This document shows positions 1 to 64,000 of a stretch of DNA of 64,000 bases, in pieces. The notes beneath the pieces were generated by a model. The model made no database searches. It worked only from the letters and a program-made list of their open reading frames with translations, and was not told the origin of the DNA. Position 1 is the stretch's first letter. Each line of letters begins with the position of its first letter. This stretch comes from Nephromyces sp. MM_2019. Taxonomy: Eukaryota > Apicomplexa > Aconoidasida > Nephromycida. Position numbers and translations under genes: made by a program. The stretch spans positions 80,278 through 144,277 of the forward strand of contig JADHZB010002150.1 in assembly GCA_015657535.1 (NCBI GenBank), given 5' to 3'.

Positions 1-42
1 TAAACTTTGATTTTAATTAACTATATGATGTATCAATACTTA

Positions 43-905
43 CTAGGGTAGATTGTATGTAAGAGAAAAGTCTTCATTCAAATGTCCAACGCAAATCTTA
101 TTTAAATCAGCCACACTGTGTCCTATTTCATTAACTAAATTACGAGTGGATTCATAACGTTGGGCCTGGCATAGGAAGTATTAGTATAGAAAATAAAGAA
201 TAAGTTTGTGTATAATCTATTTTCTAAATCGGAAATCTTGAGGAGATCAAAACTCAAGAATTCTCTAATTATAAAATTTCGAGAATCGAAACTACTGATT
301 AATCTATACCAAATATAAAAATATATTCAAGTCAACTTCGCTCAATTCCAACTAAGATAATAGTTGTGAGAGTCAAAACAAGTTTATAAATTCATTAGAA
401 GAATTTATAACCTTTGTTGAAATGGAAATTATAAGATATTTGTGAAGTTATGTGAGTTCTAGAGAATTTTGATCTAATGCGTGATTGAATAATTTGACAA
501 AAAGTTACGATGCATATGAGGTAAAATTTAAAATTTCCAATTTGAATCCATAAAATTCCCAATTAAGTTTAATGATTAATCTTGAGTATTCAATTGTATC
601 CAGGCTATAACTCGAGCTCTACTTAAATTAATCAAGGTTTCATTTTGGCATTTCGAAATTCTTCAATATACTTGTCACAAATGTGGTAATTAACAAGTAC
701 TACTTACTTCTTTAGAGGTTTCCATATCATATAAAAGGTTCACTGATAAACCAATCCAGAGAAAGAGGAAGTTCTGGGCCTGAAATGAAAAGCTTTTTGT
801 CTCTCAGGTAGATTAATATTGACTATTGCTTTATTATCAAAAGCTAATTATATAACTACCATAAAAAAGTAGGCAAGAAAAAGGGAACGGTTATTGAACT
901 TAGAG
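43..905 (-). CDS. 3' part of an unrecognised membrane-protein gene
   Basis: Three consecutive exons can be read on the minus strand at 860-905, 708-779 and 43-165. Each has AG/GT borders, and the last two junctions are phase 0. The gene ends with TAG at 43-45. The first two exons join into a hydrophobic stretch with LFLAYFFM followed by FLFLWIGLSVNLLY, which looks like one or two membrane segments. The tail is hydrophilic and helical (YESTRNLVNEIGHSVADLN). I do not recognise the family; the tail is loosely reminiscent of SNARE-type helices, but that is weak. Exons further upstream (above 905) must exist because the 860-905 exon starts inside a codon; I could not define them. The gene follows DHX8 on the same strand. 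Confidence 0.4.
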
Positions 906-1733
906 CTATAATATTTTTATACATTTCGAATTTATTCCATCCATCATTTAGTATATTAATTGTTATAGACTATCCAACTTGTTGGGATTGCAATTTTTCA
1001 TTTGTAAGATTTAACTAGTTAGTTACCAAAAATTTCTTAGGCTTTTTATAAAAATTATTTAGTAACAGAATACTTATTGTTATTTAATAATGGGTAATGA
1101 AAATTAAACACAATTTGTTTGATCTTTAGGGATTAAGGGACTACTGTTCTACTCAATTTGTTTCCATATAGGTGATATAAGGCAAATTTCTTATTCGAGC
1201 CTGCTGATGTGTCGTTATAAATGATTTAAATATTAATATAAAAAAGTAAATGTCAATTGACCAATCAATTTTTAAAACTAAATATACTAATCAATACAGC
1301 TTAATAAAGTTAGTTTAAAACTGGTCAAGATAATAAAAAAAAGAGTTTTAGATTGTTTGATATGGTTAATCTTAATTATTATTATATAATTTTTATCCAG
1401 GCTATTTAGATGAGAAGTTACAGTCACTCTTCTCTTATTTATATTTTATTATTAAGCCAGTTCAAGCTTCTAGCTCATTAAAATGAAATTTGATGTTGTT
1501 TTAATATTTGATTTTTAGATTCCCGTAATATGAAAATGAAATATAGTGTGTTTAAAAGCTAATTTCTAAGTAAAATGTTAAATTTTAAAGATTGAATAAA
1601 GCTTTTAAAAGTTATGAGAGTTCCAAGTGTTAAAAAAAATTTAGATAGTAAAGCTTTAATTTAAGTGTAATTTAAAATGTACAAATACTTTATAGGAAGG
1701 TTATATTTAGATTTATATTCAAGATATCGAGCT
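906..1733. other. Spacer between DHX8 3' end and the left gene
   Basis: AT-rich DNA. It probably hides 5' exons of the gene at 43-905, but no exon could be defined with confidence. No RNA gene or clear repeat was seen. Confidence 0.5.
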
Positions 1734-9779
<8,046 letters not shown>

Positions 9780-11134
9780 GGAGTTCAGTAAAGATCAATA
9801 TGGTAAACATACGGTGAGTCAGAATAGGGATGTTGAGGGCGGTTGGTAGTCTTAACTTAGTAAAATGAGTTATATGTGAACGCAAGTTAAAAAGTGTGAG
9901 TAATATATTTGAATTAAAATGTAGCTCAATAAGAGTCATGAATGCTTGATCGGGTGAATTGTTTTGACGTTTTATAGGGTTAATTAATGTATAGTGTCTT
10001 AAGATGCTCAGCAATCACATATGAAATGTATTTAGGAGAAAAAAGTATTTAATCTTCATAATTAACCAAAAGTTGCGTACTCACTCCCATTAAAGCATTT
10101 AGTGTTTAGTTATAGGATTACACAAGGTGAGAAGTTAAAGTATCTAAACATTAAGACGATTGATTCACAAGCACATTATATACCACTTTGAAAGCTTAAC
10201 TTTTTTGGACACCTGTTTACACAGCGTATTTTGAGATTACAAGCTATTACTAATTTACACCTGGCAATGTATAAGCATACACAACCTATTCTGAGATTAC
10301 AAGTTATAACTGATTTCTAAAATATTCAATTTTTATAATTCTCAGGTTTAGTCCACAATTAAAGCAATCTTTATAATTCCTAGCATAAACTCTGCTTGTT
10401 CATCATTTACACACTCTTTAAATTTGTTGGATGATAAAAATTATGATGTATATGTAGGTGAGCTGTATCAAAAATAATAGCTATTTCAATTTTGTTAATT
10501 CAATAAAGACATTGATTTAACAAAATAATATGTTATCAATATTAAATTAATTTAGTCTATCGCTTTGGTTATTTGAAATTTTATGATTATCGTGAAAATT
10601 AAACCTCAATAAAGTGATTAATTTAAAATTACTGTTGACAATCATGAGCTGCTTTCAATATTTCAATAGCAATTTTGCAAACAATATAAATATATTTCAC
10701 AAATACTTAAAACAAATTTAAATTTTATCCTTTATCTAAATTGAAGACTATTTTCCCATGTAATTAATACTAAATGGTATCTTAAATCTTAAGAGTGAGA
10801 AATTTCATAGTTTTAATAATGGTTAGAACTTCTTTAAATGTGTTTGACTTGTTTTCATTAACATGTAGACTCCAAAAACAGGCAAATTTTAAATTCTTTA
10901 ACTTTTAAAATAATGCTATATAAACTCAAGAACGCTATAAGGGAATAAAATCATTTCATGTACAATATGTTTTATGCTAAGTTATGTAAAAATTTTGATT
11001 AATTAATAAAAAGGTTTATTTAGTTCTATACGTACAAACGAATTAGAGTTTATATCCATATAAAGATATGCTTTGAAAAATTTAAGATTAGTTGATAATA
11101 CTACATTCTCAATATATTATATCCTGAAGAAGCT
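9780..11134. other. Spacer upstream of DHX8
   Basis: AT-rich spacer of about 1.35 kb between the DHX8 start and the Nudix gene stop. No convincing exon, RNA gene or repeat was found. The DHX8 promoter should lie at its left end. Confidence 0.5.
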
Positions 11135-13397
11135 TTAAAATGATATTGTGGTTAAGTAATCCATAAAATAACTATTGATTCCATCTAAAGACATCCATCC
11201 TATCGAAATAAGCGATTGTACGGATCGATATATTGAGTTTTGAGTACCTGTGTTTAAAATTAGTTATGTTAAAATAAAAATCCTTAGATTAGATAATTTA
11301 TTTAAGCTAAGAACTAGTTTTAATCTTAATTTACTAAATTGCTAATTTTCACTGTGCTTAGATGCCAGCTCAGTCAAAGTTGATTTTACTCTTGAAAACA
11401 ATGATATACCTGATGAAATAATTAGGCACAACTTATGAGTATATAGAGCAAAATAAGTAATTAACAATTTTGCTTAATTGAAATATTAGGAGTGAAATCT
11501 TTATGCTTCAGCTCGTTAATAAAGTTATTAAGCCTCGTGTTCAAAGTTTTAAAGACAGAATCTTATTAAAAGAATCAATAAAACTTACTTTCTGGTACAA
11601 AAGGCCAAGAAGTGTCGAGCTTAATAGATTCTTTATCAAAACTTTCGCCTTTTAGCAAATTCTCGAGAGTAACGATATCAATCTGTAGGGAATGAAAATG
11701 GTTAAAACCATACTATTTCAATCATTTTTAAAGCTATATGTATAAATATTTCTAGAAAATTCTTTATTTAAGTTTTCATATCATAACCAGCCTACTATTT
11801 TCAGTTTATTTGCACTAACTATAATAAGTTTGCTATCTTTACTTAATTCTATTGTGATTTGATTATGTTTCTAATTGTGTTTGGTATCAAACCATGAAAT
11901 AAAGAGAAATAAAAAGAATTGATTTTTTATGTCATTATTTAAAGCAAGGGAGAACAAATTAGTAATAAACGAATCAATTATATACTGGTATTTAATATTT
12001 ATAAAAGTCATTTTAATTTATATATTGTAGCTTTGTGAACTTACTTTGGTGATAAATTCAACTTCACTTTGCTGAGGTGTCAATTCAGAAGGAGATTTGT
12101 CAAACAAAACAATCTACAAAAAAATAATAGTAATCTTATTGGATAAAATTATTCTTATCAGTTAAATAGTTATAAGTTGTACATAATTGTAACTGAAAGT
12201 TTTGGTGTAATTATCTTCATAAAAAAAAGGATTAAGTTTGATAAAACTCTCAATTGGAGAGTTTAATCCGCATTCCTCCATTAATTCTCGTTGTGCATTT
12301 AGATCGGGGTCTTCATTGTACTGATAATGTATAATTCATAAAAATTAGTTTTTGCTTATTGAGGATTTATCTGATGGTACATTTTCATTATTGCACTAAG
12401 CAGATGAATGCGCAGCAAACCTATATCATATAGTTGATATATTTTCAGTAGTTAAAGGTTTTAGTTAATTATATTATTCGTGAGTTCTTGTAAAAGCATA
12501 CCTGAATGACCCCACCAAATGAAATATCATAGTGCAAAGGGCATCGCTCCTTTCGGCCGGTCCTCAAATGGATATATAGTTCTTCATTTTTTGGATCAAA
12601 GAGGAAGATACAGCTGCTCCGATGGATGAGGTTTTTCTCTCGCTAAGAAATAATCATATAGTTCTTTATATGTATCAATTATGATTTCTAAAGTCTGAGC
12701 ATGTGTAAAATCAACCGGTAGGCGCTGTAATTGGAAACCAGATGAAATTAAAAACATTTTTTTCAAAGGTAGTGATATCAGTATTTTTTCATTTATCCAA
12801 TTGAATATATCATATGAGTTGAGGTTGTCAATTTTCTACCATACTCAGAAAATAATGTGCGAAATAAGGGAACTAATGTTATTTAGAGAAATGTATATTA
12901 TTCTAACCATTTCTTTACGAGTTGCAAACCCGTTTGGGAAATCGTTTTCATCGAAGATCCCTACTACTTCATCATAAGAATCAAAATTTCCATACATCAT
13001 GAGGCCTTGCTAATTTAGCACTCGGATCAACAGATTCTTTTTATAAAATAGTTATTGTCTATTAAGGCTTGGAAAAGCTTTGCGAATTTCTAGCTAAGTA
13101 GGAAATCTTTGTTACAGTTAGAAAATGATAATCCTACTTCAAAGAGTTGAAAGTCGTATTAAATCTATATAAAGCTTCAGATGAGTGCTTTAACTTGAAG
13201 TACATATCTCATTAACAATTGAGCTTGTTAACTAGAGTTATAACATTTTACCCATTGAACTATCATGCATAATTCCAGGTGAGATTGTGACCATTTTATG
13301 CTTTGTTCCAAGCTTTTTCAACAACAGTTTGAAGGGAATTTTAGGTTTTATATTAATTGGCTTAGGTATGTTTATAGCATTACGATGTTCATTATCA
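11135..13397 (-). CDS. YfcD-like Nudix hydrolase, six or more exons
   Basis: Predicted Nudix pyrophosphatase acting on a nucleoside-diphosphate-linked or prenyl-diphosphate-like substrate; the substrate cannot be read from sequence. Exons: 12908-13000 (from the first ATG at 13000), 12502-12642, 12183-12320, 12045-12113, 11589-11682, 11135-11247. They sum to 648 bases (215 residues), in frame, stop TAA at 11135-11137. The full Nudix box GX5EX7REUXEEXGU is present at about residues 75-96, with catalytic REL and MEECG. Before it stands REKNLIHRSSCIFLFDP, typical of the YfcD/isopentenyl-isomerase-like branch. A further exon at 13252-13397 (…KMVTISPGIMHDSSM) can be spliced in frame to an acceptor at 13005, so the protein may have an N-terminal extension, possibly with more upstream exons. 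Nudix identity is sure; the start is not. Confidence 0.88.
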
Positions 13398-14370
13398 CTA
13401 AACCATTAAGGTTAGTATCAAAATGTTATTTTGGAAATAAAAAGAAATATTTAAAATAGAATGTTGTTTAATTGTGTTTATTTGTATTCTAAATTGGGTA
13501 ATTTACCAATGTATATTTACTTGAAAAGGTTATAATAAGATTGTGGGTGTTAAAATAAGTGGAATTTAGACTTAATAATGGGATAGTAAATCCTGAATTA
13601 CAATGGCAAGCATAAAACGAGAGTAATCAATGATAAAGATGTGGATAAACGCATAATAAATAATAATTGATTTTGGCATAGCATATAAATCTCTCAAATT
13701 GAAGAAACTTTAATGCTCAAGCTGTCTACGATCTACATCGCCAGTTAGAAGAGTTAACTTAAATAAACAGCTCTATCAAATTAGGTTATTCTTAAGCATT
13801 TTAGAAGACGTTAATGTCATTTAGCCTTAAACAATCAAGTGAATATATCAAGTGAACTTTACAACAAATATAGAGTAGTGTACTTTTTAATCTACACTCA
13901 ATACTCTCTTCTTGAAAGCAAAAATGAAACAAGTCTACCAGCAACACCCTTCACTATTGTACATAACACTTAGTATGTGATAAAGCTCTATATGTATTTA
14001 AAACTATAAAAATAAGACCATAAAACTTAGCATTACACACACCTTTTGAAAACTCCTAGAAGATTATACTATTAAATGAATCAAGATCCAGAAATAATTT
14101 AGATACACATGATAAGTACCTAAACTTAGTAAAACTTTTCCTAACGACTGATGAATATGTCTTAATCAATCTATTCACATTAATCTCTAAAATTAATTGA
14201 TTCATGAAGCTAACACAGATTTTATTTATTTGAATGACTATAGGATGACCAGTACCACATTCCTGAGCATATTCCTACTAAGCTAAACAAAGAAAATAAG
14301 TAAACATCATTTATAAATTTATAACAATTAATCATCCTGTCTCTAAATAATTACTCCCTAATATTACACA
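13398..14370. other. Divergent spacer, Nudix gene / prefoldin 3
   Basis: Nearly 1 kb of AT-rich DNA between genes on opposite strands, presumably carrying both promoters. A 5' exon of the Nudix gene may be hidden here; none could be defined. Confidence 0.45.
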
Positions 14371-15116
14371 ATGGACGAACTCGTTGTTAAAGATACTGAT
14401 ACACCAAGGAGTATTCCAGCCTGCAAATTCATTGAGAATGTTGAAAGCTTTGTAAAAGACCGTGATATAATAAAATTAAGTGAAAGTATGAAGGACCTTT
14501 TAACCAAGTACCGGTACATGAAACAAAGCCTCCAGGTACAAACACAAAGCCAAAATAACCGTATACCCGACATCAAAGATGCTTTACAAGCTGTAAAGTT
14601 GCTAGTAGATAGAAAGGTAAATACAATTTTATCTTGCATCTACGTTGTATAGAATTATATTCGAGTCACATTGAAAATCCTCTTTATTAGGACCAAACAT
14701 TTGAAGCCCAATTCAACTTGGCCGATATAGTCTTTTCAAAGGCTAGGGTTCCCCCAACAGATGTCGCTTACCTGTGGCTGGGAGTAAGTATAAACAAATA
14801 TTTGCATACACTGGCCCTTTAATATTAGAATTTGTTCCCTGTATTTTTGTAGGCAAATACCCTAGTTGAATATACAATCGATGAGGCAAAGGCAATACTT
14901 GAAAAAAATTTAAAGCTAGCTGAAGAATCAGTTGAAAAAAATGTAACCTAAGAATACTATCACCTAGATAAATTATTACACTATTATTCCCTATTTCAAA
15001 AACAGATGGAAGATTCAGAATGGCTTCAAACTCAGATAACTACAGCAGAGGTTAATATCGCTCGCCTACATAATTATCAAATTTTGGAAAGACAGAAAAA
15101 AGGAGAAAACAAATAG
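14371..15116 (+). CDS. VBP1: Prefoldin subunit 3, four exons
   Basis: Alpha-type subunit of the cytosolic prefoldin hexamer, which hands nascent actin and tubulin to the CCT chaperonin. Exons: 14371-14616, 14691-14783, 14853-14942, 15006-15116. They sum to 540 bases (179 residues, stop TAG), all junctions phase 0. Family signatures: IPACKFIENVESF near the N-terminus, KARVPPTDVAYLWLG in exon 2 and the ANTLVEYTIDEA segment of exon 3 (animal protein: [27 protein letters not shown]). N- and C-terminal parts are predicted coiled coils flanking the beta hairpin; the last exon holds MEDSEWLQTQITTAEVNIAR. Length fits the family. Introns are short (about 62-75 bases). Confidence 0.95.
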
Positions 15117-15884
15117 ATTAATTTTTATACGAATTTACTGAAGCTCATTTGAAGGGACTCTAATTTCAGATTAATGATTAATTTAGTGACTTACTATAAG
15201 TATCTGAATCCATACTTTCTGAAGCCTTACGAAATTATTTGTAGCTCATCCACTATCATGTTTGGCATTTAAAAATTTTAGAAAACTGAATTTTGATTAA
15301 CTAAATTTCTTTGTACTATTACTCCAACCTTATTTTCAACGACAGATTAACAATTTCAATTAACTTATTCCATCCAATTAAAACAAATTTTATCTACACA
15401 ACTTTTTCAACAGATCTCATCGTAGTTAGATTCATTTAGACTTATTCCTAATAACATTGGTGTTACCCTTGATTCTTAATTTATTAATTTCCCATCAAGA
15501 TTTATAGGAGAAAAATAAATCTACAATCAGTTCCTTCAGTGGATCTATCTTGTATGTTAAGATTATGAAGTTTTAGATCTTCTCAGATCTTTGAAAAACA
15601 TTTAGAAATTGATTACCAAACTAAATTGATACATATATCCCTATATGTTTAGTTTGGATATTAAAGTTCAAAATATTAAGTTTAGAAACGAATTATACTA
15701 TATTGCTTTTAGATAATTCAATAGACTTTACATATGACTTTACTATTATTTTGTATTATAGTATTGAAGAAATCTTTCCATAAAGCAAAATTTGCGATAT
15801 GATTTAATAGTAAATTTACTCCGTTATAACCGAGATAACTAATTAAATTTATAAATAAAAGTCAGAATTTCAAATTTAAGCACC
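15117..15884. other. Spacer between prefoldin 3 and dynein light chain
   Basis: About 770 bases of AT-rich DNA between two genes on the same strand. No exon, RNA gene or repeat was recognised. Confidence 0.5.
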
Positions 15885-16894
15885 ATGCTACGATCAAACT
15901 ATGATATCAAGAAACTAACTAACAAACTGATTATTAAGGTTAGAACAAGTAGTTATGTCTATAATGCTTTTAGTAAAACTTAAAGCTAAATCCCTTGTCG
16001 ATTGAAAGTATAAATTCAATCGTAAACTTAAATTCAGATGGTTGAGATTTTATAAAGTTAACAATTTTTATAATTTTAACTTTTTAAAATATAAGCTTTA
16101 TGGATAGTTTGACTTATTCTTTATAATATGAGGTTTTTATGATGACATACTTAATCTGTTCTACAATTTAGATTTGCACACTTCCACAAGAAATTCAAGC
16201 AGATATTCAAGAGCTCATAACTGCAGTTATTGACAAAAGCTACACAATGGGAAATATTGATCTTGAAGTAAACATTACTTTACTGATATCTATATATAGG
16301 GACTATTTCCTACTCATCCCTGAGATTAGTGGCTGATTATTAGAAAATCCTCATTTATAATAACTTTGATCTTTTTCATAGCTTATTGAATCAGCCGAAA
16401 AAGCAAATTTATACAAAACTAGACTATCTACATATTAATTTCAGCAAGCTTCAAGACAAATTAAGGACAGTATGGATAAAATTTATGGAACCTTCTGGCA
16501 ATGTATTATTGGTGAAGGGTTTGATTTTGACATCACAGCTGAGGTATGCAAATCAAATATTTTCAAGCATTAAAACAATATGATAATGTTAAACACAAAA
16601 ATTTAATCCCAAAATCATTCGTAATTTATCTAGTCATATCTATATATTGTTCACCTGACCAGTTTAAATAGCATTGAAAAAATGATTTTAAGATTTCTTT
16701 CTAGATCGTTTACAAAATTTAAGTAAATTGATAAATCTGCTCTATATCATAATTTCCAGAGAATAAAGTTTTTTAGTTTATGTTAAATTCTAAAAATACA
16801 AATTGTAGAAAACGCTAATATGTATTTTCAGGTTGACTCGACAATTTTGTGTTTTTATCATGGGAACCTTGGTATTCTTGTTTTTCGTGTATAA
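15885..16894 (+). CDS. Dynein light chain (LC8-like), four exons
   Basis: Small dimeric hub protein of dynein motors and other complexes. Exons: 15885-15938, 16172-16267, 16445-16543, 16832-16894. They sum to 312 bases (103 residues, stop TAA). Recognised from the order of DLC elements: an N-terminal strand (NKLIIK), helices covering PQEIQADIQELITAVIDKSY and the RQIKDSMDKIYG segment, then the WQCIIGEGF strand (LC8: WHCIVGRNF) and the terminal FYHGNLGILVFRV (LC8: FYLGQVAILLFKSG). The protein is divergent from canonical LC8, so it may be one of the axonemal or specialised LC8 paralogues. The stretch 16386-16444 reads openly in one frame but has no donor and is best taken as intron end. Confidence 0.85.
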
Positions 16895-17354
16895 AAACAA
16901 TATGTAGTCTTAAATATATAAAATTACTGATTTTATCATTTAGGAATGTCACATCCTTGTAATTATATAGCAAAGATAATAAAATTGTAAACATGAGATT
17001 ACTCGAGGCACAATTAAGTTCTATCTATATAGTTTTATTAGAACTTATAATGCCATATAGAACGTGTGGTATATTTTAAGTTATATCCAAAGTTTTAGTC
17101 AATAAAAAATTGAAAAAAAAGCTGATAAGATCAATCTAGTTTACCCGATGCTTAAATTTATTAATATATTATATGGAGCTTGAAAATATCTTAGAGGCAA
17201 TCACTTTCAATGATTATGTAGCTCAAATAGTTATAATGTAAAAATTTCAGATAAATTTCAAAATTTATGTATAGTCAAAACCTATAAGTTATAGAAATAC
17301 TTCTCTTTTCGTGAAAATATCTCAAAATCTCAATTGATATTTTTGTATGGAAAA
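16895..17354. other. Convergent 3' spacer, dynein light chain / V-ATPase c''
   Basis: About 460 AT-rich bases between the stop codons of two converging genes. It should hold both polyadenylation regions. Nothing else was seen. Confidence 0.5.
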
Positions 17355-18317
17355 CTATATGGCTGCGGAAGTGAAGTTTCCAATATTAGATTGTAAGATT
17401 CCGATAATTAAACCAAAAATACCTAAAGTAGTGAAGTAAACATTATTTGTAGAATTAGAAAAATAAGAATTGAACTGGAAAAACAAGGAGACATATATTA
17501 AAGGGAATAAATAATGTCCATTTAATTGAACTTACCCAAAGCAGAAGCAAAAATTTCAATAATGAGCATTTTGATAAATAAATCAGCTCGTTGGGCATCC
17601 GCAAGTGCCGTACTGCTACCAGAAACGCCGACTGATAATCTAAATGATGGAGTGGGTTATTATTTTCAGATAAAAATTCAAAGATGTAGAGGAGTAAATA
17701 GTAAAACTAGTCAAGTGATTTTACCCGCAAGCAAGATTGGAAAATCCTACAGTTATTCCTGTCGAGAAAATGGCCCACCCTGCTACAATAGCATTGCCCT
17801 CGTGTGTAGGCATAGTGCCCCTAGTGGGGATAAAATCGGGAGGAATATCTGCCATTTTCCCGTTTAATAAAATAGCCATAATAAGTCCATAAATAGCTAC
17901 AGCTTCACAGAAGATGATGGAAATGAGGTTTTTGGATCTGATCCTAGGCGATTTAACAGAAGCGCCGACAATTGATGTACCACAAATGAAAATACCCCTA
18001 AAATTCGAAGGTTAAAACTTTATTAATTAATGTTAGCTACTTAGTCATTATAGAGTGTGCATCACTATTAAAACAGACATTGATATATTAACGCTAAAAT
18101 TCTTTGCGTTCCATAAATGTATAAATAAAGCCCTATGTATTTCCTAAGATACTAAAGGTTTGTAACGCAATTATCAAATAAGAAAGGCTTACCAAGCAGC
18201 TCCAACAATAGATACGCCTAAATTGATAGAAAGTCCAAAAAAGGCCCATTGATAAGGGCTTATCTGGCGAAATACATCAGACCAGCCAGTTAGTTCTTGT
18301 GCTGCTTCTGCTAACAT
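17355..18317 (-). CDS. ATP6V0B: V-type H+-ATPase proteolipid subunit c'' (VMA16), four exons
   Basis: Membrane rotor subunit of the V0 sector that carries protons across endomembranes. Exons: 18193-18317, 17725-17997, 17536-17639, 17355-17422. They sum to 570 bases (189 residues, stop TAG). Four hydrophobic helices are visible. Family marks: [20 protein letters not shown] at the start, [20 protein letters not shown] with [11 protein letters not shown] (helix with the essential acidic residue), [18 protein letters not shown], and [20 protein letters not shown] before the short last exon (FGLIIGIL). The N-terminal extension and the CEAVAIYG / ADAQ patterns mark c'' rather than the 16-kDa c subunit. 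The acceptor of exon 3 was placed at 17639 because only that site keeps [17 protein letters not shown] in frame. It faces the bacterial-type block. Confidence 0.95.
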
Positions 18318-19033
18318 TTTTTAAGATTAATTGAGCTCAGAGAAATAAAGTTTTGTCAGTATGTGAACACTGTAGTATTTCTGTGTTAATACTGCTAATA
18401 TATTACGACGATAATAGAATGATGAAAATGGAGAAGGTACATATGTTAATTTAGTTATATTTCTGCTATTGATTGAAGCCAGTTTCCTTCTTAAAAGTAG
18501 CTGAAGTTTTGTTAATTAGGACGAAGAAATTGAAACATACTCAAGTGTGGTTAGAAAGTCCAAAGATAAGGCAAATTATCAGATTAGTATCTTTTAATGG
18601 TTATGTCGAGTGAGAGGTTATAAGAAGTTAATATAAACTAGTTTTACGAGTTTCTGATACTATTCAAATAAAAAAAATTGAATCAAAAAACACAACAAAT
18701 TAAAAACAAGATCTTATTTCAAATTTTGAAGAGGGCAGACTACTTACATTTAACACTCGAGCTAAGTTTTTTATTACTGATATATGTAGGTAGGTTTTGT
18801 TAACAATGGTAATATTGTAGGGCGAATGTTATTACACCTTTAAATTCATATAGATTGTTACGTGAAGTCAACTTCTAGTGTTGTGTGTTCATGTTTAAAT
18901 TAAATAGGTTAGATGTGAATCAAAAACCACAGTGTAGCTAGTGTAGAAATAGTGCTAACAGCAAATTAAAAATGTTAAGATTCGAATAAGTGAAGCACAT
19001 GCATAAGTCAAATAAGGAATGATAAGAATAAGT
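18318..19033. other. Left border zone of the bacterial-type block
   Basis: Contains the V-ATPase c'' promoter and the transition to bacterial-type DNA. No terminal inverted repeat, target duplication, tRNA or transposase was recognised, so the exact junction cannot be placed; I estimate it between about 18.6 and 19.03 kb. Confidence 0.45.
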
Positions 19034-19607
19034 TTAGATAGGTAAATATTGTCCTTCTTTTGTTGAAGGGTCTGAGTGTTTTTGCACTTCTAAAGTATAG
19101 TCTAAAGCAGATTTATTTTTATTATCTTTTGCGGTAACATTAGCCCCAACTCTAATCATTGCGAGAATTTTTTCTGGATTAGGTGCATTCATAGATTGAA
19201 CGATTAAAGGGGTTTGTCCTAGAGAATTACATTCATTTATCTGCGCTCCGTGATTTATCAAAAAATGAAATACATCAAGACTATAGGTATTAACGATCAT
19301 AAATTCATTTGGATATTTATCGTATTTGAAATTAGCATCTGCTTTAAATTCTCTTATAAGCATTTCTAATGTTTCTGTGTTTCCAAAATGAATGTGATCA
19401 GATAGTTTTACTAAGTGAAATAGCATTATATTGGCATCTATACCATATTCTATTAATTTTTTTATTTTTTCTTTATCATTCGTAAATAATGCTTGTAAAA
19501 AGGGATTTTTTATAATCTGTTCTAAATCATTTTGAGAAAATGCGGAAATATTAATAGTTCATATTTAGTGTAACTATTGTAAGTATGAAAATTATTTTTT
19601 TAATCAT
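19034..19607 (-). pseudogene. Secreted ankyrin-repeat protein, frameshifted after the signal peptide
   Basis: Short ankyrin-repeat protein of bacterial type. The frame from the ATG at 19607 reads MIKKIIFILTIVTLNMN, a good Sec signal peptide, then meets a stop. One base out of register, the frame reads on from SAFSQNDLEQIIKNPFLQAL through LIEYGIDANIMLFHLV and ankyrin helices including GAQINECNSLGQTPLI and GANVTAKDNKNKSALDY to the stop at 19034. A single extra base at about 19555-19562 accounts for the break. The intact form would be about 190 residues. The start ATG overlaps the stop of the upstream ORF (ATGA), a bacterial coupling arrangement. An internal ATG at 19426 leaves only 130 residues without the signal. 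Ankyrin proteins of Rickettsiales are often secreted host-interaction factors; that role here is inference. Confidence 0.75.
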
Positions 19608-19801
19608 TCTTTAAAATTCTTTTTTACATTGTTCCATAATTTTTTACCCTTTTGTAGTACATTTGGGTTGGTATTGTTTACATTTTGGTCAAGTTGTACC
19701 TTTATTTGGCTTGGGTCTATTTTAGAATTGTCAAATCTCTTTTGTAGATCTTCTGCATTTTTTCTTCTTGCATATAATATACTTTCGTTATTTTTGCAAC
19801 A
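19604..19801 (-). pseudogene. Small ORF of 65 residues without start codon
   Basis: Open frame CCKNNESILYARRKNAEDLQ…LWNNVKKNFKE ending in TGA at 19604-19606, overlapping the ankyrin start by ATGA. It is closed upstream by TAG at 19802-19804 and has no ATG, so the 5' part is probably lost to a frameshift or stop. The sequence is charged and helical in its first half, Asn/Gln-rich later. I do not recognise a family. Its tight coupling to the next gene argues that it was a real bacterial gene in the same operon. Confidence 0.45.
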
Positions 19802-19930
19802 CTATAATATATTGTTAATTGAATGGCAAATAAATTTTTAATAACTTTTTATTAAAAATTTAAGATTAACTTTGTGTAAATAAAAACTGATTTTTGTTTA
19901 ACGTAAAAACTCTCTAGCATTACACAAAAC

Positions 19931-19957
19931 ATAACATACATAACTTATGTATGTTAT
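19931..19957. promoter_or_regulatory. Perfect 13-bp palindrome with 1-base centre
   Basis: Arms ATAACATACATAA (19931-19943) and TTATGTATGTTAT (19945-19957) around a single C. It lies in the gap between the minus-strand ankyrin operon and the plus-strand ribbon-helix-helix/replication genes, which is where an operator or an origin-associated binding site would be expected. No U-run follows, so a simple terminator is less likely. Confidence 0.6.
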
Positions 19958-20112
19958 ATAAATAAATAGCATACTACTCTAATCCTTAATTTACAATACT
20001 TAAATTTAATTTATTTAATAAAATAATTAGTACATAAATTGTGTATATTGTATATAAAAATCTGTTCATTTGATTTTTGCCTTGAATCAGCATAATCTTA
20101 ATATAAGTTTTG

Positions 20113-20156
20113 TACTACAAACGCTAAAAAGTGAATGTAAATCTTATACTACAAAC
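20113..20156 (+). repeat. Direct repeats TACTACAAAC, iteron- or operator-like
   Basis: TACTACAAAC occurs at 20113-20122 and again at 20147-20156, 34 bases apart (centre to centre), about 20-60 bases before the ATG at 20177. The second copy is preceded by AAATCTTA and the first by a related AGTTTTG. Such repeats before a replication or partition gene often bind its product; this is inference. Confidence 0.4.
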
Positions 20157-20176
20157 ATAAATAAGTTAACAAATTA

Positions 20177-20584
20177 ATGAAAAGAATCTCATGTTTTTTA
20201 TTCGAAGAGGAATTAAAAATGCTAGAATTAATAAAAAAGAAGGGTTTAAGTAAAAAAGTAATTACTAAACCTAGTTTTATAGTACGTACTGGACTTCAAA
20301 TAATGTCCAAATTAGATATAAGAGAGATTTATAAAAATGAAAATCACAGTAATATTTAAAATAACTATTATTTAAAAAGAATACCTAGTAAAACTTCCCA
20401 AGGAAAAATATTAACTTTTATATTAGATGAAAAAAGTAATAAATTTATGCACGAAATATTAAACCAAGCTATCTTAAATAAAACTGTATTAACTTTAAGT
20501 GAAATAATACGTAATAGTATAAGATATGTATCACAATTAAATGAATTAACCCTTCAGGAACATTTTCAAAATCTTAATAAGTAA
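20177..20584 (+). pseudogene. Tandem ribbon-helix-helix-like plasmid protein split by in-frame TAA
   Basis: The frame from the ATG at 20177 runs 60 codons to a TAA at 20357-20359, then continues open in the same frame to TAA at 20582-20584 without any new ATG near the start of the second part. The two halves look alike: RISCFLFEEELKMLELI…FIVRTGLQIMSKLDI and KILTFILDEKSNKFMHEIL…EIIRNSIRYVSQLNEL. Each has one short strand followed by two helices, the layout of ribbon-helix-helix DNA-binding domains (CopG/Arc/ParG type). So the ancestor was probably a double-domain repressor or partition protein of about 135 residues, interrupted by one stop. An alternative is two separate small genes, the second with a non-AUG start. 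Assignment to the fold is inference. Confidence 0.55.
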
Positions 20585-20601
20585 ATTAAGAAATAGCTTT
20601 C

Positions 20602-21201
20602 ATGATGTTATCTATCCCTAATAAGCATTTACAAGTGATGCTCAATTCCGAAAAATTGAGTTTTATAGAAAGGTTACTTTACGTAAATCTAGTGCTGCTA
20701 TCATTAGAAAATGATGTAATGAATAAAAATTATTTTTGTCAAATAGCAACAAGCGCTCTTAGTGAAATGCTCAACATTGCTCTTGATTCTGTTCTACAGA
20801 CCAAGAAAAAGTTAGTAAAAAAAGATCTATTAAAAATCAAGAAAAATTTTAGTGCCTTTAACACGCCCTCAGCAGATACTTTTTTTCCTCAAAGACCTAG
20901 TATTGAAGATTTAAAAAATACAAAAAATGTTTTAATAAAGATAAATAGTCAATCAATATTCAAATTATTTGCTACAAAAAAGCTAAAACCCCCTGACAAA
21001 ATTATCATGCTATTTTTGTTAGTAGAGTCTAAAAATTTTAAAATCTTTTCAAATAAAAAAGAACTACTTAAAAAATTTAAAATACACAGAGATACATTCA
21101 ACAACGCACTAAAGAAGCTTGAATTTCTAAAAATGTTAAAAGTAGTGCCTCAAGCAGGAAAAATATTTGAAATACAGATCAAAAATTTAGAAATTGACTG
21201 A
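20602..21201 (+). CDS. Winged-helix replication-like protein, 199 aa
   Basis: Begins 18 bases after the preceding frame (ATG at 20602, or the adjacent ATG at 20605) and ends in TGA. Two parts are visible. Residues about 1-75 hold SFIERLLYVNLVLLSLENDV and LSEMLNIALDSVLQTKKKLVKK; residues about 115-195 hold DKIIMLFLLVE…KKELLKKFKIHRDTFNNALK KLEFLKMLKVVP. Both resemble a helix-turn-helix followed by a wing, as in plasmid RepA/RepB-type initiators. No intron and no internal break. I do not recognise a named family; the neighbourhood (ribbon-helix-helix protein before, a similar protein after, iteron-like repeats upstream) suggests a replication initiator or its regulator. Confidence 0.6.
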   Translation: MMLSIPNKHLQVMLNSEKLSFIERLLYVNLVLLSLENDVMNKNYFCQIATSALSEMLNIALDSVLQTKKKLVKKDLLKIKKNFSAFNTPSADTFFPQRPSIEDLKNTKNVLIKINSQSIFKLFATKKLKPPDKIIMLFLLVESKNFKIFSNKKELLKKFKIHRDTFNNALKKLEFLKMLKVVPQAGKIFEIQIKNLEID

Positions 21202-21265
21202 AAGGAAAAAATACGCTAGATTGTTATAAAGTAAAAACATATCAAAACTAGCGATATTTTACAAA

Positions 21266-22062
21266 ATGTATAATAACACTGTATCACAAAAAATACAAGG
21301 ATCCCTTGATCCTAGAGATTGGGAACCTACTAAACAAGAGTCCAAAATCAAGATTTCCGGGGAATTTGGGGAAAAAATCCATAATTTGCCAAAACATATC
21401 ATGACACCGAAAGAGAAGGTTTTGTATATAAGGCTTTATCTTTTCGAAATCATGAATATTTTTCAGTACGGCAGATGTTATGCAGAGGTATCTTTATCTC
21501 ATCTATCAAATACGATTTGTTCTCATACAGAAACAATCACCGAATTATTGAAAAAATTACAAAACAAGGGTTTTCTTAAGAAGACCCTAGAAAAACGTGA
21601 TGACGGACAATTTGATAGAGCAAAGATTGAAGTTACAGCACCAAATTGGTTCTCGGATAACTTGAGTTGCTATAAGCACGCAGATAAAGAAAAAAATTTT
21701 TTTGATGCGTTCTATAAAGAGTTATTTATTTTTATTCCTAAAGAAAAAATAGATAACATTTTACAGTCTAAAATTACCTCTTCGGCTAAGTTATTATTTT
21801 TACATTGTTTCTGGAATCCTACAAAAACAAAATAAAAAATAAGAAGGAAAATTTACAGTGTTTCGTACAACATAAGGCTTTATCAAAAAAAATAGCTTTA
21901 AACAGAATAACAATTTCAGCTGCAATGAATTCTTTAAATGAGAAAAAATTCATCAAAGTAACTCAATTGTTGTTTCAATGGAAGGTAGAGATTCCTGCAA
22001 ATGTTATAGACATAAAATACTACTCTGCATTAGAGACAAGGGATTGTGAACTACCGTGTTAA
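21266..22062 (+). pseudogene. Second winged-helix replication-like protein, frameshifted
   Basis: The frame from the ATG at 21266 gives 189 residues ending at 21835. A +1 frame picks up from about 21805 and runs to 22062 (…QHKALSKKIALNRITISAAM NSLNEKKFIKV…), which is the expected second helix-turn-helix and wing. The switch lies in an A-rich run at about 21820-21845, so one indel has split a protein of about 260 residues. The first half contains KHIMTPKEKVLYIRLYLFEI and SLSHLSNTICSHTETITELL KKLQNKGFLKKT, a helix-turn-helix of the HTH_36 / MarR-like winged type. The layout repeats that of the gene at 20602, so the pair may be an old duplication. Family not firmly recognised. Confidence 0.55.
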
Positions 22063-22106
22063 AAAAAACTAACACCTAGTCATATACCGCTAACACATAA
22101 TATTAA

Positions 22107-22688
22107 AAGGAAAATAAAAAAAGATATCTGAAAGATTTTTTAAAAGATAAAAGGAAGAAGTCTCAAGAAATTTTAAAAATTTCAAAAAAAATCAAGGAGT
22201 CACAAAAAATTTCGGCAAAAGAAACTCTGTTTTTACAAAAAAATTCAGAAAGAGGTTTTTCTAAAGAAGAAATTGAGCAAATTTTAGAAAAAATTCAAAA
22301 AAAAGTGTTTTGGGAAAAATTGATTTTCAAAAACAGGCAAGCTTTTTTGTGTTATCTAGTAAAAATTTTAAAATTTGAAAAAAAAGAAGAAAAAAACATT
22401 TGGATAAAAAAACAAAAACAAGAAGAAAAGAGAGAAAGGAGGAGACAAGAGCAAATGTGCCACACAAATGGTATTTTTAGGCAAATCTTAGAAGGTTTGA
22501 ACGAAGAAGAATGGGAAAGGATACCAGAATACATGTTGGACAATTTTAAGGTGTTCCAAAAAGGAACTGATGTGAGTTTCTACTGCAGTATGAATTTTTA
22601 TGAAAAATATTTTCAAGAACACGGAATTTTTTCTATGTTTGAACGAAAGCTAATAAGTATGGGCTACAAAATGAGAAATCCTAGCTAA
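22107..22688 (+). CDS. Unknown basic, Lys/Glu-rich protein, start unclear
   Basis: Open frame of about 193 codons from the stop at 22104 to TAA at 22686-22688. No ATG occurs early; a GTG at 22305 would give 127 residues. The first two thirds are extremely Lys/Glu-rich and should be coiled coil (DKRKKSQEILKISKKIKESQ and KKQKQEEKRERRRQEQ). The C-terminal 70 residues look globular (ILEGLNEEEWERIPEYMLDN, SFYCSMNFYEKYFQEHGIFS). An AAAAGGA sequence at 22104-22110 may be a ribosome-binding site for a start lost by mutation. I do not recognise the protein. It ends just before the RuvC-like fragment. Confidence 0.45.
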   Translation, partial: KENKKRYLKDFLKDKRKKSQEILKISKKIKESQKISAKETLFLQKNSERGFSKEEIEQILEKIQKKVFWEKLIFKNRQAFLCYLVKILKFEKKEEKNIWIKKQKQEEKRERRRQEQMCHTNGIFRQILEGLNEEEWERIPEYMLDNFKVFQKGTDVSFYCSMNFYEKYFQEHGIFSMFERKLISMGYKMRNPS

Positions 22689-23023
22689 GTCAGGCGTGGC
22701 TAGAGAACATGTTTGCCAATAACAATGTTTCTACAGTCTTTTTCAAGGACGTGCGTGCACATAAAGGCACTGCAGAAGCACACATGTACGGGGGGTTTGT
22801 GGCAATACTATTAACCACCTGCGAGAAAGAAGGTGTGGAGTTTGAGTCTGTGCCTGTTGGGACAATAAAGAAGCATATTTGGTCTTCTACGGGGATAAAA
22901 TGGCTGTATTTTGGCACAAAGGTTCGTGACTCAACAAAGAAAGGGTTGGAGAAAAAAATAGAGGTGCAGAAAACTCATGAACTTAAATGTACTATTTCCA
23001 CGACGGCAATTTACAACTTTTAG
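22685..23023 (+). pseudogene. RuvC-like nuclease, C-terminal part only
   Basis: The frame opens after TAG at 22682 and has its first ATG at 22709. It reads AWLENMFANNNVSTVFFKDV then RAHKGTAEAHMYGGFVAIL and EFESVPVGTIKKHIWSSTG, the middle and C-terminal pattern of phage- and plasmid-type RuvC-like (RNase H fold) Holliday-junction nucleases. The usual N-terminal DLGTxTGWA strand with the first catalytic Asp is missing, since the frame is closed just upstream. The fragment is about 105-112 residues against about 150-170 for the family. It is therefore probably inactive. Similar nucleases are common next to relaxase genes on alphaproteobacterial plasmids. Confidence 0.65.
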
Positions 23024-23110
23024 TAGATGAAACCCCGTAGCCAGCCAGGCCTGTTTTCTACTATTGTCCTTAATAGAAAATTATGCTAATGTTTGTTTAT
23101 AAATTTTGTT

Positions 23111-23152
23111 TTTTTATACGCAATACGCAAACTATGTTTGCGCGTATAAAAA
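23111..23152. terminator. Long bulged hairpin upstream of traA (terminator or oriT-like)
   Basis: Arms TTTTTATACG (23111-23120) plus CGCAAAC (23126-23132), a TAT loop, then GTTTGCG (23136-23142) and CGTATAAAAA (23143-23152). The result is a 17-bp stem with a five-base bulge (CAATA) on the left arm. Flanking T and A runs would make it a bidirectional terminator. It sits 75 bases before the relaxase gene, the usual place of an oriT, so a transfer-origin role is an alternative. Confidence 0.55.
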
Positions 23153-23227
23153 GCTGATAAAAGGGAAAAATTTTTCAAAAATTTCCCAACAACTCAAAAG
23201 AGAAAAAAGATATTTGTTTGTAAAAGG

Positions 23228-25644
23228 ATGGCGATACAATTTGCAAGGATAGAATTTGTAAATAGAGCAAAAGGAGGAAGAGCTTGTATAAAAGGAGCGT
23301 ATAATTCAAGAGACAAAATACAGGAATTGTGCAGTGGGAGAATTTTTCATTTTAAAGATAGATCTAAAAATTTGTATCATAAAGTATTTTTACCTGAGCA
23401 TGTTGATAGGAAATTTTTGGATGTTTCAGAATTGATGAATGAAGTGGAGAGATGTGAAAAGAAAAAAAACAGTAAGTTGTTGAAAGAAGTAGTGATTGCG
23501 TTACCGAAAGAGGAAGAGGTTGGAGATAGAGGAAGGGAGAAGATATTAGAAGACTTCATAAATAAAATGGAATGGGTCAAGGAAGGGCTTGGAGTGCAGG
23601 CAGATATACACCCTCCTCACGGAGAGAGGGAGGTGAATTATCATGCACATATTTTGATCACAACCAGAAGATTTAGGAGTGATGGTTTAGGTTTAGGAGC
23701 AAAGGCTCGAGATTTAGAACCTAAATTTAGAAATGGAGGAGGACAAAATTTCATAGTGAAAGAGGATAAGATGATTTCTGAGAAATTTAGAGAAGTGCAG
23801 GAAGAGTATTTTCGTCAAGAAGGGCTAGATTTGAAAGTGGACGCTATCTCTAGATATCCTGAAATAAGAATTGGACCTAAAAGATTTAGGTCTGAGAATG
23901 CGGCAAAATTGGTTAAGATAAATGAGGAGAGAAAGCTTCGCAATGTGCGCGAGATGATGAAGGATCCAAGTTTGGTTTCGGAGAAGATCAGCGAGAGACA
24001 ATTGTTTTTTACAAAAAGTGATGTGCGTAGGTTTTTGTCTCGATATGAGATAGAGTCTGAGGGATTAGTAGAGAAAGTGGTTGGTTCGTCTAAAGTGACT
24101 GAGTTAATACATGTAAACGAGTATGGGAATGATGAAAAATTTTTAGGGCAATATGTGAGAAAAGATTCTTGGAACCAAGTAGAGAGGATTCTAAGAAATG
24201 CTGAGAAAATATCTCGTGAGTGTAAAAATGTAGAGCTTAGCAACTCCCTTACAAGGAGTTACATAGGGGAGAGAGTAAGGGCGATTGCTGGACATAGAAA
24301 ATATGATGAAGAGTCTAAAGTTGCTTTATATAAACTTGCTATTACAAATAGTGGAGTCAAGGTTTTACGTGGGGCCGCTGGTACAGGTAAGAGTAGAGTT
24401 TTAGTAGATCTTGCGGATTATGTATATTGTGATTATAAAGTAATTTGCATAGCACCTACGAACAAGGCGGTAAATGAGCTTCGCGAAAAGGGACTTTCAA
24501 ATGTTGAGACAGTATCTAGATTTTATGGAAATTGGAGAATGGTAAGAGCTCGGTTGGGAAAGGTAGTATAGTTATAGTGGATGAAGCTGGCATGGTTGGT
24601 AATGGGAGTTATGATCGTCTGCTTAGTCTTGCTGTTAAGAACAAATTATCCTTAATTTTGAGTGGAGATGAGAGGCAGTTATCGTCTATAGAGAGGGGAG
24701 GAATATTCGATAGAATCTATCAAGAATATAATGTAAGCGAAATAACTAGAATCAAGAGACAAAAGGGCGATCAGAATATAAAAGTAGCTAAATTGCTTGC
24801 CGATGGAGATATATTCGGAGCTCTTCAGTCCATGAATACAAATCAACAGATATATCAAAGAAGGGATCATGAGCATTCTATAGATCTGCTTTTGCATAAT
24901 TGGACAAATAGTAAATTTGACGTAAAGGATAGGTTGGTTTTAGCAGTAAGCAACCAGGAAGTAGATTTGTTAAATTCGAAGTTAAGATTTCAAGCATTTG
25001 GAGATCGTGGAGAGGTATTTTTAAAGAAAGAAGCTGAAGGGCGATCTGTTATGGGGGAATGTATTAAGACTAAGATTTGGGGCGAGCATTACACAAGGGG
25101 AGAGAGGATAGTATTTACAGGCAATAGTAAGGAGCTAGGTATATACAATGGAGATTTTGCTACAGTTGTGAGCATTAGAAAGAGCGATGTGAAGTTTGTA
25201 GTAAAATTAGATCGAAATGGAGCTTTAAGAGAGTTTAACCCGAAAAAATTTGGAAAATTTGAATACGATTATGCCTCTACAGTATATAAGGCTCAAGGGG
25301 CTACAATAAAGGATGTGTATGTATTGCACAGAGGTTATGGAGATAAGAAAAATAGTTATGTAGCCGGGACACGACATTCTCATCAAATGTCTCTTTATGT
25401 AAATAAGATAAGTACTCCAGATTTGTACACATTGTCCTTGCAACTCGGAAGTGACAGGGAAGTGATGATTAGCAGGAATTACAAAGCGATAAATAATTAT
25501 GAAGGTATAAGACTATCTATTCTCTGCCCGATAAAGTCACTGCGGTGGCTTTATTCATCAAGCAACAGGATGTATAAAAACAAAACAGCGGGTTTAATGT
25601 TTTTATTTGCTTCATTGCTTAGTTCCGTTATTGTTAATATATAA
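23228..25644 (+). pseudogene. traA: TraA relaxase-helicase (Ti type), one frameshift
   Basis: Conjugative relaxase that nicks oriT and unwinds the transferred strand. The frame from the ATG at 23228 gives 447 codons; a second frame (from about 24532) gives 370 more to TAA at 25642-25644. N-terminus: MobA/MobL HUH domain with IKGAYNSRDKIQELCSGRIF, HPPHGEREVNYHAHILITTR (metal-binding HAH at about residues 138-140). Helicase: Walker A GAAGTGKSR (about 384-392), then, in the second frame, Walker B VIVDEAGMVG, SGDERQLSSIERGG, and the late motif DYASTVYKAQGATIKDVYVL. The break is at about 24528-24532: one missing A in GGAAATTGG would join RFYG to KLENGKSSVGKGS. The split falls between Walker A and B, so neither half is a working helicase. 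Closest in style to TraA of Rickettsia and relatives. Confidence 0.88.
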
Positions 25645-26319
25645 ATGCTATGTCACCTAGATATAAGTAACCGTTATTTGTTTTTAATGTATTAATGTAT
25701 TCACACTTGTAAGGCTTATAGAAACAGCATAAGCATGTTTCCTTTTAATGAAAGAATTACAATTCTTTCTAAAACTATTGGTTTTAGCTTCACTCTACAT
25801 AAATAAATCGGTATTTACTTTAAACTTGTAAAGATTTATATATGCTGCACATAACTTGATTTATAGGAAATGGGACTAAAAACTTGATCTCGGATCAATT
25901 TTTAATGATCCAGAACATGTTCTATCATGTATCAGGATATTCTTAAAGCATAAGCTTGTACTATTGAAAATCTAGACTTACTTTAAAAATATTAAAGTGT
26001 TGTAGCAGTATATATATACTAAATGTATCTAAATGTGTAAACACTATAACACACAAAAAAAAAAAGCAATTTGGATTTTAAAAGTAAAAGAGCTCAAAAC
26101 ACCGAACAAAGCTTTATGTAAGTACTTATTTAATATTTAACAAAAACATCTTTCGTAGTTATTACCTTACTTTGCTACCTTTAGAAGTGGGATACAATCT
26201 AATACATACACAAAGCTAATATTTAACAACACCCTTTTAACATTATTATTAATAAACATATTTGGAGCTTATGAATCATAAATTATATTAATTTTTAATG
26301 CGATTCGCACACACGCAAT
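25645..26319. other. Right border zone of the bacterial-type block
   Basis: From the traA stop to the aminotransferase start. It must contain the right junction and the aminotransferase promoter. A 12-base poly-A run lies near 26056. No repeat matching the left border was recognised by eye. Confidence 0.45.
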
Positions 26320-29300
26320 ATGTCAACAACACAAATTGAACCTTCCAAATCTTTACAGGTTAGCAACACAATTAAATGCTAAAGAAAATGGAAATAATAT
26401 CTATTAAATTTATATTAAGTAGATATAGTTAAAAACACTTGAAGATTAACAATTCATCTATTTTATGTACACAAATTAATCACTCATTTTTAGGGTGGTT
26501 AGCTCACATCCTATATATACATACATATATATATACATATGTATTTTAGGCCTACATATTACATACTCATCTAATGTGTATTTTTACATCTCGTATTACA
26601 TCTTGTGTATTAGATAAGCCTATATAACATCTATAGATGCATATTGGTATATATTTTGCTTACAACATATATATATATAATCTATCTATAGGAGGTATTT
26701 GCACCTGAATCGGCATCTGTACCACCCAATCCAGAATTGAATTTGTAAGCTACATTGTTTCCTCCGCACATAATTTACTACCACTACTTTTTACACACTT
26801 AGTATCCCACTATCAATTGGAGACCCTTCCTATGGAGGAATACTAAACCCACCAGACTTTATTGAAGATGTTATAACAAAAAGCATCAAATCTGGAATGG
26901 TAAAATCATACTTCAAGTTTCAAATTCAAATAAAAACTTAACAATATTGATTCATTCACAGTTTAATGGCTATGAAAAGACCCGAACTGGATTTACAGCT
27001 TCAAGAGAATCCATTGCAAAGAGGGTATAATTATGTCTCATAACGTATATATGCAATTAGCTTATAACTTGAAAATAGTGTAAATATCACATAAATATAT
27101 ACTTTCTAATATTCATCACATCTTAGATTTATACACTCGTATCACAAACATTATAACACTTCTTTCTTAAACTTTACATATACCAGTACAAATTTTACTC
27201 TTAAACATACATACACACAGATACACATTCTCTATCAAACAAACACACTTACACATTCACATTCCACTTTCAAAATACATACATACAAGCATATACTCCC
27301 CTATAAAACACATATATACACACATACAACACACTCATAAACACTATTAGGCAAATGATATTGGATCACCTGTCACACCAAATGATATTATTATCACATG
27401 TGGATGTAGCCAGGCCTTAGATATGGTTTTCAATTCTATGGTGTCAGCCAATAATCAAGATGAGTATGTTTTCCTACCCAAGCCATGTAACAATTTTTAA
27501 GGAGATGTAATCTAGTCACTCACACACCTTTTCCTCCCTTAGCCTTTTTCCTCTACAGAATGATCTGTGACACACATTACCTAAATTACATGTACTACAA
27601 TCTAAACCCCAAAGATGAATGGAATATTGATTTGGATGATCTCGAGGCGAAATTACAAAAATATAAGTGCAAATTATTAGTAATTTGCAATCCTATGAAC
27701 CCGACAGGTAACATACCCGATATATATTTCTTATTATCCCTCAATTTCTGATCATGAATCAAATGAAATCAAGTTTTCCTGTGTGTACCCATATATTGTT
27801 TTGTACACACACATGATTTTCATATTTTTAATTTCAGGATCTGTCTTCTCCCTGGAACATTTACAAACATTCTTAAGCCTTGCAGAAAAATTTAACTTGA
27901 CAGTCTTAACAGATGAAGTGTACAATAATTTAACCTGGGGGGGTAAGAAATATATACCCTTAGCCTCCTTGAAGTCCAGCGTACCCATTATTGAAGTAAA
28001 TAGTTTATCAAAACAATTTATGTATCCTGGGCTAAGGACTGGCTGGGCTGTTTTTCATAGTAAGTGTGAAGACAAATTTAGTGAGGTATGGAACAATATA
28101 CACTTATTTATGGTGTGTATTTTGTACGCACACCTTACAAAATAATTGTTATACACTTTTATACTTCAATCACTTTAAACACACATATATTTAGTTGCAT
28201 TCCCCAAACTCGTTATTTAAGGGATGAACCCATTAGCTTAGTTATACATCCTCTTACTTATTTTACTTACAAAAATATATTTAAATGAGCCAATTATTTA
28301 CTTAGTTAATGCACACCTGGGTGGGATTTTTATACATAATACACAATTAGGTCCCTTATAAGATCCTAAACATGAATTCATAAAAGATATTTATACACAT
28401 ACAAATTTGAGAGTCAATATTTACAAATTACATAACTCATCCGAAGTATTAAGATATCCTTAAAGCATTGTTAAATATAACCACACACAAACTCTTAACG
28501 CACAGCAGACAATATATTCTCCCAAACATTCTTAGGTTAAGAGGGTACTGAAATCAATAAACGTGACTGAGGGACCCCCAGTAATTTTTCAGTCACTCAT
28601 TCCGCACTTATTAGAAGATACTCCCAGTTCATACTTTGAAATGAATTGTGTAAGTTATTTTTGCACATTTCCCACTCTTTTACATATTTTACAAATACGC
28701 TTTTCGCACTTCTTTACTCAAGGATATCTTGGCAAAAAATGAGAAAATTGCACAATCTGAATTTAGAGGTTAATTTCTTTTATGTTTATATATATTTTTT
28801 ACTCATTATACACTATATATATAATTTGTATACAAGCTAACAACATATACTATAACCTCCTTGATTACACACGAAACCCTACATAATTTACACACTTAGT
28901 CCACACACCGTTCACATTCAACTCCACCCACATTTAATTGCAAACACGTTTAACTCCTCACGCCCCACATACTCAACTCAATATCCTCCTATTAACTAAT
29001 AGTCCATATTAAACATTACACATCCCTACACATTCAAATTATATGCTCAGCCCCACACATGCATACACAAACTCATTTCAAAAATTTTCAAGAGATACAC
29101 ATTATTGAATACAAATATGCTATGTGTGCATTATTAGACGTCATCTAATTATTTAGAATTAAAAATAACAGCATATCCAACATTACTGTGTTTATAGAAT
29201 GCCCTGCTTTGACATATATCCCCTCATATGGTGCTATGTACTGTATGCCAAAAGTCAATCTTGAAAAATTGGATATAAACACAACCATCGAATTTGCACG

Positions 29301-29821
29301 AAAATTAATGCAAGAACAATCTGTGGGCGTTTTCCCAGGAGAGGTAGCCTTTTTTATTTATGTCTTTTATATTATGTGTTTATATGTGTAGCAACTCGAA
29401 TTTCACTGACCATACCTTATTTAAAAGACTCCTATTCAATTTTCTTTTCTACTTTAAATTATTAAGCTATCTTATTATTTATACTATGAATAACAAACAG
29501 CACACGTATGCTTAATTACATTAAGCACACAGATAAATCACACTTTATATTCAGAAACAAGCATCTAATAAAGATCTTACAAGCATTTTTTATCACACAT
29601 TCACAAAGTTCATTACCCACATCTACTTATTACACAAATACAAACAAAAAGTATTATAACCAACATCACAGCCATTACATATACATCACTTATAAACACT
29701 ATATTTTATACAGGCTTTTGAAGCGAGTGGCTACTTAAGAATTGTTTTAGTACAATCTGAGGAAAATTTCAAGGAGGCCTGTTTAAGGATAAAACAATTT
29801 TGCCTTGACCACACAATATGA
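26320..29821 (+). CDS. Tyrosine-aminotransferase-like class I PLP enzyme, 11 exons
   Basis: PLP-dependent transaminase, probably of aromatic amino acids. Exons: 26320-26358, 26692-26744, 26803-26899, 26962-27024, 27351-27463, 27559-27707, 27838-28085, 28536-28649, 28723-28768, 29198-29343, 29714-29821. Sum 1,176 bases (391 residues, stop TGA). Motifs: LSIGDPSYGG, NPMNPTG, TDEVYNNL (PLP Asp about 197, Tyr about 200), SLSKQFMYPGLRTGW (Schiff-base Lys about 230, Arg about 238), terminal substrate-binding region VGVFPGE. No targeting signal at the N-terminus (MSTTQIEPSKSLQ). Problem: exon 5, if ended at 27463, skips sequence encoding YVFLPKP and, one base out of register, HVTIFKEM (to 27506), which matches the conserved VPRPGFPLYQ segment of the family. 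So the gene may carry a one-base frameshift at about 27475-27490, or truly splice past it. Confidence 0.85.
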
Positions 29822-30299
29822 TTATTTTTCTTTTTAAATTTTTAGTATAAATGTTTGTATATGTATATAACTATGAATAATTTCTGATTATCCTAATCAT
29901 ATATTTGACCATCCGTTTTAAATCAATAAATATAAAAAAGGTCTATAAATTGATTATTTAATAATAACAGTATGTGATTATGATTTTAAAACATATTTTT
30001 TTAAATCCAAGTTTAATGCAGTGTATGAAACTCAAACTTGAATCAAGAGATATTTACACACTAATATTCATAATATAAAATATTTATTAGTAAAAATAGG
30101 ACAAGTTCGAAATATTATACTATACATACAAGCTCCCCAAGTTAGGAATAGCACATATGTATACAAACTCAGAATTTCTCAAAACAATTAAATAAGTTTA
30201 TAACAAGTTTTTTCTTCTTGTTTGTGTGTAAAAGAAGAGAAAAATTCAAGTCATATATATATCTCTATACACACAGTCCTATACATTTAAAATTCGTAT
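29822..30299. other. Convergent 3' spacer, aminotransferase / RPL7
   Basis: About 480 AT-rich bases between two stop codons; polyadenylation regions of both genes. No other feature seen. Confidence 0.5.
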
Positions 30300-31748
30300 T
30301 TACATCATCCTAGACACTAATTTGTTGATGAGCTCATCACGATTACCCCAATCTCCACCCTTGACTTCACTGAAACCGTGTCTTTTTGCCTTAAATCCTT
30401 TCTTTGGGCTACTAAGTTTAAAGGGCCAAAGAAAGTTGGTAACTTGCTTAAAGTTGGGTCCACATGTGTAGATTTCATTGATAACATCTTCCATACCATA
30501 TATACCATATTGAGATAAATTTTCTTGGATGATTTCATTGGTGGTTATCCTGATTCTTTGTCGTGCACCTGTAGGGCCTACACGGGCATATCCCCTCTTG
30601 TAACACAATTGTTTGATCATCTTGAGTGAAGGAGTACCATAAGTTACATAAGGTTGGATGAATTTGAGCATTTCATTTGTAGCCTTGTTTAGCTTGAGAA
30701 ATACACCGTTGTGTATTTGTCGTAGACGGAATAACTTGAGGATCAATTTTGGTTTTGGAGGTAATTTGTTAATACCTCTGATCCTTACTACAAAAACAAG
30801 GGGGGTTTCAGGTTTTTTATAAAAGACGCCCAAACTCTTGGCTTGTCTTAAGGCCTCCATTTCTTCTTTTTGTTTGGTTTCGTATTGCTCGGCATACTTG
30901 AAGGCACGTTCTTCATTTTGCTGTTTATATGTTTCTTGCATCTGCAAAGGGTTAGGGGAAGTGTATAGTAGGGGTATATTATGTATTGTTTGTTAGTAGG
31001 AATGTGTGTTGCATGTCATCAAAGGTTTGGAATATAGATATATGTTGGTATTGTTATGATTTTGGTGGGTGTTTCGTGGGAATTAGAATATATATATATA
31101 TATGTAATTTAGAAATTGAGTGAGTGTGGATGTAACGTGTATAAATACATATAAGGTTCGAAATGTGGGCTGTATTACTAGCTAGGATCATAATGATGTA
31201 AATATTACAAGTGTAGTATGTGTATAAACAGTGAAAGAAATAAACTTGTGCGTTAAACAAGAGTTACATGTAAAGCTAAAGAATAGGTGTACATGATATT
31301 AATAGAGTAAGTAATGTAATAAAATTCAAGTGTGTGTATGACCTTGGCTTTAGCTTCGATAGCATTCTTTTTCTGTTCGGCGACATGTTCATTTCTTTCC
31401 ATTTTCTTCTTCATACCCTCAGTCATTGGGGTTTCGAAGGAAGAAGTTTGATTGCTCACAAGATATCTATCCTGTAAGTATAAATAACATAAATAAAAGA
31501 TAAATGAATTCTTTGCTCAAAGCAGGTAATTGTTCATTTGTGTGAGATAAGAACATAAATGTATTAGGGATTATGTAACAGCGCAAATCATACTCATATG
31601 CCGAATAATTCCCCATGTAAACAATGAGAATAAATAAGTAACTCAGTTTATGTTTCATGGCATTATGAGGGTATAGGGTTAGACAAGGAATTTTGGGTGA
31701 ATTGTAGGTGAAGAGGTTAATAAATGAATTGAGTGTACTTACAGCCAT
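30300..31748 (-). CDS. RPL7: 60S ribosomal protein L7 (uL30), three exons
   Basis: Structural protein of the cytosolic large ribosomal subunit. Exons: 31743-31748 (only ATG GCT), 31343-31471, 30300-30941. They sum to 777 bases (258 residues, stop TAA); family members have about 240-260. The N-terminus is basic and helical (GMKKKMERNEHVAEQKKNAI); the body shows LVFVVRIRGINKLPPKPKLI, LRLRQIHNGVFLKLN (here LFRLRQIHNGVFLKLNKAT), MLKFIQPYVTYGTPSLKMIK, and the ending NFLWPFKLSSPKKGF typical of L7. The six-base first exon is unusual but both splice sites are good (GCT|GTAAGT and TTACAG|GAT) and frame is kept; ribosomal protein genes often have an intron right after the start. Confidence 0.95.
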
Positions 31749-33779
31749 TTTCTTGGATGTTTAGGAAGAAAAATGTGTTAAAGGAGGAAGGTGAAACCGT
31801 AAGAGGATAAGGGAGAAAAAGAGAAAAAAATTTATTATGAAAAAGTAAGAATTTGATTTAATGAGGCAAAATTAACTTTGAAAAAAAAGAAGATGTAGTG
31901 AGTGAAGATGATCTGTTTAAGCATGAGGATATATAATCTACATGTATATAAATATATTTATATTTATATGTGCGAGTGTATGTGTATGTATGTATATAAT
32001 ATGCATGTATGAGTGTGTGTGGGGGTTTGCATATAATCAGGTATGTGTAAGCCTGTGTAGGTATTTATACTTGTTTACTTGTGGTGAAAATCCTTTTCCT
32101 CAACTTGATTAGCCTCTATAAATTTGATTTATCTAACAGCACGACTTATTTTATTCATCATAGACATAATTCCAATTCCTTGTTTTAAATGCTCAAACGC
32201 ACATAAATATTTTATTCATAGTCTTTAAAACACACCCACCCACACTTCTCTAAAAGATTATAGATAATACATATACACACATGTTTCTCTAGTTTAGCTT
32301 AAATCATCCTAGCATTTTTATAAGCAATTGTACACTTATGGATGGCCTCGCTTTGTTTTAGTTTATGTTAACACACACATAATTTTTCTAAATAGAACTT
32401 AATATATATATAAGCTATACAGTTATCTAGTATATTTTATACATATTATTATTTTAAGTACATTTTATATATACATACAAGCTTTTCTCATCCATCTGTT
32501 TCTCAAGCAACTCTAAATCTAATGAATATAAGCTCAATCTACACACCTCATACATATTACATAGAGTGTACATAAATCCTAATTATTACGTAATTCATGT
32601 GATTATTCTCAATTTTAACCCGCAAAATTTAAATTTTATTATCACCTATATACGCAATATAATTTACAATAGCAATTACTTTCATGGTTTATAACACCAA
32701 TTAATTCTATATGTTTAACAAAGCTATTCATATACATAAAGATTTAAATATGTATGCAAATGTTTATAGATCTGTGTAAGTATATTTAAATATGTATATA
32801 TGTAAAGGTGGAAATATATATAAAAGTGTGCAAATATAAATATGAGTGAATTATACCTAAGTTTGTCAGTATACCTAAATGCATGTTTATTCTTAATGAA
32901 TTCAGGTGTGAAATGTATTTCTATTTACCTATGCTGATGTTTAACAATAACAATATTAATATGTAGCATACGATTATCTCTTTACAAGAGTGTGTATGTG
33001 CAATAATATTGTATAAGTTTAGTGTTAAGGTGTGTATGCCCTAGTAATGTGTTTCTGAGTATAATCTAGATGTTATAATAGAGTAACACGTGTATAGTAT
33101 GTATAATATAATATCTCTGATGAAACAACAATATTTGTGTCGCAAAATAACAATTGTATTTATAATAAAGTAGTGGGGGATGTTTGCATCATGAAATATA
33201 TAAGTTAATTGTTTGGGCTGTGCATTGATTTTTCATTGTGTATTTGTGTAAATTTTGTTTGTATCGTAAAAACTTTTCTGCAACTAAAATTCACTATCCA
33301 ATTCAACAAAAAAGTAAAAATTTTTTTTCAAAAAGTGACATCATCGTTTTTGTAAAGAATAATTTATTATTTATTAAAAAAAAAATAAGTCAACAACTTT
33401 ATACTTTTCATGATTAGGATTAATTATTCATATTCTAGTTCATTCATCTTATAATTATTATTAGAAATGCCTCAATTATTATTTCAAACATATCACAGTT
33501 ATTTATTTTTAATTATTACAAGCACCTCAATTATTATTACAAACATATCATAGTTATTTATTTTTAATAATTATTACAAGCAACTCAATGATCATTTCAA
33601 ACTCATAATTATTTATTTTTACAAACATATAATTAGTTAATTTTACAAACATATCATAATTATTTATTTCAAATCAATTTATTTAGCTTCTTGGCAAATC
33701 ATACCCCAATTACTATACATACACATTTTAAAAAGATCCTATTAAAGCATCACCATATCTCCACTAAACAAGTCTAGTA
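31749..33779. other. Divergent spacer, RPL7 / glutaredoxin
   Basis: About 2 kb with no coding exon found. The part next to RPL7 (to about 32.1 kb) is rich in GT-type simple sequence (TGTATGTATGT). At 33.45-33.67 kb a degenerate repeat recurs four to five times with the core ACAAACATATCATAATTATTTATTT, about 45-75 bases per unit. Both promoters should be here. Confidence 0.45.
33465..33670 (+). repeat. Degenerate tandem repeat, core CATATCATAATTATTTATTT
   Basis: Related units at about 33488-33510, 33543-33565, 33598-33620 and 33645-33670 share ACAAACATATCATAGTTATT or close variants followed by TATTTTTAATTATTACAAGC in the first units. It lies just upstream of the glutaredoxin gene. Confidence 0.45.
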
Positions 33780-34806
33780 ATGTTTTCATTTTTTAAAAAG
33801 GCAGCCCCCATGGATAATACCGCTGTAGCCCAAAAAGTTGACCAACTTATCAGTGATAACGCTATTATGGTCTTTTCTAAATCGTAATAAATTACACTCC
33901 CATTTAACATACATACACTCATATTTGGTTTTAATTTGAATTTGAGCTTAAATAAACAATGTATAAAATAAGTAACTACCTCCCCCAACTATACAGCGCA
34001 CTCTCTTCTTTCTACCCTTCATGAGGCTAACACACAATTGCAACATACATATACAACTTTACTTAACTTGCACACACACTCATACGCAACTAAAGTTAAT
34101 TACCTTGCACACATACACATGTTGACTAGATATATGAATACCCAATTATGATTAAAGAAAGACACTTTGCACATGCCTGAATAAATTTGGCACACAAGCA
34201 CATAAATCTTAATTCGCTTGTGCACAAATATACCCTCTATTCATAAATATATATATAGATCTTCACAGCACACTTATTAACAAACTTAGGAATACAGAAA
34301 TACAAGAATATCACACACATAAATATACATATATAAATTCACACATCTATAGGTACTGCCCATTTTGTAAAAAAGCTATTCAAGCCCTTGAGAAATTTAA
34401 CCCAAAAGGTATGAATATATACCAAATTGAGAATGAGCCAGACATGACAGAAATACAAAATTATTTAAAAAAGAAGACTGGGGGCAGCTCTGTCCCACGG
34501 GTATTTATTAACTCCCAGTTCATTGGTGGTGGCGATGAAACGGTAAAAATAACACTACTCAACAGTTTTTCAAAAATGTACACAATGTTTAAACACACTC
34601 GTACAATGTCTAAACACAAATTACTATACATTTTAACATCTAATTTTCAAAAACTTTTTAAAAAATGTACATATACATTGATAAAACATACCTATCCTTC
34701 TCTCTATACATACACATTAATATGATGAAATATGTATACACATTAGGCAAGGGCATATGCAGATGGAAGTTTGAAGGCAAAATTAATTGAAATTGGTGCC
34801 ATTTGA
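33780..34806 (+). CDS. GLRX: Dithiol glutaredoxin, three exons
   Basis: Small thiol-disulfide oxidoreductase that uses glutathione. Exons: 33780-33883, 34353-34542, 34747-34806. They sum to 354 bases (117 residues, stop TGA). Active site CPFC at about residues 37-40 (classical CPYC type), cis-proline in SSVPRVF (Pro about 83), and the glutathione-binding FIGGGDET. The ATG at 33780 was chosen because it is the first in frame after a stop; a second in-frame ATG at 33810 would give 107 residues, closer to the minimal domain. The ten extra residues (MFSFFKKAAP) are too short for a clear targeting signal. A cytosolic redox role is inferred. Confidence 0.93.
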
Positions 34807-37023
34807 CAAAATATTTTTTTTTGTAAAATTTCCTTGCACCCATTATGGTGTTGCATGAAATTTATTTATTCTGAATTTTATAAGTAAATTTTATAAGTGA
34901 ATTTTGTACTTGAATTTTATATCTCAAAAACTAAAGTAATAGTATATACACACAAATTAGTATAACACCTTTAAAAACATTTTGCTAAGAGTAATCAACA
35001 ATTCACTTTAATTTTTTACTGGTACATAACCATGTATGTGTAGAAAGAGACATTTTTAGATAGAGTTATATGGAGATAGAGACATATAGATAGAAATATA
35101 TAACGAGATACAAGTGTGTTGAATGAGTGATGCGTGTCTGTCCGTATGAATAGATAATTTTAGGATGGTATTTATATATTAATAAGGTGTGTTATGTAGG
35201 TGAATATATATATAATTAAAGAATATAATAATCTCATTGAGTCTAAGATTGTATGTGTATAAATATCTGTGTGAATGTGCATCAAAATCTAGAAAGATAA
35301 TAGATTAGGTTATATAATTTATAGTAATGGTAATGTAATATATATATGCTTTAACAAATTAAAAGTTAGAATTATCTAGGCTATACTTGTTCAGCAAAAA
35401 GGTAAATTTTATACATTTGTTTTTGATTGGTTAAGCTTATAGTTCCATGTGTACACTTGTATAAAGTGTGAGTAGAAATTATATAATTCTCTATGTGATG
35501 GAATGGTATTTTAATTCTATATCGTGTGTGTGGTGGCAATTTATCAAGTAAGATAAAATTTTATTTTACAGAACCAGTTATGTTGTGTGCTGATTTCGGG
35601 TGTATGGAGCGGTTATGTGAGCAAACTAGTAGTGTGTCTTTATTTGAGTGTGTATGTTATGGGAATTCAAGATATATAGTACATATAATATATATATTTG
35701 AGTGGTATGTTATGGGGATTCAAGATGTAAAGAGTATATTAAATATATTGAGTGTTCAAATCTATAAAGGGTGTAAATAATGTTTGATTATGAAGTGTGA
35801 AAAAATTATATGTAATGATAAAGGAGTTTGAATATTATCCTTATGTTTTATTGTGTATGTATAGTTATATATATATAATTTTTTAGGTGTTTATAAGTAG
35901 ATGTGGGTGGATGGTGTGAATAAATATAAAGTGTTGATAGTCTTTATAATTAGAATTAGTTTCGAGTGTTAGTGTAAGTGTAAATAACTAATTAGATCAA
36001 TTGTGTTTGTAAGTATGATTTATTTAGGTTGTTTACATGCACATAGGCATAACCAATTTAGAGTGTGTGTTTATGTATGCAAATCTAATTAGTTTTTAGT
36101 GCACATCTAGGTGTGGTTAATTTACGGCGCTTGAGTAATTGTGACTGTAGCTAATATAGGGTTGAGGCTTAATTAATTAATATTGAGTGTAAATGGAAAC
36201 TAACTAGTTTTATTAGGTGTTTGAAATGCTCAAGCTAATATAGATACCCTGTTTGTCTGTAAGTAATCTAGTGTATAAGTTGTGCTAATATAAAAAGTGT
36301 ATGCTGGTTTGCTTGTGTGCCCAGCTGAGCACAGAGATGCGTTGAATTTTGTAGTAGAAGTTTACGGTGTGTATACATTAGTGTAAGGTGCAATTTATTA
36401 ACAACAAGGTGCATAAGCCAATGTTCGAGTAGAAGTAGTGAGTGTACAAGAAAAAATGTGGGTGTAAGTTATACCTGCGTGTATGGATTATGTCTGCGCT
36501 TGTATAATTAAAGGCGTGTATAAAAATGATTTTAGATACAAGCATGTGTTTAAACCAAGTTTACACAGAACAAATCTGTACGTGTGTAGAACAAATCTTT
36601 GCTTATAAATTACACCCATGTGTGTAAGCTACTTATGTTTGTGTAAGTTACATTATATGTGTAAAATTTATATAGGCGTATTTTAATTACCTTTTGTAAG
36701 CATAGAATAGTAACTTGTGTGAGCAAACTACAGTTGTATGTATGAAATAAAATATGTGTAAATAAAATTTAAACTTGTAAGAAAAACGTGTATAACACTT
36801 AAATTTAAGATAACATATGTACAAAAATAAATAAATAAAAGCACACTACACATATTTAAAAGTATAGTCTAAAACTGATATTTAAATCATTAATAGGGAT
36901 ATTTGACAACATACGGCCAATTACATATTTTTTTTAAAACAAAGTTTGCGCTTACATCTTAACATTTTTTAGCATACAAATTTTCTAGTACACATTAGAA
37001 ATTTGAATATCCCAATTTATATA
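34807..37023. other. GT-rich spacer before the M20 array
   Basis: About 2.2 kb with no exon found on either strand. The plus strand is strikingly rich in G and T (GTGTGTAAG-type words) from about 35.0 kb, in contrast to the A/C-rich plus strand of the preceding genes; the bias continues into the first intron of the first M20 gene. Contains a two-unit repeat at 35643-35727. Confidence 0.5.
35643..35727 (+). repeat. Two-unit imperfect tandem repeat
   Basis: GTATGTTATGGGAATTCAAG at about 35652 recurs as GTATGTTATGGGGATTCAAG at about 35705, with similar flanks (TTTGAGTG before, AT after). Noncoding spacer. Confidence 0.55.
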
Positions 37024-40000
37024 ATGAAATTTCTATTATTTCTCATTTTTTATTTAGCAAATGTGTATTCTAATGAGGCCACAAAGGCCTCTAATAAATA
37101 CTCATATAACGACATTTATAAGGAGGCTTTAGATATGGAAGATCAAATAATCTCAGTGCGACGAAATTTGCACCAACATCCTGAAACACGATTTGAAGAA
37201 CATGAAACATCACAAATTATTAAAGATTTTTTAAAGGTGTGTGTGTATGTGTGTATCTGTAATTTTCTAGTTAAATAAAAATAAATATTTGAATTCGTAT
37301 ATGTGTTTGTATAATAAAATTTTTTATTAAAGTTGCTTTATACATGTGAGTGTGTGTGTACATGTGTATGTGTGTTTAGGCATATAGGTATAGTTTTTAT
37401 TAAAGGAAAAAAATATTCGGGCTTGTTTGTATGTGTGTATAGAGTGTTGGATGTGAGAACTTAAACACTTCATTGTAAATTATTTTGAGTTTGTATGGAT
37501 ATTTTAAATTTACAATCCGTATATTTGTGTAGGGTGTTGGGCTAAGTTGCACTGGGCTTGTGATTATCACGTGTTTATTTATTTATGTGCACACAAAATG
37601 TGTGTGCATATCATAGATTTATTTTATATATACACACCTTGTTTATTAATATACATATTCATATTTATATACATAGATTTAACACACACATATTATATAG
37701 ATGTAGGGATAATTATTTGTGTATGTGTGCATATATTTATATGTGTGCATATATATTTATGTCTGTGCGCAAATATTTACGTGTGTGCATACATATTTAT
37801 GTAATACGTACATGTCTGTGTAGCATATGTTTACGTATAAATAGATATGTGAATATGTATAGAATTGGTGAGACTATAATCTTATCAGAGAAAAACTAGT
37901 GTATAAACTCTTAGTATCAATTTGAAAGCATTACACACCATATAGAGATATACACACTTAATTTTGGGCTAAAGTTAATGGATTTTCACACTTGCGTATG
38001 TATGTTATATAAATTCAATCGATTTATGACCATACTTGTGTTGTGTTTGTTTTAAGGATTACAATATATCCTACACAGGTGGATGGGGTATTGATTATTT
38101 TAACAACAATCGAGGTGGAACTGGGGTAGTTGCTGATATTGGGTCGGGTGAACCACCGTGTGTTATAATTCGAGCTGATATTGATGCTCTTCCCATAACT
38201 GAAGCCGTAATGCTTTTTTTTATATAGGGAAAGGGAGAGGGGAATTGGGTAGGGATATTTGGAGTTTGAGTATGTAAGGAGGAAAGGGATAGTTGGTTTT
38301 TGGGTGTATGAGATTTAGTCGGGCAGGGTAGGAATTTGGGTATTTATAGGGTATGTTCAGGGTGTGATGTAGTTTTGACGTATGTGTGAGTGGGATGGGT
38401 GCATTTTGGTTCTATGTACACTTTGGGTATGCGTGCGTTTTTAGATTGTGTTTATCTAATATACATAATATATATCTCATTTTTATATTTACATAGACAG
38501 ATATACCTTTTAAATCTACACACCCTGGTAAAATGCATGCATGTGGCCATGATGCACACACAACCATGGCTTTGGGTGCTGGTATGATATTAAAAAACCA
38601 TGAAGATGAACTTGAGGTAATTTAATGCACACTTTAAATTAAAAATCTAACGAGAATTTGTAGATTTGATAGATCAGATTATTCACACACATTTCTAAGC
38701 GCCCATCAAAAACTAATTTTAAATTCTTGATTTCTCGGAAAATTTTACACATTTTTGTTTTATATTTATGGCCTCCACTTTTGGAGCAGTATTTCAAGCA
38801 CACAAGTGCATAATAAACAACCTCCCCTGTTTATTGAATGACAGCATGAACCCGTATATAAATTTAAGATTTTCCTCTTATTAGATGATCTTTCACACAT
38901 ATATATATTCTAAACATCTCTCTCCCCATTAACTAGATGGTTTTACACACACCTGTAAATAATGGAGATTGCCACTTTTTTTCCGAAATATTTAAACACA
39001 TCATTTTATATTTTAATTCCTTGTTTTTCTAAACTCTTATTCACACATTTTTCTGTATTTTTCCAAAAACATTCAGGGTACAGTACGTTTAATGTTCACA
39101 CCTGCAGAAGAGGGCGGTGGTGGTGTAAAATTAATGTTAGAAGAAGGTGCACACCTCAAATACCCACCTGCTCAGAGAGCCTTCGGATTTCATGTAATGA
39201 ATTTCTTACCCACTGGTTTATTAGCCTCTAAATCAAAATCTCTCACAGGCGGAGTTGACCAGTAAATTTGTAGTTATACATGTGTGTGAATATTTTTACC
39301 TATGTGCGTGTATATATATACCTTGATTCATAGTTGTAATCCTATCTAACACATTAAACACTTTTATAACATTTACTATACACACACTGATATTCAAAAC
39401 AATTTATATTTACACTTAAGAAAAAATTAGAGATATATATTGATGTATGTGTCTATATGAGAATTGTATATAAAAAATATATCTCTCTACACTTTACTAT
39501 TATTGCTATAAATATGTGTTTGTTTTTTCCTTATTGTTGTGTTTGATTTGTCAATCTGGATATAAATGTATGTACAATTTTTTTAATATCCCTACATAGT
39601 AAACATTGATACAAATGTGTATATGACAACAATTAATTTTACGATGTATATAACAACCACAAGTATCCACATTTTTCTATATTATCACGATTTTTAATCC
39701 GTGTGTGTAAAATACAAGCAATTTACAGTTAAAGTTTTTGTTCGTGAATTAATCTCAATATTATTTTTGTATTTACAATCATCTTACTATAATTTTTGTG
39801 CCCACAATAGTCTTACTATCAAAGTTAGGGGTCTTGGGGGGGATAGTGCTTTACCTCATATGACTATTGACCCAGTCCCAGCCTCGCTCGCTATTGTGAG
39901 GGCTCTCTATGATATATATGCAAGAGAGACATATTTCCACGAGGAACAAAGTGGCCTGGTTGGAGTTACACATTTTGATGTAAGGATGAATTTAAGATAC

Positions 40001-41399
40001 ACACTCACGCACCCACTCAAACACTCACTCAAGCACTCACTCACGTACAACACACCCGTGCAGACACACCCATACATACACCCCCCCCTACTACACATAT
40101 ATATATATATACACACAAACACATACACAAATAATTTAACTCCATTCTAGTGTGGAAATGGTGAGGTGGCTATCATACCTGATGAAGTATTGATTGGAGG
40201 CACAGTCCAAGGTATGCGTACAAAGACACTGAATCGACTAAAACGGCGAATAAGGACGATGGTTGAGAATATAGCCAAAGCCTATGAGTGTACTGCTACA
40301 CTTACACACCGTGACATTCCTTATAGTGCTGTTGAAAATGACCCTGAAGTTTTCGAATTCTATAAAAAGGTAAGAAACAAACAAAGCATGCAAATTTATT
40401 TTAAATAACCAATTCTACAAATTGATATACAACACACCATTGATTGATATTATATATATATATATTAATATATCAGATAATTGATTCACACAGAACACGC
40501 AGATACATACACATTGATATAAATGACTTATGTATCTTTATGGATACAATTACAACCCTTTAGATATCTATATACACAACCTAAGCACACATAGAACTAA
40601 CTATATCTATAAATTACACACATCCAAACTTACAATTCTATAAGAAACTTCTCTCATGATATTTATTAAATACTCCCCTGTAATAATCATGTTTTTATTC
40701 TTCACCATTTATACACACTACACACACAAACATTATAACACACTTAACATTGCACCAATCCTCACACCTATTTTAGACTGTTGGGCAAGCATCAAGTTCA
40801 GGGGAAATTACAATTGTAGATGCGACATTTGGTGGAGATGATTTTGCATTTTATAATGAGATTTTTCCTTCTGTTTATTCAGGAATCGGAATAGGGTAAC
40901 GTGTACATATCCCTGAGTATAGCTTAATTAATTCGCATATTCACTCACCAAAAGACTTACATAAATATATACTATTCAAATATACTTATGTATATCTACA
41001 TCTATCTAGACCAATCTTCTAAATCTATATACTCGCATGTAATATTGACCTATACTCCTGAACACATACAAACACTCTACACACTGATTTCCATATCTAA
41101 ACATACATTGTACTACACCTTGTTATCCAATCTATATTCTCCTCGCCTCATCTATATTAAATCCCAAAGCCACAAACACACATTAACACCCCCCCACACC
41201 CCCCTCCCGACACCCCCTACACACATATATATATAACTTGATTAGTTCGGGAGGTGAAATTCCAGGACATCCACCTACAAATGTGTCTGTACACAACGCC
41301 AATTTTTGTTTGGATGAAAGAGTGCTTGCACATGGATCAGCCATCCATGCACATTCTGTTATACAGTCAATTGAAGACCTTAAAAATAAACAAAAATAA
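37024..41399 (+). CDS. M20D metallo-amidohydrolase, array copy 1, eight exons
   Basis: Zinc amidohydrolase of the hippurate hydrolase / IAA-amino-acid hydrolase (ILR1) family; cleaves an acyl group from an amino acid. Exons: 37024-37236, 38057-38206, 38497-38616, 39077-39261, 39811-39979, 40151-40369, 40777-40895, 41246-41399; 1,329 bases, 442 residues, stop TAA. Signal peptide [16 protein letters not shown], so probably secreted or vacuolar. Metal ligands: Cys and His of [10 protein letters not shown], Glu of TPAEEGGGG, His of FGFHV, His of [12 protein letters not shown]. Odd: the lid-domain motif that reads GxGGHxAxPHM in the other copies is [11 protein letters not shown] here, so the conserved His is replaced by Asp. 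This is the most divergent copy and may have changed substrate or activity. Start is ATG at 37024; the upstream TTG is not needed. Confidence 0.94.
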
Positions 41400-42395
41400 A
41401 TTAATTTACACATTTTTTATGGTTATCATTTTACCAATTATATAATTAAATTATCTATATAACTTTATATACTAGAATGAAATATGAGAAAATAGAATTT
41501 ATCTATCTAATTAAACCATATATATATAATTTTGTTAGGTAAATAATTTATTTTTATCATTAATGCTTTTTTTTTAATTTATTTTATTTAGTTTGTTATT
41601 TACCCCCAAAAAGCTATATATGTATATATATGTATATATACATACATATATAGTCAAAAATTGTAATCTGTATACCCGTCATTGCAATCAGTAAACCCGT
41701 TTATATAATAATTATCTTGTATTATCACATACTATACAGATTTTATCTATAAGCATACGTGTGCTTGTGTATATAAATATATATTTAGACACACTGTATA
41801 TTATATATCCATTCTATACTCTAAGCTCTATATAAACAGGTAGCATAGTTATATAATCATATATATAAGATAGATATATATACTTACACACAATAGAATT
41901 AACTATAACATATAGACAACAACACAATACATAATACTTACAACTCAACACACACTATATGATTATAAATAATACGTATAATAATAGTACAACCTACATA
42001 CTAAGTCAGTACAACACATAGCATACAACAAAACAACAAACACACAACACACTAAATATATAAAAAGTAGATGGATTATAAAGATTAGTAAATCATATCA
42101 AAATAACAATACGTTGAGCTAAATAAAATGTGCATGTGTCGAATATAATTAAGTATGAAACTTATATATAAATAATATTACATGCAAGATAAATCATCTA
42201 CAGGTGAAATTAAAATTTTCCTCAATTAATATATTCACAAATAAAACACTTCAAAGAGCATTATAGCAACATACATGCATGTTGAATGTATATATATTAA
42301 GCATGTTTTAAGTATTTAATATATTTCCAAATATCTACATTTAACTTCAATTTCTCTTCAACTCATCCATTTATTTATATATACCCTATAACACA
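41400..42395. other. Spacer between M20 copies 1 and 2
   Basis: About 1 kb of TATA/CA-rich simple sequence. No exon or RNA gene seen. Presumed terminator of copy 1 and promoter of copy 2. Confidence 0.5.
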
Positions 42396-45300
42396 ATGCG
42401 CCTTCAATTTACATTGACCCTTTACATTCTCCTCATAGCTTTCTTCACAAAATTGGGTCATTCTCAATTCTCAAAAATTTCATTTGATGAAGTCTTCTCT
42501 GAAATACAAACATGGGAGCCTTATATCACTGAAATTCGCAGGTATTTACATCAACACCCAGAGACACGCTTTGAGGAGTATGAAACCTCCAAGTACCTCC
42601 AAGACGTTTTAACGGTGATACACCAATTAATATGAATAGTATAAGCACTGCCCAATTAGTCAGAATGCTATGCCATTTTTTGCTATTTTTTTCCAAATCT
42701 ACATCTCTCAATACATATTACAACTCCAGAACCCCCCCCCCCCCCTATTGCTTTACACCCCTCTACACCATTATACCTACTCACACCCATAGCTAATTCC
42801 TTAAATACAGCTATACCTCTACACACACTATACATAACATTACAACACACACTATCCAACACTATACATAGCTATACCCCAATACACACAATACCTTCTC
42901 ACATGCCTTTATTGTAAATACACTAACATCTCTTTACAGTATATATACACATCTCTGCAAATGTATACACCCACACATACCCTATATAACACATAAACAC
43001 CTCTACCCAGATATATAAGCATATAAATATCACTACATATGTATTTGCTCACGCACACTCCTCTTTATCCAATTAAACACACATAAACATCACAACTCTC
43101 CATGTTTAGCATAACAATATAAGTTTCACCAGTGGATGGGGTGTTGATAAATTCAACCCTGAAAGAGGTGGCACGGGTATTGTCGCTCAGGTGGGGACAG
43201 GAAAACCCCCATGTGCTGTTTTGAGGGCAGATATTGACGCCCTGCCTATCTTTGAAATGGTTAGACTTTCTGAATAATATTGATGTGTACTTTATATGTG
43301 AGAATTCAAAGGTTAAACAACCCCATACTTAAAATTTAATTAATATTTTAATAGGCTAATGTAACATTTAAATCAACACACGATGGGAAGATGCATGCCT
43401 GTGGACATGATGTCCATGCCACCATGCTTATGGGAGCTGCTTTATACCTCAAACAGCATGAACATGAACTCGATGTATGTGTGTGAAAATTTTATATTGA
43501 ATAATGTGTATATATATCACAATTCTTTATTGATTCTAGAGGTCTTATAGGACTATACACGAACAATATTTGACTGATAGCTCATTAAATTGATCTATAT
43601 CATAAAGATTGAGTTTTTCGTTTTCTACACGGCTTATCATTGAATAATCTTATTTTACACAACTTGAAATTTGTTATGATGATTGAACCACCTCCGAACT
43701 CATTCATCTTATTCATGTAACCTCCCACATCCACCAAAAAGCTTACAAATGAAATATATATGATAAATCAACGTATATATATATTACATATGCATGCACA
43801 CACTTACATATCATAAATGTTATGAACACTATCTAATATTTTTATTTCTCGTATATACAGGGAACAGTGAAATTTATGTTTACACCTGCAGAAGAGGGGG
43901 GCGGTGGTGTAAAAATGATGATTGATGAAGGTGCTCTTGAGGCATACCCACCAGCACAGAGGGTGTATGGTATGCATATTTTCCCTCCATTTGCTACAGG
44001 GGAAATACGCACCAAATCGGGTGTATTTTCGGGAGGTGTTGACCAGTGAGTTATTTATAAAAATTAATTACACCTCTTTTTTTTGTTTGAGTGTAATTTT
44101 TTATTTCAAGTGTGTAGGGTGTTTTTGATGTGGCATACACATTATAACTTATAAGATATTTATTTCATATATTTTTACCAACATATAGTTTAAAAATAAT
44201 TGTTAAAGGAAAGGGTGGACACAGTGCTACACCTCACCTAGCGATTGACCCTATCCCACCTTCCTTAGCAATAGTGAAGGCTATCTATGATATCTATGCA
44301 CGAGAAACATATTTCCATGAAGGTCATGCAGGCCTTTTGGGTATTACACACTTTGAGGTATGATTATTACCTATACACATACATGGTTTAAACAATATTA
44401 GATCAATATGGATTCATGTTTAAAAATGTATTACACCTAAATTGTTTTTGAAATGTGTATATTAAATTACTCATTTTCTTGATATTTCTTGAGCATGTAT
44501 GAATTAGTATCATCAGAATCTTTTAACTAACTATATATTATGTTCAAGGCTGGGACAGGTGCAACTAATATCATCCCTGATGAAGTATTGATTGGTGGTA
44601 CAGTCCAAGCCCTTAAAACCAATAAATTAGATTATCTTAAGAGTAGAGTTAAACAAATGGCTGAATCAATTGCGGAAGCCTATCAATGTACTGCTGAAGT
44701 TTCACATCGTGATACACCTTATATTGCACTTGAAAATGATCCAGATTACTATGAATTTGGAAAAGAGGTATGACCACACACAAGTAGCTATAAAAGCTTT
44801 TGCTATTACATGAAAATGATCCTCTTATTCTTTCTTTTTTCAATTTTGTAACTAGAAGCTACCATTAACCTCTCTGTCCCTAATAACCACCATATTATAT
44901 ATATACATATGTATATGTTTGTGTGTCATTATTTTGATTTTATGTTAAAATACTCTTCATCCAATTTCCTAATCATACATTATAGGTATTGAAACAATGT
45001 ACAGAAGATCACACAGTTGGACAATATGTAGCACAATTTGGGGGTGATGACTTTGCATTTTTTAACGAATTTTGTCCATCCCTTTATGCTCGTATAGGTA
45101 TTGGGTAAGTTTTTGCATACTTCACTCACTACACTCTAACATAATTAAAAACTATAGCCTTAATCAGATTTACAAAGGCTGTAAATACAATTTATTTTCT
45201 TATAAAAAGACTACTCATATATATATATATCACGTACTACCTATGTTTTTTCTTTGAGAAAGCTAGACAAGTTTCCTTCAATATATTTTTAATTAATTTT

Positions 45301-45672
45301 TATAATGTAATTTTATATTTTTATATGTGTGAAATTTGATAATGTTTATATATAGTTTAACTTAATTCTTTCATATATATGTCATTTTGATGATGATTAT
45401 TAATTATTAATCTTCAGCTATATCAATGTTTATGGCTTGATAGTGTGTATATATATTATTATCCCATCTCTTTATGGATAATACTTTATTAATTTGCTTT
45501 TTATTACTCATACAGTTCTGGTAGTGAGATCCCTGGGCATCCACCTACTAATGTTAGCTACCATAATGCTCATTTTGCTGTAGATGAACGGGTTCTAGTG
45601 AGAGGATCATCAATCAATGCTTTTATGGGAATAAAGACTATAGATCACTTACTAGAAGAAGCATCGAAATAA
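42396..45672 (+). CDS. M20D metallo-amidohydrolase, array copy 2, eight exons
   Basis: Same family and architecture as copy 1. Exons: 42396-42614, 43110-43259, 43355-43474, 43861-44045, 44189-44357, 44549-44767, 44986-45104, 45516-45672; 1,338 bases, 445 residues, stop TAA. Signal peptide starts [21 protein letters not shown]-terminal substrate-strand [25 protein letters not shown]; metal ligands in [25 protein letters not shown] and [11 protein letters not shown]; lid motif [11 protein letters not shown] complete; GGDDFAFF before the last intron; GHPPTNV at the start of exon 8, shared with copy 1 but not with copies 3-5 (which have STNGxPPT). Copies 1 and 2 thus form one subgroup. All catalytic residues are present, so an active secreted enzyme is likely. 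Confidence 0.95.
42732..42745 (+). repeat. Run of 14 C in intron 1 of copy 2
   Basis: An uninterrupted C tract in otherwise AT-rich DNA; likely length-variable between reads or strains. Confidence 0.8.
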
Positions 45673-47903
45673 TAACCTTTTGATAGGCTTTAAATGAGTT
45701 CCCAACACAAATTTTTAAGTATATATCATATATTTTAAACCATGTTATCAAACAATTTATTCCAAATGAATATTAAATATATTTAATATGAAATTTTTAT
45801 AATTAATTATATCCAGAAATATCAATGATCAACTATTATTTGTCAGAGAAAAATTTAGCTTTCTGATATATCAATTTACCTATAGATAGTTGAGTTTATT
45901 TATTTAGTTTTACAAAAACAAATAATTTGTCTAAACAGTTTTCCATAATTAGTTGTATCCAGTCATTTAATTATACACACTCATCTAAAATTCATTCAAA
46001 GCATATAAAAATTCATAAAACTTTTTTATATTTTCTAGTTTTAATCGTATATAAAATTTAACTTTTTAGTTTATTCGCATTTTATATCTAAACATCTTAC
46101 TTTAACAAATTAAGAAATCGACAAGAGATTAAACCTAAATTTAAGACAATGCAATTTTGATATTGAGAAGGTAATGAATTAATAAATCATTTCAATTATT
46201 ATAATCAATTTTTATATATTATATTCTTATCAAAACATTTGTGGGAGCTTCTGTCTATTCTTATGTGTGCGAAAATCTCCTCTTAAATATGATCTCTATG
46301 AGAGTGTGTGTATGTTATACACACACCATTAAATCCGATAAAATTAATGATGTGTTTATATCAATCATTGAATCCATATTTGTATAATTCCTATATGCAT
46401 TTAAATATAAAATTTTATTTATATTCAGGTATATAAGTCTAACTATATTTATTGTGCATTAATTTTGTTAACGTGAAAGAGGTACAAGTGTGTAAACATG
46501 TTTCGATCTATATCCACATGTGTCTAAATGTGTTTCTATCTATACCAGCAAGTGTGCAAGGTTTTTTCTATCTATATCCTCAAATATACAAATGTTTTCC
46601 TATCCAAATTTACAATTGTGAGGTTATATATCTCTATTTATGTGTGTATATAAAATTAAGATAAAAATACATCAATCTGATTACAAACTTCCTAACCAAT
46701 GTTAGCTAATCAACAAAAACAATAGGTTAAATACACTCCAAGCAGAAATAATTTAACTAGGAAAAAAACAACAATTCCCGCAAATCAAACTTGCCCAAGT
46801 GAGGCTTAAGATAGTAAACTCCAGTTTGAGCATATAGACACTAATGCTAGTGGCATATTCAAGTTAAACTAAAAGGCGACAAAATAGAAAATTCAAAGTA
46901 TAAAACAATGAGGAATTCAGGAGTTAATCAAATTATTGAAGAGGAAATTGGAAAAACTCAGAAAGAATTGGCAAAATTAATCGGTGAACAATAAAATCAT
47001 CTCTAATTTTTAACATATTAAGAATTTCTAAAATCTTTCAAGTGCTTAACATTACAACATACTATTCCTAATGAAATATAAGCTTAGCTTTTTCTTTATT
47101 TATCCCTAATAAGGATATTTCCTTGTACTAAACTCCTTGAATTATTGTTAATAGTCTGTGTTATAAAATTTCAGACTCAAGTTACTCAACAGTGAATCGT
47201 TCTCCACATGTAGTAAGTGTAGGTAATACTCACTTGAATTCTATATTCATACTTCGCATTAATTCCTGTTGGTCTATAATTGTGATTATACGTAACTTGT
47301 GCGTTGTTTCATTTATGTGCAATTGCTGTTGTTGTAACACTTTTGATGCCACACTTTCATGCATGTGAGTCTGTATTTATCAACTGTTCTATTCAAGTAT
47401 TGCTTGTGTTGTGTGTATTTTAATCTAGTGTAGTTTCCAGCTTTGTGTATGCGAGTTTAGTGCGGGTGTGTGTGTGTGCATATATGGGTGAGTGACTTGC
47501 AACTATCAATAATAAATTATCTATGTGCCTGTGCTTTTCTTTAAAAGCATACCTCCAAACAAGATTTAATGAGATATTCTCTCAGAGTTCTCAGTCCAAC
47601 AATTACTTTGGATACCAATGTCATTTTTATTACTTACGCTCATTTATTTCTAAAACATTCAAGTTCTTTATGCTTGAGCACATAAATTTAATTAGTTACT
47701 GATTGAGATTTCAAATCAAGCCATTTACCACTTAAAACAGCACATCCGTACATATTAACATAGCATAATTCTCATAGACTTGTATACATACATGTTCAAA
47801 CACAACAACTAAACTAATTACAACTTAAAAAAGTTTTCACTGTTTATTGACTATTCAACAGTTCAAGATTAATACACAAGATAATTCATAGATATTATAA
47901 AAA
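45673..47903. other. Spacer between M20 copies 2 and 3
   Basis: About 2.2 kb without a supported gene. Holds a degenerate repeat at 46485-46640 and an isolated 28-codon frame at 46907-46993 (MRNSGVNQIIEEEIGKTQKE…) whose composition looks coding but which has no partner exons. GT-rich simple sequence lies at 47.2-47.5 kb. Confidence 0.45.
46485..46640 (+). repeat. Degenerate tandem repeat, about 35-40 base units
   Basis: Four to five units containing TGTTTCTATCTATA or variants (TTTTTTCTATCTATATCC, GTTTTCCTATCCAAAT) separated by CAAGTGTGxAA-like words. Confidence 0.45.
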
Positions 47904-50900
47904 ATGTACTGCAATTTAAAATTATTGACTTTTGTATGCTTGTGGATTTGTTTTGAGAAAGTTAACAGTAGGTCTGCGAGCAGTAAGTCGTTTGAGGAGG
48001 TATTTTCAGATGCGAAGGGTGCGGAAGATTTTTTCATACAAATGCGCCGGACTTTTCACCAACATCCCGAAACACGCTTTGAGGAATACGAAACCTCGGA
48101 ATTTATCAAACAATTTCTCCAAGTAATATACACGCTGTACATATATTTATTTGGAGGTTATAGAAATAGATAGGGTGGATGTTTTATTTAGTTTGAGGGT
48201 GCTTTGTTGCTACTTTGGGAACATTCGGGTCTACTCTTCAGTATATTATGGTGGATTATAGGGTTTTTGGTATGTTGTATTTGGTGCTTTGGGATTTTTG
48301 GAGCGACCATGGAACTGAAAAATTTGAGGAATCTCACTATAATGTGATTTTTTTTATACTTATGAGATAAACTTTATTAAAGCAAATTTACTATCTAAGA
48401 ATCTTAACGATCTGCATATATTAAACAAAATATCTGTATTGGCGTTTTCCATAGCACATAAAATTGAATATTTATATATTTTATACAGAAAATTAACATT
48501 ACCTACACTGAAGGATGGGGCGTTGATAAGTTTAATCCTACCCGAGGGGGCACCGGCGTAATAGCGGATGTTGGTACTGGTCACCAGCCCTGTGTTATCA
48601 TTAGGGCTGACATTGATGCTCTACCCATACATGAGATGGTATAAATGCCCTTTAAAGCACATATGAAATATAACTTATAACTTTAGTTCATGGTTACAGA
48701 CCACTTTGCAAACATTAAATAAAATAACTTGATTAATTATTTTTGTTTTAAATATTCCAAACACACGCAAATTTAATGAAATAATTCACACTAACGCTAT
48801 CAGACAACTTTCGATTTTAAATCTACACACCCTGGAAGAATGCACGCCTGTGGACATGATTCACACACAACCATGGCCCTGGGTGCTGCATACTTGGCCA
48901 AACAATATGAAAGTGAGATGGAGGTAACTACAAACATTTAAGACCCTTCGTGTATGCGCTCTAACTGGTGTGTATGACTTTGTGATGAACACATTTGTGT
49001 GTATATGGAGGAGTATGCTTAAGATACAATAGATTTTAAATGTGCCCTATACTCAACATAATTGTGCGCAGGGCACAATTCGATTCATGTTTACACCTGC
49101 TGAAGAAGGTGGTGGTGGCGTTAAGATGATGATTGATGAGGGCGCATTGGATGTGTATCCATATCCTCAGAGGGCTTTTGGTTTCCATGTCTTTCCCACA
49201 TACCCTACGGGCTCTGTGTACACCAGACCAGGGCCAGTACTTGGTGGTGTTGATTAGTAAGTCCTCTTTATATATACAAATGTATATCCTTCTTACTGGT
49301 GCTTATATGATTTGAGTATATCATCATTAGGGCACATATAAAACAATAACGAATATAATGAACATCAACAGTTTTAAAACTTCCACCCACATTGTCCCCA
49401 ATAATCTATCTAATGTTCACGGACATTGATTATTTTAAAATTGTGATTTTTATTACTTGATGACCTATTTATTTCTATTTATTTTTCTATAATGAATAAA
49501 GAGAACTATCTATCTTATAAAAATCAGCTCCTCTTATTATCACTATATATACACATCTTAATCACAGCATCAAGATCAGACTAAAAGGTAAAGGTGGGCA
49601 TGCTGCAATGCCCCATATGACTGTCGACCCCATCCCAGCCTCCTTGGCGATTGTGAGGGCATTATATGATATTTATGCCAGGGAAACTTATTTCCAACAG
49701 GAACATGCCGGTATGCTTGGTGTAACACATTTTGAGGTAAAATTACTTTAGCTGAGATACCAAATGTGTATATACACTTAAGTACATAGGCACATTTAAA
49801 TAATATATTTATATATTTTAGTTTTTAAGGTTTACATATAAATATAAACAGGTAAACAGATATTTATGTACTGAGATTTATATGTGTGTACAATTGCAAA
49901 TACTCTTACAATTAAAATTTCTTTAGTAAAGTTTTATTTATCATCATAGTTTTATGAATTACTTCTAATTTACCTATAAGTCAGAGTACCTGATTTCTCC
50001 ACAGTAGAGATTTCCTTAACAATTTATTGACAACATATTTTAGAGACTCCCGCACCACTTCCCATTTGTATAACTTTAGACTAATAACAAATAAGAACAA
50101 ATATCTTACAGATACACATTTATCGTATCAGAAGCACATAGATTCTAACAAATTTCCTACTTTATTTAAAATATAATTAGGCTGGAACAGGTGCTCATAA
50201 TGTGATCCCTGATGAGGTACTTATTGGGGGTACTGTACAGTCAATGGAGACACCTAAGTTGAATTCTTTGAAAAAAAGGGTTACAGATATGACACATGCA
50301 ATTGCCGAGGCTTACGAATGCACTGCTTCCATTTCTTTTAGGGATACCCCATATATAACAATAGAAAATAATAGGGAAATATTTCCCTTATACTCTAAGG
50401 TAGATGATATATATATACACATATATTTGTTTACACCTATAAATCTATCTATAATGAGCAGATTATATAGTCATTTTAAAATTAATATACATCTCAGGGT
50501 ATATATATATATTTAAGTCACTTACTAAAATTTCAATTACAAACAGCTTGTCTGTGAATCAAGTTCCGATAACACTATCCATACCAGTGCAACTATGTTT
50601 GGTGGTGATGACTTTTGCTACTTTGAAGAGTCAATACCTTCAATCTATGCTTGGATAGGTACCGGGTACGAATTCTACACCACCAAATCTTTTATACACT
50701 TGTTATTTATTGTCCTCTTCCAAAATATATAACTGATCTAAACTTCCTTGTAGCTTTATAATTAACTTTGTCTATAAGATTTATGCATGTGATATAAAGC
50801 ACAGGAATATATTTACTTCTAAACTAATTTTTTGAAAAAATATTAGATCGGGCCACTCCACCAATGGAAACCCTCCTACTTCAGTTTTCGTTCATAATGC

Positions 50901-51000
50901 TGAATTTGCTTTAGATGAAGAGGTATTAGCTCGTGGTGCCGCTATGAATGCATATATCGCAATTAAAAATATCGAAGATTTAAAATCTAACTCAAATTGA
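47904..51000 (+). CDS. M20D metallo-amidohydrolase, array copy 3, eight exons
   Basis: Same family. Exons: 47904-48122, 48489-48638, 48804-48923, 49072-49256, 49568-49736, 50181-50399, 50547-50665, 50847-51000; 1,335 bases, 444 residues, stop TGA. Hydrophobic signal in the first 22 residues ([16 protein letters not shown]). Metal ligands: Cys about 138 and His about 140 ([10 protein letters not shown]), Glu about 174-175 (TPAEEGGGG), His about 202 (FGFHV), His about 410 ([17 protein letters not shown]). Lid motif [11 protein letters not shown] (His about 236). GGDDFCYF near 373-380. Dimerisation/lid domain is encoded by exons 5-6, between the two halves of the catalytic domain, as is usual for M20. 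Active enzyme expected; substrate unknown (N-acyl amino acid such as hippurate or an auxin conjugate by family). Confidence 0.95.
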
Positions 51001-53113
51001 CGCTTTGAGAACAAAAATGATTTAGATTAATATGGCAAACAGAGTTTATCTCATGTATATTTCATATTTTTAGAATGAATTTGAAGATACTTGAGCTTGT
51101 AATTTATAATTGAAAATAATTAGAACTTTAACATATTACTGCTGCACTTTATCATCATACTTTAATTAAATGGACATACAAAAAATAGAATTATACAATA
51201 GCTCACTCATAACTATATACTGATACTCTAATTAAATATGTAAAACTACACAGAAACATATATAAAACACATAATACGAAAAATCTTATGGCATAATTTT
51301 TAGTACGTGTAATAAGTAAACTTTTTATTAACAAACATAGTAGCAATATACATATATATTTACATGCATAAGCTTAAATTTTTTTTTAAGTATAACTAAA
51401 CGAAATGCCATTACCCTATTATTGGCACTTCTATCCCTTGTTTTTCGTGTCAATTTATTGGCTTTCACATTTTTTAAATTTAAATAATTTTTTGTATTTA
51501 TCAATTAAAATAATGTAAGAGCTATAAACAAAATTATGTAGAAATCGTAAACCCTTTTGAATAATTATTATCATCATTCATGGAAAAAGTTCCTTAAAAA
51601 ATATTAATTTAAGGAAGCTTGTGTGAGAATTTCAAATTAAAGATTAAGAAAATTTGAATAGAAATTTAAGAGACTCGAGCATTAAATAAAGACATTTCTG
51701 TAAATAAAAACGAAACGTTAAATTAACATTATCACTGATTCGAAGCAAGAAATACAGAATCAAAAAACCTAACACTTTACTATATCATTCGAAAATATTA
51801 ATTGAAATTAACATTCGGAGATTCTCTTTAATAAAATGAAGATAGCTATATGTAACACGAATTCACGTCTGCAAGATATGTGGTATGAATTATAGCAGAT
51901 CAAAGTGAAAAAAGATAATAATTATTATTGTATTTGTCTTTTTCTAGGGTATAAACTGATTAAATAAAAATTGTTTCATTGTTAAAGATAGGATTCAAAT
52001 GTTATGTTGACACTTATTCATATATAATGTGTTATTTTAAGTATTCGAATTGTCTTATATTTTAATTTTCAGAGTCTGGTCAAAGAACAAGATATAATAT
52101 AACAAAATGTTGAGCCCTCCATATATATCCTTTTTAATATATATATTGTTTAAAGTATGAAATCTAGGATTTGAGAGTTTAGTTCATTAAATATTATTCA
52201 ACTTTTTCCTTACTTTCTCTATCTAACCCTGCAATTTTCTTTTGCTTTGCTTTCTTGAGAAATTGTGCTGATTTTTTAATTATTTTGTGAATTTCCTAAA
52301 CATGTACAAGAATTTAATTTTATATATGAACAGAATAAATTGAGTATGATATGCAGCTTGTGGTTGTAGCACCTAGAGTAGCTTGAAGTGCATTTTCATA
52401 GTGAGTTGTGCGATAATATACCTTTGTAAAAAAAGTATTTAATAGCTAAGAAATGTGTGCACTACACAAAAAAAATACATACTATAAACACACACGTAGG
52501 CTGGAATGCAAATATTGATAAACACAGGCAAATAAACATACCGACATGCAAGAACTCACTAAAGCTTAAAAACACACTACCATCACATACTAGCTAATTA
52601 TATACAAACGACTCTCACAATTCTTACTAACCAAAACATTGCTCCATCAAGTAGATTCACATGTACAATTAATACTAAAACATATACTCGCTCATGAATA
52701 AAGCGCTCACACACACATTACACACATAGAGCTTAACAAACACTCAACATTTACATATTTAACACATACACACCCAACACGTTGGTAACAAATATATACA
52801 AACTATCTATACAATCACACTCAAACAGCCACACATACACACCCAACACGTTGGTAACAAATATATACAAACTATCTATACAATCACACTCAAACAGCCA
52901 CACATACACACCTTGTATAGACTTTCTAAAGTTACGCACTGAAATCACTATTACAGAGTTATTGACATTAATGCAAGAACCATAACATTCTTTATATATA
53001 TATATATATATATATATAAATATAATAAATACAATTCACTTAAAGTGCAAACAATATATTCTTTATGAAAATTAAAACACATAAGCAAAACTTTTTTTCA
53101 CAAATATAACATA
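51001..53113. other. Spacer between M20 copies 3 and 4
   Basis: About 2.1 kb without a supported gene; AT-rich, then CA-rich from 52.4 kb. Contains the 69-base tandem duplication and a (TA)n run at about 52994-53019 just before copy 4. Confidence 0.5.
52762..52913 (+). repeat. 69-base tandem duplication (two units plus 14 bases)
   Basis: The unit begins ACACATACACACCCAACACG and ends CACTCAAACAGCC. Copies at 52762-52830 and 52831-52899 look identical, followed by the first bases of a third. The near-perfect identity suggests a very recent slippage event, about 200 bases before the copy 4 start codon. Confidence 0.9.
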
Positions 53114-56100
53114 ATGTTTACTAATTCACTATCACTATTTTTACAATTTTTATTAATTTGTGTTTATATAACAAGCACAAATTCAGCACCCGCTTCCACC
53201 AAAACATTCGACGAAATATACTCTGATGCTAGGGCCGCTGAGGACTACTTCATACAAACTCGTCGCACATTACATCAACACCCAGAAACACGTTTTGAGG
53301 AATATGAAACTTCTGAAATTATCAAGGAATTCTTAAGGGTAAAGTGGGTATATTTTGGATTTTTTTTGGAGCAAATTTTTTGTGGGTAAAATAATTATAT
53401 TAGATATCTATTCGAAAGTAAATTTAAATGTAAATGAGCGTATCTTATATATTCTTGGGGATTAGTGGGTGGCCTTGATGTGGATCCTATCTAGCTTGAC
53501 ACTGTAGGGGTGTAAGTTACTACTGAATATATTTGGGAATTATCAAGACGCATTATTTTGAAAATTACCAGTGAATTTATGCATTAACCAACAATCGAAT
53601 TTTTATTTGAGCAGGTTTTCAATCTTTCTGATTTACATATTGGTTTTTTGAATTGAAACTTTTTTAAAACTTGGTATAGTAATCACAGCTACTGTTGTTG
53701 TACATATAAACTGTTTACATGATTGATTGCCATACCATAAATGATTTATAATAATTATAAACAATTTGTGAACAAAGCACATGTTGTAATTATTTGCTTG
53801 AAATATCTGTTCTCCAGGAAAATAACATCACATATACTGAAGGTTGGGGCTTTGATAAGAAAAATGGCACTCGAGGGGGTACTGGTGTTATAGCAGATAT
53901 TGGCACAGGTCATCAACCTTGTGTTATTATTAGAGGGGACATGGATGCTTTACCTGTATTTGAAAAGGTATAAATGGAAAGAGATAGATATATTCAAAAT
54001 ATATTTACAATTGGCTCTCAATTATTATTTTTTTCCTAAAGCCCTTTATAATCTTTTTAGCTAGCTAGTTTTAGTAATTACTCAGATATAAGCTATTAAT
54101 TGTAAGTAACCCGAAAACATATTTTTTTTACCTTATCAGACAAACTTTGATTTCAAATCCACTCATCCAGGTAGGATGCACGCCTGTGGGCATGATTCAC
54201 ACACTACAATGGCCCTTGCTGCTGCATATATAATCAAACAATATGAAAGTGAGATGGAGGTAATGCTTAACTGTTGATATTCATTGCTATTTATATCATA
54301 GCATTATTTATATGTATACCAAATGACTTTATAACACATAATTTTTGCAACAACTAAGCCCTTGTACCAGATGAATTTATTTAATAAGATAAATGTAATA
54401 AGACACACTTGTGTATAAAACATCATTTTTAGGGAACTGTAAGATTCTTCTTTTCTCCTGCTGAAGAAGGTGGTGGTGGTGTTGAAATGATGATTGAAGA
54501 AGGTGCAATGGATGTATATCCACAACCCCAGAGGGCCTTTGGTTTTCACGTCCTTCCATTTTGTCCTACCGGTACTGTGTATACCAAACCAGGTGTATTT
54601 ACTGGTGCTGTTGACAAGTAAATATATGAAGATGATTTAAACCTCCGTTTTATATGTCTTAAAATTTGTCTATATAATCTCTGAAACCATCTCACCGAGT
54701 GGTCCTAGACACATCATGAAAGCTTACTATTTACTTAAATAACGATACATAACAGGAATTGTTATTACACTACTCTCACATTAGATATATTTAGCATGTA
54801 TACAATGATTATTCTTACGAATATTTACAAACACTTTACTAAAGAATAACTTTATCAAACATATATGTATGATACCATTAAATCTATGCACAACTTAATC
54901 TCAGTATCAATATCAAAGTAAAAGGTAAAGGAGGCCATGCTGCTATGCCTCATATGACAATTGATCCAATCCCAGCATCCTTAGCAATTGTGAGAGCTCT
55001 CTATGATATCTATGCTAGACAAGCTTACACACACGAGGAGCATGCAAGTGTCATTGGTGTCACCCACTTTGAGGTATTATATAGATCATCTAAACATTGA
55101 ATATTTGTAATCTATAACACACTTAATTATTTATGTGTATATTGAACTATGGCCTCAATGTGAATTGCACTTTCCAGCTATTTCTTTCCCATTTTACAAA
55201 ACATATTTAGGCTGGAAACGGTGCAGTCAACATTATTCCTGATGAAGTAACTATTGGAGGTACAGTACAAGCACTTAAAACATCCAAAATGAATTTTTTG
55301 AAGAAGAGGGTTGCAGATATGGCTCAATCAATTGCAGAGGCCTACCAATGTACAGCTACAGTCAGCAATAGGGATTACCAAGACAACTCTATAGAAAACG
55401 ATAAAGGAATATTTGACTTTTACACAAAGGTTGACATACACATATCTCTATCATACTTTTAATCAGCTTAGTTTCATTTAGTTTCAAAATACATATGCAC
55501 ACTTATTTGTTCAATTACATACACATTTTAAATTCTATTTACCTTATCTATAGCTGATAAGTGAAGGCACCACAGACAAAACTTTCCACTACTCTGAAGC
55601 TTTATTTGGTGGTGATGATTTTTGCTTTTTTGGAGATACAATACCCTCGATATATTCTTGGTTGGGAAGCGGGTAATACACTCACACCTTAATTATGTTT
55701 TACACAATTTTTACATTTATTCACAACGTAAATCTTTCCAAAATTTATTTGTGTATATTACCTTTATATATATATATATATATATCTGTGTGATCAAATT
55801 ATGGCACTCTTGTGTTGTGTGTACCTTGGTGTTACTTGTAATTTACCTTGTATATATTTTATTATTAAAAATTGCATGCACCATTATGTCTTTATATTGG
55901 TGTCCAAATTAGGGAAACTTTTAAAACAAATTTCAGTCTACCTTTATATCCAATTCTTAAACACTTTTAAAATCATATTGCATAGTCACCTAAACTCTAT
56001 GTATCTATGTTTATTTTTAAAATCAGCTCTGGAATTTCTACAAATGGAGACCCACCTACCTCAGTGTCATTACATAACGCCGAATTTGCTTTGGATGAAA

Positions 56101-56192
56101 CTGTGTTGGCTCGTGGGGCTGCAATGCATGCATATGTTGCAATACAAAATATTAAGGATCTTCAATCTAACCAAAATCAAACCCCGGAATAA
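53114..56192 (+). CDS. M20D metallo-amidohydrolase, array copy 4, eight exons
   Basis: Same family. Exons: 53114-53338, 53818-53967, 54140-54259, 54433-54617, 54905-55073, 55211-55429, 55554-55672, 56027-56192; 1,353 bases, 450 residues, stop TAA. Signal peptide LSLFLQFLLICVYITSTNS. Metal ligands kept: [34 protein letters not shown]. Lid motif [11 protein letters not shown] kept. Differences from its neighbours: RADIDALP is RGDMDALP, and the lid-domain segment [12 protein letters not shown] in exon 6 is SNRDYQDNSIEN, losing a His and the TPY triplet. The last exon is 12 bases longer (…QNQTPE). So the substrate pocket may differ. Intron 1 (53339-53817) is T-rich. Confidence 0.95.
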
Positions 56193-58050
56193 TTATTGTA
56201 GTGCTTATGGCTCGTAAATGAATTAGGCAAACAAAAATACAGTAATATTTAAATCGTATAATCACACACAATCACACACACACATATATATATATACAAA
56301 CCTACCCATGCACACCGAGCACTACTCATTACCTACACTCACCTAAACATTCACACCATTTTCCCAACATATATTATGTGCATGATATAAACATTTAATT
56401 TTTTTAATACTTGAAACATAATGAATCGTAAGTTTTTATATACTTATAAAAACACATCAGATATTATGTACAAAAGCAATTAGTTAAACTTTTGATTACT
56501 ATAATTCAATGACAACAAATTTTATTTTAAAAAAATTGACTTTTCTTATTAATTGCTATTATTGATGAATCTCTAAAAATAAAAAACCCAGATATAAAAT
56601 CCCAAATTGCATTTGGGAATATATATTCTAGCTTGAACTATTATAATAAATTATTTTTAAAATTATATAGAAATGACAGTACTTAAAAATCTACACAAAA
56701 ACCGACAATGCTATCAACAATACATAAATTTCTTAATGTTTAACTTTTTGTAAATATTTTATTGGGCAATACTTAATCTCAATAAATCTAAATACATGAG
56801 TGGATATATGGCTGTATAATTTAGGTTGGAGTAAACAGAATTTTAAACAATAACAAAGCATCATATCTTTAAGAGCAATATATTTCCATATACATATAAA
56901 TTTAGATATGTATATAAAATTATTATCTGACTTTGTACTAAAACATCATTAAAGTGAGTCATCATCACGAACAACATATTTAGATAAATCTACTATAATA
57001 TACAATTCGATTTTCCATTCTTACTCACATACATATAATCATACATATCATATGATGATCATATAAAGTTATACACGTAATAATATACATAACTATCACA
57101 TGGAACACTATATTGTACTCGACTCATAACAGCAATTGTGTAATGACTTCTTTATTATTAGCCACTGGTATTATCATAATTAATAATTGACTCTCAAAAA
57201 TACACATATTAAAATTTATTTATAGTAATGTGTATAAATTTAATTAACTGTAGTTAGTATTAGGAAATTAAGATGTAATTATAATGTGTAAATGTATTTT
57301 ATTTAAGTTGTATATAAAAATTAAGTTAAATTTATTGAATATACTCAGACTTCTACAAATATCTATAAAGTATGTTTTGCATATATATTTTATAAAGAAA
57401 TAATATATACCTATTATTAAGGTTGTGTGCTTGTAAATCAATTTTAATTTTTCTAAACTATAATATAACTAATAGTTATTCAGTATAAATTTCTGCATTG
57501 ATGTGTAATTTTCAGAAAAAAATTTATACAATATCACACTATATCATCATCTATTTTATAATTTGATTAAAATTTGTGAATTGTAGTGCGTAGCATAACC
57601 ATTTAAATGTTTTTGTAAGTGCTTTGTTATTGTTGTTATTATACCTAACGAAAATGCACACACATACAGCTACATTTTCACATAACACTTACAACTAACT
57701 ACACATCCAATAAAAAAACACACCAGCACTGAAACACACGCTTAAATAAAATTACACAGACCTAAAACATACAAACACTAATACATACACAAACACACAT
57801 GCACGTGCTTAAAAGCATACACACAAACACGCACACATGCAGGCACTTAAAAGTATACTCACAAACACACACACACACACACACATGTGAAAACTGCGCT
57901 CCTCAAATATCTAAAATTTATCATTTCCAAAATATTATCTACATATAACCAACACGTACATAAATACTCATTAATCGTGAATATTTTACTTTTTTCTTTA
58001 CAATCTTTACAAATTAAGTATTATCCGGAGCAATTACTACAACTTGAAAG
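56193..58050. other. Spacer between M20 copies 4 and 5
   Basis: About 1.9 kb, AT-rich then CA-rich, with a (CA)n run at about 57861-57885. No exon or RNA gene seen. The last 70 bases before copy 5 are shared with copy 6. Confidence 0.5.
57990..58050 (+). promoter_or_regulatory. Conserved upstream block of copy 5 (shared with copy 6)
   Basis: TTTTTTCTTTACAATCTTTACAAATTA, then TATTATCC, GAG, AATTACTACAACTTGAAAG directly before the ATG. The same series stands before copy 6 at about 63758-63821 with few changes, while the DNA further upstream differs. It should include the transcription start region. Confidence 0.5.
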
Positions 58051-61000
58051 ATGTACAAACATTTAGTAATAGTTGCGTGCATGTGCATGTGTGTGGGGGA
58101 AGTGTTTGGCGAGCCAGCAAGTAGTAAGTCGTTTGAGGAGATATTTGCTGATGCAAAGGGTGCAGAAGACTACTTCATACAAACACGCCGTACTTTCCAT
58201 CAGCACCCCGAAACGCGTTTTGAGGAGTACGAAACCTCAGAACTAATCAAGCAATTTCTCCAAGTAAAAATTCATCCTCTATACGTTTATATTGAGTGCT
58301 TTTTGGGGTTAGGTTGGGGTTAGTTTGGGAGACAATTAGGGGGCATATTCTTGGGGACTATAAGAAGTGTAATATGTGAAGTTTGTAGGGATGTTTTGAG
58401 GGAATTTGGTAACCCTTTTTGTAGTCCTCCTGGCAGTATTGGGGTGGTGTTGGTGTTTGTAATTTACAAATTGTTTTGGGAGCTTTGGCATATTATACTG
58501 TTGTGTTTTTTAAAGGGTTCAGGGGCCACTCTAATGCTGTGATATTTGGTGGCTTTTTGGGGATGCTGGGATTTTTTTTGAGGGATTTTAGGGGATATTT
58601 TCTTGTAGTTTGGAAGGGGAAGTGGAGTATATTTAGGGGAGTGTTTGGAGGTGCATTTTGAGATATTTTAGGGTGCATTTGGGAAAAGCACTAGTACAAT
58701 CGTGTGTGTTTTGATTTACTTTTATTATTCGTTTAGGGAAATCCTTTGCTCATGTTTTCTCATTATGTTTTAGTACTACTTTGGTGTGACATTTTCAGAG
58801 TGTAAATTAGTTATATGAGTTATCCCATTATTTAATTATTACACTTTTAATCCATAGTTTAAGAACACTGGAGATAATTCCTTGATTCATGCCATGTACT
58901 ACTATGTATTTGGAATTGTAATAGAATTTAGAACATAGGTTACTTTATGTGTATCCGGGAGTGCTTATTTATTGCTAAGATAACTATTCAATGTGTATTA
59001 GCTTGTAGAAACCCAATCACAGTATGATCTCAAAACTATGTTAAACTTGTCAACATAAAATATATATTTAAAACATTTAGGGATTTATTGAGCAACATCC
59101 AGATATATTTATATATTACAGACTTATATGTGCACAACACACTCATGTATATTGTATAATATTAATCCATGTTTGTATGCTTTAATATCAACCTTTTTAT
59201 CTATACATTTGTACACTTTTCTTAGCATTATCTATTCTAACATAGAATATGAGTATATATAAGCACTGGATTGTAATTATATTCACATTTTATCAATAAT
59301 TATGATGTCTGTAATACAGGAAAACAACATCACATATACTGAAGGATGGGGTGTTGATAAATTTAATACTAGTCGAGGAGGTACTGGTGTCATAGCAGAT
59401 GTCGGTACAGGCCATCAGCCCTGTGTAATCGTTAGGGCTGATATTGATGCTTTACCTGTCTTTGAAAAGGTTAGACAATAAAATATATGTGATATACACA
59501 ATTCTAAGATATACTCTATATAGCACAGTTTGTTTTTACATACACCCATTAAATAAGCCAATGAAGCTTTGAATATTTTATATATATATATATATATTAT
59601 TTACACACATATTATTATAAAACTAGTTATGAGAATCATTCACTCAATTTATTTAGACAAAATTTGATTTCAAATCTACACACCCTGGAAGAATGCATGC
59701 CTGTGGACATGATGCACACACAACCATGGCTCTAGGTGCTGCATACTTAGCTAAACAATATGAAAGTGAGATGGAGGTAACTCTTTACACATTTCATATC
59801 TATTGACTTAATACGCTCTAAATAGGTGTGTATAATTTTGTGACGTATAAATATGTGTGTATATAATTAAAATACCCATACGCTACATTAAGCCTTGAAT
59901 ATTTATGTGTGTGTATGTATAAATTAAATATTTTTTCAGGGTACTATACGATTTATGTTTACACCTGCTGAAGAAGGCGGTGGTGGTGTTAAGATGATGA
60001 TTGATGAAGGTGCATTGGACGTGCATCCAAAACCTCAGAGGGCCTTTGCTTTTCATATATATCCAGCTTACCCAACTGGTACTGTGTATACCAAACCAGG
60101 TGTATTTTATGGTGGTGTTGATCAGTAAGTTTATATAATTTTTTTTACACAAATACATATCTTAGTAAAATTTATACATATTATATACCTCATAATATCG
60201 AACAGTGTGTCGATATTTATAAATGGAATGTATCTATACTTACATATTTGCTCTAGGGTAAATTACTCATTTCTAAAATAATTTATTTCTTTCTATAGTA
60301 TTTATAAATGTAACTATGAGCCCTATGAATGTGTATTATTAATTCAAAATAATTTTCTTTTGTAATGAATCTACACACTGGGTGTGTTTTGACACAAAAT
60401 GAATTTAGTTTACAATCGATTTGCACATATTAAATGTGGAGATTTCGGTACTGAGAAAACCTTTTCTCAGAATAGATGCACACTGTGTGTTTTCCTTGAT
60501 AAGATAAAAGATTCTTTGCATAATCGATATCCACACTATAAAGATGTTTATTAAAACCAAGAAATTGATCTTTTTCTTAATCAAACACACTCTTAAATTT
60601 GCTTCTCACAGTATTAAAATCATTGTTGAAGGGAGAGGTGGACATGGTGCTCTACCCCACATGACTATTGACCCTATCCCGGCCTCATTAGCTATTGTTA
60701 GAGCCCTCTATGATATTTATGCTAGGAGCACACACCCGCAACAAGCCCATGCGGGGCTCGTTGGTGTTACACATTTTGATGTAATCTATACATGGATATC
60801 TCTAATGTGCAAAATCATTGATAAAAATGTATATGTCTATCAAATTGGGTGCATAAACATCTGCTTGTGTGCGTGTTTGCCTATATGTAACCCTTGTATA
60901 TATTCAATTCTGTTTATCTTTCTAAGACGATTACTTTGAATTTATATTTTTAACTTTATACATATAGCCAAGAGAAAAACAAATCCATTTTAATATAAAT

Positions 61001-62177
61001 AGACACACTTTTAATACAAATACTCACACTTTTCATACATATACGCACACTTACTACTTAATATGTACGCTTCTTACACAATATAAACAGGCTACAGAAT
61101 CCATACACACCATAAAGAACACTTGCACCATTAAACTCATACGTACATCCCATACAATATGTATCCTACACATACCTATACTTATCAAAATATATTTACA
61201 CCCTCCAAAATACTTCACACACACAATACTATTACACATATTTCCCCTTTATTTGGTACACTTTAGGCTGGTACAGGTGCACACAATATTATACCAGATA
61301 AAGTTGTTATTGGGGGCACTGTACAGGCAATGAAAACAGTCAAATTGAATGCTATGAAAAAACGAATTGCAGAAATGGCCTCTGCCATTGCTGAGGCCTA
61401 TCAGTGTACAGCAACTATTTCCCATAGGGACACACCTTATATCTCCTTAGAAAATAATGAGGGTATATTTCCCCTATATGCAAAGGTATATTCAAATTCA
61501 AATCTACAGCCTACACACTTAAAAAATACTTACTATACCCTATAATCTTGTCCGTACAATATGATATACACACATAATTTGTATTGTCTATATTTATTAT
61601 ACATACAATTAATCTTACCATTTATATTATAATCCATAGAAATTTATTTCATTTACACAATTCTTAACACACCACACATTATTTAACCCTCAATAGCTTG
61701 TTAGTGAGGGAACCTCAGACAAATCTATCCATTATTGTGACTCTGTATTTGGTGGTGATGATTTTTGTTACTTTGAAGAATCAATACCCTCTGTTTACTC
61801 TTGGCTCGGAATAGGGTACGTATTATACTCATGTACACACATTTACATATACATACATACATACATACGCACACATGCACACATAAAAAAAAATTAAAGA
61901 CAATATCATGATTATGTATGAGTGTGTATATGACAGATGTATACACATAAACACTTAATTATATTACTATATATCTATACTCCTAATATTTTATACAAAT
62001 ATGTGTGTACACAAATAAATTAGCTCGGGCCACTCTACAAATGGTGACCCACCTACAACATTTTCACTCCACAATGCTGAGTTTGCACTGGATGAAGATG
62101 TTATAGCAAGAGGTGCTGCTTTACATACACATATTGCACTCCAGAATATTAAGGATATAAAATCACAATCGAATTAA
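58051..62177 (+). CDS. M20D metallo-amidohydrolase, array copy 5, eight exons
   Basis: Same family. Exons: 58051-58263, 59320-59469, 59657-59776, 59940-60124, 60612-60780, 61267-61485, 61697-61815, 62024-62177; 1,329 bases, 442 residues, stop TAA. Short Cys-rich signal peptide [20 protein letters not shown]. Metal ligands: [34 protein letters not shown]. Lid motif [11 protein letters not shown] complete; [12 protein letters not shown] kept; [10 protein letters not shown] where other copies have PDEV. Intron 1 is the longest in the array (1,056 bases) and G-rich on the coding strand. Very similar to copies 3 and 6 in exon 1. Confidence 0.95.
58305..58356 (+). repeat. G-quadruplex-like G tracts in intron 1 of copy 5
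   Basis: G tracts of 4, 4, 3, 5 and 4 bases at 58305, 58316, 58327, 58339 and 58353, with loops of 7-9 bases, on the coding strand. Such a cluster stands out in DNA of this AT content. Confidence 0.5.
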
Positions 62178-62540
62178 TTATAAAATACAAAAAAAAAAGC
62201 AGTGTGTATTTTTATATATACATGTATATTTTTTATTCATATAATTAGCACTTTAAAATTAAACATAAGCACACATTAAGCTTTTTTAATTAAATTTCTA
62301 TATATGATAAACATTTTTTCTAAACCTATATAAACATACACACTTATATATACATAAACATACACACACATATACGTTCATTAACAAAATTTCTAATTCA
62401 AAACACACACATAATTAATTGACCAAAAGGTTTCACGTTGTATAAAGCACATTATTAATAAATCGTATTGTAATTTTTTTAATAAAATAAATATATCTAA
62501 ACAGTTGGATACATAAATTTTTATGTTTATATTTCATATA

Positions 62541-62576
<36 letters not shown>

Positions 62577-63821
62577 ACTCTGTTGCCTTATATATTTTCC
62601 TAATCAATTTTTTTTTAGTTTTCACAATTTCAAAATTTTATTAAATTAATTTCCATTCAAACTATTTATAATTAAATACAATTAGAAATCAATTTTCCAA
62701 TAAAAAGAGTTGATGTGCAAAAATTATTGTTTTTCATATTTCTGAACAATTTATATTCATGTTCATGTTTTTACATATTTTGGAGTATAATTTTAATGAA
62801 AATCAAACATCTATTGAAAATTTTAGAGATTTGAATTATTTTAGAAATTTTATTAAAATAACATAAATAAGTAAATACCACTCTGAATCTAAAGTAGAAT
62901 CTAAATTGACACAAACATTTGTAAGCAATATATTATTTTCTCTGTTGCACACAAACACACACATACAAAAACAATATGTTATCTTAATTACACACACACT
63001 TATACTCATAAGAACAATAAATTATCTAAATTACTCAAACATTTGTGTTATCTAAATTACACAAACAATCAATCATATAAACTAAAATGTCTATCAAATA
63101 AATTACTCATATATGAATAATATAATTTATACTAGGAATACATATACAACTATCTAATAAGCTATACACAAAATAGTGAAATATAAACTTTACATACAGC
63201 CCCACATAAGCTATATTCTACAAACTCTTAATCATAAAATATAAACTACACACACACAAACCAATACAAACACACACGAAATATAAAATGTAAACTAAAA
63301 TTATGTATACACACACACACGCACATGAATTAGGGAACTGAATCACACACGCGTGTACACACAAGAAACATGAATACATTACAGATATATACATACATAC
63401 ATTGGAATTGTGAGCTTAAATAACACCCACACATACACACACGCAGCCATGTAACACTACACGCATAATAATTCTAAAACTACACACAACAACTTATTAA
63501 AAAAGGCACCCATAAAACAAACACACGCACACAAGCACCACAAAAACTACAATTACTAGCTATACATCAATAAATACACACGTACTTAACGAAAACGTGT
63601 AAACACAGCAAGTATTCTACAATTACATACACATTTAAGCACTCAAACATAAGTAACACATCACCCATGCACTACACTATCGGCAATCACAGTGCATATA
63701 TATTATATCCTCTTGGTATACAAACATTGTTTAAAATTTCTAAATCGCCAACAATTTATATTTTTTCTTTAGAATCTTTACAAATTATATATTATCCAGA
63801 GAAATTACTACAACTTGAAAG
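62178..63821. other. Spacer between M20 copies 5 and 6
   Basis: About 1.6 kb, AT-rich then dominated by CA-type simple sequence on the plus strand, including a (CA)n run at about 62541-62572. No gene seen. Confidence 0.5.
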
Positions 63822-64000
63822 ATGTACAAACATTTAGCAATAGTTGCGTGCATGTGCATGTGTGTGGGGGTAGTATTTGGCAAACCCACAAGTAGTATGT
63901 CATTCGAGGAGATATTTGCTGATGCAAAGGGTGCAGAAGACTACTTCATACAAACACGCCGTACTTTCCATCAGCACCCCGAAACGCGTTTTGAGGAGTA
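63822..64000 (+). CDS. M20D metallo-amidohydrolase, array copy 6, cut by window end
   Basis: First exon only, running off the window. From the ATG at 63822 it encodes a signal peptide ([20 protein letters not shown]) and then [20 protein letters not shown] and [10 protein letters not shown], differing from copy 5 at only a handful of residues, all in the signal region and just after it. Exon 1 of copies 5 and 6 is nearly identical at the DNA level and they share the upstream block, so they are the most recent duplicates of the array. The array continues to the right. Confidence 0.93.
   Translation, partial: MYKHLAIVACMCMCVGVVFGKPTSSMSFEEIFADAKGAEDYFIQTRRTFHQHPETRFEE

Follow-up and report, generated by a model that had tools for sequence, protein, structure and literature searches.

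Transfer of DNA from a symbiont to the nucleus of its host is already known in other hosts, for instance in Volvox. As described in PMC4324946, rickettsial DNA in the nuclear genome of Volvox carteri amounts to about 9 kb and includes four gene-like regions, most of them incomplete, and Wolbachia-to-nucleus transfers in arthropods and nematodes have likewise placed DNA of an intracellular Rickettsiales symbiont in the nucleus (PMC4299567). In parasitic eukaryotes, single prokaryote-derived genes are on record (PMC4053834), and both Nephromyces and Cardiosporidium are reported to carry Rickettsiaceae endosymbionts, with a G+C content of 29.1% for the endosymbiont of C. cionae (PMC7737231). Among the literature matches listed, taken by their titles and the beginnings of their abstracts, none in the open literature described an apicomplexan whose nucleus contains such a block of endosymbiont DNA.

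The locus described here lies in a stretch of 64,000 nucleotides from Nephromyces, referred to as the window, where an intronless run of bacterial genes extends from position 19034 to about 25590 (Table 1). This block of about 6.6 kb is internal to a contig of 170,350 bases (C1117:99311-105977), and on that single contig host genes lie to its left and to its right. The gene content comprises a TraA relaxase-helicase, a RuvC-like nuclease fragment, replication-initiator-like proteins and an ankyrin protein. Such a bacterial run, with TraA, ankyrin and replication-like genes, had been proposed in a sequence-only reading of the window and is borne out by matches to the profiles PF03389, AAA_30, Ank_2, phrog_345 and phrog_186. 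The same applies to the divergent flanks, where a V-ATPase c'' exon at 17727-18008(-) matches solved c'' chains at E 1.8e-23 and an exon of a class I/II aminotransferase is recognised within 27699-28145(+) at E 8e-14. The best explanation of this arrangement is that part of a mobile element from Rickettsiaceae has probably been inserted into the apicomplexan nuclear genome, coming from the host's own or a past endosymbiont.

Table 1. Features of the block and its flanks, in window coordinates.
Feature	Position	Strand	Remarks
Host V-ATPase subunit c'' gene, left flank	17531..18317	-	three exons seen, ATG at 18317
Left spacer	18320..19033	.	composition weakly host-like; one copy found in assembly
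Ankyrin-repeat protein remnant	19034..19558	-	Ank_2 E 1.6e-8; frame interrupted upstream of 19558
Two tandem 34-nt repeats, iteron-like	20100..20167	+	74% alike
Small ORF	20177..20584	+	split by in-frame stop
Replication-initiator-like winged-helix protein (O/DnaD-like)	20602..21201	+	phrog_345 3.1e-7; DnaD-like phrog_186 2.2e-6
Second replication-initiator-like protein	21266..22062	+	apparently split: overlapping frames 21266-21835 and 21805-22062
193-aa ORF	22107..22688	+	phrog_24775 (unknown function) at 0.018
RuvC-like nuclease fragment, middle third	22685..23023	+	both ends missing
Hairpin between RuvC-like fragment and traA	23106..23155	+	DNA fold z -3.84
TraA relaxase domain and first helicase part	23228..24571	+	MobA/MobL and AAA_30
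TraA helicase, second part, other frame	24532..25590	+	remainder of gene absent
Right spacer	25645..26319	.	one copy found for 25460-26320 (includes traA end)
Host aminotransferase (class I/II), right flank	26320..28145	+	exons interrupted; start codon 26320 inferred by reading
Host ribosomal protein uL30, right-side linkage marker	30300..30992	-

The assignment of a donor centres on TraA. The first of its two open reading frames (23228-24571) matches PF03389 MobA_MobL at E 1.2e-25 together with AAA_30, and the second (24532-25644) matches AAA_30 at E 1e-20; the TraA_Ti model TIGR02768 recognises the two halves at E 1.9e-47 and 1.3e-54, with scores of 162 and 186 bits that both lie below its curated cut-off of 590. 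The protein keeps the conserved relaxase tyrosine and histidines, residues that we take to be catalytic, followed by a helicase with a Walker A motif. In a tree the window TraA branches next to all the Rickettsiaceae-type TraA proteins that were sampled, as their sister, with support of 100/100 for the window together with the 35 other rows of the clade and of 99/97 for those 35 without it, which upholds the earlier view of a Rickettsiales-type TraA. The named relatives are mostly from Orientia, and also from Rickettsia and Tisiphia. The comparison of traA with Rickettsiales plasmids that had been suggested does yield a match, about 40% identical, in the TraA of the Ca. Megaira plasmid pPCS148. 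A genome-contig search with a TraA alignment returned 33 loci, the same search with a single TraA sequence gave no match, and neither did the viral contigs that were searched for TraA. Judged by its TraA, the identification of the block as bacterial DNA of Rickettsiaceae type is supported. The donor element may have been either a plasmid or an integrated conjugative element, as TraA relatives occur on the Megaira plasmid as well as on long contigs of Rickettsia and Orientia. Of the proposal that endosymbiont plasmid DNA had entered the host nucleus, the presence of Rickettsiaceae-type DNA in a nuclear contig stands, and a plasmid is one of the two possible donors.

What remains in the block are gene remnants: TraA has a frame change and a 3' truncation, the RuvC-like gene is without both ends and other frames are interrupted. 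About 740-790 codons of TraA are left, spread over two frames, and there is no single complete frame of the usual size; at 12 related traA loci the open frame spans 747-1799 codons and exceeds 1000 in 11 of them. The loss of the 3' part is seen in the matching segments, where TraA homology stops at 25446-25590 in 23 of 24 and at 25212 in the remaining one. Errors of long reads that were left uncorrected may account for the small frameshifts. Conserved TraA columns are broken at 13 of 76 positions in the window, compared with 0-5 in the 35 other Rickettsiaceae-type clade rows and with 7, 8, 11, 14 and 19 of 76 in five outgroup TraA proteins. This gives little sign of long neutral decay, as would be expected of a recent insertion or of DNA that still belongs to a bacterium, and a recent insertion is the best reading.

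The other genes of the block are less readily placed. The frame 21266-21835 matches phrog_4221 at 6.3e-4; neither replication-like protein found a match in the plasmid collection by tblastn, the one at 20602..21201 had no protein-database match at E 0.001, and the 193-residue frame matched nothing in Pfam or NCBIfam. The RuvC-like fragment aligns to residues 51-112 of a Megaira plasmid protein that is 158 residues long, and shares 45-50% identity over 62 residues with hypothetical plasmid proteins of Ca. Megaira and Ca. Bealeia. It is the label with the weakest basis, since these plasmid homologues match no Pfam RuvC family and the fragment itself matches phrog_18320 (unknown function) at 1.3e-10 and the 'RuvC-like' phrog_159 at only 0.028. 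The two-copy 34-nt repeats can be a chance occurrence. The hairpin upstream of traA is a possible oriT or regulatory element, on which a palindrome scan of 22 related traA upstream regions was uninformative, as it misses even the window's own bulged hairpin.

The host side of the contig is apicomplexan in character. The nearest named relatives of its uL30 are from piroplasms and Cardiosporidium, and among the 10 largest ORFs in the fetched parts of the contig outside the window, 4 have a Pfam match (Seipin, DUF1751/rhomboid-like, WD40 and proteasome, all families at home in eukaryotes) and 6 have none; two host ORFs compared with the PDB gave no match. Uricase is matched on three contigs of the assembly. 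Urate oxidase has been described from Nephromyces and Cardiosporidium, and allantoicase as the sole purine-degradation gene reported from other sequenced apicomplexans (PMC6320678, 2018). The contig C1009, the first 7,271 bases of which are masked, is the apicoplast: Rfam identifies its rRNAs and tRNAs, and inspection by eye of its ORFs, with UGA read as W, shows rpo, tufA, clpC and ribosomal proteins. Its 16S was accordingly rejected as a bacterial sequence. The apicoplast and the uricase genes point to Nephromyces (Nephromycida) as the probable host. Of 358 candidates in the 16S search 5 were scored, such that other bacterial 16S genes are possible. No match to DnaA, PF02534 (T4SS coupling protein) or DDE_Tnp_1 was found in the assembly, on which account bulk symbiont contamination is thought unlikely on the few families that were asked. 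A single partial match to PF00589 (Phage_integrase), on contig C735, was set aside as a second bacterial insertion because its surroundings suggest that it is likely a eukaryotic exon. Composition was dropped as a boundary marker, as the block (31% G+C) and the host (28-30%) are told apart weakly by a Markov test.

The assembly appears to be mixed, with contigs of about 28-30% G+C (C1117, C1018) and of 41-45% (C735, C548, C1090, C859), and it seems to hold a second apicomplexan genome of about 43% G+C. On contig C859 of this second genome (42.6% G+C over the part read), c'' and uL30 lie 2.9 kb apart without a block match, whereas in the window c'' is to the left of the block and uL30 is 12 kb further right. 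The orientation of uL30 relative to c'' is inverted between the two, and a search of 35 of the 94 kb of C859 did not find the aminotransferase, so C859 is not a clean empty site. The nearest window gene found beside c'' in C859 is uL30 and not the aminotransferase, which lends no support to the idea that the insertion landed in a shared promoter region. The linkage of c'' and uL30 in the second genome suggests that the two sides of the block are true neighbours in the host, a point against a chimera made during assembly.

Such a chimera, with endosymbiont DNA placed in a host contig by mistake, is unlikely. It would fit with an assembly that looks mixed in its two G+C classes, with a TraA that shows little extra decay and, if the window assembly is the published Nephromyces data, with a pooled sample, since those data are described as PacBio from 150 pooled renal sacs, processed with Canu and combined with Illumina in ABySS (PMC6320678). 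However, it requires two wrong joins that happen to leave neighbouring host segments on either side of the block, as c'' and uL30 are neighbours on the separate contig C859 too. One copy of each flank was located by DNA searches of the assembly, leaving no known repeat at which an assembler would slip, and no second copy of the element DNA or of any MobA/MobL gene was found, the block's own MobA_MobL match being the only one; as these DNA searches skip common words, further copies of flanks and element are possible. It is extremely unlikely that the relaxase-helicase is a domesticated gene retained for a host function: its conserved relaxase and Walker A residues are retained, but the helicase frame change, the lost 3' part, the absence of introns and the RuvC-like gene without both ends speak against it.

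How, then, would an insertion have come about? The endosymbiont would release DNA, a fragment of which would probably be captured by end joining at a chromosome break, a route suggested by the lack of convincing terminal repeats or target-site duplication at the block and of an integrase gene within it. Their broken state suggests that the block genes would now be non-functional passengers. It is very unlikely that the relaxase instead piloted the element DNA from the endosymbiont to the apicomplexan nucleus, like Agrobacterium T-DNA. Bartonella is reported to deliver relaxase-bound DNA into human cells, with TrwC promoting integration (PMC5572225), and the insert does carry a relaxase gene with the conserved tyrosine and histidines; the relaxase, however, tells of the cargo and not of its arrival route. 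An oriT is expected upstream of traA. Neither end of the block coincides with a recognisable oriT; the traA upstream region with its hairpin lies within the block, and traA itself lacks one of its ends. No other tra gene was recognised next to TraA, and no mating-pair, coupling (TraD/TraG) or integrase gene was found among the block ORFs tested (6-7 per profile search), a result that, with the lack of PF02534 in the assembly, goes against the conjugation-to-nucleus route of the sequence-only reading.

Bacterial endosymbionts are, to our knowledge, rare in apicomplexans, and this lineage is probably among the few with living Rickettsiaceae partners. If the insertion is real, the block is what is left here of a mobile element from a symbiont, past or present, and marks symbiont-to-nucleus DNA flow in Apicomplexa; were the relaxase to have piloted it, this would be a natural conjugation-to-nucleus event from a Rickettsiaceae symbiont to a protist host. 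For mixed assemblies it is a warning that reads should be checked before such stretches are excised or called contamination.

In comparison with known systems, the window TraA shares with the TraA_Ti/MobQ proteins of Rickettsiaceae elements (pPCS148, Rickettsia, Orientia) the order of relaxase and SF1 helicase domains at about 40% identity, and unlike them it is shortened and lies in two frames. The Wolbachia transfers concern animal hosts and many are large, comprising a considerable share of the symbiont's genome (PMC4299567), unlike the window block. The Volvox insert, a case backed by PCR over 13 strains, resembles the block in its Rickettsiaceae donor and differs in that its host is a green alga rather than an apicomplexan and that it carries housekeeping genes (16S, murB, ddlB and a fourth), where the window block carries the genes of a mobile element (PMC4324946).

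The block of bacterial genes occupies C1117:99311-105977, within a contig of 170,350 bases (C1117) whose two ends are both distant, and the window itself corresponds to C1117:80278-144277 of an assembly of 48.28 Mb in 1127 contigs. From window 19034 to ~25590 the reading frames are bacterial and without introns, and the sequence-only reading was correct in placing them between the oppositely oriented V-ATPase c'' and aminotransferase genes. The weakest part of that description is the RuvC-like label, as the two nearest plasmid proteins gave no RuvC family in a Pfam search. Between the RuvC-like fragment and traA, the relaxase-helicase gene, there is a strong hairpin (window 23106-23155; z -3.84, with 1 of 200 shuffles folding as well).

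Features of the block and its flanking genes (window coordinates)
Feature	Position	Strand	Form
V-ATPase c''	left of block	-	several exons
Ankyrin remnant	within 19034-~25590	-	reading frame
Small split ORF	within block		one ORF
Replication-initiator-like proteins	within block		two
Orphan protein, 193 aa	within block
RuvC-like fragment	within block
traA	23228-24571 and 24532-25644		two overlapping frames
Aminotransferase	right of block	+	several exons

Three lines of evidence bear indirectly on whether the block is truly joined to its flanks: the search for a symbiont genome, the copy number of the flanks, and a comparison with a second genome. There is no sign of a symbiont genome in the assembly, from which DnaA, a T4SS coupling protein and DDE_Tnp_1 were all absent in searches and where MobA_MobL has a single match. 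The one bacterial-type SSU found, with 5 of 358 candidates scored, is that of the apicoplast, whose genome is contig C1009. Each flank of the block was found in one copy by a DNA search that skips very common words, and repeats at the flanks are therefore unlikely rather than impossible.

The assembly does appear to contain two apicomplexan genomes. Some contigs have a G+C content of 41-45% (C859, C735, C548 and C1090), against 28-30% for C1117 and C1018, and those that carry diverged copies of window genes are read as the second genome. For instance, the c'' gene of C859 is 53% identical to that of the window, and its copy of the ribosomal protein gene uL30 is 63-68% identical; the closest named proteins to the window uL30 are from piroplasms and Cardiosporidium cionae (62-68%). 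When 4,662 ORFs of C1117 were compared with C859:15001-50000 (35 of 94 kb), 17 matches were obtained, some of them short or weak, and none came from window 18,320-30,344, which includes the block. The c'' and uL30 genes that flank the block in the window lie 2.9 kb apart on C859, at 34.2-36.2 kb and 30.4-31.3 kb, with no block match, and three exons left of c'' also match in conserved reverse order. Rearrangement of the locus between the two genomes weakens this comparison: the orientation of uL30 with respect to c'' is reversed, and that stretch of C859 gave no match to the aminotransferase. Elsewhere, C735:11313-11534 holds a partial tyrosine-recombinase (Phage_integrase) match in an apparent eukaryotic exon, which may belong to an apicomplexan integrase gene. 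Two alike exons in the window (39698-40150 and 60508-60939) resemble the M20/IAA-amino-acid hydrolase dimerisation domain, although only the latter gave a domain match; they are probably gene copies in the host.

The affinity of the block was followed mainly through TraA. Among the 48 proteins found with it many are nameless, including the four best matches, and the named ones are mostly Orientia, together with Rickettsia, Tisiphia, a Rickettsiaceae bacterium, a Proteobacteria MAG and one labelled Ectocarpus. Among plasmid records, Ca. Megaira polyxenophila pPCS148 matched best (40.8%). When the genome collection was scanned with a profile, 33 TraA loci emerged, 23 titled Rickettsia, Rickettsiaceae, Rickettsiales or Orientia and 10 titled alphaproteobacteria or proteobacteria, apart from one Chlamydiae and one Saccharibacteria. 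A tree was built from 43 rows, comprising the window TraA, two plasmid outgroups, 14 of the 48 proteins and 26 loci chosen from 34 for having a long stop-free match. It places the window TraA in a Rickettsiaceae-type clade as sister to all 35 remaining members, on a branch so long (1.36) that its exact placement is unsure. As the replication-like proteins had no relatives in the plasmid collection, nor the first of them in a protein search, the Rickettsiaceae-type assignment is carried by TraA and, weakly, by the RuvC-like piece.

The genes themselves are incomplete. All that survives of the RuvC-like gene aligns with residues 51-112 of a Megaira plasmid protein 158 residues long, and traA is left with about 740-790 codons, the open frame from its start being 747-1799 codons in 12 related loci and above 1000 in 11 of these. 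Homology in the second TraA frame stops at window 25446-25590 in 23 of 24 matching segments from related loci and at 25212 in the other. Small frameshifts could alternatively be sequencing errors. TraA retains its conserved relaxase and Walker A residues. It deviates at 13 of the 76 columns on which 95% or more of the other 35 clade rows agree, within the range of five outgroup rows (7, 8, 11, 14 and 19); the clade rows, each omitted in turn, deviate at 0 to 5. This suggests that most of the protein's divergence arose while it was still under selection in a bacterial genome, and that its departure from there was recent.

The block is best read as a functionless passenger fragment that would have been captured recently at a chromosome break, and it may sit at or near the c''-uL30 rearrangement, a position that capture during break repair would be expected to produce. 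Conjugative delivery to the nucleus, as earlier proposed, is possible but found no support: the relaxase is the sole gene of a transfer apparatus recognised in the block, and the region upstream of traA, with its hairpin, is internal to the block and not at its end.

The host cell probably harbours a suitable donor, since the endosymbionts of both Nephromyces and Cardiosporidium are placed in the Rickettsiaceae in PMC7737231. According to PMC6320678, both genera have urate oxidase as part of a pathway for degrading purines, of which other apicomplexans sequenced as of 2018 have nothing, allantoicase excepted. The assembly has eight uricase matches on three contigs, C1018 of low G+C (27.7%) and C548 and C1090 of high (43-45%), which suggests that both apicomplexan genomes encode the enzyme; C548 has two uricase domains within a single 364-aa open frame.

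No comparable block in an apicomplexan was found among the matches listed in the open-licence literature. Also inside the Rickettsiaceae-type clade is the TraA assigned to Ectocarpus sp. 12 AP-2014, whose contig is 2.4 kb long; it would be either contamination or another nuclear insertion, in a brown alga.
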